55,453 bases of DNA from positions 1-55,453 of the forward strand of contig NZ_PVBR01000029.1 of NCBI RefSeq assembly GCF_002980495.1, given 5' to 3'. Positions 1-55,453 of the stretch are shown piece by piece (within the stretch, counting starts at the first letter, position 1; each line of letters opens with the position of its first letter). The notes beneath the pieces are model-generated. The model was not told the origin of the DNA. It did no database searches and saw nothing but the letters and a program-made list of their open reading frames with translations. Source of the stretch: Phyllobacterium phragmitis. GTDB taxonomy: Bacteria > Pseudomonadota > Alphaproteobacteria > Rhizobiales > Rhizobiaceae. A program made the position numbers and the translations under genes.

Positions 1-43
1 TGATCCGTTCCCATTGATCATCCCGAAGAACATCGCAATCCAT
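1..43 (-). CDS. IS5-family transposase, N-terminal fragment cut by the window edge
   Basis: Reading leftwards from the ATG at 43-41, the 14 visible codons give MDCDVLRDDQWERI. This matches the usual opening of IS5-family (IS427-like) transposases, where an [L/R]xDxQWxRI motif starts the protein. A good ribosome-binding site, GGAGG, lies 7 bases upstream (51-55). The rest of the gene is outside the window, so the catalytic DDE residues cannot be checked. The insertion-sequence end should lie between about 56 and 110, where the DNA is AT-richer, but no second terminal repeat is available to define it. Family assignment rests on a very short stretch and on recalled similarity. Confidence 0.6.
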   Translation of the reverse strand, partial: MDCDVLRDDQWERI

Positions 44-236
44 CACTGACCTCCAAAAGTCAGTGTTGAATCTGATTTGCCGGAATTTTGGAATCCCAAA
101 ACCTTAAATCGTCACTACGACCTAGAGGGACGGCTTCGCTCCGCGGCGTTTCTCTCTGCTGGTGTGATGGCAGCCTGACCCGATATAAGCCCTGAGTCCA
201 CCAGTATCCGTCCGGGGGAAGCGGATGACGGCAACA

Positions 237-1421
237 CTAGCGGCCCGCCTTTAGCGCGTCTAGCAAATCTCCCCACTCCTGCATCAGCGATACCCGCTGT
301 TTCCAATAAGTGGCACGGTTGTAGGTTCGCCGAATGGCGTTCTTGTCCTGATGCGCCAAGACCGCCTCAATTACGTCTGGATCGTAGCTGCGGGCGTTAA
401 GGATGGTACTGACAGTAACTCGGAACCCGTGGGCGGTCACTTCGTCCTTGCCGTAGCCCATACGCCGCAGCGCGGCATTCATGGCGTTCTCCGAAAGCGG
501 ACGCTTGGTCGAGCGGATTGAAGAAAAGACAAATCCGCCGTACTCAGAGAGCGGCCAGATCTCTTCCAAGACCAGAAGCGCCTGCTTCGATAGCGGCACA
601 TCGTGCGGAGCACGCATCTTCATACGCTCAGCCGGAATGTGCCAAACGGCCTTCTTTAGGTCGAACTCGTCGCGGGTCGCTCCTCGTACTTCGCCGGGGC
701 GGACACAGGTGAGGGCAAGGAACTGGAGGGCCGCTTTGATGGTCGGCCAGCCGTCGTAATCATCGATCGCCACGAGGAGCTGGCCGAATTTTCTTTCATT
801 AGTGATCGCGGCGCGGCCAGTGGCTTTCGGCGGCTGGAGAGCGCCCCGGAGGACCAGGGTCGGGTCAGTCTCGGCACGGAGAGTGACAATCGCCAGCCGA
901 AAAACACTCCCGATCACGCCGCGCAAACGCCGCGCCGTCTCTCTTCGGCCGCTCTTCTCGATCTTCTGGAGGAGCTGGAGAATTTCCGCCGCAGTGATCT
1001 CCTTGATGGGACGCTTGGCGAGCGGACTGGCCAGGTCTTCGAGGAGCCACTTGGTTTTGGTGACGGTGGCCGCCGCCTTCCGTTCCTCCATCCGCCCAAT
1101 ATATTCTTCGGCGATCAGACCAAAGGTGGTGCGCGCTTCCGTGATGGCTAAGATTTTCTCCTCCTTGCGCTTTGTGGAGGGGTTGATGCCGGCAATAAGC
1201 AGCCTTTTGGCTTCATCGCGCTTTTCTCTCGCGTTGAGAAGCGACACCAGCGGGTATTTCCCGAAGGAGAGGATATTTTCCTTCTCGAGGTAGCGATAGC
1301 GCAATTGCCAGAGCTTGGAGCCACTTTTTTGGACGAGAAGATAGAGCCCGTCGCCGTCGGAGAGACGATACGGCTTATCCTTGGGTTTGGCGTTCTTGCA
1401 GGCGAAGTCGGAGAGCGGCAT
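237..1421 (-). CDS. int: Tyrosine recombinase / P4-type integrase of a tRNA-Phe island
   Basis: 394-residue site-specific tyrosine recombinase. Residues 1-90 form the DUF4102-type arm-binding domain (MPLSDFACKNAKP start, SDGDGLYLLV), about 100-200 the core-binding SAM-like domain, and about 205-385 the catalytic domain. Catalytic residues are visible: R241 in CVRPGEVR, H331/R334 in HGFR, H357 in LAHQ, and the nucleophile Y367 in RRTYNRA. An upstream in-frame GTG/ATG would add 16 residues, but the ATG at 1421 has AGGAGG ten bases ahead and gives the family's standard N-terminus. The gene reads away from tRNA-Phe and starts about 160 bp from its 3' end, the usual arrangement for an island integrated in that tRNA. 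The protein looks intact. The island body lies to the left, outside the window. Confidence 0.93.
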   Translation of the reverse strand: MPLSDFACKNAKPKDKPYRLSDGDGLYLLVQKSGSKLWQLRYRYLEKENILSFGKYPLVSLLNAREKRDEAKRLLIAGINPSTKRKEEKILAITEARTTFGLIAEEYIGRMEERKAAATVTKTKWLLEDLASPLAKRPIKEITAAEILQLLQKIEKSGRRETARRLRGVIGSVFRLAIVTLRAETDPTLVLRGALQPPKATGRAAITNERKFGQLLVAIDDYDGWPTIKAALQFLALTCVRPGEVRGATRDEFDLKKAVWHIPAERMKMRAPHDVPLSKQALLVLEEIWPLSEYGGFVFSSIRSTKRPLSENAMNAALRRMGYGKDEVTAHGFRVTVSTILNARSYDPDVIEAVLAHQDKNAIRRTYNRATYWKQRVSLMQEWGDLLDALKAGR

Positions 1422-1582
1422 GGGTAACGGGCCTCCTGGGTAATGGGTAATGCCCGGATCGTTACCCATAAACTCATGCGTTGCAATGGTACGCAGTGGC
1501 CCGTTATGAGTAGCGAAAATCAGCTAACTCATTGATTTTTCTTGATCAAAGAGACGTCGTGAGAAACAATGGGAAGGGGCAA

Positions 1583-1658
1583 TGGTGCCCAGGGGCGGAA
1601 TCGAACCACCGACACGCGGATTTTCAATCCGCTGCTCTACCAACTGAGCTACCTGGGC
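1583..1658 (-). tRNA. tRNA-Phe (anticodon GAA)
   Basis: Read on the minus strand this is a complete 76-nt tRNA: acceptor arms GCCCAGG and CCTGGGC, discriminator A, an encoded CCA end (1583-1585), D-arm AGCTCAGTTGGTAGAGC, anticodon stem CGGAT/ATCCG around loop TGAAA with GAA, and T-arm GGTTCGATTCC. The integrase lies on its 3' side. The tRNA 3' half is therefore the likely attB/attL core, and integration has kept the gene intact. Confidence 0.97.
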
Positions 1659-1659
1659 A

Positions 1660-1980
1660 TCCCGCTTCGCTTGTCCCCCGATCCAGATCCGGTCAACCGG
1701 ATGTATCGAAGCGGCGGGGTTGGCAATCCGCCGGAAGCGCGTGGGTTATAGCACTTAATTCCAGGCTGTCCAGCACCGGAATACGAATTTCTCCATGCTT
1801 TTTCCTGCAATGCCGAACAAATCCGGCAGCAGGGTTCGCCACCGGTGAGCTGACCCGATAAATCTGGTGGAAAACACCGCAAGAATATCCAAACCGCACT
1901 AATTTCACCCCATTTCCATTCGCAATCTCCTTAAATTGACAGGAAATGCGGATGGGGATCATGGAGGGGGCAAGACAGCG
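1660..1980. other. Intergenic region: tRNA-Phe promoter, otherwise no gene
   Basis: 321 bp between tRNA-Phe (minus) and the oxidoreductase (plus). Apart from the candidate tRNA promoter at 1745-1772 I see no coding sequence with a plausible start and composition. Short open frames here are shadows with no ribosome-binding site. Confidence 0.5.
1745..1772 (-). promoter_or_regulatory. Candidate sigma-70 promoter of tRNA-Phe
   Basis: On the minus strand TGGACA (1772-1767), a 16-bp spacer and TATAAC (1750-1745) form a good -35/-10 pair pointing at tRNA-Phe, implying a leader of roughly 80 nt. No competing better pair is seen closer to the tRNA. Confidence 0.45.
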
Positions 1981-3057
1981 GTGAACACAACAGGATGGGG
2001 TATTGTCGGGACGGGCGACATCGCGCGGCGGTTCGCCTCTGATCTGGCGCTTGCCTCAGGTGCGACACTACACGCCGTTCATTCGCGCAACCCTGGCAAT
2101 GCCGAGCGCTTTCGCGCCGAAACCGGCGCGCAAAAGGCTTATCACGATCTCGACGCCTTCATGTCGGACCCGGGCATCGAAGCGGTCTATATCGCCACGC
2201 CGAATTCGCTGCATCTGGCGCAGACATTGCGGGCATTGAGAAATCGCAAGGCGGTGCTCACCGAAAAGCCCATCGCCCCATCCTTTCCGGAAGCCGATGT
2301 GATCCAGCGCGAGGCGCTGCGCCAGAAAACCTTCGTCATGGAGGCGATGTGGACGCGCTTTCTTCCCGCCGTCACGGCCGCGAAAGCACGCATCAAGGCC
2401 GGTGCCATCGGCGAAATCCGCAAGATCAGTGCCGATCTTTCCTATTACAGGCCCTATGATCCCGAAAGCAGGTTTTTTTCACGGGCGCTGGGCGGCGGCG
2501 CCGCGCTCGATCTCGGCGTCTATCCGGTATCGCTGGCGATGTATTTCCTCGGTGAGCCGGAGAAGGTTTCCGGCCGCTGGTTCAGTGCGAAAAACGGTGT
2601 CGACATGCGCACCGAGATCACCCTGCACTATGCCTCGGCCGATGCGGAACTCTCCTGCGGCTTCGACCGGAACGGAGCGAATCATTTCCTCATCGAAGGC
2701 AGCGCCGGCGCGCTTCGCCTGGACGCGCCTTTCCTGAAAGCCCAGCACCTCACGCTCTATTCTCCCGCGGCCATGAAATCTTCGCTCTTCGGGCCATCTC
2801 CACAGGGTGACGGGCTGGCGACGAAGCTGCTCTCCCGCCTGCCTGCCCCCTTGCCACGGCTCTGGGGGCGCCAGATTGAGCATCATCCCTTCGAGGGCAA
2901 TGGGCTGCAGTTCCAGGCGATGGCCGTCATGGACGCGCTGCGCGCCGGTGAGACACGATCTGCGATCATGCCGCTGCACGAAAGCGTCGCGGTGTTGCGC
3001 GCCATCGGCATCGTGCTCTCACGCTCCCCTATCACGGAAGCCGAGCCGGCTGTGTAA
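1981..3057 (+). CDS. Gfo/Idh/MocA-family NAD(P)-dependent oxidoreductase
   Basis: 358-residue cytoplasmic dehydrogenase of the Gfo/Idh/MocA family. The N-terminal Rossmann fold shows WGIVGTGDIARRF (GxGxxA dinucleotide motif, residues 5-17) and the diagnostic catalytic lysine in LTEKPIAPS near residue 92. The C-terminal half is the substrate-binding alpha/beta domain. These enzymes oxidise or reduce sugars, inositols or trans-dihydrodiols; the substrate cannot be told here. I prefer the GTG at 1981 (GGAGGGGG ten bases upstream, protein beginning at the Rossmann strand) over the TTG at 1936, which would add 15 low-complexity residues. It converges on, and overlaps by 26 bp, another member of the same family on the other strand. 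Confidence 0.85.
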   Translation: MNTTGWGIVGTGDIARRFASDLALASGATLHAVHSRNPGNAERFRAETGAQKAYHDLDAFMSDPGIEAVYIATPNSLHLAQTLRALRNRKAVLTEKPIAPSFPEADVIQREALRQKTFVMEAMWTRFLPAVTAAKARIKAGAIGEIRKISADLSYYRPYDPESRFFSRALGGGAALDLGVYPVSLAMYFLGEPEKVSGRWFSAKNGVDMRTEITLHYASADAELSCGFDRNGANHFLIEGSAGALRLDAPFLKAQHLTLYSPAAMKSSLFGPSPQGDGLATKLLSRLPAPLPRLWGRQIEHHPFEGNGLQFQAMAVMDALRAGETRSAIMPLHESVAVLRAIGIVLSRSPITEAEPAV

Positions 3058-4198
3058 AGCTGCTGCGTAGTACATAAGGCTGCGGCAGATCATGCGCATT
3101 GTTGAGCGCCAGCGCGAGTTCGGTCACATGCAGGGCGACATCGCCTGAAAAGAAAGCCGGAATCCCGCTTCCGACCGATCTGGCCTGCGCGGCGATCCCG
3201 GCGGCAAAATCGATGCGCGAGGGAAATGCCGGCAAGGCGCCTTCGGCCTGGAACCCCTTATAGGACAAGCGCCGCCCCGGCGTCGGCTTCCACGGCAGGG
3301 CTCGCTTCACCTTGCCCTCGAGCCAATCGGCCATCCGCATCTTCAACTGCTTTCCCTCGGCGAGCCTTTCCAGATGAACGGCGGAACGGTTGTCCCAGAG
3401 ATCGCGCACCGTGATCGATCCGCCGTCGCCCAGGATGGTGAAGGACCGGTCCCGCGGCGCGGCAAGGCCACAGGTCAGCCGGGCGATCACACCAGAGCGG
3501 AATTGAATGCAGCCGACCGAAAAGTCCGGGGCCATGGCGATCTCCTCCGTCCCCGGCCCCTTGTCGGGAAAGGTGACGGCGGAAAAGGCGGTGAGGCTTG
3601 TGGCCGGGCCAAACAGCGAAACCAGCCAGGAGAGCCCATAGCCTGCATGTTCAAGCGTACAGCCTATCTCGAATTCGTGCAGGCCGGGCCAGCGCGCGCC
3701 GGACCGGGAACGCCACGTCTTCCATTTCCCCCTGAAAACGGCGCCGTCTTCCATCTGGGCATAAACAAGGCGCGGCGTGCCGATCGACCGCTCAGCCAGT
3801 GCCTTCCTGACAAGCCTGTTGGCATCGCTGAGCGCATTGGCCGGTGCGGTTGAAAGAATCAAGCGGCGGCGCGATGCCAGTTCCACCAGTTCCTGCGCCT
3901 CCTCGAAGCGCATCGCCAAGGGCTTTTCGCAATAGACATGCTTGCCCACTTCGAGCGCCCGTTTCGATATCTCATAATGACTTTCCGGCGTCGTCAGGTT
4001 GACGACGATGGCAATTTCGGGATCGGCCAGAATTGCGTCGATATCGGCATAGGCCCGGACGTCATAAAAGGCGCAGAACCGCTTCAGCCGTTCGGGGTCG
4101 CGGTCATAGACGCCGGAGAGCGTTAGCGACGGATGGTTCGGCAGGGTCGTCATATAGTAATCAGCGACAAACCCGGTGCCGACAATGGCGATCTTCAT
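3032..4198 (-). CDS. Gfo/Idh/MocA-family oxidoreductase, second copy
   Basis: 388-residue oxidoreductase. MKIAIVGTGFVADYY opens the Rossmann domain, VYCEKPLAM near residue 95 carries the catalytic lysine, and the C-terminal alpha/beta domain follows. The ATG at 4198 has GAGGGG eight to nine bases upstream; the longer open frame to 4258 adds 20 residues ahead of the nucleotide-binding strand and is unlikely. The two neighbouring family members are only distantly alike and converge tail to tail, so this is not a simple tandem duplication. A link to sugar-envelope metabolism is possible, but nothing adjacent names the substrate. The region downstream of its start (towards 4510) is a repeat element, not a gene. 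Confidence 0.85.
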   Translation of the reverse strand: MKIAIVGTGFVADYYMTTLPNHPSLTLSGVYDRDPERLKRFCAFYDVRAYADIDAILADPEIAIVVNLTTPESHYEISKRALEVGKHVYCEKPLAMRFEEAQELVELASRRRLILSTAPANALSDANRLVRKALAERSIGTPRLVYAQMEDGAVFRGKWKTWRSRSGARWPGLHEFEIGCTLEHAGYGLSWLVSLFGPATSLTAFSAVTFPDKGPGTEEIAMAPDFSVGCIQFRSGVIARLTCGLAAPRDRSFTILGDGGSITVRDLWDNRSAVHLERLAEGKQLKMRMADWLEGKVKRALPWKPTPGRRLSYKGFQAEGALPAFPSRIDFAAGIAAQARSVGSGIPAFFSGDVALHVTELALALNNAHDLPQPYVLRSSFTQPARLP

Positions 4199-4288
4199 GA
4201 TGTCATTCCCCTCATGGGGTTTTCCCACCAACGCCCGCTTCCCGCAAGGTTTTAGCAAAATTAGGATGAATGAAGCGTGAAAGACGCT

Positions 4289-4510
4289 TTATAGCAGTTC
4301 AATTTCAAGTGGAAGCGATGCGCTCAGGCATTCTTCAATCTTTATGGTAGCAACCATATTCCAACCGTAGCAACAGCGGCACCGTCGAGCATGGATTCCT
4401 GTGACAAGCACAGGCCCGGGCACGGGAATTCATGCCTCACCATCTCCACATTCCGACGGTGCAGAATGATGTAAGGATGGGCGGCTCCATCAAATTGGGA
4501 ACGGCTTTAG
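4289..4510. repeat. Dispersed palindromic intergenic element, short copy
   Basis: About 222 bp that align along almost their full length with the element at 17840-18165. Shared blocks include GGAAGCGATGCG, AGGCATTCTTCAATCTT, CCGTAGCAACAGCGGCA, GCATGGATTCCTGTGAC, CGACGGTGCAGAATG and TCCATCAAA, each with a few substitutions. The ends are a degraded inverted repeat (ATAGCAGTTC near 4291 and GGAACGGCTTTAG ending at 4510). This copy lacks the roughly 100-bp centre present in the other. Its right end overlaps the TAA stop codon of yacG (4507-4509). There is no coding capacity. Confidence 0.8.
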
Positions 4511-4734
4511 CTTTCGCCATCATCCGAATCGTCGCTGTCATCGGCCGATTCCACCGCCGGGATGACATAAGCGCCTGAAAGCCAGCGGTTGAGGTCGATA
4601 TTGCGGCAGCGCCGCGAGCAGAACGGATAATCCTCGCGGCTCGACGGCTTGCGGCATTCCGGGCATGGCCGGGGTGGGCGCAAGGGCGTCACCTTCGCGC
4701 CGGGTGCTGCCGATATGTCTTTCTTGCCGCTCAT
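4507..4734 (-). CDS. yacG: DNA gyrase inhibitor YacG (zinc-binding)
   Basis: 75 residues with the four zinc ligands of the YacG family: CPEC near residue 24 and FCSRRC near residue 38, followed by the conserved [13 protein letters not shown] segment. YacG binds the GyrB C-terminal region and blocks DNA binding by gyrase in E. coli. The tail is acidic and serine-rich ([11 protein letters not shown]). It lies 24 bp downstream of maf on the same strand, as in many Hyphomicrobiales, and is probably co-transcribed with maf. Its stop codon falls inside the end of a repeat element, so the acidic C-terminus may have been remodelled by that insertion. Confidence 0.93.
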
Positions 4735-4758
4735 AGCCGAATCTTCAATGCCAAATCT

Positions 4759-5385
4759 TCAATGCTTGCCGGATGTCCATGCGCCGTAGACCTGATAGCC
4801 CTCGCCGGTCAAAAGGCTGACCGTCTCGTGCAGGGGAAGCCCGACGACATTCGTATAGGAACCGACGAGCTTGACGACGAAGCTTCCGGCAAAGCCCTGT
4901 ATGGCATAGCCGCCTGCCTTGCCGCGCCATTCGCCCGAAGCAAGGTAGCTGTCGAGCTGCTCGCGGGTCAATCGCTCGAAGCGCACGCGGCTTTCGACCA
5001 GCGTCTGCCGCACGCGGCCTTTCGGCGTGACGAGGCAGATCCCGGTGAAAACCTTGTGCGATCGGCCCGAGAGAAGGCGCAGGCATTCCCTCGCCTCGTC
5101 CTGGATTTCGGCTTTCGGCAGGATGCGCCGTCCCACCGCGACAACCGTATCGGCAGCCAGGATATAGCCCCCGGCAAGTTTCTCGTCGGTTTTCAGGCTC
5201 TCGGATGCCTTTTCCGCCTTTTCGCGCGACAGTCGGCGCGCCAGCGAGCGCGGATGCTCGCCGCGAAGCGGCGTCTCGTCGATATCGGTCGGATGAAGAT
5301 GATCCGGTTCGATGCCCGCCTGCCCCAAAAGCTCGATCCGGCGTGGGGAACCGGAAGCAAGAACAAGCTTTTTCTGAGCGCTCAT
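4759..5385 (-). CDS. maf: Maf-like nucleoside triphosphate pyrophosphatase
   Basis: 208 residues. The N-terminal [16 protein letters not shown] is the Maf signature (residues 9-24), followed by the conserved aspartate in ILAADTVV and [15 protein letters not shown] near residue 155. Maf proteins hydrolyse non-canonical or modified dNTPs/NTPs to monophosphates in the cytosol and may act at cell division. Length is normal. It sits between infA and yacG. The upstream 140 bp contain two palindromic repeats rather than a clear promoter, so transcription may come from infA or start within that region. Confidence 0.95.
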
Positions 5386-5397
5386 GAAAAGGCGTCC

Positions 5398-5443
5398 CTT
5401 CTAGAGCGCCGCACGTCCAATTGGACGCGCAAAGGACACTCTA
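5398..5443. repeat. Small palindromic element bounded by TAGAG / CTCTA
   Basis: About 46 bp between maf and infA. The ends read CTAGAGCG and CACTCTAA (inverted) and the centre contains the perfect 14-bp palindrome CGTCCAATTGGACG (5414-5427). It resembles the small TAGAGC...GCTCTA palindromes scattered between genes in rhizobia (recalled, not searched). On RNA it would form a hairpin downstream of infA. Confidence 0.55.
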
Positions 5444-5456
5444 ACAGTTTATAATG

Positions 5457-5503
5457 CTGCATAATTTTATCCTTAAATCGATTCCGATTAAGGAATTCTG
5501 CAG
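5457..5503. repeat. Large imperfect palindrome downstream of infA
   Basis: The arms CTGCATAATT...CCTTAA and TTAAGG...AATTCTGCAG pair over about 20 bp with a 4-base bulge, around a core ATCGATTCCGAT. It starts about 21 bp beyond the infA stop and reads as a strong hairpin on either strand. There is no run of T after it, so it is a poor terminator but could protect the infA mRNA 3' end. I believe the same palindrome recurs in rhizobial intergenic regions; only this copy is in the window. Confidence 0.6.
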
Positions 5504-5523
5504 TAGAACGGACGAAAAACGGA

Positions 5524-5742
5524 CTATTTGAAACGGTAGGTGATGCGCCCTTTGGTCAGGTCGTAAGGCGTCATCTCGACAAGCACCTTGTCGCCGGCCA
5601 GAACGCGAATGCGGTTCTTGCGCATGCGGCCTGCGGTGTGGGCAATGATTTCGTGTTCGTTTTCGAGCTTCACCCGAAACATCGCGTTGGGCAGCAGCTC
5701 CGTCACGACACCGGGAAATTCGAGGACTTCTTCTTTCGCCAT
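5524..5742 (-). CDS. infA: Translation initiation factor IF-1
   Basis: 72 residues, exactly the normal IF-1 length, starting [20 protein letters not shown] and ending [15 protein letters not shown], the typical alphaproteobacterial form. It is an OB-fold protein that sits in the ribosomal A site and works with IF-2 and IF-3 in initiation. The open frame runs 27 codons further upstream, but the ATG at 5742 is the universal start. It is followed by two palindromes rather than a classical terminator. It belongs to the minus-strand run that begins with murA. Confidence 0.98.
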
Positions 5743-5856
5743 ACGTATCCTGTTTCTTCTCTTGGCCGCTCCGCTCATGCGGACGGTCCGAATTTGCGCG
5801 GAACCTATATGATTAAAGTTCATTTGTGAACAACGTAATCGGCCTAAAGCTGTAAG

Positions 5857-6366
5857 CTATTTTATACCGAAGCGCTCGGCGATGCGGCGTTTGAGACGTT
5901 CGCGCACATCACGGTAGGCATTGAGTATCTGTTCGCGGGTTCCCCGCACCAATGTCGGGTCGGGCATCGGCCAATATTCCACATCAACGGAAAAGCCGCG
6001 CATGCGTTCCAGAACCGTGTGATGGGCGAGCGGCGTAAGCGTCACCACCAGATCGAAATAACCGTCACCCAACTCCTCCAGCCCCTTCGGCTGGCGCTCG
6101 TCGAGCGAAAGCCCCTCCTCTTCCAGGACGGCATCGACGAAGGGATCGCGCTCGCCGCGCTTGACACCGGCCGACGCCAGATAGACCTGCCTGCCAAGCA
6201 TATGCCGGGCGAAACATTCGGCCATCGGGGAGCGGATCGCATTCATTCCGCAGACGAACAGGATGGAAGACGGCGCGGCACGCGGATCGGACGACGCGGC
6301 GACCGCCCCTGAATCATCCGTCTTTTCCGCCCCGTGCCCCGCCAAATCCGTGTTCACCCCCGCCAA
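5857..6366 (-). CDS. Low-molecular-weight phosphotyrosine-phosphatase-like / arsenate-reductase-like protein
   Basis: 169 residues. After a variable 32-residue head, [10 protein letters not shown] carries the LMW-phosphatase P-loop C39-x5-R45-S, and PMPDPT near residue 134 supplies the general-acid aspartate (D136). The class dephosphorylates protein tyrosine or, in relatives, reduces arsenate. Here the position between hisD and infA is a conserved Hyphomicrobiales arrangement and says nothing about arsenic. It overlaps the upstream UPF0262 gene by 13 bp, so the two are translationally coupled. Alternative starts inside the head are possible. Substrate unknown. Confidence 0.85.
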
Positions 6367-6833
6367 TGCAGCACGCAGACAAGCGTAAAGAGGCGGCGTG
6401 CCGTGTTGAAATCCACCTCGATCTTGCCGCCGAGCCGCTCCTTCAACGTCTGGGAACCTTCATTGTGCAGCCCCCGCCGCCCCATGTCGATCGCCTCGAT
6501 CTTGCTCGGCGTTGAGGAACGGATGGCTTCATAATAGCTTTCGCAGATCATGAAATAATCCTTCACCACCCGCCGGAACGGGGCAAGCGACAGGATATGC
6601 ATCGCGACATCCTCGCCGTTTTCGCGCGCGATGGCAAAAATCAGCCGCGATTCGACAAGCGAGAGTTTCAGCCGGTAAGGGCCCCCGGCCTTGTCGCCGA
6701 CGGGATAAAAGCTGTTTTCCTCGATGAGATCGAAGATGGCGACGGCGCGTTCATGTTCGACATCCGGTGTGGAACGTCCGATGGATTCGTCCAGTATGAC
6801 GTCGATCAGCCTGTTGTCGCCGCCGGATGCCAT
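6354..6833 (-). CDS. UPF0262 family protein
   Basis: 159-residue conserved alphaproteobacterial protein of unknown function (UPF0262). Recognised from [20 protein letters not shown] at the N-terminus, [16 protein letters not shown] in the middle and the ending [17 protein letters not shown]. No signal peptide or membrane segment. It lies 7 bp downstream of hisD and overlaps the phosphatase gene. The length matches the family. Confidence 0.92.
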
Positions 6834-6840
6834 GGCTGCC

Positions 6841-8133
6841 CTACAAATTCAATCTTATGGCGACCGAACGCCCATGCGCATCCAACCCCTCGACGCGAGC
6901 AAGCTCGATGGCCGCGGGACCGAGCGCGCGCAACTGGTCCGGCCCGAGCTTCAGGATCGAGGTGCGCTTGACGTAATCGAGCACCGAGAGTCCGGAGGAG
7001 AAACGCGCCGAGCGTGCGGTCGGCAGGACGTGGTTCGATCCGCCGACATAGTCGCCGATCACCTCCGGCGTATATTTGCCGAGGAAGATCGCGCCCGCGT
7101 TGCGGATTTTCGGCAGCAACGCTTCCGGATCCGCAACGGCAAGCTCCAGATGCTCGGCGGCGATGCGGTTGATCAGCGGCAAACCCGCCTCGAAATCCTT
7201 GACCAGCAGCACCGCGCCGAAATCCCGCCAGCTTGCCGATGCCGTTTCTGCGCGGGGCAGCGAGCGCAACTGGCGCTCGACGGCTTCCTCGACGGAGCGC
7301 GCAAAATCTTCGTCATCGGCCATCAGGATCGATTGGGCGGCAGCGTCGTGCTCGGCCTGCGCCAGAAGATCGGCGGCGATCCAGTCGGGATCATTATCCC
7401 TGTCGGCGACGACCAGAACCTCCGAAGGACCGGCGATCATATCGATGCCGACGGTGCCGAACACCAGCCGCTTCGCCGCCGCCACATAGGCGTTGCCCGG
7501 CCCGACGATCTTGACCACGGGATTGATCGTCTCGGTGCCATAGGCAAGGGCGGCGATCGCCTGCGCCCCGCCGACCCGGTAGATTTCGGAAACACCAGCC
7601 AGGCGGGCGGCCACCAGCACCAGCGGATTGAGTACGCCATCGGGCGCGGGCACGACCATGACGATGCGCTCCACGCCGGCGACCTGCGCCGGCACCGCAT
7701 TCATCAGCACCGAGCTCGGATAGCTGGCGGTGCCGCCCGGCACATAGAGGCCGACGGATTCGATCGCCGTCCAGCGGGAACCGAGCTCGACGCCCAGCGC
7801 ATCGGCATAGCGGTCGTCTTCAGGCATTTGCCGGCTGTGATGTGAGCGGATACGGTCGCGCGCCAGTTCCAGCGCCTCGACGGTCGCCCGCGGCGCGGCG
7901 GCGACTGCCGCGTCGATTTCGGCCTTGGTCACGGCGATCCCGGTCTTTTCCAGATCGATCCGGTCGAAGCGCCTGGAATATTCGATCAGCGCCTTGTCGC
8001 CATCCCTGCGCACGCCATCGATGATCTCGCGCGCCGCACGGTCGACATCGTCCGAAACCTCGCGCTTGCCAGCGAGAAAGGCGGCGAATTTCGCCTCGAA
8101 ATCATCATCGCTTTGTCTGAGCGTCAGTGCCAC
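6841..8133 (-). CDS. hisD: Histidinol dehydrogenase
   Basis: 430-residue zinc enzyme catalysing the last two steps of histidine synthesis (L-histidinol to L-histidine, 2 NAD+). Visible family motifs are [38 protein letters not shown], the zinc-binding AQAEHD (Gln and His), the catalytic pair in RIAAEHLE, and GGSNHVLPT near the C-terminus. I choose the GTG at 8133, with AAGGA eight bases upstream, giving the normal 430 residues starting V/M-A-L-T-L-R-Q. The ATG at 8178 would overlap the DUF2948 gene. It sits in the murA-to-infA run and is not in a his operon, as is usual for this group. Confidence 0.97.
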
Positions 8134-8167
8134 GCCGCAAATCCTTAAATCTTGCAAGTTCCAGTAT

Positions 8168-8617
8168 TCAGGCATCATGCTCGGGCTTGGAGCGCGCTTC
8201 CCATGCCGGGCCGAGATCGGTCAGCTTGGCCTCGATGCATTCGACATCCAGCCGGATGGCGGCATTGCCCGAAAAGGTGAATTCCACGACGCCGGCCGGC
8301 GCATCGCCCGGCAGGAAACGAACCGCCAAAAGCGAAAGCACGTCGTCCTTGCGGCTGCGGTCGATACCGCTCGCCTTGACGGCAGTGACACAGTCGAAAT
8401 GCAGCACCGAACGCCGCCGCTCCAGGGTACGTTTGCCGAAACCGCCTGTTTCAGCGCGTTCCCAGACGAAACGGTTGGCCGCCACAACGAAGCGCTTCTC
8501 CCGCGGCAAATAATCAAGATCACTCACCTTCAGGACCGCATCCTGCAGATGGGCCGAGATGATCTGCAAATCCCCGTCGTCGAGCGCCACAAGCTTGAGC
8601 ATTTCCATTGGGTACAT
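8168..8617 (-). CDS. DUF2948 family protein
   Basis: 149-residue conserved protein of unknown function found between murA and hisD in Hyphomicrobiales. Recognised from LKLVALDDGDLQIISAHLQD near the start and the pattern KRFVVAANRFVWER, followed by RRRSVLHFD. Soluble, without a signal peptide. Three in-frame ATGs (8617, 8608, 8602) are possible starts; none has a strong ribosome-binding site, and the longest is listed. Separated from hisD by 34 bp. Confidence 0.88.
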   Translation of the reverse strand: MYPMEMLKLVALDDGDLQIISAHLQDAVLKVSDLDYLPREKRFVVAANRFVWERAETGGFGKRTLERRRSVLHFDCVTAVKASGIDRSRKDDVLSLLAVRFLPGDAPAGVVEFTFSGNAAIRLDVECIEAKLTDLGPAWEARSKPEHDA

Positions 8618-8741
8618 CCATGAAACAGCAGACGCCCTTCTGTTAGGACGTCCGCAGGCTCAGCGCAACAGCGCATCGGCCCGAAAACCGCAATCGATTT
8701 TCGGGCCGATGCACCGATTCAATCATTGACAGCAGAAGAAA

Positions 8742-10031
8742 TTATCCGCTGACGCGTTCGACAACCGCGCCGCAGCGCGAAAGCTTTTCTTCAAGCCGCT
8801 CAAAGCCGCGATCGAGATGATAGACGCGATTGACCATCGTCTCGCCTTCCGCGGCAAGGCCGGCGATCACCAGCGACACTGAAGCGCGCAGGTCCGTCGC
8901 CATGACGGGTGCACCCTTCAGCCGCTCCACGCCCTCTACGGTGGCCATCTGTCCGGAAAGCGAAATCCGCGCGCCGAGGCGTGCCAGCTCCTGCACATGC
9001 ATGAAGCGGTTCTCGAAGATCGTCTCGGTGATGTGCGAGGTGCCCTTGGCCGTGGTCATCAGTCCCATGAACTGGGCCTGAAGGTCGGTCGGGAAGCCGG
9101 GAAACGGATCGGTGCGCACATCGACCGGCATGATGCCATGGCCGTTGCGCACCACACGAATGCCCGAATTGGTTTCGGTGATTTCGGCTCCGGCCTGCGA
9201 AAGCGTCTCGAGCGCCGAGGAAAGCAGGTTCGCCTGCGCGCCCTCGAGCAGCACGTCGCCGCCGGCCATGGCCACCGCCATCGCATAGGTGCCGGTCTCG
9301 ATACGGTCCGGGATGACGCGGACGCGCGCGCCGGAAAGACTTTCGACGCCTTCGATGCGGATCGTGCTGGTGCCGGCGCCGCTGACATTGGCGCCCATCG
9401 CGTTGAGGCAGTCGGCCAGATTGACCACTTCGGGCTCGCGCGCCGCGTTTTCGATGATCGTTTCGCCCTTGGCGAGCGTCGCCGCCATCATCATCACATG
9501 GGTCGCGCCGACGGAAACTTTCGGGAAGGTGTAATGCGTGCCGATGAGGCCCTTCCTGGCGGTCGCCTTGACATAGCCGTTCTCGATATCGATCTCGGCG
9601 CCGAGCGCTGCAAGGGCATCGAGAAAGAGATCGACCGGCCGCGTACCGATGGCACAGCCACCCGGCAGCGAGACATTGGCCGTGCCCATGCGCGCCAGAA
9701 GCGGCCCGATCACCCAGAAGCTCGCCCGCATTTTCGAGACGAGTTCATAGGGTGCCGTCGTATCGACGATATTGCGCGCGGTGAAATGGATCGTGCGCGA
9801 ATAAGCGCCGTCCTGCCGCTCGCGCCGGCCATTGACTGAATAATCCACCCCGTGATTGCCGAGAATGCGGATGAGCTGCTCGACATCGGCGAGATGCGGC
9901 ACGTTTTCGAGCGTCAGCGTATCGTCGGTCAGGAGCGAAGCGATCATCAGGGGAAGTGCCGCATTCTTGGCACCGGAAATCGGAATGACACCATTGAGCT
10001 TGTTGCCGCCGACGATTTTAATGCGATCCAT
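8742..10031 (-). CDS. murA: UDP-N-acetylglucosamine 1-carboxyvinyltransferase
   Basis: 429 residues, full length. MurA transfers enolpyruvate from PEP to UDP-GlcNAc, the first committed step of peptidoglycan synthesis, in the cytoplasm. The N-terminal [20 protein letters not shown] with K22/N23 (SGAKNAALP) binds substrate, and the fosfomycin-sensitive catalytic cysteine is present as C126 in [10 protein letters not shown]. The C-terminal region ([20 protein letters not shown]) is typical. It is the first gene of the minus-strand housekeeping run. Its 5' region holds two palindromic repeats (10098-10209). Confidence 0.98.
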
Positions 10032-10097
10032 GTTTTTCCACTTTCACGGGATCAGCGCCCGATTTCCAATCAACTCCCGAAAGAGCCGGTTTATCTG

Positions 10098-10144
10098 GAT
10101 CATGTTGATTTTGGATTAAATCAATCCAAATCATCAACGTGATC
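10098..10144. repeat. Near-perfect palindrome upstream of murA
   Basis: GATCATGTTGAT...TTGGATT and AATCCAA...ATCAACGTGATC pair over about 20 bp with one substitution and a two-base bulge, around a central AAATC. It starts 66 bp upstream of the murA start, so it lies in the promoter or 5' untranslated region. It resembles the palindromic intergenic repeats of rhizobia rather than a protein operator, but an operator role is not excluded. Confidence 0.6.
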
Positions 10145-10158
10145 GATTCTGCAAAGTA

Positions 10159-10209
10159 AGAGCGTGATTCCCCCGGAAAACGCTTCGCACTTTTCGGCAT
10201 CATTCTCTG
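10159..10209. repeat. Second palindromic element upstream of murA (AGAGCGTGAT...ATCATTCTCT)
   Basis: 51 bp bounded by AGAGCGTGATTC and GCATCATTCTCT, with internal inverted CCGGAAAACG and CACTTTTCGG. This is the classic rhizobial AGAGCATGAT-type intergenic palindrome (recalled from other genomes). Together with 10098-10144 it occupies most of the 250-bp gap between murA and the small gene at 10285. I see no unambiguous -35/-10 pair for murA in what remains. Confidence 0.55.
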
Positions 10210-10284
10210 GATTTTCGGCACGAAAACTTCCAAGAAGCAACATGCGCCGGCGCCACAACAATATATCAGACTGACGCGCGCGCA

Positions 10285-10497
10285 TTATTCCACATCAGTT
10301 CTTGACGGTTTATTGACGGGATCCGAAACCGCTTCTATGCCGTCCATCCTGTCGTCCGCATCTCCGGCGCGCCGCGAGCGCGCCTGCGCCTTGCGGCGCG
10401 CGAGGTTGGCCCGCAATTGCTCGGAAAGCCGCTTCCTGCGTTCCGCCGCCTTGCGATCCCTGGGATCCTGATCGGGTTGCCTGGAATTCTCGTTCAT
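10285..10497 (-). CDS. Small conserved basic protein, function unknown
   Basis: 70 residues, very rich in Arg, Lys, Ala and Asp. The core KAAERRKRLSEQLRANLARR (residues 16-35), followed by KAQARSRRAG, is shared by short Hyphomicrobiales proteins near murA (recalled). It is predicted to be a single long charged helix with a disordered tail. No membrane segment. The start ATG at 10497 is not backed by a strong ribosome-binding site. Function unknown; nucleic-acid or ribosome binding would fit the charge but is not shown. Confidence 0.75.
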   Translation of the reverse strand: MNENSRQPDQDPRDRKAAERRKRLSEQLRANLARRKAQARSRRAGDADDRMDGIEAVSDPVNKPSRTDVE

Positions 10498-10647
10498 CCT
10501 GCCGTCTTATTACTATAGGATTTGCCCGAGGGAAAGCGCATGCCGAACGTGCCTGTGGAGGATTTTCACAATATCAAAAAAGAATCCCGATTGCTTGCTT
10601 GCGGTTTGCCCCACGTTGTGGCAGAAGTCCGCCGCATTCGCGACGTT

Positions 10648-10722
10648 GCTGCGGTAGCTCAGTGGTAGAGCACTCCATTGGTAATGGAGAGGTCGGGAGT
10701 TCAATCCTCCCTCGCAGCACCA
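10648..10722 (+). tRNA. tRNA-Thr (anticodon GGT)
   Basis: A complete 75-nt tRNA: acceptor GCTGCGG paired with TCGCAGC (one G-U), encoded CCA at 10720-10722, D-arm AGCTCAGTGGTAGAGC, anticodon stem CTCCA/TGGAG with loop TTGGTAA giving anticodon GGT, and T-arm GGGAGTTCAATCCTCCC. A secreted-protease gene with different base composition ends 20 bp beyond its 3' end. Confidence 0.97.
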
Positions 10723-10741
10723 GTTTTCCACATGAAGGCCA

Positions 10742-11911
10742 TCAACGTTTGTCTCTGACGGTTTTGCCGTTTTCATAGAGGATGCGGCCAGTAACGCTGT
10801 CCCAGCCAACGACGAAAGCTGCCACGCCCTTTGCGGTTTTATTTCTTGCTGGGCTGTATGCTGACCAATTGACAACTCCACGGATAATGCATGCGTAGTC
10901 CTCGCATTTAATATCCAAGGTGTCGGGCCGCACCGTATAGCTCCTATCTGGCCATCGTTGTGCGAACTTAGTTTTTTCTGCGATTAGTTCAGCTTTACTG
11001 ATGTTCTTCCCGTAGAATGTTACTCGGCTGCCGTATACGCCCCGCATGTAATCGAGTGCAGTGACATTATCGCTTGACCACACCCGATGATATTCGTGGA
11101 TAAATGCTGTGGCTTTTCGAACAACCGAGTCAGAAATAGCACCGCCGACATCACTCGTTTGGGGTGGGTTTTCTGCTTGAGCCGGAGTGTTTGCAACTTC
11201 CCTTTTAAGTTCCCCATAGCAGAGGATTTGGTAGACTGAAGGAGAGACCTTATCCGCAATGTCAGCTGTAGACATAAGGTTTCCGGTAGTCTCGCTCGCC
11301 TCGAATGAAATATTCCGAGATTGAAGGAACAACTCCAAAACACTTCCCTTAACAGCGAAATTCACATTCTGAGGGACCGTTCCGGTTTGAGCAGTGATAC
11401 CCAGACCCAGAGTTGCGGTATTAATCCCCAGAACGTCACCCGCACGGTCCACCAAAGGCCCACCGGAGTTCCCTGGTTGGATAGGCGTTGAGATTTGTAG
11501 ATAGCGGGTATCGTTCTCCATCCCGATCAGAGAATTGATATTCCCTGTGGTGATCTTCACGCCATCAGAGAGGATGTTGGACAACGGATAACCCATAGCG
11601 GCAACATCTTCTCCGAGGCGGGGAGCAGCGCGTCGAAGCTTAAGCGGGCTGCGTCCGGCTGGAGGAGTTGCAAGCCTAAGCACAGCGAGGTCGTTTAGAT
11701 TGTCAACCTGTCGGTCTACAGCTTCACCAAATGAACCTACGGTCAACTTTGTGCAACCCTTGACGACATGGGCGTTAGTAACGACCCAACCATTGTTGTT
11801 GATAAGAAAGCCAGTGCCGGAAAACGATGCCTCTTCGGCCGACGCGCCTCCCATTGAAATTAGAGTCGCACAAGCGCCCAGTGCCCCATAGATAAACGAC
11901 CTAGTACGCAT
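10742..11911 (-). CDS. Secreted trypsin-like serine protease (S1C/DegP-like catalytic domain)
   Basis: 389 residues. A signal peptide (residues 1-25, cleaved after GGASA) targets it to the periplasm or outside. Residues 28-200 form a chymotrypsin-fold protease with an intact triad: H48 in VTNAHVV, D74 in NDLAVL, S149 in QPGNSGGPL. No PDZ domain follows; residues 215-389 contain an unassigned domain with RVTFYGKNISKAELIAEK and two cysteines. The ATG at 11911 has AGGGGG nine bases ahead and starts cleanly before the signal peptide. The DNA is visibly less GC-rich than its neighbours, and the gene sits at the 3' end of tRNA-Thr, which suggests horizontal origin. No flanking repeat of the tRNA end was found. 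Substrate unknown. Confidence 0.85.
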   Translation of the reverse strand: MRTRSFIYGALGACATLISMGGASAEEASFSGTGFLINNNGWVVTNAHVVKGCTKLTVGSFGEAVDRQVDNLNDLAVLRLATPPAGRSPLKLRRAAPRLGEDVAAMGYPLSNILSDGVKITTGNINSLIGMENDTRYLQISTPIQPGNSGGPLVDRAGDVLGINTATLGLGITAQTGTVPQNVNFAVKGSVLELFLQSRNISFEASETTGNLMSTADIADKVSPSVYQILCYGELKREVANTPAQAENPPQTSDVGGAISDSVVRKATAFIHEYHRVWSSDNVTALDYMRGVYGSRVTFYGKNISKAELIAEKTKFAQRWPDRSYTVRPDTLDIKCEDYACIIRGVVNWSAYSPARNKTAKGVAAFVVGWDSVTGRILYENGKTVRDKR

Positions 11912-12046
11912 ACCCCATCGCCCCCTCATTGCCGCGCACAGGCTCCCTCAAACGGCCCGACAAAGCAAGACCATAGCCTTACAGAAGAATGACTCGATCG
12001 TAAGGTCGAAGTCTCACGATAGTCTGACTCAAGGCATTTGCCCGCC

Positions 12047-13159
12047 TCACTCCAATCTCCGCCGGAAAAGCCATGAGGCGGCGGTGAGGGTGACGATGGC
12101 GATCAGCGCCAGCGGGATGGTGTTGGCCAAGACTTCGCTCGCCGGTATATCGCGCAGGAATACGCCTTTGACGATGACCAGAAAATAGCGCAGCGGATTG
12201 ACGAGCGTCACCGGCTGCAGCCAATTTGGCATGTTCTCTATCGGCGTCGCAAAGCCGGATAAAAGCATCGCCGGCACCATGAACAGGAATGCGCCGAGGA
12301 TCGCCTGCTGCTGCGTCATCGACAGCGCGGAGATGAACAGGCCGAGGCCGACGACGGCCGCGAGATAGACGATCGCACTGCCATAGAGGAGCAGCAGCGA
12401 ACCTCGGAGCGGGACACCGAAGATGAAGACGGCGGCAAGGATATAGATTGTCATGTGGAACATGCCGATCATCATCGGCGGCGTCAGCTTGCCGATGAGG
12501 ATCTCGTGGGTGCGAAGCGGCGAGACCATCAGCTGATCGAATGTTCCAAGTTCGCGTTCGCGCGCGATCGACAGTGCGGTTACGATGAGCCCGATCAATA
12601 GCGCGATGCTGGCGATCAGGTTGGGCACCATGAACCATTGGAAGATCAGGTTCGCATTGAACCAGTTGCGCGGAACGACGCCGATCTCGGTCGATGCGGC
12701 GCGCCCACCGGCGGGCGTATCGGCGGCAACGCCCGCGATGATCTGGTTGAGATAGCCGGCGACGAGTTGCGACGCATTCGAGCGGCGGCCATCGAGAATG
12801 ATCTGGATATCGGCGGGGCGGCCTGCCTCGATATCGCGCGAGAAGGACGGCCCGATCTGCACGGCGGCGATCACCCGCTGCCGGTCGATGGCGTCACCCA
12901 CCGTGGCCGGATCCTCCGCATGCGTGATCGACCGGAAGGTCGGCGCGCCGTCGATCCGATAGATCAGTTCCTGCCCCCAATGCCCGCCGTCGCGGTTGAG
13001 AACCATGATATCGACATTCTTCACCTCGAGCGTCGCGGCATAAGAGAAGACCACGAGCTGGATGATCGGCGGCCCGATGAGAATGAGGCGGCTCTTCGGA
13101 TCGCGCAATACGGCCAGCAATTCCTTGACGATCAACGCCTTGAGCCGGATCCACCACAT
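12047..13159 (-). CDS. ABC-2 type exporter permease (YbhR-like)
   Basis: 370 residues. One N-terminal membrane helix (about 20-40, ILIGPPIIQLVVFSYAATLE), a large periplasmic loop to about 175, then five helices with the ABC2 permease pattern (TALSIARERELGTFDQLMVSPL is the coupling-helix region). It is the last gene of a five-gene operon. The ATG at 13159 is one base after the preceding stop; the longer frame to 13312 overlaps the previous permease and is spurious. With its neighbour it forms the membrane pore of a drug or metabolite exporter similar to E. coli YbhFSR. Confidence 0.88.
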   Translation of the reverse strand: MWWIRLKALIVKELLAVLRDPKSRLILIGPPIIQLVVFSYAATLEVKNVDIMVLNRDGGHWGQELIYRIDGAPTFRSITHAEDPATVGDAIDRQRVIAAVQIGPSFSRDIEAGRPADIQIILDGRRSNASQLVAGYLNQIIAGVAADTPAGGRAASTEIGVVPRNWFNANLIFQWFMVPNLIASIALLIGLIVTALSIARERELGTFDQLMVSPLRTHEILIGKLTPPMMIGMFHMTIYILAAVFIFGVPLRGSLLLLYGSAIVYLAAVVGLGLFISALSMTQQQAILGAFLFMVPAMLLSGFATPIENMPNWLQPVTLVNPLRYFLVIVKGVFLRDIPASEVLANTIPLALIAIVTLTAASWLFRRRLE

Positions 13160-13160
13160 C

Positions 13161-14294
13161 TCAACCGATCCTCTTGCGGGTCGAGCGGGCGGCAAGGGCG
13201 AAGAAGACCGCGCCGATGATGAGCATGACGGCGATGGCCTGCAAGAACATAGGCCAGATGTCGCCAGCGAGAAAAACCGTCTGAAGGCTTGGAATGAGGT
13301 AGCGCGCGGCAACGATCGTCGTCAGCCACTGGATGACGCGCGGCATCGAATTGATCTCGAAGAGGAAGCCGGAAAGCAGGAAGGCCGGCAGGAAAGCCGA
13401 AATAAGCGCCAGTTGCGAGGCGAGGAACTGATTTTTCGTGGCGGCTGAAATGAGCAGGCCCTGGCCGAGCGCCGGTATCAGGAAAGTCGCCGAAAGCGCA
13501 TAGAGCGCCAGGATCGAGCCCCTGAACGGCACGCCGAACAAAAAGACGGCGAGCAGCACGCAGAGCGTCATCGAAGCCAGCCCCAAAATGAAATAGGGCA
13601 GGATCTTGCCGGCCAGCAGCTCCACCGCCGTGACCGGCGTCGCCATGATCGCCTCCATCGTCCCACGCTCCCATTCACGCGCGACAACGAGCGAGGTGAG
13701 AAGCGTGCCGACCAGCGTCATCACGATGGCGATGGAGCCCGGCACCAGGAAAAAGCGGCTGGTCAGTTGCGGGTTGAACCAGAACCGCTGCTCCACGCTG
13801 ATTGCCGGCGGGTGCGCCGCGACCTCGGCCCCGCGCAGCGCCGCCCAATTGGCCACGACGCCCCGCGCATAATTCTGCACGAAGCTCGCCGTGTTCGGAT
13901 CGGACCCGTCGACGATCACCTGGATTGCGGGCGCGGCTCCGGCCGCATAGTCGGCGGCGAAGGTCGCGGGAATCACGACGATGCCCCGCACCCGGCCGAC
14001 GACCAGATCCTCCTCGAATTCCCGCCTGTCGCGGCCGTTGGCCACATCGAAATAGCGGGATGCCTGGAAACTCGCGGCCAGATCCCTGGTGATCGGCGTC
14101 GGATCCTCCACCACCAGCCCAATACGGGTGCGGGTCGCATCGAGCGACACCCCATACCCAAAGAGGAAGAGCAGGATCAGCGGCAGCACGAAAGCGATGA
14201 GGATGCTGCTCGGATCGCGGATGACCTGATAGGTCTCCTTGCGCACCAGGGCGGCAAGCCGGCGGGCCCGGTCCAGGCGGCTCGAATCATTCAT
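13161..14294 (-). CDS. ABC-2 type exporter permease (YbhS-like)
   Basis: 377 residues with the same layout as the next permease: helix 1 near residues 32-50 (ILIAFVLPLILLFLFGYG), a periplasmic domain to about 185, then five C-terminal helices with VVAREWERGTMEAIMATP as the coupling segment. Its ATG overlaps the end of the ATPase gene by 4 bp, so translation is coupled. The two permeases are related but distinct, implying a heterodimeric pore. Confidence 0.9.
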   Translation of the reverse strand: MNDSSRLDRARRLAALVRKETYQVIRDPSSILIAFVLPLILLFLFGYGVSLDATRTRIGLVVEDPTPITRDLAASFQASRYFDVANGRDRREFEEDLVVGRVRGIVVIPATFAADYAAGAAPAIQVIVDGSDPNTASFVQNYARGVVANWAALRGAEVAAHPPAISVEQRFWFNPQLTSRFFLVPGSIAIVMTLVGTLLTSLVVAREWERGTMEAIMATPVTAVELLAGKILPYFILGLASMTLCVLLAVFLFGVPFRGSILALYALSATFLIPALGQGLLISAATKNQFLASQLALISAFLPAFLLSGFLFEINSMPRVIQWLTTIVAARYLIPSLQTVFLAGDIWPMFLQAIAVMLIIGAVFFALAARSTRKRIG

Positions 14295-16048
14295 GCCGCC
14301 ACCGCCTCCGCTTCGGATTCCTGCACCAGGGCGATGAACGCATCCTCCATCGTCGGATCGGGGTTGTCCTTGCTGGCGACACGCGCCTTCAACTCATCGG
14401 GAGAGCCGAGCGCAATGGAGCGGCCGCGATAGATCAGCGATATGCGGTCGCAATATTCGGCCTCCTCCATGAAATGGGTGGTGACCAGCACCGTCACGCC
14501 CTTTTCGACCAGCCCGTTGATATGCGTCCAGAATTCCCGCCGCATGATGGGATCAACGCCGGAGGTCGGCTCGTCGAGGAAAAGCGCTTCGGGCTCATGC
14601 ATGACCGCGCAAGCAAGCGCGAGGCGCTGCTTGAGGCCGAGCGGCAAATCCTTGGCGGACATATCGGCATGCGGCGCGAAATCGAAGATCTCCGTCATCA
14701 GCGCGATGCGCTCCCGCTTTCGCCTGCCGCTCAGGCCATAGACGCCGGCGAAGAAGGCAAGGTTCTGGGCGATACTCAGATCACCATAGAGCGAAAACTT
14801 CTGGGCCATATAGCCGAGATGGTTGCGCGCCTCCGCCGTATCGCGGCGCAGATCGAAACCGGCGACGCGACCCTCGCCTTCCGTCGGCTTGAGCAATCCG
14901 CACAGCATCTTGAAGGTGGTGGACTTACCGGCGCCATTCGGCCCGAGCAATCCGAAGATCTGGCCGCGCGGGATTTCAAAGGTGATATCGGCGGCGGCGG
15001 TGAAATCGCCAAAGCGCTTGGTGAGGCCGTGGGCGACGATGACGGGCTGCCCTCCGTCGGATGGCAATCTGGTGGTGGCGTCCGCCAGTTTCGATCTGCC
15101 GCCCGGGCCACCGCCGAGCATATCGACAAAGGCATCCTCGAAGCGCGGCGTCGCGGGTATCAGCCGGCCCTTCGAGCCGATCTCCCGCTCGATAGGGGAT
15201 GTTGCACCGGGAGCAAGCACCAGCCGGATCGCCTCGCCCTGGATGACACCATCGACCACACCGGGCTTGTCGAGCATCTCCGCAAGAATAGGCCTGCGCC
15301 GCCCCGTCAGGCCTGTCAGCTTGAAGACCCTGCCATCGACCCGGCTGGTCAATTCCGAGGGCCGCCCGGTGAAGAGCAGCTTGCCCTGGTTGAGGAGGAA
15401 GACATTGTCGCAGGCTTCAGCCTCGTCGAGATAGGCTGTCGACCACACCACGCCGATGCCTTCCCGCGTCAGATCCTCGACCATTTTCCAGAGGTCGCGG
15501 CGCGAAATCGGATCGACGCCGACGCCCGGCTCGTCCAGCAGCAAAAGACGCGGCTTCTTCAGCAGTGCACAGGCAAGGCCGAGCTTCTGTTTCATGCCGC
15601 CCGACAGCTTTCCCGCGAGACGGCCGGTAAAGCGCTTGAGGTCGGTGAAGGTCAGCAATTCGTCATAGACGGCGGGGCGCTCCGCCTTGGGCAGGCTCCT
15701 GAGATCGGCATAAAGATCGAGATTTTCCTGTACGGACAGATCCTCATAAAGGCCGAAGCGCTGCGGCATATAGCCGATGGCCGCCTGGATCGCGGCAGGA
15801 TTCCGCCTTGTGTCGAAGCCCAGCACCTCGATCGCGCCTGCATCCGGCAGCATCAGCCCGGTCATCAGGCGGATCAGCGTCGTCTTGCCGGCGCCATCCG
15901 GTCCAACCAGGCCTGTGATTTCCCCTCCCCTGATCACCCCCTCTATCTCGTCGAGCGCCGGAGGCGCGCTCCCGAAGCGCTTGGTGACATCCGTCAGCCG
16001 GACGAAATCGGCGGATGCATGCTCCGCCTTCGCCGCACGGGCACTCAC
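14291..16048 (-). CDS. Double ABC ATPase of a YbhF-type exporter
   Basis: 585 residues with two fused nucleotide-binding domains. NBD1 (about 15-240) has Walker [10 protein letters not shown], signature LSGGMKQK and Walker B LLLLDEP. NBD2 (about 330-570) has Walker [10 protein letters not shown], a variant signature LPLGLKQR and Walker B ALFLDEP followed by the H-loop [12 protein letters not shown]1 has STAYLDEAE where a switch histidine is expected. Such paired ATPases power ABC-2 exporters of the YbhFSR/RbbA class. It overlaps both the membrane-fusion gene and the permease gene by 4 bp. Confidence 0.92.
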
Positions 16049-17064
16049 GGCCCACCTCCACCACTGTCGGCCGGCAAACGCACCGTCACCGGCATGCCCT
16101 GGCGCAGCCCAGTATCGGCGCTCTCGACGATGATCCGCAGCCGATAGACAAGATCGGTCCTCAGATCGGGCGTTTCGACGGATTTCGGCGTGAATTCGGC
16201 GATGGGCGAGACGAACCCCACCTTGCCCTGATAGGGCTTGTCAGGCGCCGTGTCGGACACGATTTCCACCATCATGCCGGGATGAACCTTGCCAAGAAGC
16301 GGCTCCGAGATATAGGCGCGCACCCAGACCGGCTTCGTCAGCGACAGGACATAGACGATATCGCTTGGCGACACGATCGCGCCCGGTTCACGCACCCGCG
16401 AAAGGACGATGCCATCGGCAGGCGCTGAAAGCTCAGTATCATCAAGAGAAATCCCGGCGGACGAAAGTTCCGCCTCCGCCGCCTGCAGATTGGCGCGCGC
16501 CGCAGCGATGTCTTCGGGTCGCGTGCCCTCCTGCAGCAGACGCAGCGCCTCGAGCGCCGATTGCGACCGTGCCGACGCCATGTCTTTCACCGCCTTCGCC
16601 TGATCGAGACCTGCCTGGGAGATCGAGCCGCCCGGTCTGAGCTGACGCGCCCGCTCGAAAGCTTGCTCCGCATTTTGCAGATCGGCCTGGCTCTCGGTGT
16701 AGAGGGCCTTGGCCTGGGCAATCTCCGCCGCACGCGGGCCGGCCTGGAGTTTTTCCAGCGTGGCGCGCAGGCCCGCGACCTTGGCCTCAGCCGCGCGGAC
16801 GGTATCCTCGGCGGGTGCTGCATCGAGGCGCGCCAGGATATCACCGGCCTTGACCGTATCGCCCTCGTCTACCAGCGCTTGCTCGATCCGTCCGGCGACG
16901 CGGAAACCGAGTTGCACCTGGCGGATATCGACATTGCCATAAAGCGTCACACGGTCGTGGGGCTGGCTCCCCCAGCCGAGACGCGATGGAATACCGAACC
17001 ACCACCCCGCCGCCGCGCCGGCGACAAGCAGCAGAACGACGATGACTATGAGTTTTCTGATCAC
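16045..17064 (-). CDS. HlyD/EmrA-type membrane-fusion (periplasmic adaptor) protein (YbhG-like)
   Basis: 339 residues: an N-terminal membrane anchor (residues 4-22), a biotinyl-lipoyl-like half ([18 protein letters not shown]), a long alanine/glutamate-rich coiled-coil hairpin (about 85-205), then the second lipoyl half and beta-barrel domain ([20 protein letters not shown]). This is the adaptor linking the inner-membrane ABC exporter to an outer-membrane channel, none of which is encoded here. Gene order TetR - adaptor - ATPase - two permeases with 4-bp overlaps is the same as E. coli cecR-ybhGFSR. Confidence 0.92.
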
Positions 17065-17768
17065 GCGTTCTTGCCTTCCAGTCCGATGGCAGCAACCAGT
17101 TCACGCACCAGCCCCCGCACGATTTCGACTTCTTCGGGGCCTATTGCTTTCCACTCGAGCTGCGCCAGGACCGCGGCATGGGCCACCCGGAACACCATGA
17201 CACTGCCGATGAGCGCCAGCGTCCGCAGCCGCACGCGCTGGGAGCCCGGGGCCTCATTGAGAAGAATGGCAACCAGCCTGGCGACAACTTCGAGCATCGG
17301 CTTCATGACGCCGCCATAGACCCGCTTGAAGGCTTCCGTCGGCTCCATCTGCTCACGAATGAGAAAGCGGGCCCAGGGTTCCGATTCACGGCTGACGAAC
17401 AGCGTCGCCATAGCCTGCAGGATGTCCGTCAGAAGGCTTCGCGCCTCGTCCGCGCCGATGGGAGTGCCCGTGACCTCCGCCTCGGCAAGCCGGGAGCGGG
17501 TACGATCGCGCAGCGTGGACACATGGGCCGAGATAGCCGAGCCGATATGCTCCGCCGCCGCTATGTAGAGGCCTTCCTTACCGTCGAAATAATAGGGAAT
17601 CGCCTGCTGGTTCACGCCGGCCGCCTCACTCAGCATCCGGGTCGTCGCACCGTCGAAACCATAGCGGCCGAATATTTCGATCGAAACCGTCAGCAGCTTT
17701 TCGCGGGTTATGTCCCCGCGATCTTCCCTGGATTTGCGTATTTTCTTCATCTTGGACCTATCTGCCAT
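17061..17768 (-). CDS. cecR: TetR-family regulator, CecR-like, first gene of the exporter operon
   Basis: 235 residues. The N-terminal TetR helix-turn-helix spans about 22-68 ([20 protein letters not shown]...), followed by a C-terminal ligand domain of the CecR/DUF1956 type ([21 protein letters not shown]). It is fused in one operon with the exporter it presumably represses. Start is uncertain: ATG 17768 has a weak ribosome-binding site, while ATG 17750 has AGG seven bases upstream. The palindrome at 17785-17796 just upstream is the obvious candidate operator, implying autoregulation relieved by the transported compound. The gene symbol is by similarity and synteny only. Confidence 0.85.
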
Positions 17769-17784
17769 ATCTTAAATTTAATTC

Positions 17785-17796
17785 ATTCAATTGAAT
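17785..17796. promoter_or_regulatory. Candidate CecR operator
   Basis: A perfect 12-bp palindrome ATTCAATTGAAT, centred about 23 bp upstream of the TetR-type start codon in an AT-rich stretch. TetR-family regulators of such operons usually bind a palindrome in their own promoter. No footprint evidence can be read from sequence. Confidence 0.45.
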
Positions 17797-17839
17797 TAGT
17801 CAAACGGATGAATTTCAGGCAACCTCCTGAAAGCTCACA

Positions 17840-18165
17840 CTTAGAGCGGTTCACTTTCAGACGGAAACGATGCGTTCAGGCGTTCCTCAATCTTGACGGT
17901 GGCGAACACCCTATTACAACCGTCGCAACAGCGGCATCGGTGAGGCATGGATTCCTGTGACGAGCACAGGAATGACGGCAGTTTGGCTGTTGGCGGCCAA
18001 TTGCGGGCGTTTCCGCCCGCAGAATGGTTGCTTATAGGGGCGAAAACATCTCATTTCCGTCATTCCTGTACTTGTCACAGGAATCCATGCTTCGTCATCT
18101 CTACAGTTCCAACGGTGCAGAATGGTAAGGCTAGACGGTTCCATCAAAACAGGGATCGCTCTAAG
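17840..18165. repeat. Dispersed palindromic (MITE-like) element, long copy
   Basis: About 326 bp with terminal inverted repeats CTTAGAGCG (17840-17848) and CGCTCTAAG (18157-18165). Inside is a 34-bp inverted repeat (17945-17978 against 18057-18090) with only two mismatches, built around GCATGGATTCCTGTGAC. At the centre is a perfect 8-bp hairpin TGCGGGCG/CGCCCGCA (18002-18021). It matches the shorter element at 4289-4510 outside the central ~100 bp. There is no ORF with a credible start. It fills the 392-bp gap between the regulator gene and fbpB, and its right end contains the fbpB stop codon (18161-18163, TAG on the minus strand). Confidence 0.85.
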
Positions 18166-19846
18166 ATTTCTGCCGCCCTACCCTGGCAAGCACGATCACC
18201 GGCAATGTGCCGATCAGAACGATGGCAAGGGCGGCGATCGATGCCTCCTCATAGGTTCCGCGCGCCGCCTCGCCGTAGAGATGCGTTGCCAGCGTTTCGA
18301 AGTTGAGCGGCCTGAGCAAAAGCGTTGCGGGCAGTTCCTTCATGCAATCGACGAACACCAGAAGGCCGGCGGCGGCCAGCGCCGCCTTCGACAGCGGCAG
18401 GTGTATTTGGCGGAATGTTCCGGTGGCATTCTGCCCGAGGCTGCGCGCCGCCTGATCGAACGAAATCGGGATCCGGCTGAAACCGGCTTCGGCGGCACCA
18501 GCCGGGATCGCCAGGAACCGCGCGGTATAGGCATAAATGAGCGCAGCACCCGACCCGATCAGCAACAGGCCGGTGGAGAAGCCGAACCAGTCTATCATGC
18601 TGCGGTCGATGAACCGGTCGAGCGCCGCAACCGGGATCAAGATGCCGATGGCGATCACGGTGCCCGGCGCGGCGTAGCCGATGGTCGAAAGTCGGAATGC
18701 GACGCCTGAGAACCTGCCCGGTCGCAACCGCACCGCGTAAGCCGCGATGATGCCGAAAGCCAACACGATCATGGTCGCGACCGCCGACATGATGATCGTG
18801 TTGGCGGCTTCCGAAACGAGTCGCTCCGACAGGCCAGCGGCACGAAAACGCTTCCAGGCTTCGACCGCGAGATAGCTCGCCGGGATGACAAAGCCGATCA
18901 GGACAGGGACGAGGCCGCAGCAAAGGGCCGCCCATCCGGCGAATCCACGGAGCTTTCGCGGCACGAAATTGCGGTTACGCTGGGCAGTCACGGAATAACG
19001 CTGGCGGCGGCGCGCCCAACGCTCGACCACGATGAGGGCAATCACCAGAAAGAGCATGGCGAGCGCGATCTGCGCCGCGCCGGGCAGGTCGGACCGGGTG
19101 ACCCATGTCGTATAGACGGAGACCGTGAGCGTCTTGACGCCGAGGAATTCCGACGCGCCGATGTCGTTGAGCGCTTCCATCAGCGCCAGGGCGACACCGA
19201 CCGCAATCGCCGGCCGCGCCAGCGGCAGGGCGACGCGCCAGAATATGCCGCTCCGCCTTGTCCCGAGCGTGCGGGCCGCCTCGATCAGGTTCGCCGCCTG
19301 CGTCAGGAACATCGCTCGTGTCGTGATATAGACATAGGGGTAAAGTACGAAGCCGAGCAGGATAATGCAGCCCGTCATCGACCGGATATCGGGCAGACGA
19401 AACTCGCGCGGACTGGAATAGCCGAGCACGGCGCGAATCACGCCCTGAAAAACGCCGATCGGATGGAGAATGTCGAGATAGGCGTAGGCGATGATATAGG
19501 TCGGCACGGCGAGCGGCAGCAGCAGCGCCCATTCCATCATGCTGCGGCCCGGGAAATCATAGGCCGTCACCAGCCAGGCGGTGCTGGTGCCGATAAGGAT
19601 CACCAGAATGCCCACGCCGAAAAGCAGCATCAGCGTCTGGGTCAGCGCCGTGGGCAGCACGAAGGCGAAAAGATGCGGCCAGAGATCGCTCGACCCATGC
19701 AGGGCCTGCCAGCCGAGGGCCAGGATCGGCGTCAGCACCAATGCGGCGATGACGGTGGCCATGCATAGCCATAGCCGCCCGACCTTGCGGTGGGCGGCCA
19801 GCATGCGGAAAGAACGTGGCAAGGCGGTATATGTCATCGAAGGCAT
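18161..19846 (-). CDS. fbpB: Fe(III) ABC importer permease, two fused modules
   Basis: 561 residues with about twelve membrane helices in two homologous halves. Each half has the EAA loop that contacts the ATPase: EAARTLGTRRSGIFWRVALP near residue 205 and DQAARSLGQNATGTFRQIHL near 480. This fused architecture is typical of FbpB/SfuB and ThiP permeases; the adjacent binding protein makes iron the likely substrate. I chose the ATG at 19846; a second ATG at 19837 is equally possible, and neither has a strong ribosome-binding site because the hairpin at 19851-19874 lies immediately upstream. Upstream extension to 19942 would overlap fbpA. The C-terminus ends inside the repeat element. Confidence 0.9.
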   Translation of the reverse strand: MPSMTYTALPRSFRMLAAHRKVGRLWLCMATVIAALVLTPILALGWQALHGSSDLWPHLFAFVLPTALTQTLMLLFGVGILVILIGTSTAWLVTAYDFPGRSMMEWALLLPLAVPTYIIAYAYLDILHPIGVFQGVIRAVLGYSSPREFRLPDIRSMTGCIILLGFVLYPYVYITTRAMFLTQAANLIEAARTLGTRRSGIFWRVALPLARPAIAVGVALALMEALNDIGASEFLGVKTLTVSVYTTWVTRSDLPGAAQIALAMLFLVIALIVVERWARRRQRYSVTAQRNRNFVPRKLRGFAGWAALCCGLVPVLIGFVIPASYLAVEAWKRFRAAGLSERLVSEAANTIIMSAVATMIVLAFGIIAAYAVRLRPGRFSGVAFRLSTIGYAAPGTVIAIGILIPVAALDRFIDRSMIDWFGFSTGLLLIGSGAALIYAYTARFLAIPAGAAEAGFSRIPISFDQAARSLGQNATGTFRQIHLPLSKAALAAAGLLVFVDCMKELPATLLLRPLNFETLATHLYGEAARGTYEEASIAALAIVLIGTLPVIVLARVGRQKS

Positions 19847-19850
19847 GACG

Positions 19851-19874
19851 GGCGCCGCAGGTTTGCGGCGCCCG
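19851..19874 (-). terminator. Intercistronic hairpin between fbpA and fbpB
   Basis: A perfect 9-bp stem GGGCGCCGC/GCGGCGCCC with a 6-base loop, starting 10 bp after the fbpA stop and ending 5 bp before the fbpB start. It has no T-tract. Such hairpins behind binding-protein genes usually stabilise or attenuate the message so that more binding protein than permease is made. It would also bury the fbpB start region. Confidence 0.7.
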
Positions 19875-19883
19875 AGCGTCCAA

Positions 19884-20906
19884 TCAGTTGTCGAAGCCGA
19901 CTTTTTCAGCCAGTTCGCTTGCTTCCTTGCGATGCCCGGCAATTGCGGTCAGCGGCACTGGATCGACCTTCAGTTCGCCGAAAGAGGCGATGATCGGATC
20001 GATGGGCGCGCCAGCCTTCACCGGATATTCGAAATTGGCTTCGGCATAAAGCTTCTGTGCCTCGTCGGAGACCAGATATTCGAGAAGCTCGACCGCCTGC
20101 TCCTTGTTCGGCGCATGTTTCGCGACTGCGGCTCCGCTGATATTGACCTGCGTGCCCCCGTCCTTGAATGTCGGCAGGATGACCTTGATCGCATTGCCCC
20201 AGGCAATTTGATCCTCGCCGCCCTTTCCTGAGCGCATCAGCCCGACATAATAGGAGTTGGCGATACCGATATCGCAGATGCCGCCGAGAATATCCTTGGC
20301 CACATCGCGATCGCCGCCGCCGGCCTTGCGCGCCAGATTGTCCTTGACGCCGGTCAGCCATTTTTCGGTCGCCTCGACACCATGATGCGCGATGTAATCG
20401 GCGAACAGCGCTGTGTTGTATGGATGCTGGCCCGAGCGGATGCAGACTTTGCCCTTCCACTTGGGATCAGCCAGATCCTCATAGTTGAAGGCAGCAAGAT
20501 CGAGGTCCTTGGCGGCATAGAGCACGCGGGCGCGCAGCGACAGCGCAAACCAGTTGTTTCCGGCGTCGCGCAGGTTCTCGGGCACCGCGTCACTGAGCAC
20601 CTTGGATTCGACAGGCTGGGTCAGTCCCTTTTCGACCAGATCGACGAGTTTGCCGAAATCAACGGTCATCAGGAGGTCCGCCGGCGAGCTTGCGCCTTCG
20701 GAGGCGACGCGTTCAGCCAGGCCGTCCTTCATGAACACTGTATTGACCTTCACATCGCTCTTGGCGGTGAAGGCGTCGAGCAGCGGCTGGATCAGGCCAG
20801 GCTCGCGCGTCGTGTAGATATTCAGTTCGGCTGCGGAAGCGCCGCTGCCGGCAAGGGCCATTACGCTTCCAAACAGAGCGGTTTTCACCGCAGAAAACTT
20901 GTTCAT
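19884..20906 (-). CDS. fbpA: Periplasmic Fe(III)-binding protein
   Basis: 340 residues. A signal peptide (1-26, ...AGSGASA) precedes the mature start AELNIYTTREPGLIQPLLDAF, the standard opening of FbpA/FutA-type iron-binding proteins. The adjacent tyrosine pair that coordinates ferric iron is present (Y219/Y220 in IANSYYVGLM), and further ligands (Y35-type TTRE region, YNTALFADYI) are plausible. ATG 20906 has AAGGA eight bases upstream; the longer frame to 20999 adds non-signal sequence. It lies between fbpC and fbpB on the same strand, with 114 bp upstream that may hold its own promoter and an operator-like palindrome. Confidence 0.93.
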   Translation of the reverse strand: MNKFSAVKTALFGSVMALAGSGASAAELNIYTTREPGLIQPLLDAFTAKSDVKVNTVFMKDGLAERVASEGASSPADLLMTVDFGKLVDLVEKGLTQPVESKVLSDAVPENLRDAGNNWFALSLRARVLYAAKDLDLAAFNYEDLADPKWKGKVCIRSGQHPYNTALFADYIAHHGVEATEKWLTGVKDNLARKAGGGDRDVAKDILGGICDIGIANSYYVGLMRSGKGGEDQIAWGNAIKVILPTFKDGGTQVNISGAAVAKHAPNKEQAVELLEYLVSDEAQKLYAEANFEYPVKAGAPIDPIIASFGELKVDPVPLTAIAGHRKEASELAEKVGFDN

Positions 20907-20959
20907 GGTGTGGTCCTTTATCATCGGGTTCTGGTTATGGCCGGAGAATGACGAGCCTT

Positions 20960-20972
20960 TGCAATCATTGCA
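20960..20972. promoter_or_regulatory. Palindrome TGCAATCATTGCA in the fbpA upstream region
   Basis: A perfect inverted repeat TGCAAT-C-ATTGCA lies 54 bp before the fbpA start and 22 bp beyond a TTGACT box (20999-20994, minus strand), so it would cover the -10/+1 zone of an fbpA promoter. TGCAA/TTGCA-type inverted repeats recall Fur/Mur-class sites of alphaproteobacteria. The match to any specific regulator is inference. Confidence 0.4.
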
Positions 20973-21020
20973 TCGACCATACATGAGTTGTCCAGTCAAG
21001 TTTATATCCCGGACCCGGTG

Positions 21021-22088
21021 TCATTCCTGTGAAAATGCAAGGACACCACTGGGCTGGATGGTCAGATGGACATGGTCTCCAGGCTTGACCTCGATACGAT
21101 CGGTCGTGCGCATGTAAAGGGGCTCGGCCACTCCATCCAGCTTGATCGCAAGCTGTTCGATTTCTCCCAGGAACGAGCTGTGCCGGATGCGCGCGGGCAG
21201 TCCCTCGCCCGGCTTCGCCAGGCGGAATGCCTGCGGGCGGATGCAGGCGAGCGCCGGGCTTTCCTCGGGCAGACCTAGCGCGGCGGGAAACGCGCCGATG
21301 GCTGTCTCGATCCGCCCGTTGCGGTAGATCCCGGGAATCTTGTTGAAAGGGCAGAAGAACTCAGCCGCATAAAGCGAATTCGGGCGATCATAGATTTCGT
21401 AGCCCGTAGCCGCCTGCACCACGCGCCCCTTCTGCATCAACACGACCCTGTCGCCGGCGGAAAGCGCCTCTTCGGGATCATGCGTGACCATGATGACGGT
21501 CGTGCCAAGCGCCTTGAGCGTGGTGATGGTTTCCTCGCGCACCCGCTCGCGCAGGCCGCGATCGAGGTTGGAGAATGGCTCGTCCATCAACAGGATGCGC
21601 GGCTTCGGCGCAAGCGCCCTTGCCAGGGCCACACGCTGCTGCTCGCCGCCGGACAGCATATGCGGATAGCGCTTTGCGAGCGCTGTGATCCCGATCCGCG
21701 CGATGACCGCCGCCGCCTGCTCCCGCGCTTGCCGGCGCGGCAGTTTCTTCAGGCCGAACGCCACGTTCTCTTCGACCGAGAGATGCGGGAACAGGGCGTA
21801 ATCCTGAAACACGAAACCGATATTGCGGTCTTCCGGCTCGACGAAACGATTGCCCCCCGCGATCTGGGCGCCGCCGAGCAGAATGCGCCCGCTATCGGCG
21901 GTATCGACGCCTGCAATGATCCGAAGAAGCGAGGATTTGCCGCAGCCGGATTGTCCCACAAGGCAGATGATTTCTCCGGGCAGAATCGAGAATGAGACGT
22001 CGTCCAACGCGAGCGTCTCGCCAAAACGCCGGCTGATATGCTCCAGCGTCAGCGCTCCGGCCGCGGTCTCTGCAAGTCCGTGCATCAT
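21021..22088 (-). CDS. fbpC: Fe(III) ABC importer ATPase
   Basis: 355 residues. ABC domain about 12-240 with Walker A GQSGCGKSS, Q-loop FVFQDYALFPHLS, signature LSGGEQQR, Walker B ILLMDEP, D-loop FSNLD and H-loop VTHDPEEAL. A C-terminal TOBE-like regulatory domain covers about 270-355. Highly similar in layout to FbpC/FutC/PotA. Two consecutive ATGs (22088, 22085) follow GAGG; the second has the better spacing. The long upstream extension to 22268 runs through the promoter and is spurious. First gene of the fbpCAB cluster. Confidence 0.92.
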   Translation of the reverse strand: MMHGLAETAAGALTLEHISRRFGETLALDDVSFSILPGEIICLVGQSGCGKSSLLRIIAGVDTADSGRILLGGAQIAGGNRFVEPEDRNIGFVFQDYALFPHLSVEENVAFGLKKLPRRQAREQAAAVIARIGITALAKRYPHMLSGGEQQRVALARALAPKPRILLMDEPFSNLDRGLRERVREETITTLKALGTTVIMVTHDPEEALSAGDRVVLMQKGRVVQAATGYEIYDRPNSLYAAEFFCPFNKIPGIYRNGRIETAIGAFPAALGLPEESPALACIRPQAFRLAKPGEGLPARIRHSSFLGEIEQLAIKLDGVAEPLYMRTTDRIEVKPGDHVHLTIQPSGVLAFSQE

Positions 22089-22131
22089 CGATCCTCTGTC
22101 CGCCGGCGCCATGCGCCGCTGCGAGGTTTGT

Positions 22132-22159
22132 TGATTACTCAAATCAGGTTTAATGTCAA
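22132..22159 (-). promoter_or_regulatory. fbpC promoter with candidate RirA (IRO-type) operator
   Basis: On the minus strand TTGACA (22159-22154), a 16-bp spacer and TAATCA (22137-22132) make a promoter. A TGA-N9-TCA motif, the published iron-responsive operator pattern for RirA in rhizobia, occupies 22132-22146 and overlaps the -10. It is placed exactly where a repressor would act, upstream of an iron uptake operon. The motif is short, so chance occurrence is possible. Confidence 0.55.
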
Positions 22160-22277
22160 AATAGAAAGCGGAGCGTGCTCGGAGTCCGCCTGGAAATGGC
22201 TCAGGCCGAACCGAAAAATGGTGATTTTGCGAGCACCGGAGCGGAGCGTATGGTGGCTCGCTTGCCAATCCTCTTCG

Positions 22278-22949
22278 TCAATCCTCTTCTTCTTCCTCCA
22301 CGGCCTCCATCGTGCTTGGGATGTCGGCCAGGAGTTTCTCCTTGTCGAGCAGCCCCGCATCTTCCAGCTTCTCGATGTCGGGCAGGTCGCGCAGCGTCTC
22401 GAAACCGAAATGCTGGAGGAAGGCATCCGTGGTGATATAGGTATAGGGCGCACCCGGCTGCGGACTGCGCGGACCGGACGCGATAAAGCCCGCGTGGCGC
22501 AATTGTCCGATCGCATCGCGGCTCACCTCGCGTCCGATGAACGTCGAAAGCTCGGTGCGCGTCAGCGGCTGGAAATAGGCGATGGTCATCAGGACGAGCG
22601 CCTGCGCCGGCGACAGTCCCGCCGCTCTTTCATCGATACAGGACGCCGCGCGAATGGCGCCCGCATAAGAAGGCCGCGTGCGATGCTGGAAGCCGCCGGC
22701 CACGCGGACGAGATCATAGGGCCGCATCCGCAACTCCTCGCGGATATCCTCTATCAGGAGATCAATGCTGCAATCGCGCCCGACCAGTTGCTTGAGCACC
22801 TCAACGCCGACAGGCTCGCTCGCCGCGAAGATCACTGCTTCGACGCGGTTCATCCATTCGCGCCAACGGGCAGTGGCCGGCAGATCCAGCAGTTCGCGGT
22901 CGAATGCGTCCTTCAGCTGCGATGTCTTCTCCCGGTCGCGCCACGCCAT
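22278..22949 (-). CDS. scpB: ScpB-like segregation and condensation protein
   Basis: 223 residues. The two winged-helix domains of ScpB are recognisable: RVEAVIFAASEPVGVEVLKQ near residue 35, LSPAQALVLMTIAYFQPLTR near 112, and the conserved ...GAPYTYITTDAFLQHFGFETL. The C-terminus is acidic (VEEEEED). ScpB normally pairs with ScpA and SMC in chromosome condensation. Here the partner is DUF1403, not ScpA, so this is probably the accessory ScpB paralogue that travels with DUF1403 in rhizobia. It starts 3 bp after the DUF1403 stop codon. Its role relative to the housekeeping SMC complex is unknown. Confidence 0.85.
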   Translation of the reverse strand: MAWRDREKTSQLKDAFDRELLDLPATARWREWMNRVEAVIFAASEPVGVEVLKQLVGRDCSIDLLIEDIREELRMRPYDLVRVAGGFQHRTRPSYAGAIRAASCIDERAAGLSPAQALVLMTIAYFQPLTRTELSTFIGREVSRDAIGQLRHAGFIASGPRSPQPGAPYTYITTDAFLQHFGFETLRDLPDIEKLEDAGLLDKEKLLADIPSTMEAVEEEEED

Positions 22950-22952
22950 CTG

Positions 22953-23972
22953 CTAGAGCCCGTAGAGCCGGAAGGTGGATCGGCCCGTCAGTTCGCGCAC
23001 CGCCTCGAGCGAAACCAGACGCTCGAAAAGCCGTCGCAACGCACGGTCGGTCATCGCCTGCCCCGGAAAGGCGCTGACACAGGCCGAGGGCAGCAACGCA
23101 TCGTCCTGAAGCAAGGCCTCGACGATGCGCGCCGACCCCTTGGCGCGCAATTTCGGCGCGACGGTTTTCAATCTTTCCGCCCTGCGCGCAAGGTCGGCGG
23201 CACTATCATAGGCCTCCAGGGCGGCTTGCGCATGGGCGATGAGACATGCCTTGCGCCATCCCTCCTCGCCGATGCGCAGGCGGCGGCGATTGGCACCTGC
23301 CCGGAAGAAAGACTTCTGCGCCTGCGTCACCAGGAGCGGCACCGGCCTTGGCCATTTGAACCGGATAGCCAGCACAAGATCGGCCAGCCAGAAACCGAGA
23401 AGCTCGGCGGGAACGGGCAAGGCCCTGCCGCCCTCGAAAGCCTTCGCAACATATTCGCCGGCCTCTATGGCGGCAAAGGGCCCCTGTTTGCCGGTCTGCA
23501 TCAGCATCCGGATATGGCGCGCTATCTCCCCGAAATCCCGATCCGATTTCAATCCGAAGAATTCCGCGATTGAATTCAGCGATTCCCCGTTTAGCGATTC
23601 CTTGTCGAGTGTCCCCGAATATCCGGCAAGCTTTCGCCAGGCGAGAAGGTTCCTGCCTGCCGGGCCGGGATCGCTGCCGGGCCGGGTGAGACAGACGACA
23701 TCACGAAGCGCTGCCTCCTCTTCCGGTCTGCCGAGGAGAGAAGACGAAGCCGACGCGGCCTTCAGCGCCATGCGGCTGCGCCAGATGCCGGACCAGTCAG
23801 GATCGTCCCGGATAAGGCCGTCCAATGACTGGAGCGCCGCGCCCGCCAGGAAAGCGGCCTCAGCTTCGTCCATCGCCGACAGGTCACGCGCCGCCCGCAC
23901 CCAGAGGGCAGGCGAAGAAGTGGCCGTGGAGGAAACCGGCTTTTCCGAAGCGATCGAGCGCGCATAATTCAT
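22953..23972 (-). CDS. DUF1403 family protein
   Basis: 339-residue alpha-helical protein of unknown function, recognised as DUF1403 from the pattern AAFLAGAALQSLDGLIR near residue 40, GRALPVPAELLGFWLADLVL near 185 and the ending ELTGRSTFRLYGL. No signal peptide or membrane segment. It forms a tight two-gene unit with the ScpB-like gene. No strong ribosome-binding site precedes the ATG at 23972. The pairing with ScpB suggests a part in DNA segregation or condensation, but that is guilt by association only. Confidence 0.8.
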   Translation of the reverse strand: MNYARSIASEKPVSSTATSSPALWVRAARDLSAMDEAEAAFLAGAALQSLDGLIRDDPDWSGIWRSRMALKAASASSSLLGRPEEEAALRDVVCLTRPGSDPGPAGRNLLAWRKLAGYSGTLDKESLNGESLNSIAEFFGLKSDRDFGEIARHIRMLMQTGKQGPFAAIEAGEYVAKAFEGGRALPVPAELLGFWLADLVLAIRFKWPRPVPLLVTQAQKSFFRAGANRRRLRIGEEGWRKACLIAHAQAALEAYDSAADLARRAERLKTVAPKLRAKGSARIVEALLQDDALLPSACVSAFPGQAMTDRALRRLFERLVSLEAVRELTGRSTFRLYGL

Positions 23973-24071
23973 GGTGGCAACTTAAGCCAAACCGCACGTC
24001 ATCTCCATGGGATTTGCAGCAAACCACAACAAACACCGCCGCCCTATGCCATCGACGGAGATATGAGCAGC

Positions 24072-24100
24072 AAAAAGGGCCGGATATCGCTATCCGGCCC
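24072..24100 (-). terminator. Intrinsic terminator of the glp operon
   Basis: A perfect 10-bp stem GGGCCGGATA/TATCCGGCCC with a 4-base loop (24077-24100) is followed on the minus strand by TTTTT (24076-24072). It lies 27 bp beyond the glpV stop. Confidence 0.9.
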
Positions 24101-24126
24101 AATTTCTCCCACAGGAGGGCTCTGGC

Positions 24127-25851
24127 TTATTTCTGCCAGCTCTTGACCAGCTCGTCATAATTGACGGTGACGGGCTTTTCCTTTTCGTTCTCGACCTTCA
24201 GCTGAGGCGCGAGATTGCCGTGCTTGACGGCATCGTCATGCCAATATTGCAGATCGTGCTCCTCGGCGAGCTTCGGGCCGATATCGCCCTGAACGCCGGC
24301 GCGTTCGAGGCGCTCCATGACCCTTTCCTGCTCGGCGCAGAGCGAGTCCATGGCTTCCTGCGGGGTCTTCGCCCCCGAAGATGCGTCGCCGATCGCCTGC
24401 CACCAGAGCTGCGCCAGCTTCGGATAATCAGGCACGTTGGTGCCGGTCGGCGACCATTGCACGCGAGCCGGCGAGCGATAGAACTCGATCAGGCCACCAA
24501 GCTCGGGCGCACGCTTGGTGAAGCTTTCATGCCCGATGGAGCTTTCGCGGATGAGCGTCAGGCCCACATGGCTCTTCTTCACGTCGACGGTCTTCGAAGT
24601 GACGAACTGCGCGTAGAGCCATGCTGCCTTGGCGCGATCATCAGGCGTCGATTTCATCAGTGTCCAGGAACCGACGTCCTGATAACCGAGCTTCATGCCG
24701 TCTTTCCAGTAGACGCCATGCGGCGAAGGCGCCATGCGCCATTTCGGCGTGCCGTCCTCGTTGACGACGGGCAGGCCCTTCTTGACGGCATCGGCGGTGA
24801 ACGCCGTGTACCAGAAGATCTGCTGGGCGATATTGCCCTGCGCCGGGACCGGACCGGATTCGGAGAAGGTCATGCCCTGCGCTTCCGGCGGCGCGTAGGC
24901 CTTCATCCATTCGAGATACTTCTCGATAGCATAGACGGAAGCCGGGCCATTGGTATCGCCGCCGCGCGCCACGCAGGAGCCGACGGGACGCGAATCCGCA
25001 TCGACCTTGATGCCCCATTCGTCGACCGGCTTGCCGTTCGGAATGCCCTTGTCGCCATTGCCGGCCATCGAAAGCCAGGCGTCGGTGAACCGCCAGCCGA
25101 GCGACGGGTCCTTCTTGCCATAGTCCATATGGCCGAAGACCTTCTTGCCGTCGATCTCGCGTCCGGTGAAGAACTCGGCAATGTCCTCGTAAGCCGACCA
25201 ATTGACCGGAACGCCGAGATCGTAGCCGTATTTTTCCTTGAAATCGGCCTTGTTCTTCTCGTCGTTGAACCAGTCGTAGCGGAACCAGTAGAGGTTGGCG
25301 AATTGCTGGTCAGGAAGCTGGTAGAGCTTGCCGTCAGGCGCGGTTGTGAACGATTTTCCGATGAAATCATCGATATCGAGACCAGGATTGGTAACGTCCT
25401 TGCCCTCATCGGCCATCCAGTCGGTCAGGTTGCGGACCTGCTGATAGCGCCAATGCGTTCCGATCAGATCGCTGTCGTTGACATAGGCGTCATAGATGTT
25501 CTCGCCCGACTGCATCTGCGTCTGCAGCTTTTCGACGACATCGCCCTCGCCGATCAGATCATGGCTGATCTTGATGCCGGTGATGGCGGTGAAAGCCGGC
25601 GCCAGCACCTTCGATTCATATTCATGCGTGGTGATGGTTTCGGAAACGACCTTGATCTCCATGCCGGCGAAAGGCTTCGCCGCATCGATGAACCATTGCA
25701 TTTCCTTTTCCTGATCGGCGCGCGAAAGCGTCGACAGGTCACCGATTTCCTTGTCGAGAAATTCCTCCGCCTCGTCCATTCCGGCGAGTGCGTTGCCTGT
25801 AGCCAACAGCAGCACGAGCGCCGTTGTCGATGTGAGTAGATGCCGTCGCAT
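24127..25851 (-). CDS. glpV: Glycerol ABC importer, periplasmic binding protein
   Basis: 574 residues. Signal peptide 1-24 (...TGNALA), then a large family-1-type solute-binding protein; the length and motifs (LPDQQFANLYWFRYDWF, WFxDxG-type repeats, GSWTLMKSTPDDRAKAAW) match GlpV of the rhizobial glpSTPQUV glycerol transporter. ATG 25851 has GGGAGGA nine bases ahead. It is the last gene before the terminator, whereas many ABC operons place the binding protein first. Assignment to glycerol rests on the complete synteny glpR-glpD-glpS-T-P-Q-U-V. Confidence 0.92.
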   Translation of the reverse strand: MRRHLLTSTTALVLLLATGNALAGMDEAEEFLDKEIGDLSTLSRADQEKEMQWFIDAAKPFAGMEIKVVSETITTHEYESKVLAPAFTAITGIKISHDLIGEGDVVEKLQTQMQSGENIYDAYVNDSDLIGTHWRYQQVRNLTDWMADEGKDVTNPGLDIDDFIGKSFTTAPDGKLYQLPDQQFANLYWFRYDWFNDEKNKADFKEKYGYDLGVPVNWSAYEDIAEFFTGREIDGKKVFGHMDYGKKDPSLGWRFTDAWLSMAGNGDKGIPNGKPVDEWGIKVDADSRPVGSCVARGGDTNGPASVYAIEKYLEWMKAYAPPEAQGMTFSESGPVPAQGNIAQQIFWYTAFTADAVKKGLPVVNEDGTPKWRMAPSPHGVYWKDGMKLGYQDVGSWTLMKSTPDDRAKAAWLYAQFVTSKTVDVKKSHVGLTLIRESSIGHESFTKRAPELGGLIEFYRSPARVQWSPTGTNVPDYPKLAQLWWQAIGDASSGAKTPQEAMDSLCAEQERVMERLERAGVQGDIGPKLAEEHDLQYWHDDAVKHGNLAPQLKVENEKEKPVTVNYDELVKSWQK

Positions 25852-25927
25852 ATTAGTTCCTCCCAAGAGTTGCGATTGCAGTTTCAGTCCAGCGCCCGCT
25901 TGACGAGCTGGCGCTCATTTCCTCCCC

Positions 25928-26209
25928 CTAGACGTAGCGAAATACGCCGATGGCGTAGACCACGGACAGAGCAAGAGCCCACCACAGATTGGGGCCGACG
26001 AGCCCCAGCCATGCGAGATTTATAAAAGCTGATCCGAGCAGCGAGACAAAAAGCCGGTCGCCGCGCGTCGTCTCGAAGCGCAGAACGCCGACACGCGGAT
26101 TGCCGCCCGGGGAGACATATTCCCAGACCGCCATGCCGACGAGCAGCGCCAGGATCGTCATGAAGAAGATCGCCGTCGGCCAGGTCCAGGCCATCCATGA
26201 GAAATCCAT
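25928..26209 (-). CDS. glpU: Small membrane protein GlpU of the glycerol transporter operon
   Basis: 93 residues with two to three predicted membrane helices (about 11-29, 53-70, 72-90) separated by a basic segment. It starts MDFSWMAWTWPTAIF and ends VVYAIGVFRYV. The start is fixed by a TGATG overlap with glpQ (26209). It contains a conserved DUF2160-like pattern (VWEYVSPGGNPRVGVLRFET). In rhizobia a gene of this type sits between the permease and binding-protein genes of the glycerol system; its role in the complex is not established. A longer open frame through it in the same register extends over glpQ and is not real. Confidence 0.85.
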   Translation of the reverse strand: MDFSWMAWTWPTAIFFMTILALLVGMAVWEYVSPGGNPRVGVLRFETTRGDRLFVSLLGSAFINLAWLGLVGPNLWWALALSVVYAIGVFRYV

Positions 26210-27129
26210 CACACCCTCCCCAGGGCAAAGCCCTTGGCAATATAATTGCGGACGAAATAGATCACCAGCGCGCCGGGAATGATCGTCAGGACACCGGCTG
26301 CGGCGAGCACGCCCCAGTCGAGCCCCGACGCCGAAACGGTGCGCGTCATCGTCGCCGCGATGGGTTTGGCCGCCGTCGTCGTCAGGGTTCTGGCGATGAG
26401 AAGCTCGACCCATGAGAACATGAAGCAGAAGAAGGCCGCGACCCCGATTCCGCTGGCGATGAGCGGCATGAATATCTTGACGAAGAAGCGCGGGAACGAA
26501 TAGCCGTCGATATAGGCGGTCTCGTCGATCTCCTTCGGCACACCGGACATGAAGCCTTCGAGGATCCAGACGGCGAGCGGCACGTTGAACAGGCAATGCG
26601 CGATGGCCACCGCAATATGCGTGTCGATCAGCCCGAACGCCGAGTAGAGCTGGAAGAACGGCAGCACGAACACCGCCGGCGGCGCCATGCGGTTGGTCAA
26701 AAGCCAGAAGAACAGATGCTTGTCGCCGAGAAAGCGGTAGCGCGAGAAGGCATAGGCCGCCGGCAGCGCCGCCAGCACCGAAATCACCGTGTTCATCACC
26801 ACATAGATGATCGAGTTGATATAGCCCGAATACCACGACGGATCTGTAAAGATGACGGCGTAATTGTGCAGCGTCGGCTCGACCGGCCACAGCGAAAAGG
26901 TCGAAAGGATCTCAGCCGTGGTCTTGAAGCTCATATTGATGAGCCAGTAGATCGGCAGCATCAGGAAGATGATGTAGAGCGTCGGGATCAGCCACCAGAA
27001 GCGAGACTGCTCACCGCGCCGGCGCATCGTGCGGGCAAGGGTTGCCTGCGCATCCGGCGGCATGGATGGCGCCTGGCCGAATGAATTACCCTTGCGTTCC
27101 GCCGTAAGCTTGTTCTGTGCGACACTCAT
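26209..27129 (-). CDS. glpQ: Glycerol ABC importer permease (MalG type)
   Basis: 306 residues, six predicted helices after a soluble head of about 45 residues. The EAA motif is present near residue 215 (EIDETAYIDGYSFPRFFVKI). ATG 27129 is one base after the glpP stop, with GGAG about eleven bases ahead; the frame to 27144 adds five residues. Partner of GlpP in the heterodimeric inner-membrane channel. Confidence 0.92.
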   Translation of the reverse strand: MSVAQNKLTAERKGNSFGQAPSMPPDAQATLARTMRRRGEQSRFWWLIPTLYIIFLMLPIYWLINMSFKTTAEILSTFSLWPVEPTLHNYAVIFTDPSWYSGYINSIIYVVMNTVISVLAALPAAYAFSRYRFLGDKHLFFWLLTNRMAPPAVFVLPFFQLYSAFGLIDTHIAVAIAHCLFNVPLAVWILEGFMSGVPKEIDETAYIDGYSFPRFFVKIFMPLIASGIGVAAFFCFMFSWVELLIARTLTTTAAKPIAATMTRTVSASGLDWGVLAAAGVLTIIPGALVIYFVRNYIAKGFALGRV

Positions 27130-27130
27130 C

Positions 27131-27997
<867 letters not shown>

Positions 27998-28000
27998 GGC

Positions 28001-29074
28001 CTATCCTCCCCAAGCCACGCGCCATGAATCGGCGTAGACGTTGATACCCTTAGTGTCGAAAACAATGTGCGGATCGGCGGGAACATCCTCATCCTCGGCG
28101 AGAATGACGGCGATCTCCTGCCCTTCCAGCTGCGTGCGCACGATCTTGTGGCGGCCGATATCCTCGACCTTGGCGATGGAAACAGGCATGCCCTCGCGGC
28201 CAAGCCGCACATATTCCGGGCGTATGCCGAGTTCCATTCTGCCCTTCGCCGCAGGCATATCCGGCGCACCGGGCAGATCGACAGTCTGCCCGCCGAACCG
28301 GGCTTGCTTTCCCTCGATCTCGACGGGCACGACATTCATGCCCGGCGAACCGATGAAATAGCCGACGAATGTATGCTTCGGCCGCTCGAAAAGTTCACTC
28401 GGCGTGCCGATCTGCACGATCTCGCCCTCATACATGACGACGACCTTCTGCGCGAAGGTCAGTGCTTCCGTCTGATCATGCGTGACATAGACCATGGTGA
28501 AACCGAAGCGCCGATGCAGTTCCTTCAACTGCGAGCGTAATATCCATTTCATGTGCGGATCGATGACCGTCAAAGGCTCGTCGAACAGGATCGCATTGAC
28601 ATCGGAGCGGACCAGGCCGCGACCGAGCGAGATCTTCTGCTTCTGGTCGGCGGTCAGACCGCGCGCCTTCTTGTTGACCCAGTCTGCAAGGTCGATCATC
28701 TCAAGGGTTTCGCGCACCTTGCGGTCGACATCGGCTTCGGCAACGCCGCGATTGCGCAGCGGAAAGGCCAGATTGTCGTAAACAGTCATCGTGTCGTAGA
28801 TGACGGGGAACTGGAACACCTGCGCGATATTGCGCTCCTGCGTCGACAGATCAGTGACGTCCTGGCCGTTGAACAATATCTGGCCGTGGGAGGGATGGAT
28901 CAGCCCCGAAATGATGTTGAGCAGCGTGGTCTTGCCGCAGCCGGAAGGGCCGAGCAACGCATAGGCACCGCCGTCCTCCCAGGTGTGATGTACTTCCTTC
29001 AATGCGTAATCGGCATCCGATTTCGGATTGGGCCCGTAGGCATGACGGATATGATCGAGTTCGATGCGCGCCAT
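28001..29074 (-). CDS. glpT: Glycerol ABC importer ATPase with degenerate signature motif
   Basis: 357 residues. UgpC/MalK-like ABC ATPase: Walker A GPSGCGKTT (about 42-50), Q-loop VFQFPVIYD, Walker B ILFDEP, H-loop VTHDQTEAL, and a C-terminal OB-fold regulatory domain (about 240-357). The ABC signature is LTADQKQK where LSGGQ is expected, and the D-loop reads LTVIDPHMK. It can therefore bind and hydrolyse ATP with its own Walker/H residues but supplies a poor signature to its partner. It lies 8 bp downstream of glpS. See the finding on the GlpS/GlpT pair. Confidence 0.92.
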   Translation of the reverse strand: MARIELDHIRHAYGPNPKSDADYALKEVHHTWEDGGAYALLGPSGCGKTTLLNIISGLIHPSHGQILFNGQDVTDLSTQERNIAQVFQFPVIYDTMTVYDNLAFPLRNRGVAEADVDRKVRETLEMIDLADWVNKKARGLTADQKQKISLGRGLVRSDVNAILFDEPLTVIDPHMKWILRSQLKELHRRFGFTMVYVTHDQTEALTFAQKVVVMYEGEIVQIGTPSELFERPKHTFVGYFIGSPGMNVVPVEIEGKQARFGGQTVDLPGAPDMPAAKGRMELGIRPEYVRLGREGMPVSIAKVEDIGRHKIVRTQLEGQEIAVILAEDEDVPADPHIVFDTKGINVYADSWRVAWGG

Positions 29075-29082
29075 GATTCCTC

Positions 29083-30165
29083 CTATGCCGCCAGTTTCTG
29101 GCGGCGGATGACGGAATTGCCGCCCGCGTCGAAGATCATCAGATTGCGCGGATCGAGGGCGAGATCGACGATTTCACCAGCGTTCAATTCATGGACCCCG
29201 CGCGCCAGCATCGACCAGCGCACATTCGCAAAGGCAAGGTGGATATAGCTTTCAGAACCGGTGATCTCGGTGGCGATGATCTTGGCGCGGATGGCGAAAG
29301 CATCCTTTCCGGACCGCTCGAAGGAGAGATGATGCGGCTGAAAACCCATCACATAAGCGCCGTCCTGTATCCCGCGCCAATCCGCCGGAACGGCAAAATT
29401 GATATCGCCCTCCAGATGGAAGGCACCATCCTTCTTTTCGACCGCGATCGTGTTGAGCGGCGGATCGGCGAAGGTTTGCGCGGTGATGAGATCGGCAGGC
29501 TGGCGGAAAACATCGATGGTCCGCCCGAATTGCGTGACACGCCCTTCGGAAAGCGCGGCGGTATTGCCGCCGAGCAGCAGCGCCTCCAAGGGTTCGGTGG
29601 TGGCATAGACGAAGATCGCGCCGGACGCGGCGAAAAGCTTCGGCAGTTCCGCCCGCAACTCCTCGCGCAGCTTATAGTCGAGATTGGCGAGCGGCTCGTC
29701 GAGCAGCACCAGCCTGGCATTCTTGACGATGGCACGGGCGAGCGCCGTGCGCTGCTGCTGTCCACCGGAGAGATTGAGCGGCATTCTGTCGAGATAAGGC
29801 GTCAGCTTCAGGAGTTCCGCGGTCTTGCGCACTTCCCGGTCGATGGTCGCGCTGTCGATGCCCGCAACCCGCATGGGAGAGGCAATATTCTCGTAGACCG
29901 TGAAAGCCGGGTAATTGATGAACTGCTGGTAGACCATGGCGACCGAGCGCTTCTGCACCGGCACGCCCGTTCTATCTTTCCCGTCGAACCACAGTGAACC
30001 CGAAGTCGGCACGTCGAGCCCCGCCATGATGCGCATCAGGCTGGTCTTGCCCGATAGCGTCGGGCCAAGCAGGACATTCAGCGTCCCGTGCTCCAATTTC
30101 AGCGATATATCGCTGAGATGGGTCTTGCCGCCAACGACCTTGGAAACGTTCCGTAACTCCAGCAC
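29083..30165 (-). CDS. glpS: Glycerol ABC importer ATPase lacking the switch histidine
   Basis: 360 residues. ABC ATPase with Walker A GPTLSGKTS, Q-loop MVYQQFINYPAF, an intact signature LSGGQQQR, Walker B LVLLDEP and D-loop LANLDYKLR. The H-loop is YATTEPLEAL, so the catalytic switch histidine is replaced by threonine. The C-terminal regulatory domain spans about 235-360. The start is a GTG at 30165 with a strong GGAGGAGGAG five bases upstream; the frame to 30216 lacks this. It follows glpD by 54 bp and heads the transporter genes. Confidence 0.9.
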   Translation of the reverse strand: MLELRNVSKVVGGKTHLSDISLKLEHGTLNVLLGPTLSGKTSLMRIMAGLDVPTSGSLWFDGKDRTGVPVQKRSVAMVYQQFINYPAFTVYENIASPMRVAGIDSATIDREVRKTAELLKLTPYLDRMPLNLSGGQQQRTALARAIVKNARLVLLDEPLANLDYKLREELRAELPKLFAASGAIFVYATTEPLEALLLGGNTAALSEGRVTQFGRTIDVFRQPADLITAQTFADPPLNTIAVEKKDGAFHLEGDINFAVPADWRGIQDGAYVMGFQPHHLSFERSGKDAFAIRAKIIATEITGSESYIHLAFANVRWSMLARGVHELNAGEIVDLALDPRNLMIFDAGGNSVIRRQKLAA

Positions 30166-30219
30166 TCGTTCTCCTCCTCCCGCACGTAAACGCCACCTGC
30201 CAACGTTACCTGCCAAATA

Positions 30220-31776
30220 CTATCTGCTCGCCGCTGCGGCGACTTTTTTCCGCCTTGTGCCCGGATTGCGGACGCCCGTGGCTTGCGCCATGAAATCCGC
30301 AAGCGCCGCCACTTCCTGTGACGTTAGCCGCAAGCCCAGTTTCGTGCGCCGCCACAAAACATCATCGGCAGTCAGCGCCCACTCGTTCTCGATGAGGTAG
30401 CGAACCTCAGCCTCGTAGAGATCTGCGCCGAAATGCCGGCCCATATCCTGATATGAGGTCGTCTCTCCCAGCAATGCGTTGGCCCTCGTTCCATAGAGCC
30501 TGAACAGCCTACGAGCATGTGCTTCATCGAGAAAGGCATATCGTGCCTTGAAGCTGCGCAATTCGGCATCAAACGCCGTCATCGGGAAATCGCCGCCCGG
30601 CAAAGGCACGGACCGCGTCCAGGATGGTCCCTTGGCGCCCAGAAATCCCTCTATCTTCTCCAGCATATGCTCGGAAAGACGCCGATAGGTGGTGATCTTG
30701 CCGCCGAAGACATTGATCAGCGGCGCAGCACTTTCCGACGCATCTTCCTTCAGCACGTAATCGCGGGTCGCCTCCTGCGCTTTCGATGCGCCATCGTCAT
30801 AAAGCGGGCGGACGCCCGAATAGGTCCAGACGATATCGTCTTGGCTGACCGGCTGGCGGAAATATTCACTCGCAGCCGCGCTGAGATAATCGATCTCTTT
30901 TTCACTGATCGCAGCATTTGCCGGATCGCCTTCATAATCCTGATCGGTGGTGCCGATCAGCGTGAAATCATCCTCATAGGGAATGGCGAAGATGATGCGC
31001 CCGTCATTGTTCTGGAAGAAATAAGCGCGCGGATCGTCAAACTTCGTGCGCGTGACGATATGGCTGCCCTGCACCAGCCGGACATTGTGCACGTCCTTTC
31101 CGGCTATTCCCGCGACCACATGATCGACCCACGGCCCCGCCGCATTGACCAGAAGCCGCGCTTCGACCTGCTCCGTGCGGCCGGTAATCGTATCTTCGAC
31201 CGAAATCTGCCACTTCCCGCCGTCGCGGCGGGCTTTCGTCACCTTGGCCCGTGTGCCGATCACCGCGCCCCGGTCGGCCGCATCACGCGCATTCAACGCC
31301 ACCAGGCGGGCATCGTTGACCCAGCAATCGGAATATTCGAACGCCTTGGTGAACAGCGGTTTCAACGGCTTTCCGGCCGCATCGCGGCGCATGTCGAGCG
31401 TGCGCGTCGGCGGCAGCTTCCTGCGTCCGCCGATATGGTCGTAGAGGAACAGGCCGAGGCGCAACAGCCATGCCGGACGCACGCCCCCCTTGTGAAAAGG
31501 CAGGACGAAACGCATGGGATGGATGATGTGCGGCGCGTTGCCCCAGAGCACCTCGCGTTCCATCAGCGCCTCGCGCACCAGCCGGAACTCGTAATGTTCG
31601 AGATAGCGCAAGCCGCCATGGATGAGCTTGGTCGAGCCCGACGACGTGCCGCTGGCAAGATCATTCATCTCGGCCAGATAGACCGAATAGCCGCGCCCCG
31701 CCGCGTCCCGCGCGATGCCGCATCCGTTGATGCCGCCACCGATGACAAAGATGTCATATGTCGGGTTGTCGTCCAC
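30220..31776 (-). CDS. glpD: Aerobic glycerol-3-phosphate dehydrogenase
   Basis: 518 residues. FAD-binding Rossmann motif GGGINGCGIARDAAGRG at about 13-29, then the GlpD hallmark ASGTSSGSTKLIHGGLRYLE, and the C-terminal GlpD domain (about 380-500, RYLIENEWALTADDVLWRRT). It oxidises sn-glycerol-3-phosphate to dihydroxyacetone phosphate at the inner membrane, passing electrons to quinone. I choose the GTG at 31776 (AGAGG seven bases upstream), which starts VDDNPTYDIFVIGGG as homologues do; the ATG at 31869 or TTG at 31896 would place the promoter inside the gene. No glycerol kinase gene lies in the window. Confidence 0.93.
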   Translation of the reverse strand: MDDNPTYDIFVIGGGINGCGIARDAAGRGYSVYLAEMNDLASGTSSGSTKLIHGGLRYLEHYEFRLVREALMEREVLWGNAPHIIHPMRFVLPFHKGGVRPAWLLRLGLFLYDHIGGRRKLPPTRTLDMRRDAAGKPLKPLFTKAFEYSDCWVNDARLVALNARDAADRGAVIGTRAKVTKARRDGGKWQISVEDTITGRTEQVEARLLVNAAGPWVDHVVAGIAGKDVHNVRLVQGSHIVTRTKFDDPRAYFFQNNDGRIIFAIPYEDDFTLIGTTDQDYEGDPANAAISEKEIDYLSAAASEYFRQPVSQDDIVWTYSGVRPLYDDGASKAQEATRDYVLKEDASESAAPLINVFGGKITTYRRLSEHMLEKIEGFLGAKGPSWTRSVPLPGGDFPMTAFDAELRSFKARYAFLDEAHARRLFRLYGTRANALLGETTSYQDMGRHFGADLYEAEVRYLIENEWALTADDVLWRRTKLGLRLTSQEVAALADFMAQATGVRNPGTRRKKVAAAASR

Positions 31777-31912
31777 AGCGCTGCCTCTGAGAGCGAAAAG
31801 CCGCTCCAACTCATTGTTTCTCCACAAGTCCGATGGAAAAGCAGTTCCCCCCTCTTCGGACTTCCCCATCTTTCGCAATGCAGCATTTCTTGCCAATACG
31901 AAAGATGTTGTG

Positions 31913-31940
31913 ATTATTTCGAAAATGATACGAATGTCAA
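31913..31940 (-). promoter_or_regulatory. glpD promoter with candidate GlpR half-sites
   Basis: On the minus strand TTGACA (31940-31935), 16 bp, AATAAT (31918-31913) form a strong sigma-70-like promoter between glpR and glpD. TTTCG/CGAAA motifs cluster around it: CGAAAA at 31942, CGAAT at 31931, CGAAAA at 31920, and TACGAAAG at 31897-31904. The 8-mer TACGAAAG also occurs twice upstream of glpR, which marks it as the likely DeoR-type GlpR half-site. Confidence 0.6.
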
Positions 31941-31950
31941 ACGAAAACCA

Positions 31951-32727
31951 TTAGGGAATTGCAACAGGCGAGGTTTCGATGAGCCGAACCTTGAATTCCC
32001 TACAGATTTCCCGGATGCCAGGATCGAGGCAATGATCGGTGATGAAGGTGTGAACCTGCGAGAGATGGCCGATGCGCACCGGCGCGTTTCGCTCGAATTT
32101 GGTCGAGTCGGAAACCAGGATGACATGGCGGGCATTGGCGATGATGGCCTGCGCCACCTTCACTTCGCGGAAATCGAAATCCAGCAATGCGCCGTCGCGG
32201 TCTATGGCCGAGGTGCCGATGACGGCGAAATCCACCTTGAACTGGCGGATGAAATCCACCGCCGCCTCGCCGACGACGCCGCCGTCGGAGCCGCGCACCA
32301 CGCCGCCCGCGATGACGACCTCCATACCCTGATAGACGCGCATCCTGTTGGCAACATTGATGTTATTCGTAATCACCATCAGCGCCTTGCGGTCCAACAG
32401 TGCCTGGCTGACCGCCTCCGTCGTGGTGCCGATATTGATGAAGAGCGACGCCCCGTCGGGGATGAGCTCGGCCGCGGCCGCGCCGATCCCCTCCTTTTCC
32501 TGCGCAGCGATCTGACGGCGTGCCTCATATTGCAAATTCTCGACACCGGAGGGATAGAGCGCACCGCCATGGATGCGGGTCAAAAGCTGCTGCTGGCAGA
32601 GATCGTTGAGATCCTTGCGGATCGTCTGCGGCGTCACGTTGAAGAGCGCGGCGAGATCATCGACCAGTACCCGGCCCTGCTCCTTGGCCAATTCCAGGAT
32701 TTCGTTATGTCTCGGTGTCAGATACAT
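31951..32727 (-). CDS. glpR: DeoR-family glycerol regulator GlpR
   Basis: 258 residues. N-terminal DeoR helix-turn-helix (about 5-57; VDDLAALFNVTPQTIRKDL), the DeoR motif IHGGA at about 54, and a C-terminal phosphosugar-sensing domain (GTTTEAVSQ, VVRGSDGGVVG). GlpR represses glycerol genes and is released by glycerol-3-phosphate in the characterised relatives. ATG 32727 has GAGGGG three to four bases ahead and gives the standard MYLTPRHNEILEL start; the frame to 32853 adds an implausible head through the promoter. glpD has its own promoter 10-40 bp downstream. Confidence 0.93.
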   Translation of the reverse strand: MYLTPRHNEILELAKEQGRVLVDDLAALFNVTPQTIRKDLNDLCQQQLLTRIHGGALYPSGVENLQYEARRQIAAQEKEGIGAAAAELIPDGASLFINIGTTTEAVSQALLDRKALMVITNNINVANRMRVYQGMEVVIAGGVVRGSDGGVVGEAAVDFIRQFKVDFAVIGTSAIDRDGALLDFDFREVKVAQAIIANARHVILVSDSTKFERNAPVRIGHLSQVHTFITDHCLDPGIREICREFKVRLIETSPVAIP

Positions 32728-32739
32728 TTTCCCCTCGGA

Positions 32740-32800
32740 CTTTCGTTTTTCCCACTGAGAATAGATACGAAAGCCGAAAAAGAAAATGGCCTTTCGTAGC
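32740..32800 (-). promoter_or_regulatory. glpR upstream region with inverted GlpR-like sites
   Basis: TACGAAAG at 32766-32773 and CTTTCGTA at 32791-32798 form a perfect 8-bp inverted repeat with a 17-bp spacer, and CTTTCGTTTTT starts at 32740. The same half-site lies in the glpD promoter, which suggests autoregulation. No certain -35/-10 pair can be named. Confidence 0.5.
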
Positions 32801-32803
32801 GCG

Positions 32804-32908
32804 TCAGTCGTCGCGGTCCCGGCCTTCATGGCGAATGACGGCGACATAGGCAATCAGCACCACGATCACAGGCACGATGATGAAGGCGAGCATCCAGGTT
32901 CCATCCAT
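32804..32908 (-). CDS. 34-residue single-helix membrane microprotein
   Basis: ATG at 32908 overlaps the stop of the upstream gene as TGATG, and the frame runs 34 codons to TGA at 32804. The product begins MDGTWMLAFIIVPVIVVL, has one clear membrane helix (about 6-24) and ends in a charged tail (RHEGRDRDD). The overlap, composition and hydrophobic pattern argue that it is real although it is too short for most gene finders. The layout recalls small respiratory-complex or stress microproteins, but no family is recognised. It sits just upstream of glpR on the same strand. Confidence 0.65.
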   Translation of the reverse strand: MDGTWMLAFIIVPVIVVLIAYVAVIRHEGRDRDD

Positions 32909-33141
32909 CAGCGAAGCCCCCTCAGCACGCGTGTGCCGAGATAATGCAGGACAGCAGAGGCCATGAGCCAGCCAACGAGCCCGAGCATCAGCCTTGCATG
33001 GCTGATCGTGTTATCGACGTTGTCCACATTGTACAGATAGGCAGCGACGGGCGTAGCAATCCCAACTGTAAAACAGGCCGTGGACGCACGGTCCAGTGCA
33101 TACGCCAGAAGCTTCGTACGCTCGTTGTTAACGACACTCAT
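32908..33141 (-). CDS. Small two-helix membrane protein, function unknown
   Basis: 77 residues, starting MSVVNNERTKLLAYALDRAS. Two predicted membrane helices (about 20-38, STACFTVGIATPVAAYLY, and about 50-70, RLMLGLVGWLMASAVLHYLG) and a basic C-terminus (GTRVLRGLR). It resembles short conserved rhizobial inner-membrane proteins (recalled). It is translationally coupled to the 34-residue microprotein. ATG 33141 is preceded by GGTAGG; the frame to 33153 is an alternative. A possible 25-codon leader overlaps its start. Confidence 0.7.
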   Translation of the reverse strand: MSVVNNERTKLLAYALDRASTACFTVGIATPVAAYLYNVDNVDNTISHARLMLGLVGWLMASAVLHYLGTRVLRGLR

Positions 33142-33205
33142 CCGGCCTACCATCGATCAATGAGGGGCTCCGGAGACTGGCCTTGATTTCAATCATGTTT
33201 GTCAT
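33128..33205 (-). CDS. Possible 25-codon leader ORF
   Basis: ATG at 33205 has the best ribosome-binding site in this area (GGGAG eight bases ahead). The frame encodes 25 residues (MTNMIEIKASLRSPSLIDGR...) and stops at 33128, 14 bases inside the following gene in another frame. It could be a leader that couples translation, or chance. No similarity recognised. Confidence 0.3.
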   Translation of the reverse strand: MTNMIEIKASLRSPSLIDGRPDECR

Positions 33206-33410
33206 AATCTAATTCTCCCAGGCAATATTATTTCAATAAATTTCTTGTTTACTTATAATTCGAAACACGTACAAATAACATTAAAGCATTACTCGCATCA
33301 TACCCCTAAAATGTAGTTATCAATAGTTGTATTTGAACCATGCCCCGCCATCAAAATAGCGCGGCAGCGTGAAAATATTTGCGTAGGCAAGAGATAGGGG
33401 CCCTCCAGGA

Positions 33411-33764
33411 TCAAGCCCTATCGATGGCGATACAACCGGCCGGCGTCCTGGCATTGATATGCTTGCTGTCGGCATGACCATGCATAGCAATGATGGCGAG
33501 ATCATCGCCCGCCCTTATTGGACGGGTCCACCATCCATCCCTAAGCATCCAACCCGACGACATCGCGGCCTCTATGTCACGACTGTCCGGCCTTAGGAGG
33601 GCACTTTCATGGACGATCCGCGCATTGGGCGAGCGTTTCGCCAGTTGCGCCCGCCCCTCCGTGAGGGCCAGATCCTGGTCGCCTGCGATGATCAACCGAT
33701 GAAAATAGTGCCGTGTCCGGCGATATTGGGTGAGGTAGGCAATTCTGATCTGATAGGCTGGCAT
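33411..33764 (-). CDS. Hypothetical 117-residue protein
   Basis: ATG at 33764 has GGGAG seven bases upstream. The product starts MPAYQIRIAYLTQYRRTRHY, is soluble, mixed alpha/beta in composition, rich in arginine and aspartate, and ends CIAIDRA. No domain recognised. The sequence around it is less GC-rich, and it is flanked by intergenic DNA on both sides (33206-33410 and 33765-33966), in which I see no further gene. Codon composition and a good start favour a real gene, but conservation needs checking. Confidence 0.5.
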   Translation of the reverse strand: MPAYQIRIAYLTQYRRTRHYFHRLIIAGDQDLALTEGRAQLAKRSPNARIVHESALLRPDSRDIEAAMSSGWMLRDGWWTRPIRAGDDLAIIAMHGHADSKHINARTPAGCIAIDRA

Positions 33765-33966
33765 GACGGTCTCCCGTGACTTGCCAAGCTGGATCGGGGT
33801 CGACACCGGCCTTTCTTGGCGCATGACATCAAAACGATTCCAATGGCCTTTCGCTGCGAGTATGTGCAGCTTGGCTCGGCCGTATCAAGCGATGCCGCCC
33901 AGTTTTATTCATATGATTCACTGGATTCACACAATGAATAGCTTTCGCCACCCCGCCAGCGAAGCT

Positions 33967-34722
33967 TTATGAAAGAATTCCGGCAATCGAAGACTGAGCT
34001 TCACGCATCAGCGGAAGATAACGCCCAGTCATATCTTTAAGAGTCGTACGGGCTGCCTGCGCGCCGATATTCAATGCCGCGACGATCTGGCCTTTCCGAT
34101 CGGCCAACGGCACGGCGATCGAACAAAGACCGATTTCGAGCTCCTGGTCGATCAGCGCATAGCCTTCTTCGCGCACACGCCGCAGTTCTTCCATGAGTTG
34201 CGCCGGTTCCGTCTTCGTATACTTGGTATGGGCCTTGAGTTCGGAGGCATCGAGAATGGCGCGCGCCTCCATCTCCGGCAGGGCCGCGAGCAGCACACGC
34301 CCCATCGATGCGCAATAGACCGGCAGGCGGCTGCCCGGGCTCAGATTGATCGACATCACCCGCCGCTGCGAAGCCCGGGCGATATAGACGACCTCGTTGC
34401 CGTCGAGAACGGAGGCAGAAGCGCTTTCTCCAACCTTTTCCGACAGTTGATCCAAAAAAGGCTGGATCAGCCGCGGCAGCGATGTCGCCGAGAGATAGGC
34501 GTGCCCCAGCCGCAGGATGCGCGGCGTCAGGGTGAAATATTTTCCATCGTAATCGGCATAGCCGAGCTGGGCGAGGGTCAGAAGACAGCGCCTGGCCGTC
34601 GCCCGCTCCAGCCCGGTGATCCCGGATACATCGGAAATGGAAAGCCTCGACGTCTCCTCGCCGAATGCCTCGATGACCGAAAGCCCCTTGGCAAATCCGC
34701 TGATGAAATCCGTTTCGCGCAT
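33967..34722 (-). CDS. pcaR: IclR-family regulator PcaR
   Basis: 251 residues. N-terminal winged helix-turn-helix (about 8-68; LSISDVSGITGLERATARRC) and C-terminal IclR effector domain (about 85-251; SASASVLDGNEVVYIARA, GRVLLAALPE, GLCSIAVPLADR). Strongly like the PcaR/PobR branch of IclR regulators, which activate beta-ketoadipate genes in response to beta-ketoadipate. It diverges from pcaIJF across a 185-bp region holding an 8-bp inverted repeat. ATG 34722 starts MRETDFISGFAKGL as in homologues; upstream extension to 34788 overlaps the operator. Confidence 0.9.
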   Translation of the reverse strand: MRETDFISGFAKGLSVIEAFGEETSRLSISDVSGITGLERATARRCLLTLAQLGYADYDGKYFTLTPRILRLGHAYLSATSLPRLIQPFLDQLSEKVGESASASVLDGNEVVYIARASQRRVMSINLSPGSRLPVYCASMGRVLLAALPEMEARAILDASELKAHTKYTKTEPAQLMEELRRVREEGYALIDQELEIGLCSIAVPLADRKGQIVAALNIGAQAARTTLKDMTGRYLPLMREAQSSIAGILS

Positions 34723-34764
34723 GGGCCATCTTCGCTGTTTGCCACACTTTGCTCCTTTTAGTTT

Positions 34765-34797
34765 GTGCGATATACGAACAAATGTCAATTATCGCAC
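34765..34797. promoter_or_regulatory. Candidate PcaR operator between pcaR and pcaI
   Basis: Perfect inverted repeat GTGCGATA (34765-34772) / TATCGCAC (34790-34797) with a 17-bp spacer, in the intergenic region of divergent pcaR and pcaI. IclR-type regulators bind such spaced repeats to control both directions. Confidence 0.6.
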
Positions 34798-34907
34798 ATA
34801 ATGAATTGACCTCCCGGGAAACCTGAAGCTAGCTCTGCTCACAATAAGAGGAGCGGACCCGCCATATCGGCGGGTGACATGGCTCCTGCGGTCGAGGAGG
34901 AGTGCCG

Positions 34908-35768
34908 ATGGCGCGCATATGTTCACTTTCCCAGGCGATCGAGGATGCGGTCAGGGATGGCGACAGCGTCGCCATGGAAGGTTTTACACATCTCATCCCC
35001 TATGCCGCCGGCCATGAGGTGATCCGACAGGGCCGCAAGGATCTCTTCCTGATCCGCATGACCCCCGACCTGATCTATGATCAGCTGATCGGCGCCGGAT
35101 GCGCCCGCGGCATGAAGTTCTCATGGGGCGGCAATCCCGGCGTCGGCTCGCTGCACCGCTTCCGCGATGCGGTGGAAAACCAGTGGCCGCGGCCGCTCGA
35201 AATCGAAGAGCATTCCCATGCCGCCATGGCGAATGCCTATGAGGCGGGTGCGGCAAACCTGCCCTTCGCCACGCTGCGCGGCTATATCGGCGCCGATCTG
35301 CCGAAGGTCAATCCGAATATCAGACAGGTCACATGCCCGTTCACCGGCGAGGTTCTGGCCGCCGTTCCGGCCATCCGGCCCGATGTCTCGATCATTCATG
35401 CACAGCGCGCCGACCGTGCCGGAAACGTGCTGATCGAGGGCATTGTCGGTGTCCAGAAGGAGGCAGTCCTGGCCGCCAGGCGCTCCATTGTCACCGTGGA
35501 AGAGATCGTCGACGAGTTGAACCCGCCCTCGCCCAATTCCGTGGTTCTTCCCGGATGGGCCGTCACCTCGGTGGTGCATGTGCCGGGCGGCGCCTTCCCC
35601 TCCTATGCGCATGGCTATTACCCGCGGTCCAACGCCTTCTACATCGCCTGGGACAAGATTTCGCGCGATCGAGACAGCTTTCAGGCATGGATCAGGGAAA
35701 ACGTGATGGCCGCACGGTCGGAGGACTTTGCCCGATACGCCGGAAAATCCACGGCAAATGCAGCTTAG
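34908..35768 (+). CDS. pcaI: 3-oxoadipate CoA-transferase subunit A
   Basis: 286 residues. Family I CoA-transferase alpha subunit, of the CatI-like (glutaconate-transferase-related) type rather than the short SCOT-like PcaI: AMEGFTHLIPYAAGHEVIRQ near residue 24, FSWGGNPGVGSLHRF near 70, and VTCPFTGEVLAAVP near 140. With subunit B it moves CoA from succinyl-CoA to 3-oxoadipate. ATG 34908 follows GGAGG by seven bases; the GTG at 34902 is an alternative two codons upstream. First gene of pcaIJF, opposite pcaR. Confidence 0.93.
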   Translation: MARICSLSQAIEDAVRDGDSVAMEGFTHLIPYAAGHEVIRQGRKDLFLIRMTPDLIYDQLIGAGCARGMKFSWGGNPGVGSLHRFRDAVENQWPRPLEIEEHSHAAMANAYEAGAANLPFATLRGYIGADLPKVNPNIRQVTCPFTGEVLAAVPAIRPDVSIIHAQRADRAGNVLIEGIVGVQKEAVLAARRSIVTVEEIVDELNPPSPNSVVLPGWAVTSVVHVPGGAFPSYAHGYYPRSNAFYIAWDKISRDRDSFQAWIRENVMAARSEDFARYAGKSTANAA

Positions 35769-35779
35769 GGATCGCCGCC

Positions 35780-36583
35780 ATGACCCATGATTTCACCGCG
35801 AACGAAATGATGACCATCGCCGCCGCACGCGCGCTCACCAATGAGGATGTCTGCTTCGTCGGCATCGGCGCTCCCTCTGCTGCCTGCAACGTCGCCCGGC
35901 TGACGCATGCGCCTGATATCACGCTGATCTATGAAAGCGGCACCGTCGGCACCAAGCCTGATGTCCTGCCGCTGTCGATCGGCGACGGCGAACTCTGCGA
36001 TACCGCGCTCTTCACTGTTTCCGTGCCGGAGATGTTCCGCTATTGGCTGCAGGGCGGGCGCATCACCACCGGTTTCCTCGGCGGCGCGCAGATCGACAAA
36101 TTCGCCAATCTCAATACCACCGTCGTCGGCCCTTATAGCCATCCCAAGGTGCGGTTGCCCGGCGGCGGCGGCGCGCCTGAGATCGCCAGCAATTGCGGCC
36201 GGATCTTCATCACCATGGCATTGTCGAAGCGCGGCTTCGTCGAAAAGCTGTCTTTCATCACCTCCATGGGCCATGGCGAAGGGGGCGATGGGGAGGGCGG
36301 CCATGGCGAGGGCGGCGACCATCGCGCCCGCCTCGGTATGAAGACCAGTGGCCCAACCCGCGTCGTCACCGATCTCTGCATCCTGGAACCCGATCCGCAA
36401 ACCAGGGAATTGACCGTCACCTCGATCCATAAGGGCGTGACGCGCGAGCAGATCCAGGAAAATTGCGGCTGGCCGGTGAAGTTCGCGGCGCAGATCGTCG
36501 AAACGCCGATACCGACTGACACCGAACTTTCCGTGCTGCGCGACATCAACGCCCGCACGAGAAAAGCGCATGAGGCCGCATGA
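35780..36583 (+). CDS. pcaJ: 3-oxoadipate CoA-transferase subunit B
   Basis: 267 residues. CatJ-type beta subunit; the catalytic glutamate is visible as E52 in YESGTVGTKP. A glycine/histidine-rich block at 164-180 contains GHGEGGD twice, separated by GEG, where homologues have it once. This is an in-frame 10-residue (30-bp) duplication in an otherwise normal protein. ATG 35780 follows AGGGA; it starts 12 bp after pcaI ends. A much longer open frame beginning at 35333 is a shadow over pcaI. It overlaps pcaF by 4 bp. Confidence 0.93.
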   Translation: MTHDFTANEMMTIAAARALTNEDVCFVGIGAPSAACNVARLTHAPDITLIYESGTVGTKPDVLPLSIGDGELCDTALFTVSVPEMFRYWLQGGRITTGFLGGAQIDKFANLNTTVVGPYSHPKVRLPGGGGAPEIASNCGRIFITMALSKRGFVEKLSFITSMGHGEGGDGEGGHGEGGDHRARLGMKTSGPTRVVTDLCILEPDPQTRELTVTSIHKGVTREQIQENCGWPVKFAAQIVETPIPTDTELSVLRDINARTRKAHEAA

Positions 36584-37788
36584 TGAGCGACGTCTATATC
36601 TGCGATTACATCCGCACCCCGATCGGTCGTTTCGGGGGAGCCCTTTCCGGTGTCCGCGCCGATGATCTCGGCGCCATTCCGCTGAAAAGCCTGATGGAGC
36701 GCAATGGCTCGGTCGACTGGGAAGCGGTGGACGATGTCATCTTCGGCTGCGCCAATCAGGCGGGCGAAGACAACCGCAACGTCGCCCGCATGTCGTCGCT
36801 GCTGGCCGGCATTCCGGCAAACGTTCCGGGAACCACGATCAACCGGCTCTGCGGCTCCGGAATGGACGCCGTGATCACCGCAGCCCGCGCCATCCGCGCC
36901 GGTGAAAGCGAACTGGTGATCGCAGGCGGCGTCGAAAGCATGTCGCGTGCGCCCTTCGTCATGCCGAAGGCGGAAAGCGCCTTTTCGCGTCACGCAGAAA
37001 TCCATGACACGACCATTGGCTGGCGTTTCGTCAATCCACTGATGAAGCAACAATATGGTATCGATTCCATGCCGGAAACCGGCGAAAACGTCGCCGAGGA
37101 TTTCCATATTTCCCGGCAGGACCAGGATGCCTTCGCCCTTCGCTCGCAGCAAAAGGCGGGTCTGGCGATGGAAAGTGGCCGGCTGGCGAAGGAGATCACG
37201 CCGGTCGCCGTCCCGCAGCGCAAGGGCGACGTCATCACCATCGACCGGGACGAGCATCCCCGCCCGCAAACGACATTGGAAACTCTGGCGAAACTGCCGA
37301 CGCCCTTCCGTCGGGGCGGATCGGTGACGGCGGGCAATGCGTCGGGCGTCAATGACGGCGCGGCGGCGCTGATCATCGCATCGCAGGCAGCAGCGGCAAA
37401 ATACGGTCTGACGCCCATAGCCCGTATCCTGGGCGGAGCCGCCGTCGGTGTCTCGCCGCGGATCATGGGCTTCGGCCCGGCTCCAGCGACACGGAAACTC
37501 TGTGGCCGGCTCGGACTGACGCCACAGGATTTCGGCGTCGTCGAACTCAACGAGGCCTTCGCCTCGCAAGGACTGGCGACGCTGCGTGATCTCGGCATCG
37601 CCGACGACGATCCGCGCGTCAATCCGAATGGCGGCGCCATCGCGCTTGGCCATCCCCTCGGCATGTCGGGTGCGCGGATAACCGGCACGGCGGCTCTGGA
37701 GCTGAAACTCGGCAATGCGCGGCTGGCGCTTGCGGCGATGTGCATCGGTGTCGGCCAGGGTATCGCGATCGCCCTTGAGAAGGTGTGA
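36580..37788 (+). CDS. pcaF: 3-oxoadipyl-CoA thiolase
   Basis: 402 residues, full length. Thiolase with the acyl-accepting C91 in NRLCGSG, H358 in GHPLG and C388 in CIGVGQG. It cleaves 3-oxoadipyl-CoA with CoA to succinyl-CoA and acetyl-CoA, the last step of the beta-ketoadipate pathway. Starts ATGATG overlapping the pcaJ stop. The earlier steps (protocatechuate cleavage) are not in this window. A bidirectional terminator follows. Confidence 0.96.
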   Translation: MMSDVYICDYIRTPIGRFGGALSGVRADDLGAIPLKSLMERNGSVDWEAVDDVIFGCANQAGEDNRNVARMSSLLAGIPANVPGTTINRLCGSGMDAVITAARAIRAGESELVIAGGVESMSRAPFVMPKAESAFSRHAEIHDTTIGWRFVNPLMKQQYGIDSMPETGENVAEDFHISRQDQDAFALRSQQKAGLAMESGRLAKEITPVAVPQRKGDVITIDRDEHPRPQTTLETLAKLPTPFRRGGSVTAGNASGVNDGAAALIIASQAAAAKYGLTPIARILGGAAVGVSPRIMGFGPAPATRKLCGRLGLTPQDFGVVELNEAFASQGLATLRDLGIADDDPRVNPNGGAIALGHPLGMSGARITGTAALELKLGNARLALAAMCIGVGQGIAIALEKV

Positions 37789-37811
37789 CCGAAACCGCTT
37801 GATGGCAAAGG

Positions 37812-37837
37812 AAAAGGCGGCAATTTTGCCGCCTTTT
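37812..37837. terminator. Bidirectional intrinsic terminator between pcaF and the adhesin gene
   Basis: AAAAGGCGGCAA-TT-TTGCCGCCTTTT, a perfect 12-bp stem with T-runs on both strands. It serves pcaF (plus) and the convergent autotransporter gene (minus). Confidence 0.92.
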
Positions 37838-37875
37838 CTGTTTGCTTGCGTCTCGTGCTTTGCGCGGGCGCCAGC

Positions 37876-40800
37876 TCACCATTTGACTTTGAAGCCAAGG
37901 TTTCCTGAGACGCTATAGCTATCGGCGAAGTCTTCAACGCCGGTTCTGGCCGCGAGTTTTGCGAACATGCCATACTGGCCGTCGCTCCAGTTATAGGTGC
38001 CGCCGGCGCCGATCTCGGCCCAGACCTTCTCCTCCGTCGTGGTGAAGCGCTCGCCCGAGACGCTCCATTTGTTGCGACCGAGGAACTCGCGATGGATGCT
38101 GGCTATGCCGTAGAGATCGCTCTGGCGGGTGAAGCCGGCATCGTCCTGCCAGGCGCTCTGGAAATTGGCTGATATGCCGAGGCGTCCGGTCAGGCTGTCG
38201 GGCCTGTCATAATCGACCCTTGCGCCATAGGGATCGCTGAAGCCATCGAGGCCGAGCGTGGCGTAGGTGACCTGAAACTGCGGCGTCAGCGTCCAGTTCT
38301 CGTCGATCTCGATACGCTGGCCGCTTTCGGCGCTCAGCACATAACCAAGCGTCTTGTCGCCGTCGAGGACGCTGCGGCGCAGGGTCGACGAGGTCAGGTC
38401 ATTGTCGAACCAGGTGACCTGGCCCTGCGCATCGAGATAATAACCGGCATTGTCATACCAGGTCAGCGCACCGCCGATGCCGGTGCCGCCGACCTCCATC
38501 GTGCCATGGCCGTAATAGGAGGCGATATCGGCCGTGGCGGTGCCGTAATTGACCCAGACGCTGCCGATCAGCCTGCCGCGCTCGCTCTCATAGAACTGAC
38601 CGTCGATGCCGGCCTCGAGCTTCCAGCTGTCGATGTCGTATTCGGCACCGCTGACCGACTGGTCGAGCCGGTAGTGGCCATGCGCCGCGTCGATGCGGCT
38701 CCAGATCATTCCCGCCTCGGTCAATGCGACCGGGCCCGGCTCGGTAAAGCTGGGGCCGTCTCCTTGCGCGATCGGCGCATAGGCGGCGCCGCTCCAATAG
38801 CGGTTGCCGGCACGCTCCTGTAGGGTGGAGACGGTGTTGAGGCGGGCCAGCACCTGACCATAGGCCTCATACAACGGCGTGCCCGGTTGCGGCGCATATT
38901 CGCTGCGCAGGTACCAGTCGCCGTCGCCGGGCGTGGCGATGCCGTTCTTGTGCAACGTATAGGCATAGGCGCCGCCGATGACCGCGCTCTCGCCGTCTTT
39001 GGTGGTGTAGTCGCCGATAAGCGTGAAGCTGCCGTCGGACTGGCCGTCGATATCGATGATCTTGATGCCGGCATTCGTCCTGGCGCCGAGCCCGCCCCGG
39101 TTGATCACCTGCACATGGCTCTCACCCGAGGTGTCGCCTGCGATCACCAGCCGGTCGGTGGGCGAATTGTCGCCGCCGAGTACGGTGTTGAGCCGGATGA
39201 GACCACCTTGACCGGCATAGTCGCCATTGATGGTCAAAGTGCCGATGTCCTTGCCGCCGTTGCCGCCGGGGGCGATGACGCCTGCATTGACGGTGCTGCC
39301 GACCGGGCCGGTGCCGGAGAGTTGGCCGCCGGCAAGCACGTTCATCGTGCCGCCGAGCATCTGATCGATCTGCAGCGTGCCGGCCCGGATATTGGTGGTG
39401 CCGGTGAAGCCGGAATTATCGGCCGACAGGATGGTGGTGCCGCTGCCGATCTGCTCCAGCGTACCGCCGCCTGAGAGAAGATTGTCGGCGGTGAACATAT
39501 CGGAGCGGTTGAAGGCGAGCAGGCCGTCGATGATGATGCCGCCCTTGACGCTGCCCGACGTGCCGCCATTGCCGATCTGCAATGCCGCGCCTTCAGCGAT
39601 ATGGGTGCCGCCTGTGTAGATGTTGTCGCCCGACAGGATCTGCCTGCCGCCGGTGATATCAAGACCGCCATTGCCGTCGACGACGCCCTGGAAATCGTCA
39701 TTCTGCGCGGCGGTGACGGCAAGCCCCTTTTCGCCGAGATGGACGCGGCCGTCCGGCCCGCCCGACAGGCCCTTGATGCTGGTCATGTCGGCATCGATGC
39801 CTGTGATGTCGAAGGTGCCGTCGGCCGTCACCCCGCTCGCCGCGCTGATGTCGCCGTCGCCGACGAGCTTCAGCACATTGCCGTCGTCGATGACGGCGCG
39901 GCTGGTGAAGCCCTGTTTCGAGTCGATGAGGCCGGTGCCGCCGCCCATCTGCACCAGTGAACCGTCGCCGGTCATCTGGTTGATGCGGTATTCGCCGGAG
40001 AGGTTGTAGATCAGCACGCCCTCGTTATCGATCGGATCGGCGACACTGCCCGAGGTGCCGCCATCGCCGATCTGCAATGTGCCGTCATCGCCGATCACCG
40101 TGCCGCCCGCATATTTATTGGTGCCGGTCAGCGTCTGATGGCCGCCATTGACGGAAAGGCCGCCATCACCCGTGATGACGCCGGCAAAGGCATCCTTGCC
40201 ATTGGCGATGATCAGATCCTTGCCGCCGAGGATCACTTCGCCACTCTCGCCGCCGGCCAGGCTCTGTATCGTCGTCTGCGGGCCGTCGATGGCCGATATG
40301 TCGAATGTCGTGTCGGCCTTGACGCGGTTCGACTGCTCTACGCTGCCGCCGCCGGCAAGCTTCAGCACACCGTCCTCGATGTCGGTGTCGCCGGTATAGC
40401 CGGCTGCGCCCGTCACTGTCGTCGTGCCGGAGCCCGCCTGGGTGAGCTTGCCCCCGCCGGAGACCGCACCGAGCGTCACCGCGTCGGCGTGCTTGATGAT
40501 CAGCTCGGTGCCGTCGGCCAGCGCCACGGGGCCGTCGATGCTGCCCGAGGTACCGCCATTGCCGATCTGCAGCACGCCCGCATCGACCGAGGTGCCGCCC
40601 TGATAGTCGTTGTCACCGGCGAGAATCAGCGTGCCGTCGCCCGCCTTGGTCAGCCCGCCATCGCCGGAGATGACGCCGGAAAGCATGTTGTTGTTGTCCA
40701 TCGTGTCGATCGTGCCGTTGCCGTCGCCGAGCGTCATATCGCGGACGCTGTCGAACGACGCGCCATATTGAAGCGTGCCGCCGTCGATGGTCAGCGGCCC

Positions 40801-43800
40801 CGCTGAATCGCCGAGATTGGCATCCGAGGAGACGTTGAGGATGCCCGCGGTGATGTCGGTCCCGCCCTTGTGGGTATTATTGCCCGTCAGTGTCGTCGTG
40901 CCGGTTCCCGCCTGGGTGAATTTGCCGTCACCGGAGATGGCGCCGTCGAGCTCCACCGCGTCGGAGCGGTTGACGATCAGCTCGGTGCCGGTCGCCAGAT
41001 CAACATCGCCGACCACGTCGCCCGACGTGCCGCCATCACCCACCTGCAGCACGCCGCCATTCACCAATGTGCCGCCTTCATACATGTTGTCGCCGGTCAG
41101 GGTCAGCGTACCATTGCCGTCTTTGGTAAGCGCCCCTTCCCCGGAGATGATGCCGGAAAGCATGTTGTCGTTGTCCATCGTATCGATCGTGCCATTGCCC
41201 GCCCCAAGCGTCATGTCGCGCACGCTGTCGAAGGAAGCGCCGTATTGCAGCGTGCCGCCGTCGATCGTCAGTGGTCCATCCGCATCGCCGAGATTGGCGT
41301 CCGAAGTGACATTGAGGATGCCGGCATTGATGTCTGTGCCACCGGCATGGCTGTTATTGCCCGTCAGTGTCGTCGTGCCGGTTCCTGCCTGGACCAATTT
41401 GCCGTCGCCGGTGATCACTCCATCAAGCGTCACCGCATCGGAACGGTTGACCGCAAGCGTGCCACCGCTGGCAACCGCCACATCACCGTCGATCTTTCCT
41501 GTCGTGCCGCCATCGCCGATCTGCAGCACACCAGCCTCGACCGATGTCCCGCCTTCATAGGTATTGTCGCCGGTCAGTGTCGTCGTGCCGGTTCCTGCCT
41601 GGACCAATTTGCCGCCGCCGGAGACCACACCATCAAGCGTCACCGCATCGGAATGGTTGACCGCAAGCGTGCCACCGCTGGCAACCGCCACATCGCCGGT
41701 GATCTTTCCTGTCGTGCCGCCATCGCCGACCTGCAGCACCCCGGCATCGACCGATGTCCCGCCCGTATAATCATTATCGCCGGTCAGGACCGTCGTGCCG
41801 GTTCCCGCCTGGGTGAACTTGCCATCGCCGGAAATGTCGCTGTCGAGTGTCACTTCATCGGAGCGGTTGACGATCAGCTCGGTGCCGCCGGCCAGCGCCA
41901 TGGCGCCGGTCACGTCGCCCGACGTGCCGCCATCGCCGATCTGCAACACCCCGCCATTCACCGATGTGCCGCCGGCATAGGTATTATCCCCAGTCAGGAT
42001 CAAATTACCGCCGCCATCCTTGGTCAAGGCGCCTGCCCCGGAGATGATGCCGGAAAGCGTGTTGGTGTTGTCCATGGTGTCGATCGTGCCGTTGCCGGCG
42101 CCGAGCGCCATGTCGCGGGCGCTGTCGAAGGAAGCCCCGAACTGCAGCGTGCCACCATCGATGCTCACGTCACCCGCCGCATCGCCCAGATTGGCATCGG
42201 AGGTGACGTTAAGGATACCGCCGGTGATATCTGTGCCGCCGGCATAGCTGTTCTCCCCCGTCAGCGTCGTCGTACCCGGCCCCGCCTGGGTGAATTTGCC
42301 GTCGCCGGAGATCACATCATCGAGCGTCACCGCATCGGAGCGGTTGACCACCAGCTCGGTGCCGGCTGCCAGCGCCACATTGCCGTCAACGCTGCCTGAT
42401 GTGCCGCCATCGCCCAGTTGCAGCACACCTGCATCGACCGTCGTCCCGCCGTCATAGGTGTTGTCGCCGGTCAGCGTCAGCATGCCGCTGCCGATCTTCG
42501 TCAGCGCGGCACCGGAGATGACGCCGGAAAGCGTGCTGTCATTGTCCATCGTGTCGATCGTGCCGTTGCCGGTTCCGAGCGTCATGTCGCGATCGCTGTC
42601 AACGGCAGCGCCAAACTGCAGCGTACCGCCATCGATCGTCACGTCGCCGCTGGAATGACCGAGATTTGTGTCATCTACGACATTGACCGTGCCGCCGCTG
42701 ATCGTCGTCCCGCCGGCATAGGTGTTTGTGCCCCGCAATTCGAGGGTTCCCGGGCCGCTCTGGGTGACGCCACTATCCACGCCGTCGCCTGCCGGATCGT
42801 CATCGGTCTCATCATCGGCGCCGTTATAGGCATCGCTGTCGATATTGTCGCTGATGGTGATCGTCTCGCCCGCCGCAGCCTCGACGTTCAACCCCGTCGT
42901 CCCATTGAGGAAAAACCCGCTGCCGAGATTTAAACCGACAGCCGCTGCGCCACCGCCGCCCGCACCACCTTCAACCCCTCCACCGGAAACGCTGCCATTA
43001 CCGCCGATGACGATAGAGCCGCCATCTTCGACGAAGATCGCGCCGCCGAAGCCGGCGCCACCGCCGCCGGCATGGCTGTTGCCGGTCGTTCCGCCGCCAT
43101 AACCCGGTTCGGCTGCTGTTGTCTCTCCAACATTGGAATCGAAACCGCCGCCGGCGCCGCCACCGAAACCGCCATTGCCTCCCGGAGTGTAGAGGCCTTG
43201 CGTATTGTCAAAATTGCTTCCGCCACCACCACCTCCGCCAAAGCCGCCATTGCCTCCGCGAGGCGTTGATTGTGGAGGCGCTGCCGCGGGGCCCCCTCCG
43301 CCACCGCCACCGCCATAGCCGGCTGAATCACCCACTCCGCCCGTGCCGTTGCCACCTGAATAATCACTGCCGGGATTCGCGCCGCCAGCAGTCTGCTCCG
43401 AAGCATTGGTTCCGGCCCCCCATCCTCCGCCCCCACCGCCGCCGGTTAACGAAATGCTGTCTGCGCCATTACCGCCATTCAGTCCGCCGCCGCCAGAACC
43501 AGAAACATCTCCCGTGGAGGCACCACCAATTCCGCCCTTCGCCTGATTGGCAGACAAGCTGACATTTTCGGTCGTAAGCGCGACGCCCTTGCCGACGAAG
43601 ATAGCGCCGCCTGCACCCATGCCGCCGCCGCCGCCGTAGCCGACTGTACCGCCGTCCCCGCCTTTGGCAAGCCCATTGGCAAGAGTAACGTTCTTGATCG
43701 TCAGTTGAATGGGATCGACGATCGTATCAGGCGCATCCGGCCGCGCGAAGAAGATTTCGCGTTCATTGTTGCCGTCGATCGTCAGGCCCGGCACATCGGT

Positions 43801-44148
43801 GCCGTCGATGGTAACGCCGGCGGAGATGCGCGGCGTCTGCACATTTGTGCCTGACATGGTCAGGGTGGGACTTGCCCCGGTAAAGACGGCGGGATCGAAC
43901 GCGATGGTCTGGTTGCCGCCCGTATTTGCCTGGGTGATGGCCCAGCTCAGGCTGCCTTGGACGGTCGGATCGCCCGCATCGGTTGCCTGCGACACACAGA
44001 TCGCCGCGCTGTCAGCGCAGGCGGCATAAGCGAGACCCGGCAAGGCCATCATGGCCAAAGCAAGCGTCGAAATCGAAACACCGCCGCGGATCGCTGCCTT
44101 CCGCTTCAAAATGAGGCGCGATGTCTTGGGATCACGAAGGTCTATCAT
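37876..44148 (-). CDS. Very large type Va autotransporter adhesin with PATR repeats
   Basis: 2090 residues. An extended signal peptide (1-42: basic MIDLRDPKTSRLILKRK head, then STLALAMMALPGLAYA). Residues about 50-160 are a polymorphic-outer-membrane-like start (NTGGNQTIAFDPAVF). About 160-400 is extremely glycine-rich. About 470-1600 carries at least fourteen autotransporter-associated beta-strand repeats of the form [L]TGxNxYxGGT. About 1640-1790 is a pertactin/autochaperone-like region, and 1815-2090 the 12-strand beta-barrel (WSRIDAAHGHYRLDQS... to GNLGFKVKW). The last residue is W rather than the usual F. The ATG at 44148 has AGAGGA eight bases ahead. It is predicted to be exported through the Sec system, insert its barrel in the outer membrane and display a beta-helical stalk. 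Related Brucella/Ochrobactrum adhesins are known; the ligand is not evident. Confidence 0.93.
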   Translation of the reverse strand: MIDLRDPKTSRLILKRKAAIRGGVSISTLALAMMALPGLAYAACADSAAICVSQATDAGDPTVQGSLSWAITQANTGGNQTIAFDPAVFTGASPTLTMSGTNVQTPRISAGVTIDGTDVPGLTIDGNNEREIFFARPDAPDTIVDPIQLTIKNVTLANGLAKGGDGGTVGYGGGGGMGAGGAIFVGKGVALTTENVSLSANQAKGGIGGASTGDVSGSGGGGLNGGNGADSISLTGGGGGGGWGAGTNASEQTAGGANPGSDYSGGNGTGGVGDSAGYGGGGGGGGPAAAPPQSTPRGGNGGFGGGGGGGSNFDNTQGLYTPGGNGGFGGGAGGGFDSNVGETTAAEPGYGGGTTGNSHAGGGGAGFGGAIFVEDGGSIVIGGNGSVSGGGVEGGAGGGGAAAVGLNLGSGFFLNGTTGLNVEAAAGETITISDNIDSDAYNGADDETDDDPAGDGVDSGVTQSGPGTLELRGTNTYAGGTTISGGTVNVVDDTNLGHSSGDVTIDGGTLQFGAAVDSDRDMTLGTGNGTIDTMDNDSTLSGVISGAALTKIGSGMLTLTGDNTYDGGTTVDAGVLQLGDGGTSGSVDGNVALAAGTELVVNRSDAVTLDDVISGDGKFTQAGPGTTTLTGENSYAGGTDITGGILNVTSDANLGDAAGDVSIDGGTLQFGASFDSARDMALGAGNGTIDTMDNTNTLSGIISGAGALTKDGGGNLILTGDNTYAGGTSVNGGVLQIGDGGTSGDVTGAMALAGGTELIVNRSDEVTLDSDISGDGKFTQAGTGTTVLTGDNDYTGGTSVDAGVLQVGDGGTTGKITGDVAVASGGTLAVNHSDAVTLDGVVSGGGKLVQAGTGTTTLTGDNTYEGGTSVEAGVLQIGDGGTTGKIDGDVAVASGGTLAVNRSDAVTLDGVITGDGKLVQAGTGTTTLTGNNSHAGGTDINAGILNVTSDANLGDADGPLTIDGGTLQYGASFDSVRDMTLGAGNGTIDTMDNDNMLSGIISGEGALTKDGNGTLTLTGDNMYEGGTLVNGGVLQVGDGGTSGDVVGDVDLATGTELIVNRSDAVELDGAISGDGKFTQAGTGTTTLTGNNTHKGGTDITAGILNVSSDANLGDSAGPLTIDGGTLQYGASFDSVRDMTLGDGNGTIDTMDNNNMLSGVISGDGGLTKAGDGTLILAGDNDYQGGTSVDAGVLQIGNGGTSGSIDGPVALADGTELIIKHADAVTLGAVSGGGKLTQAGSGTTTVTGAAGYTGDTDIEDGVLKLAGGGSVEQSNRVKADTTFDISAIDGPQTTIQSLAGGESGEVILGGKDLIIANGKDAFAGVITGDGGLSVNGGHQTLTGTNKYAGGTVIGDDGTLQIGDGGTSGSVADPIDNEGVLIYNLSGEYRINQMTGDGSLVQMGGGTGLIDSKQGFTSRAVIDDGNVLKLVGDGDISAASGVTADGTFDITGIDADMTSIKGLSGGPDGRVHLGEKGLAVTAAQNDDFQGVVDGNGGLDITGGRQILSGDNIYTGGTHIAEGAALQIGNGGTSGSVKGGIIIDGLLAFNRSDMFTADNLLSGGGTLEQIGSGTTILSADNSGFTGTTNIRAGTLQIDQMLGGTMNVLAGGQLSGTGPVGSTVNAGVIAPGGNGGKDIGTLTINGDYAGQGGLIRLNTVLGGDNSPTDRLVIAGDTSGESHVQVINRGGLGARTNAGIKIIDIDGQSDGSFTLIGDYTTKDGESAVIGGAYAYTLHKNGIATPGDGDWYLRSEYAPQPGTPLYEAYGQVLARLNTVSTLQERAGNRYWSGAAYAPIAQGDGPSFTEPGPVALTEAGMIWSRIDAAHGHYRLDQSVSGAEYDIDSWKLEAGIDGQFYESERGRLIGSVWVNYGTATADIASYYGHGTMEVGGTGIGGALTWYDNAGYYLDAQGQVTWFDNDLTSSTLRRSVLDGDKTLGYVLSAESGQRIEIDENWTLTPQFQVTYATLGLDGFSDPYGARVDYDRPDSLTGRLGISANFQSAWQDDAGFTRQSDLYGIASIHREFLGRNKWSVSGERFTTTEEKVWAEIGAGGTYNWSDGQYGMFAKLAARTGVEDFADSYSVSGNLGFKVKW
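40380..42740. repeat. Higher-order tandem repeats inside the adhesin gene
   Basis: Two unit types alternate in the encoded stalk. Type A contains GVLQIGDGGTSG, then VNRSDAVTLD and GDGKFTQAGTGTT. Type B contains GILNVTSDANLGD, then IDGGTLQFGASFDS and GNGTIDTMDN. In protein order the units read B-A-B-A-A-A-B-A-B-A. Units of one type are near-identical over tens of residues, and the DNA is correspondingly repetitive. This makes the stretch prone to recombination and to assembly collapse. Confidence 0.85.
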
Positions 44149-44537
44149 CTGAAACTTCCTCTTAAAAATATCTTTTTCAAAATTACTGTTGGATAACCAT
44201 AAGAATAGTATAGCTAATAAGTCGTTAAAATGCTTTATAAGCAGCAGTTACGCATTCAATAATCATGAAATATCATAGCGTCTTTCAATATAAAATTTTA
44301 TTTATATGAAATTTTGGAATTCTTTGCTTTGTCTAAAAAGCAAAAGTGCATTTACATTGATAGTTGCACATAAGCAACGCTCGCCGATACACAGCGCAGC
44401 TACGTCAAAGCGAAAAACGTGAAAACGAATCAGCCGCGGCCTCATAGAACCTGAGGGATGGGCGCGGGCAGACGGCAGAGCCCGCACCCCGGAGCTGACA
44501 ATCAGCGGGGACGGCGCTATCTCTGCACCAAGGGCTG
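44149..44537. other. AT-rich intergenic region, promoter of the adhesin gene
   Basis: 389 bp with no credible gene. The half near the adhesin (44149-44330) is strongly AT-rich, unlike the rest of the window, and includes TATACT (44212-44207, minus strand) 59 bp before the adhesin start as a possible -10. A GCGGGC/GCCCGC hairpin at 44462-44483 lies beyond the end of the guanylyltransferase gene but lacks a T-run. The AT-rich block could be a silencer or H-NS-like/MucR target; that is speculation. Confidence 0.4.
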
Positions 44538-46796
44538 TCAGACCTTTTTGGTGAAATCCATATATTGGGTCAGCGCGCAGACGAGATGATAGAAGATCGA
44601 CGCCGGCACGTTTTCAGCCCGCGCACGCCCTTCTTCATCGATGAGATCGATCCACAGGCCCTTCGGCGCAGGCTCGATATGCCAGCGGAACAGCCGGCCG
44701 ACCCGCGCTTCTATCTCGGGTTTCAGATCCGGTCCGCCATTGCCGTCGAGCGCGATGGCCGCCTTGATCGCCTCAGTCTGCGGCCAGCTGCGCGAATTGC
44801 GGTCGATCGGCAGGCCATGGCGCGAAACGGAATTATAGGCGAGCCCCGTCGCCCGATTCAGCCCGTTGGCGATGGCCGAGGCATAAAGCTTGCGCCCGAG
44901 CCGCACCACATCCTTCTGGCCCGAACTGGCGGCGAAACTGGACAACAGCGAAGCCCATTCGAAATGATGCCCCGGTTCCGTCCACTCGCCCTTCTCGCCG
45001 GGAGCGCGCTCCCAGTCCTGGGTGAAGAATTCGCCCAGCGTCCAGCTGTCAGGATCGAAGAAGCGATGACGGAAAAGATCGACGATGCGCGCCGCGCGCT
45101 CCAGATAGCCACGCTCGCCTGTAACGGAGTGCCAGGCGAGAAAAGCCTCAAACAGATGCATATGCGGATTGGAGCGGCGCATGCAGTCCGGCTTGTCGCG
45201 ATCGCCGGGCTCCTCCAGAAAACCGGTGCAGCGCGCATCGGCGAGATATTCGTCGATGAAGGCGAATGTCTCGGTCGCAAGCGGCAGCGCGTCCTTGTGC
45301 CCCGCCTTATGGGCATGAGCGAGCGCCAGCAGGATAAAGGATTGGTCGTAGGCATCCTCGGTCGGGTCCGCCACGCTGCCATCCGGATTGAACGTCTTGA
45401 CCCAGCCGCCGCGCTCGGTGCGGCCATGCGCCTTGATGAAGCGGATGCCGTGATCGATCAGCTCCTGCGCCGGGCCGTCCCAGCCCATCTCCTTGGCGAC
45501 CGCGAAGGCGTAGATCTGGCGGGCCATGGTGCGCGTGCGCTTGATCCGCTCGAGCGGCAAGCCGGTCAGCGACAACGCTTCGAAGAAGCCGCCATGGCGC
45601 TCGTCCACACCAACCGTCGACCAGAGAGGCAGCGTCTCCTCGAAAAGCCAGTGATGGACACGGGTTGCATAAGCGCCGGCGATCGGCATGCGATCCGACG
45701 CAGGCGTGAATTTCGTCTCGATCCGCCCCGTCTTTTCCAGCTGTTCGACGATCTTGCGGACATGCTGGCTCTCGGAAATCGGCGCAACGAAGGTCGCATC
45801 CTCCGTGGCGACGACGGCCATGTCGCGCAGACCGACTGCCGAGATCAGCCGCCCCTCGCTGCGCAGATAGCTGTGCTCGCAATCGATGGCGACAACATCC
45901 CCCACCACGACATTGCCGTCGCCGTCATGATCGCCGGACTGGGCGCGCATATCGAGCAGCGACTGCCAGGAACCCAGATCATGGAAGCGAAACCGCGCCT
46001 CGACGAGCCCGATATTGCGGATGTGCTCCATGATGGCGTAATCGACCGAGGTCGAGGGAACGGCGGCATAGAGATCATGTGGCAGATAGGTGCCGGAAAC
46101 ATCCGTCACCGCCTGATCGAGCGCCGCGACGGCTCCGTGCCAGATTTCCGGCGCATGGGCTAGAAAAGCCTCGCGCATCACGCTCGCGCGAAACAGAAAG
46201 ATGCCGGCGTTCCAGGAAAAGTTTCCCTGCTGCAGATAGGCCTTCGCCGCCGCCTCATCCGGCTTTTCGACGAACCGGATCACATCGCGTACACCGTCAC
46301 GCTCAGGCCCGGTCTCGACATAGCCGAAGCCGGTTTCGGGCTTGGTCGGGCGAATGCCGAAAACAACCACCTGTCCGCCGGCGGCGGCAGGCATGCCCGT
46401 CTCGACGGTCTCCCAGAAATCGCGATCGGTGGAGATCTCATGATCCGAAGGCGCCACAAGCACAAGCGCGTCGCCATGCTCGCGCAGCGTGATCTCGGTA
46501 GCGAGCGCCACGGCGGCAGCCGTATTGCGGCCCACCGGCTCAAAGACGGCTCTGCCACCGTTAAGCCCGATGCCTGCAAGGTCCTGGCCGGTGCGGGCTG
46601 CGTGGAGTTCGGAGGCGAGCAGATAAACCGGCGCGACGCCGCTCTGGCGCGCGCGCATCCGCCTGACGGTCTTCTGCAGCATCGATCCCTGGCCGGAAAG
46701 ATCGTGGAACTGCTTTGGAAAATCTTCCCGCGACAGCGGCCAAAGCCGCGAGCCGACGCCGCCACTCATGATGAAGCTGACAATGAGGTCGCTCAT
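44538..46796 (-). CDS. Mannose-1-phosphate guanylyltransferase fused to an AGE-family isomerase
   Basis: 752 residues. N-terminal half (about 1-350) is a GDP-mannose pyrophosphorylase: FIMSGGVGSRLWPLSREDFP near residue 7, PVGRNTAAAVALA, LVAPSDHEI and FVEKP. The C-terminal half (about 375-750) is an N-acylglucosamine 2-epimerase/mannose-6-phosphate isomerase-like (alpha/alpha)6 barrel (LPLWSTVGVDERHGGFFEAL, EWTEPGHHFEWASLL, RSWPQTEAIKAA). The fusion can interconvert fructose-6-P and mannose-6-P and make GDP-mannose, for LPS or other glycans; the isomerase assignment is by analogy. The start is unsettled: ATG 46796 (GGAG very close) or ATG 46844 (GGGGA). It reads towards the adhesin gene but is separated by 389 bp. 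Confidence 0.88.
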   Translation of the reverse strand: MSDLIVSFIMSGGVGSRLWPLSREDFPKQFHDLSGQGSMLQKTVRRMRARQSGVAPVYLLASELHAARTGQDLAGIGLNGGRAVFEPVGRNTAAAVALATEITLREHGDALVLVAPSDHEISTDRDFWETVETGMPAAAGGQVVVFGIRPTKPETGFGYVETGPERDGVRDVIRFVEKPDEAAAKAYLQQGNFSWNAGIFLFRASVMREAFLAHAPEIWHGAVAALDQAVTDVSGTYLPHDLYAAVPSTSVDYAIMEHIRNIGLVEARFRFHDLGSWQSLLDMRAQSGDHDGDGNVVVGDVVAIDCEHSYLRSEGRLISAVGLRDMAVVATEDATFVAPISESQHVRKIVEQLEKTGRIETKFTPASDRMPIAGAYATRVHHWLFEETLPLWSTVGVDERHGGFFEALSLTGLPLERIKRTRTMARQIYAFAVAKEMGWDGPAQELIDHGIRFIKAHGRTERGGWVKTFNPDGSVADPTEDAYDQSFILLALAHAHKAGHKDALPLATETFAFIDEYLADARCTGFLEEPGDRDKPDCMRRSNPHMHLFEAFLAWHSVTGERGYLERAARIVDLFRHRFFDPDSWTLGEFFTQDWERAPGEKGEWTEPGHHFEWASLLSSFAASSGQKDVVRLGRKLYASAIANGLNRATGLAYNSVSRHGLPIDRNSRSWPQTEAIKAAIALDGNGGPDLKPEIEARVGRLFRWHIEPAPKGLWIDLIDEEGRARAENVPASIFYHLVCALTQYMDFTKKV

Positions 46797-46966
46797 GTCT
46801 CCGCCCTGGATCGTTTTTGCCTGGATCGCGTCTGATTGCGGCATCGGTTCCCCGATTCCATCCGTTATTGCATCAACCACCCATAACTTACCCCCGGCTC
46901 GAGGCCAATAAAATCCGTCCAGAAGCAGATAGGGAAGTTGCACTTGGCTTTTTTGCGCGAAACGGC

Positions 46967-46995
46967 TTGCAGGCGGAAAAACGCAGCGTTATAAG
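46967..46995 (+). promoter_or_regulatory. tRNA-Pro promoter
   Basis: TTGCAG (46967-46972), 17 bp, TATAAG (46990-46995), ending 16 bp before the tRNA. Good spacing and position for a stable-RNA promoter. Confidence 0.7.
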
Positions 46996-47011
46996 CCGCC
47001 ATCATTGGTCA

Positions 47012-47088
47012 CGGAGTGTAGCGCAGCCTGGTAGCGCACCTCGTTCGGGACGAGGGGGTCGGAGGTTCGAATCCTCTCACTCCGACCA
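47012..47088 (+). tRNA. tRNA-Pro (anticodon CGG)
   Basis: 77-nt tRNA: acceptor CGGAGTG/CACTCCG, discriminator A, encoded CCA at 47086-47088, D-arm AGCGCAGCCTGGTAGCGC, anticodon stem CCTCG/CGAGG with loop TTCGGGA (CGG), T-arm GGAGGTTCGAATCCTC. Its 3' side opens onto the nuclease/DUF262/HEPN block, a likely accessory insertion. Confidence 0.97.
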
Positions 47089-47144
47089 ATGTTTTCAATA
47101 GGTTAGTTAGCATTAATCGGGATCATATATCTCTGCCGCACCGT

Positions 47145-47567
47145 TTGCGCACCGCTTCCCGCCTTATCTGCAAGAGTTTCATTACTTTCGCCGCACTATC
47201 GGCGTTGACGACAGGCGCGCTTTCCGGCTCTTCCTGTGGCAGGAAGATATGCGCGCTTGACGGCGATACGGTCGTCATTGGACGGGAGCATATTCGCATC
47301 GCCAATATCGACGCACCGGAACTCCGCCGTTCCAAATGCGATGCAGAAAAGCGACTTGCAGTCGTGGCAAAACGGCGCCTGGAAGAACTACTCGCCGGTG
47401 CAAGGCTCCACGTTAATCGGGGCGATCCAGAGACCGGCCGAACGAGTGATCGTTACGGACGCACGCTAGCTACAATCCAAGTTGACGACCGAGACGTCGG
47501 CGATATTTTGGTTAGCGAAGGCCTAGCTCGCAATTGGACAGGCAAACGCCAGCCTTGGTGCAATTGA
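47145..47567 (+). CDS. Small thermonuclease-fold (SNase-like) protein
   Basis: 140 residues as listed, from a TTG at 47145. A hydrophobic segment (about 10-28, SFITFAALSALTTGALSG) suggests export, then an OB-fold nuclease domain: CALDGDTVVIGREHIRIANI with the conserved Asp and the DAPELR motif, DRYGRTLATI, and VSEGLARNW at the end. The basic/acidic catalytic set (R in RIANIDAPE, E in PEL, R in YGR) looks present. No ATG lies early enough to preserve the domain and no ribosome-binding site is evident, so the start is doubtful or the gene is decaying. It lies 56 bp from the tRNA-Pro end; proteins like this are common on rhizobial islands. Confidence 0.7.
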   Translation: MRTASRLICKSFITFAALSALTTGALSGSSCGRKICALDGDTVVIGREHIRIANIDAPELRRSKCDAEKRLAVVAKRRLEELLAGARLHVNRGDPETGRTSDRYGRTLATIQVDDRDVGDILVSEGLARNWTGKRQPWCN

Positions 47568-47703
47568 CTGCGAAGTAGTCTATCCATCGTCCACTAGGGT
47601 TTTCGTTGAAGGCGGGAACTCCAAAGACATTCCAAGCTGTGGTCGGCAACTGAACCTCTATGCTAAGGTCGCCAGCAAAGAACCTAATTCGGGGGCCCTC
47701 AAA

Positions 47704-48813
47704 ATGCTATCAGAAGAGATCACAAAAGCCCAACGCCTCGTCAGGACAGATGCGTATCAGATGTCCATTGGCGAGATCGTCAGTATGTACGATAATGAAG
47801 AAATCATTATCGATCCCGAATTCCAGCGCCTCTTTCGCTGGGACATCGGCCAGAAATCGAAGCTGATCGAATCTCTCCTGCTAGGCATTCCATTGCCTTC
47901 GATTTTCGTGTTCGAAAGAGATGACGTCAGTTGGGAACTCATTGACGGACTGCAACGGGTCTCGACCATTCTCGAGTTTATGGGGCGTCTGCGCAAACCC
48001 GACGGAGGCTTCGCCCCGCCGTCGATTTTGGAGGCAACGAAGTATCTGCGGTCGCTTCACAATGCCGTCTGGGAACGGTCCGAGCTGATTACCGACGTTC
48101 CTGTGGAAGAGCAGGTTGAGATCGACAAGAGTCACCAGCTCTCCATCCGGCGAGCACGGATCGGTGTTGAAATCCTGAAGAGACCGAGCGACGACCAGAC
48201 AAAATTCGACCTGTTCCAGCGGCTCAATGCCGGGGGCACGCAGGCGAACGCGCAGGAACTGCGTAACTGTATCATGCTTATGGTCAACGGGGACTACTAT
48301 CGAGCCATTAAAGCCGCAGCCGAACAGAAGTCTTTCCAGACCGTCATTTCTGTGACGGAAGACCAGATCGAGCGGCAGCGGCACATGGAGCTTGCAGTTC
48401 GGTTCCTGGTCCACACATTCGTGCCATACGACGGCACCCTGGACGTTGAGGAGTACATCGACGAAGGCATCGTTCAACTCGCCGGCCAGAGCAACGGCAG
48501 GGATGCTGCTGGGGTGATTGATCGCACGTTCGCCCTAATCGATGCGGTCGCAGGCAAGAACGCGCTCCGGAGGTTTGAAAGCGGGAATCATACAGGCAAA
48601 GTAGGGCTGGTCGGCCTAGAAGGGATTGCGGTGGGCGTTGCCAAGAACCTCGACGCGATCACAGCATTGGCTAATCCGCAGGAATTCGTACGCGACAAGA
48701 TTCAGATGTTTTGGAGCCAACCGGAGACCCTCACCTTCACTTCTCCCGGCCTGCGTGGGACGACACGCATTCTGCGGACGGTGCCGTTCGGACAAAACTG
48801 GTTTCGTCCATGA
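47704..48813 (+). CDS. DUF262 (ParB/GmrSD-N-like) protein of a two-gene putative defence unit
   Basis: 369 residues. DUF262 core: DPEFQRLFRW near residues 37-46, LLLGIPLPSIFVFE at 58-71, and the active-site-like DGLQRVSTI at 81-89 (DGQQR in most relatives, here with L). RLNAGGTQANAQELRN follows at 173-188. DUF262 proteins are ParB/sulfiredoxin-fold NTPase-like modules found in anti-phage systems such as GmrSD and BrxU. Here the C-terminal nuclease domain of GmrD is absent and a separate HEPN gene overlaps by 4 bp instead. ATG 47704 is a reasonable start, with no strong ribosome-binding site. Confidence 0.85.
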   Translation: MLSEEITKAQRLVRTDAYQMSIGEIVSMYDNEEIIIDPEFQRLFRWDIGQKSKLIESLLLGIPLPSIFVFERDDVSWELIDGLQRVSTILEFMGRLRKPDGGFAPPSILEATKYLRSLHNAVWERSELITDVPVEEQVEIDKSHQLSIRRARIGVEILKRPSDDQTKFDLFQRLNAGGTQANAQELRNCIMLMVNGDYYRAIKAAAEQKSFQTVISVTEDQIERQRHMELAVRFLVHTFVPYDGTLDVEEYIDEGIVQLAGQSNGRDAAGVIDRTFALIDAVAGKNALRRFESGNHTGKVGLVGLEGIAVGVAKNLDAITALANPQEFVRDKIQMFWSQPETLTFTSPGLRGTTRILRTVPFGQNWFRP

Positions 48814-49457
48814 GCAAACCATTCTCCGAAGCCGATTTCACCGCCCAGATTACTGAAGATCGGTCCTGGCGTCTTAAAGAAATCTCCGATCTGAAGGTGG
48901 CGATCCTGCGAGCGGACGGGAACCTGCGCAGAGTTCTCCTTCGAGCGATGATCACCATCTGTTACGCTCATTGGGAGGGCTACGTCAGGTTTGCAGCGAG
49001 GAAGTATCTGGAGCATATTGCGCTTCGCAGGTTCCAGTATGGAGAACTGGATCGGCAGTTTCTACGAAACTATTTCCTGCCTAGATTGGCGACACTGTCG
49101 AATTCGAAGGCTAGTATTGAAGATCGGTGCGCGCTCATCGACGAGATACTAACCTCCACAGATCGGCGTTTCACGCGCATAAACGAGGACCTGATCAACA
49201 CGAAAGCGAACCTCAACTTCGATGTCTTTCGAGATATCTGCCTTGTGTGCTGCGTCGCCCTCCAACCTTTTGAAGACAAATCGACGTTCATCAATGTTGT
49301 TCTCCTTAGACGTAGGAATGCTATAGCGCATGGGGAAGACACGTTCGTCGATATCAAAGATCTGGACGTGCTGACTACTCAAACAATAGCCCTGATGCGT
49401 GCGTTCGGCGATGCCGTGGAGAATCAGGTCGTTCTGAAAGTCTATAAGGCAGCTTGA
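48810..49457 (+). CDS. MAE_28990/MAE_18760-like HEPN nuclease, partner of DUF262
   Basis: 215 residues, all-helical. The HEPN RNase motif R-x4-6-H is seen as R169-NAIA-H174 (RRRNAIAHGED), preceded by the HEPN-typical ICYAHWEGYVRFAARKYLEH near residues 50-70. This pattern matches the MAE_28990/MAE_18760 HEPN family, which occurs next to DUF262 genes in predicted abortive-infection systems. ATG 48810 overlaps the DUF262 stop (ATGA), so the two are made together; the open frame to 48711 is overlap only. It is predicted to be an RNase toxin held in check until phage infection; this is inference. Confidence 0.85.
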   Translation: MSKPFSEADFTAQITEDRSWRLKEISDLKVAILRADGNLRRVLLRAMITICYAHWEGYVRFAARKYLEHIALRRFQYGELDRQFLRNYFLPRLATLSNSKASIEDRCALIDEILTSTDRRFTRINEDLINTKANLNFDVFRDICLVCCVALQPFEDKSTFINVVLLRRRNAIAHGEDTFVDIKDLDVLTTQTIALMRAFGDAVENQVVLKVYKAA

Positions 49458-49605
49458 GGGTGCTGTATTAACCCATTGCCAACAAGCCGTGCGCTTGACT
49501 CATTGCGCCAACGTGAACAAAATAAGAGCATCAGCGAGCGGCGCTGATGACCACGGACGCATTTTGGGGACGGCTGTGTCCGCTTAACACGAGCGGAGAA
49601 AATGA

Positions 49606-49818
49606 ATGAATGCACCTGTCCCTTTGGTCGAAGACGAGATTGACGAGGTGCTCGCCTACCATGGCGGCGATGCACGTGCTGCCATCAAGGCGCTACTTCT
49701 GGACAGAGACTTCCTGCTGCGGGAGATCGAGATCGCCAGCACGGCGATCAGCCCAGGCTATACACGCGGAGATTGGCCAAAGACGCTGATCAATGAGAAA
49801 TACCCACAGCGTCCCTGA
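49606..49818 (+). CDS. Small conserved Hyphomicrobiales protein, function unknown
   Basis: 70 residues, starting MNAPVPLVEDEIDEVLAYHG, with DARAAIKALLLDRDFLLREI following. I recall close relatives of this length throughout rhizobia, with the same acidic head and AAI-xxLL-xDRDFL-xREIE core. Soluble, helical. ATG 49606 has GGAG seven to eight bases upstream. It probably belongs to the core chromosome or to a long-resident prophage edge. No function known. Confidence 0.8.
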   Translation: MNAPVPLVEDEIDEVLAYHGGDARAAIKALLLDRDFLLREIEIASTAISPGYTRGDWPKTLINEKYPQRP

Positions 49819-49823
49819 CTACC

Positions 49824-49859
49824 TGACCGGACGCCATCGGGATCGACGGCGTCCGGTCA
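49824..49859. terminator. Bidirectional hairpin between convergent small genes
   Basis: A perfect 12-bp stem TGACCGGACGCC/GGCGTCCGGTCA with a 12-base loop, between the convergent genes ending at 49818 and 49862. No strong T-run, so termination efficiency is uncertain. Confidence 0.65.
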
Positions 49860-49861
49860 AA

Positions 49862-50056
49862 TTAGACTGCGCGGGAAATCCGTTCGGGATCGGATTTTAG
49901 AATTTGGCTCCTATATGTATCCTCTGCCTCAATGACAGCCATGGAAAGAAAATAAGAAAGCATAGACAGATTAGATTTATTGGATAATTTAATTAACTCA
50001 TATGTCATATCAATTATATACAATACTCTTGCTTCACGATTTGCCTGTGTTGTCAT
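49862..50056 (-). CDS. Small conserved protein, function unknown
   Basis: 64 residues, starting MTTQANREARVLYIIDMTYE, then LIKLSNKSNLSMLSYFLSMA. A similar short protein occurs in many Hyphomicrobiales (recalled). Helical, no signal peptide. ATG 50056 has GGGGGA seven bases ahead; the frame to 50074 includes it. The gene and its flank (49900-50200) are distinctly AT-rich relative to the prophage genes. Confidence 0.7.
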   Translation of the reverse strand: MTTQANREARVLYIIDMTYELIKLSNKSNLSMLSYFLSMAVIEAEDTYRSQILKSDPERISRAV

Positions 50057-50376
50057 AATTTCCCCCAATACCAAGCCCGTTTAACGGAATAATTAATATT
50101 GTAATTATTCCGTTAATCAACCTGAATATTGCAGCAACTTATAGTTTACAAAATCATGGTTAACTGTACTTTTGTTTTCCAATATGCACATTCAATACTT
50201 GACGATGAAAAAGCCCGCTCCGGTGTCAAGCGGAACGGGCGAAAGCATCAGGTATCGTTTTGCAGATGGTGCGGATCAAATACTCGATACAGATCCTTTC
50301 CTGCGGCCGCGGTTGAAAATGCCGGCACTCCGTTGGGCCATGACGGACCGGCGCCTGAACTCTTTCAGCGCCGGGA
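50057..50376. other. Intergenic region at the prophage lysis-module edge
   Basis: 320 bp. The left part (50057-50200) is AT-rich and would hold the promoter of the small minus-strand gene. The right part carries the terminator at 50208-50240 and a GGCGC/GCGCC hairpin at 50352-50376 just after the last lysis gene. Open frames here overlap real genes and look like shadows. Confidence 0.5.
50208..50240 (-). terminator. Intrinsic terminator after the prophage lysis genes
   Basis: GCCCGTTCC/GGAGCGGGC stem (9 bp, one G-T pair) followed on the minus strand by TTTTT (50212-50208). Confidence 0.8.
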
Positions 50377-50646
50377 TCAGTTGGCTTTCCAGAAATTGAG
50401 CCCCTGCATGATGAGCCAGCCGACGCCTCCAATGATGCCGAGGATGACGGCCATGCCGATCTTGTTGGCAACGGCATCCGCTCTCTGGCGGACCCTGCGG
50501 AGGAAACGCATATCCTCCCTGACCGCGTCCTGAAAGTCTGGGGTATCGACGCGGAGACCGGCAGCTGAGAACTCGTCACGCACAGCATCTCGAACCACGG
50601 CAACGAGTTCATCTTCTGTCATTGCACTTACCTTCCGGCTGCTCAT
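50377..50646 (-). CDS. Prophage small membrane-anchored protein
   Basis: 89 residues. Soluble helical head (MTEDELVAVVRDAVRDEFSA) followed by EDMRFLRRVRQRADAVANKI and one C-terminal helix (about 67-85, MAVILGIIGGVGWLIMQGLN). Proteins of this layout are common in rhizobial prophage lysis regions. It overlaps the lipoprotein gene by 4 bp. It may be a holin/antiholin-like factor; unproven. Confidence 0.75.
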   Translation of the reverse strand: MSSRKVSAMTEDELVAVVRDAVRDEFSAAGLRVDTPDFQDAVREDMRFLRRVRQRADAVANKIGMAVILGIIGGVGWLIMQGLNFWKAN

Positions 50647-50834
50647 GCCTTCCATCCGCAGAGCCTCGCGCCCTTTTCGTTGTGGGCGAGCATCTCGTTG
50701 ACCTCACGCTCGCTCATGGCCGCAATCGTGGCCGGTGTGGGCCGAAACGCTTTCGAAACAGCGCAGAAGCCCACTTTGCTCGTGCCGCAGCCGGCAAGAA
50801 GAAGGCACGAGAGCAGGATTGCTACCTTCCCCAT
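50643..50834 (-). CDS. Prophage lipoprotein, Rz1/o-spanin-like
   Basis: 63 residues. Signal peptide with lipobox LLAGC (cleavage before C16), then a short periplasmic tail. Size and position directly after the inner-membrane protein at 50822 fit an outer-membrane spanin (Rz1) used to fuse membranes at lysis. Overlaps its neighbours by 13 and 4 bp. It is less proline-rich than classical Rz1. Confidence 0.7.
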   Translation of the reverse strand: MGKVAILLSCLLLAGCGTSKVGFCAVSKAFRPTPATIAAMSEREVNEMLAHNEKGARLCGWKA

Positions 50835-51064
50835 TTTTTCAGCCTTTCGCGATTCGTGCCGGCATCGCGACCCGCGATCGCATCCTCGATCTCATCGGAG
50901 ACGGTGCGGGCCTCGGCCTCCCGTTCGGCCTGCTTCGAGCGCTCCAAACCGCCGCCATCCACCCTGCCCTTGAGATAGAGGCCCAGCGCCGCGATCAGCA
51001 GCGCACCGAGACCGGTGAAAAGGCCATTCGGCCCGGTGAGAAACGACAGCAGAAACTCAAGCAT
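50822..51064 (-). CDS. Prophage Rz/i-spanin-like membrane protein
   Basis: 80 residues: an N-terminal membrane helix (about 3-30, including GLFTGLGALLIAALGLYLKG) and a charged coiled-coil tail (GGGLERSKQAEREAEARTVS). This is the layout of an inner-membrane spanin. ATG 51064 starts MLEFLLSFLTG; the longer frame to 51178 overlaps the next gene out of register. It pairs with the lipoprotein downstream. Confidence 0.75.
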   Translation of the reverse strand: MLEFLLSFLTGPNGLFTGLGALLIAALGLYLKGRVDGGGLERSKQAEREAEARTVSDEIEDAIAGRDAGTNRERLKKWGR

Positions 51065-51275
51065 GGGGCGCCTCCCCGGCTTTCGGCATGGTCTCTGCCA
51101 TGCGGCGATTGATCCGGTGCCGGTCAAACAGCCACCAACCGAGCGCGAGGCCGTTGATGACGAGACCGGAGAGCGCATCGGCCGCGCCCTGGTCGAGATA
51201 GCCCCGCGCGATCAGCGCACCGCCGATCACCTGCAGCAGCTGCCGCAGGATCGGAATGATGAGATCGATTTTCAT
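51057..51275 (-). CDS. Prophage holin-like membrane protein
   Basis: 72 residues with two predicted helices (about 4-24, IIPILRQLLQVIGGALIARG, and about 33-50, LSGLVINGLALGWWLFDRHR) and a charged C-terminus. This matches short phage proteins of the Pam3-gp28/holin-like group. It overlaps the endolysin gene by 4 bp and the spanin gene by 8 bp. Confidence 0.75.
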   Translation of the reverse strand: MKIDLIIPILRQLLQVIGGALIARGYLDQGAADALSGLVINGLALGWWLFDRHRINRRMAETMPKAGEAPHA

Positions 51276-52018
51276 GAAGCCCTCCTGAAAAACGCGGCGA
51301 GTGCCGCGACCAGATTGAAGATGATGGTGAAAAGGTTCGTCGCCGGTGCCTGCGCCGGCGCCGGGACAGTCTCGGCCGGGAGCGGTGGCGGCGCCGCATC
51401 CTCTGTCGGTCGCGTAGGTGCGGGTGGCGTTTCCGGGGCCGGCACGGGAGGTGGCGGCGCTATCTCCGCAAATGCGGCCCGCAGATCTTTCTCGACATTG
51501 ATCTTGCGGGCGCTCGACCAGTCCGGCGTGCCGTTCGCCTTGACGCGGGTATATTCGGTCATTCTGCCGTCATTCGACCACTTGGCCGAGAAGAAGAGAT
51601 CGCGCTCCTTCTCGCGCCTCGGAACGATCTCGGCAGGCTTGCGCCAGTCCATGAAAGACTTCTTCGCGCCGGCGATGTCGCCAGCCCTGAATTTCTTCAC
51701 CCAGGAAGCGGTCTTGATCGCGCCTGTATTCCAGTGGAACGACAGCGCCGCCGCGAATTGAGCCTTGGTCAGCGGAACCCCCGCAAACGCTTCGTTGACC
51801 TCCTGCGCATAACGCTGGAGCGCCCAAACGAAGATCTTCAGGCAGTAATCGAGCGGCTGGGGGTTTTTGATATAGCGTTCGACGCTGTGCCCGCTGGCCG
51901 AGGTAATCCCCACACACCAGGTCCAGATGCCCCTGCTGTCCCTATATGCCTGACGGACGATAGCCTCGTGGCTGGAAAGCTCCAGCGCGATTTCGTAATC
52001 CACCTCGTTACGGTCCAT
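51272..52018 (-). CDS. Prophage endolysin (GH24 lysozyme) with proline-rich linker and C-terminal membrane segment
   Basis: 248 residues. A GH24 (T4-type) lysozyme domain fills about 1-165: catalytic Glu in SSHEAIVRQAYRDSRGIWTW with the Asp and Thr of the E-8-D-5-T pattern, then TKAQFAAALSFHWNTGA and a WRKPAEIVPRREKERDLFF end. Then comes a proline-rich linker (about 190-225) and a C-terminal hydrophobic stretch NLFTIIFNLVAALAAFF ending RRAS. No N-terminal signal. ATG 52018 has GGAGAGG ahead. The C-terminal anchor is unusual for an endolysin. Confidence 0.88.
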   Translation of the reverse strand: MDRNEVDYEIALELSSHEAIVRQAYRDSRGIWTWCVGITSASGHSVERYIKNPQPLDYCLKIFVWALQRYAQEVNEAFAGVPLTKAQFAAALSFHWNTGAIKTASWVKKFRAGDIAGAKKSFMDWRKPAEIVPRREKERDLFFSAKWSNDGRMTEYTRVKANGTPDWSSARKINVEKDLRAAFAEIAPPPPVPAPETPPAPTRPTEDAAPPPLPAETVPAPAQAPATNLFTIIFNLVAALAAFFRRAS

Positions 52019-52032
52019 TCTTACCTCTCCAT

Positions 52033-52057
52033 AAAAAAAGCCGCCCCGGGGGCGGCT
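52033..52057 (-). terminator. Intrinsic terminator between tail genes and endolysin gene
   Basis: GCCGCCCC/GGGGCGGC stem (52040-52056) followed on the minus strand by a run of seven T (52039-52033). It would end transcripts from the tail genes, so the lysis module probably has its own promoter or depends on antitermination. Confidence 0.88.
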
Positions 52058-52119
52058 GCTGTGAAACTCGTCGTGACTTGGATATTTGCCGCGATCGCGC
52101 GGCGTGCTATCGATCGAGC

Positions 52120-52236
52120 ATGAAGCCCTATCGCATCGCATCTCTGCTATTCTGCATGGCGCTCATGGCGGTGGCGGTGCTTTGGCTGGGGATTATCCCC
52201 GCCGTGATGCCTGGCCAGAACCACCGCGCCGAATGA
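52120..52236 (+). CDS. Possible 38-residue membrane protein on the opposite strand
   Basis: A plus-strand frame of 38 codons (MKPYRIASLLFCMALMAVAV...) with one strong membrane helix, in the gap between tail and lysis genes, which are all minus. The ribosome-binding site is weak (GAG). The very hydrophobic helix and the clean gap favour a real gene, possibly a prophage-encoded moron. Confidence 0.4.
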   Translation: MKPYRIASLLFCMALMAVAVLWLGIIPAVMPGQNHRAE

Positions 52237-52257
52237 TCCTGCCCCATGCCGGCCGGC

Positions 52258-53280
52258 CTAGCGGCTGTCCTTGCCCGCACCGGCCGATGGCTGCTTCACT
52301 TCAAGCGATGTGGTCGAACCGCCACTCCGATCGGCGCGATGGCGAACCGATGCAATGCGATATGTGCCGTCAACGCCCGGCCGGGCTCCCGTCAAGATAA
52401 AGCTCGCCTCGGCCTGCGCATCGACGGCGAGGTCAAGCTCGACATTCCCCTCGCCGCCCTCGCGTTCGGCCTCGCGCTTGCGGGCATCGCCGACCTGCCT
52501 GGCCTGCGCCTCGTCCTTGACGGTGGCGCGAACCGCATTCGTCGATTCCGGCAGGTCGCGGTCGAGTTCGTACTCAACCTCTTCCGTCTTGAAGGAAGCG
52601 GATTTCCTATCGAAATAGCGGACCTTTGCTTTGGTGAATGATCGCCGCCCGCGAAAGGGCGAGATGTCCCAGGATATGAGATTGCCGCCGACTGTGCCTA
52701 TGACCACTGGCAGGGCCGCGCCGCCCGGCGCCTGTCCCTGTCCGCGTTTCGCCAACACCGCCTTGTCACCCCTGATCTTGAACGTGCCGCCGATTTCACG
52801 GGCGAGCCGTTGCCCGAGATGGATCAGGCTTTCGCCCTCGGCCGACCAGTAATCCCGCTGGATGGAAGCGAACGCCGGATCGATCTCGATCGCGGCGATG
52901 CCCGCCTTGCTGCCTGCCGCCGCGAGGAAATCTTTCAAGCTGGCATCATCCTTGTGAAATGACAAAGGCTCCTTCACCTTGCCGCGGCTATCGAACCCCT
53001 TGGCACTCACCTTCAGCGTCCGGCCCCCGCCGCGTGAACCCGACGAACGGACGCTGTCGACCGTACCGGAAAATTTCAGCACGCCCTGAAGCCAGACCTC
53101 GACAAAAGCACCGTCCTTCGGCAGGCGGACCTGCCCATCGGTATCGTCCAGTGTCAGCGAACACGTATCCGAGGCCGAGCCATCCTTGTCCATGATCTCG
53201 ATATCGATCAGGTATGGCCGCATCTTCGCGCTGACATTCAGACCGTCGACCCATACTTCCCACGAAACTTTCCATGGCAT
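52258..53280 (-). CDS. Prophage tail protein D / baseplate hub (P2 gpD-like)
   Basis: 340 residues. Contractile-tail hub of the late-control-D family: MPWKVSWEVWVDGLNVSAKM start, FSGTVDSVRSSGSRGGGRTL near residue 70, RDYWSAEGESLIHLGQRLAR near 143. ATG 53280 lies 5 bp after the gpX gene stop. The longer frame to 53457 is a shadow. Last structural gene before the terminator. Confidence 0.9.
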   Translation of the reverse strand: MPWKVSWEVWVDGLNVSAKMRPYLIDIEIMDKDGSASDTCSLTLDDTDGQVRLPKDGAFVEVWLQGVLKFSGTVDSVRSSGSRGGGRTLKVSAKGFDSRGKVKEPLSFHKDDASLKDFLAAAGSKAGIAAIEIDPAFASIQRDYWSAEGESLIHLGQRLAREIGGTFKIRGDKAVLAKRGQGQAPGGAALPVVIGTVGGNLISWDISPFRGRRSFTKAKVRYFDRKSASFKTEEVEYELDRDLPESTNAVRATVKDEAQARQVGDARKREAEREGGEGNVELDLAVDAQAEASFILTGARPGVDGTYRIASVRHRADRSGGSTTSLEVKQPSAGAGKDSR

Positions 53281-53285
53281 GGCGC

Positions 53286-53510
53286 TCACCCGAACAGGGA
53301 AACGACGTGCCGCCGCGGAGCGGATTGCTCCGGAGGCAAATCCGGCAAGGTGACGACAGTGCCGAGCGGGATATATGGCCCAAGCTCCGCCAGACCGGGA
53401 TTGATTTCGAGCGCCTGCTCGACCAGGGACTGACCGCGCACGCCAAAGCGCCGCCATAAGATCAGGTCGAGCGTCATATCCTCGCCGCGAATTGTCACGG
53501 TTTCCGGCAT
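53286..53510 (-). CDS. Prophage tail protein X (P2 gpX-like, LysM fold)
   Basis: 74 residues, starting MPETVTIRGEDMTLDLILWR, a LysM-like tail protein X with the usual ending around PLGTVVTLPDLP. Two adjacent ATGs (53513, 53510) follow GGAGG; the second has the better spacing. It sits between gpU and gpD as in P2-like prophages. Confidence 0.88.
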   Translation of the reverse strand: MPETVTIRGEDMTLDLILWRRFGVRGQSLVEQALEINPGLAELGPYIPLGTVVTLPDLPPEQSAPRRHVVSLFG

Positions 53511-53533
53511 CATGTCCTCCAAATGAATCTGCG

Positions 53534-53971
53534 TTATCGGCCAGCGCCGAAGAGCGACAGCAGGCCCGAAATGATCTGCTGGCCCGCGCCCGTGTCCGGC
53601 TGCACCCGTGTCATCGAGATCGAATGCTCGACGACGAAGCCGACGCCGTCGCGCAGGATCTCTGTATGGCCCTCCGAAACCCGCGTAATGGCGAACCACC
53701 CGAGCCGCTTGCCGTCACCTCGCTGAACGGGAAAGCGCGTGCCGGTGCGCCGCATCTCATGCACGATCTCCAGCTCATCGAGCCCGCCGATCTTGGTCGG
53801 CAGTAGCCTGCCCGAAAGCGTGATCTCGTCATCGCCCTCGCCGCCGAATTCTTTTCCCGGGAATGCCCCCATCAATCCCTTGGATGCGATATCGGCCGAT
53901 GCCTGGCGGTCGAATTTGTCGATCGAGAATGGCCGCGTGTCGACGGCCAGCGTTCCCAGCATATAGAGCAT
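53534..53971 (-). CDS. Prophage tail protein U (P2 gpU-like)
   Basis: 145 residues: MLYMLGTLAVDTRPFSIDKF start, then MGAFPGKEFGGEGDDEITLS and LDELEIVHEMRRTGTRFPVQ, all typical of the gpU tail-terminator/tail-completion family. The ATG at 53971 overlaps the tape-measure stop as TGATG. Confidence 0.9.
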   Translation of the reverse strand: MLYMLGTLAVDTRPFSIDKFDRQASADIASKGLMGAFPGKEFGGEGDDEITLSGRLLPTKIGGLDELEIVHEMRRTGTRFPVQRGDGKRLGWFAITRVSEGHTEILRDGVGFVVEHSISMTRVQPDTGAGQQIISGLLSLFGAGR

Positions 53972-55338
53972 CACGCCACCCCGTATTCGATATCGGCCTG
54001 CACGCCATCCATGTCATCGCGCAGCTGGCGCTCGATCATCGCGAGGACCTTCCGGGCAAGCCCCTCCTCACTCATGCCCGGCGCGGCGTGCACATGGACG
54101 GCACCGATGCTGACGCTCCGCCCGCCACCGGGGGAAGCACCTCCGCTAAGCTGATGATTGGGGATGATCGTGCCCGATCGGGAAGCCGTGAAAATCTCCG
54201 GCCCTTCCTCGCCCACGAGATAGGTCCGCCCGCCGACAACCGGCCCACCCGCCGCGCGAGCGCCAGAGATCACGGCGCCGCCAGGCCCAACGACGGAGCC
54301 GGCTGGCGTCGAAGCAGACGCCGCGCCGCCGCTATACCCCGAGCCCCAATTGCGAATAGCGTCGGCCACGCTCTTCGCCTTCTCATAGGCCTGACCGAAA
54401 TACCCGATAACCTGGCGGATGGCCTCGATCACTGTCTTGATGCCTTCTGCCGCCGCGCCGCCGATTGCCTCGCCCCATAAGCGCCACTCGCCGGTCGACG
54501 TGGCAAGCGGGCCGACCAGTCCCGTCAGGCTATCCCAAATGCTTTTTACAGCATCGACGATCGGCTGAATGACCGGCATGACCGGCCCGAGCCCGGCCAT
54601 GAAGCCATCTGCCACGCCCTGGATCATGGCCTTCACGCCATCCCAATTATTGTAGATGAAGGTGCCTGCCGCGGCGATACCCGCAAGGACAAGACCGACG
54701 CCGGAGAATAGCAGCGCTGTGCGAAGCCCGATGGCCACAACACGCAAGACACGCATCGGGTTCGCCATGGCCAAAGCCGCAGCTCTCATGGAGCGAAGCG
54801 CCAGGACATTGCCGGCAGCGGCCATCGCCGTCGCCTGCCCGATGAATAGCAGCGACCGGCCGTAAAGCCGCAAGGGGAGAAACGCCAGGCCGAGGCCGCG
54901 CACCACGCCGGAGAGCACCCGCATCCCGCCGATGGCCCCCGCAATCATCCCGCCGCGCATCCACAGCAGGCTGAACTGCGCCGCAATCGCAGCAACCCGC
55001 AGCGCGACGAGACCGGCAACGGTCGCGACGATGACGCGGGTCAGCGCGGGATGCGCCTCGGCAAAATCCGCCATCCGCTTGATGATCGGCCCCAGCGTTT
55101 CCATGATCGAGGTCAGCGCCGGCAGCAAGGCCGAACCGATGACGATCCCGAGCGCGCCCAGCTGGTTCTTGAACAATTGCACGGCGTTGGCCGTCGTCTT
55201 GGAGCGAGTCTCGTATTCCTTGGTCGAAGAATTGAGATACTTCGTCTTCTGGTCGACCATGCCCAGCGCCTCGTCAAAGAGATCGAGGTTCTCGACCAGC
55301 GGGGCAAAGGCGCGCGCCTCGTCCCCAACTAACTGGTT
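53971..55338 (-). pseudogene. Phage tail tape-measure protein, 5' part replaced by an insertion
   Basis: The 3' 455 codons of a TP901/P2-type tape-measure gene. Residues just upstream of the first listed ATG (55260) still read as tape measure (LVENLDLFDEALGM, followed by QLFKNQLGALGIVIGSALLP), so the reading frame continues upstream to about 55330. It then runs into unrelated AT-richer sequence and an in-frame stop at 55341-55339 (TGA). Hydrophobic helices and a C-terminal coiled region follow. Tape-measure genes are normally longer, with a 5' half of several hundred codons, which is missing here. The tail module is therefore probably non-functional, unless the remaining frame is expressed separately. 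Confidence 0.75.
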
Positions 55339-55453
55339 TCATACTACAGCCCTTTCGTTGATATCTATGCATTTTGAGCATTGAGCAGACGGATGGCCTC
55401 AGCCCGGTGAACAAGTTGGTTCCATCGGCTACATTGTTTGGCTGGCACATTCG
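55331..55453 (-). mobile_element. Unidentified inserted sequence (end of a mobile element) interrupting the tape-measure gene
   Basis: From about 55331 to the window edge the DNA no longer codes for tape measure and is less GC-rich. A minus-strand frame from the edge to a TAG at 55365-55367 could encode the C-terminus of a transposase-like or other protein (NVPAKQCSRWNQLVHRAEAI, then RLLNAQNA). About 34 bp of non-coding sequence separate this stop from the phage coding frame, as expected for an insertion-sequence end. The family is not recognised and the terminal repeat cannot be confirmed from one side. Confidence 0.5.
55365..55453 (-). CDS. C-terminal fragment of an unidentified protein, possibly transposase
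   Basis: 29 visible codons ending in TAG at 55365. The fragment is basic and helical (QLVHRAEAIRLLNAQNA). Too short to classify. It belongs to the insertion that breaks the tape-measure gene, if that interpretation is right. Confidence 0.35.
   Translation of the reverse strand, partial: NVPAKQCSRWNQLVHRAEAIRLLNAQNA

Follow-up and report, generated by a model that had tools for sequence, protein, structure and literature searches.

GlpS and GlpT, the two MalK-type ATPases of a glycerol import operon in Phyllobacterium phragmitis, carry complementary changes in their ABC motifs. An earlier note on this DNA had predicted that together they form one canonical and one degenerate composite ATP site, and by sequence 134 of 136 GlpS/GlpT pairs fit this prediction. 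We consider it highly probable that the two proteins pair as an obligate heterodimer beneath the GlpPQ permease, in which one site hydrolyses ATP and the other is degenerate.

The glycerol operon in the window

The window, that is, the whole stretch of DNA analysed (55,453 nucleotides), corresponds to contig C29 in a genome of 5.6 Mb. The operon lies on its minus strand, and its gene order, glpR-D-S-T-P-Q-U-V with a DUF2160 gene, is that of the Rhizobium leguminosarum glycerol importer (GlpSTPQUV).

31951..32853, minus strand: GlpR-like DeoR-family regulator (open reading frame as listed; the real start is possibly internal)
30220..31896, minus strand: GlpD, glycerol-3-phosphate dehydrogenase, above the NCBIfam cut-off
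29083..30165, minus strand: GlpS, MalK-type ATPase, GTG start, open frame
28001..29074, minus strand: GlpT, MalK-type ATPase, open frame
27131..27997, minus strand: GlpP permease, BPD_transp_1
26209..27144, minus strand: GlpQ permease, BPD_transp_1
25928..26212, minus strand: GlpU, small membrane protein, DUF2160
24127..25866, minus strand: GlpV, periplasmic binding protein, SBP_bac_8

Judged from gene order and DUF2160, the system is a member of the GlpSTPQUV glycerol importers, and glycerol is its presumed substrate. PMC7912956 describes a cluster of this type as driving ATP-dependent glycerol import in R. leguminosarum VF39, and reports the C. metallidurans cluster as dispensable for growth on glycerol. 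A plasmid copy in R. leguminosarum bv. trifolii shares the lesions of the window system, in GlpS as well as in GlpT. In that copy glpK follows glpV, whereas the only glycerol kinase above the NCBIfam cut-off in the window genome is on contig C7, away from the glp operon. The closest named GlpT relative among the matches listed was that of Phyllobacterium salinisoli (94%).

Several other features of the window were recorded. A DUF1403 protein (22953-23972, minus strand) adjoins a ScpB-domain protein (22278-22949, minus strand), and this gene pair separates the glycerol operon from another importer at 18161-22268, which consists of an SBP_bac_6 binding protein, a permease with two BPD_transp_1 stretches and a TOBE_2 ATPase. 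An exporter-like cluster (13161-17064, minus strand) has an ABC-2 membrane protein, a double-ABC protein and an HlyD-type protein in a row. At 37876-44148 (minus strand) lies an autotransporter-like protein of 2090 aa with 14 passenger-associated (PATR) repeats and an autochaperone domain.

Motifs of GlpS and GlpT

The motif coordinates of both ATPases were verified by translation.

30133..30135, minus strand: GlpS A-loop position, Val in place of Tyr/Phe/Trp
30043..30066, minus strand: GlpS Walker A, GPTLSGKT, Lys retained
29749..29772, minus strand: GlpS signature, LSGGQQQR, intact
29695..29700, minus strand: GlpS Walker B Asp-Glu, catalytic Glu (E157) retained (context DEPLANLD)
29677..29688, minus strand: GlpS D-loop, ANLD, canonical
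29596..29598, minus strand: GlpS Thr190 at the switch-histidine position (H-loop YATTEPLEAL, 29578-29607)
29036..29038, minus strand: GlpT A-loop Tyr13
28928..28951, minus strand: GlpT Walker A, GPSGCGKT
28634..28657, minus strand: GlpT degenerate signature, LTADQKQK
28577..28582, minus strand: GlpT Walker B Asp-Glu (Glu is E166)
28559..28570, minus strand: GlpT altered D-loop, TVID (context DEPLTVID)
28478..28480, minus strand: GlpT switch His199 (H-loop YVTHDQTEAL, 28460-28489)

Translation thus confirmed what the earlier note had read in GlpS, namely Walker A/B and LSGGQQQR with the H-loop histidine replaced (YATTEPLEAL), and in GlpT, namely Walker A/B and the H-loop kept, LTADQKQK in place of the signature and an altered D-loop. 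To this we add a lesion absent from that note, the missing A-loop aromatic of GlpS, and a point to which it gave no stress, namely that GlpS retains its catalytic Walker B Glu.

Both proteins matched PF00005 (ABC_tran) above the cut-off, with the Walker residues retained. The C-terminal OB/TOBE regulatory domain of MalK-type ATPases was recognised in both: that of GlpT scored above the cut-off for PF17912; the GlpS C-terminus had no Pfam match at 0.001, but its predicted model aligned to MalK chains over ~360 columns. The predicted models (pLDDT 84.6 for GlpS and 83.1 for GlpT) matched MalK-type structures over nearly their full length, with TMq values of 0.87 (GlpS) and 0.83 (GlpT) against MalK 1q12_A. 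At these motifs the MalK-type PDB sequences (three in each of two listings) were ungapped, with SGG and THD. Neither protein reached the cut-off for UgpC proper (NCBIfam NF008653, 432 bits), GlpS scoring 241.9 and GlpT 288.1 bits.

The Q-loops also differed after the conserved Gln, reading YQQFINYP in GlpS and FQFPVIYD in GlpT. Both are highly conserved and unlike each other and the MalK paralogues, and they may reflect the matching of each ATPase to its own permease.

Conservation of the pattern

The comparison covered 136 GlpS/GlpT pairs (133 distinct), namely the window and 135 operons, made up of the best 80 GlpT loci of a longer list and 55 DUF2160 loci from a phylum sample. The genome survey was conducted within Pseudomonadota, and the Sinorhizobium meliloti glp operon (L199) was left out of the protein comparison. 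DUF2160 was found in 56 of the 299 phylum-sample genomes (the window's own included), spanning 36 genera and 16 families, and in none of 14 control genomes; GlpV was present in the same 56. At all 135 fetched loci GlpS and GlpT were neighbours, with GlpP and GlpQ in the same operon.

At the switch-histidine position, GlpS had Thr in 132 pairs, Ser in four and His in none, and GlpT had His in all 136. The GlpS signature kept SGG in 135/136, the exception being a frameshifted gene (L084). No GlpT signature had SGG: its second Gly was replaced by Asp throughout, its first by Ala (131) or Pro (5), and the Ser position held Thr (120), Ser (13), Ala (2) or Gly (1), with the first signature residue and the Gln position freely variable. 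The D-loop Asn position was Asn in every GlpS and Val in every GlpT. Tyr was invariant at the GlpT A-loop, and the same position in GlpS was non-aromatic in 134 of 136 (Val 125, Ile 3, Ser 3, Met 2, Ala 1), with one Phe and one gap completing the set. GlpS retained Walker B Asp-Glu in 136/136 and both the Walker A Lys and the Q-loop Gln in 135/136. LSGGQ and the switch histidine did not occur together in one GlpS or GlpT chain in any of the 136 pairs. The earlier note had proposed checking whether both substitutions co-occur in orthologues; all 136 pairs carried both, and independent loss was not seen.

Scored per pair, all four lesions (GlpS A-loop, GlpS switch His, GlpT signature and GlpT D-loop) fell in 134/136 on the site formed by the GlpS Walker motifs and the GlpT signature, and the opposite site was complete. 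In the same 134 pairs the degenerate site kept Lys, Gln and Asp-Glu. The two exceptions were the frameshifted gene and the GlpS with an aromatic A-loop. The former, in a Mesorhizobium sediminum draft, has its GlpS frame split in two and the remaining operon present; the latter (L115, genome G262) is the sole GlpS with an aromatic residue, Phe, at this position.

Thinning to 75% identity left the picture as it was, with Asp for the second Gly in 28/28 GlpT, Val at the D-loop position in 28/28, and Thr in 34/37 or Ser in 3/37 GlpS. Operons of Caballeronia (Betaproteobacteria), Azospirillum and R. leguminosarum had the same pattern, and glpSTPQV homologues are reported in a Halomonas, a gammaproteobacterium, in PMC4597393. 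On the basis of amino acid identity, the GlpT family looks sharply bounded among the best 60 of 2346 plasmid records, where identity drops from 58.7% to at most 45.6%. Read across these alignments, the lesion pattern is neither chance nor decay.

Other MalK-type ATPases

As a base rate, we scored 27 MalK-type paralogues of the window genome, matched at E 1e-40 or better. All 27 kept SGG, the switch His, the Glu and a Tyr or Phe in the A-loop, which was scored in this first sample; their D-loop position held Asn (18) or Ala (9). Among the 29 same-genome matches, GlpS and GlpT were the sole adjacent pair. A second sample of 30 loci retrieved through OB_MalK, two of them repeating the first (L211, L227), gave 29 classified loci, the fragment L226 being unclassified. 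Two were GlpT orthologues, and the remaining 27 kept signature and His. In a third sample of 29 loci with 30 ATPases, His was present in 30/30 and SGG in 29/30; seven of these loci repeat the second sample (L249, L255, L258, L259, L268, L269, L271) and one repeats the first (L256). By sequence, then, nearly all other sampled MalK-type ATPases keep these motifs.

Asymmetry proved not to be general among tandem MalK pairs, as three loci had His in both chains (L231:6445-8660, L232:5837-8373 and L270). Their signatures read LSGGDMQR or LSGGEMQR, with LAGGDRQR in one L270 chain. Separately, four importer operons (L234-L237) combined a short, incomplete DUF2160 match with one canonical MalK-type ATPase, and they may be symmetric relatives of the glycerol system.

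A second asymmetric pair and the origin of the pairs

A second asymmetric tandem MalK-type pair was met in another operon, and all eight loci examined showed its pattern. They come from S. meliloti pSymB, Shinella, NGR234, S. americanum, Gemmobacter and three further genomes, and include L243, L245, L246 and L247 as well as the following:

L233, 5538-7792: second pair
L241, 6001-8240: second pair
L242, 5001-7240: second pair
L244, 4995-7228: second pair

In 8/8 loci chain a had LSNGQ, Asp for the catalytic Glu (DDP) and Gln for the switch His (VTQD). Chain b had ISGGQ and kept Glu and His, with Glu replacing the Q-loop Gln and the D-loop Asp. The changes did not all lie on one composite site. 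Glu-to-Asp together with His-to-Gln is the TM287 pattern. In the annotated or scanned contexts (L233, L241, L242 and L244) the pair was accompanied by permeases and a 2-hydroxyacid dehydrogenase. A sugar kinase and a class II aldolase are annotated beside it in all of these but L233, and a GlpD-like protein occurs in all but L242. This second pair was rarer, occurring in 3/299 phylum genomes (E 1e-75 or better) and 20 plasmid records (1e-70), five of which were examined.

The relationships of the four chains were analysed with two trees, both with long stems throughout. The first comprised 37 GlpS and 28 GlpT (thinned at 75% identity, with the frameshifted GlpS taken out) and all 27 paralogues. 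GlpS and GlpT each formed a single clade (100/100), and a weakly supported branch (85/27) put both on one side, an arrangement seen in 90% of 200 bootstrap trees. The second comprised 13 GlpS (every third), 14 GlpT (every second), 19 of the 27 paralogues (omitting six flagged as long and two more), chains a and b (4/8 each), both L231 chains and two single-ATPase outgroups. Here chain a grouped with GlpS (99/94) and GlpT stood apart from them; GlpS, chain a and GlpT came together in 0% of 200 bootstrap trees. Approximately unbiased (AU) tests nevertheless did not reject the grouping of these three (p-AU 0.303), that of GlpT with chain b, though the two were apart in the second tree (p-AU 0.365), or that of all four chains (p-AU 0.293). 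With the joint groupings not rejected, the asymmetry may have been invented twice or may go back to a single ancestral pair.

Since the GlpS/GlpT pattern is invariant in the sampled operons, it was established before these operons separated. Its conservation shows selection to keep one ancestral state and not repeated co-loss. We are evenly divided on whether asymmetric MalK-type importers with a single catalytic site constitute a class of their own, built around a lineage without the switch His (GlpS and chain a) that always has a different MalK-type partner. If they do, some CUT1 importers would use one hydrolysis event per stroke, unlike MalK.

A probable single-site mechanism and its alternatives

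Each site of an ABC dimer pairs the signature of one chain with Walker A/B and the A-, Q- and H-loops of its partner, as set out in PMC7756269, and a complete site would therefore arise solely in a GlpS-GlpT heterodimer. By motif content, a hypothetical GlpT homodimer would be without a signature at both sites, and a GlpS homodimer without the switch His and the A-loop aromatic at both.

In the mechanism that we infer, GlpS and GlpT would pair obligately beneath GlpPQ. The hydrolytic site would comprise the A-loop Tyr, Walker A/B and switch His of GlpT with the LSGGQ of GlpS, and the degenerate site would have the GlpS Walker A/B facing LTADxKQK and TVID of GlpT. The latter probably still binds nucleotide through its retained Lys, Gln and Asp-Glu, would hydrolyse it poorly or not at all, and could act as a hinge holding both ATPases together. 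Docking of loaded GlpV would then close the dimer on one hydrolysable ATP and move one glycerol. With Lys, Gln and Asp-Glu still in place, the second site most likely binds nucleotide without hydrolysing it fast, a state that reviews describe for exporters. The abstract of PMC7544095 names loss of the catalytic Walker B residue as a hallmark of degenerate sites; GlpS does not show it, having Glu in 136/136, and some activity may therefore persist at the second site. Coherence of the lesions on one site is weak evidence by itself, because four elements each lost in a random chain would all fall on one site in 1/8 of cases by simple arithmetic. The D-loop, moreover, sits at the centre of the interface according to PMC7756269, which makes its assignment to one site weak, and 9 of the 27 paralogues also depart from Asn there, with Ala.

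The nucleotide state of the second site admits other readings. It might be nucleotide-free, with GlpS structural and its sole catalytic role the supply of LSGGQ for GlpT's ATP, as the absence of the A-loop aromatic in 134/136 GlpS and of SGG in the opposite chain would allow. Residues that would be needless in an empty site are nonetheless kept (Lys and Gln 135/136, Asp-Glu 136/136), and we regard this reading as rather unlikely; as it is a version of the heterodimer model, its odds overlap those of our best explanation. We give less credence still to hydrolysis at both sites with the help of compensating residues, for example KQK in GlpT or Thr-Glu in GlpS. The catalytic Glu in 136/136 GlpS and the conservation of several substitute residues speak for it, but four separate contact elements are altered together, and the switch His was replaced in no other sampled MalK-type ATPase except the second asymmetric pair.

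MalK-type ATPases usually form homodimers whose two sites are identical and canonical, and GlpS and GlpT might accordingly form separate homodimers, perhaps for different permeases. That arrangement is very improbable, because a GlpT pair would lack the signature and a GlpS pair the switch His, and because the two genes are adjacent in 135/135 loci with one glpP and one glpQ. An artefact or decaying genes, to which the frameshifted GlpS of draft locus L084 might point, is scarcely credible given a highly conserved pattern common to 133 distinct pairs, and a pseudogene or sequencing-error reading was ruled out on the same ground. The preferred reading continues to be a heterodimer with one hydrolytic and one degenerate, probably nucleotide-binding, site.

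Relation to known systems

GlpS and GlpT share fold, Walker motifs and operon type with MalK/UgpC/SugC-type CUT1 ATPases. Those form homodimers with identical sites, whereas GlpS and GlpT are unlike chains predicted to build one complete site. By sequence they resemble the exporters TM287/288, TAP, TmrAB and BmrCD, which have one consensus and one degenerate site; GlpST differs from these in working as an importer together with a binding protein, in its MalK-type C-terminal domain, and in keeping the Walker B Glu at the degenerate site. Mycobacterial Opp/Dpp systems are possibly asymmetric as well.

The earlier note had called such asymmetry unexpected for a MalK-like importer. This was fair, with the qualification that importers with one degenerate site exist: RbsA and NupO, described in PMC11466899, are alike in this respect, but they are type II systems with two fused domains, whose lesions include loss of the Walker A Lys in the second domain, whereas GlpS and GlpT are unfused MalK-type chains and both keep theirs. 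E. coli DppDF is an importer with two different ATPases and, in its structures, a nucleotide analogue at one ATPase only. According to PMC12136057 the motifs of both ATPases are functional and activity survives either single Glu mutation, and DppDF was dropped as a precedent for sequence degeneracy for the former reason. Degenerate sites are thus known in exporters and in fused RbsA-type importers. A literature search, which covered titles, abstract openings and passages of papers outside subscription and in two cases the first 20 of 31 and the first 20 of 100 matches, found no report of one in a MalK-type importer, a negative that is weak evidence of novelty.

A MalK-type importer that is reported as functional in R. 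leguminosarum appears to have kept one crippled site in the alpha- and betaproteobacteria that carry it. GlpST would offer a natural single-site version for testing whether one or two ATPs are used per import stroke, and it may represent an importer counterpart to the asymmetry of TAP- and CFTR-like transporters.
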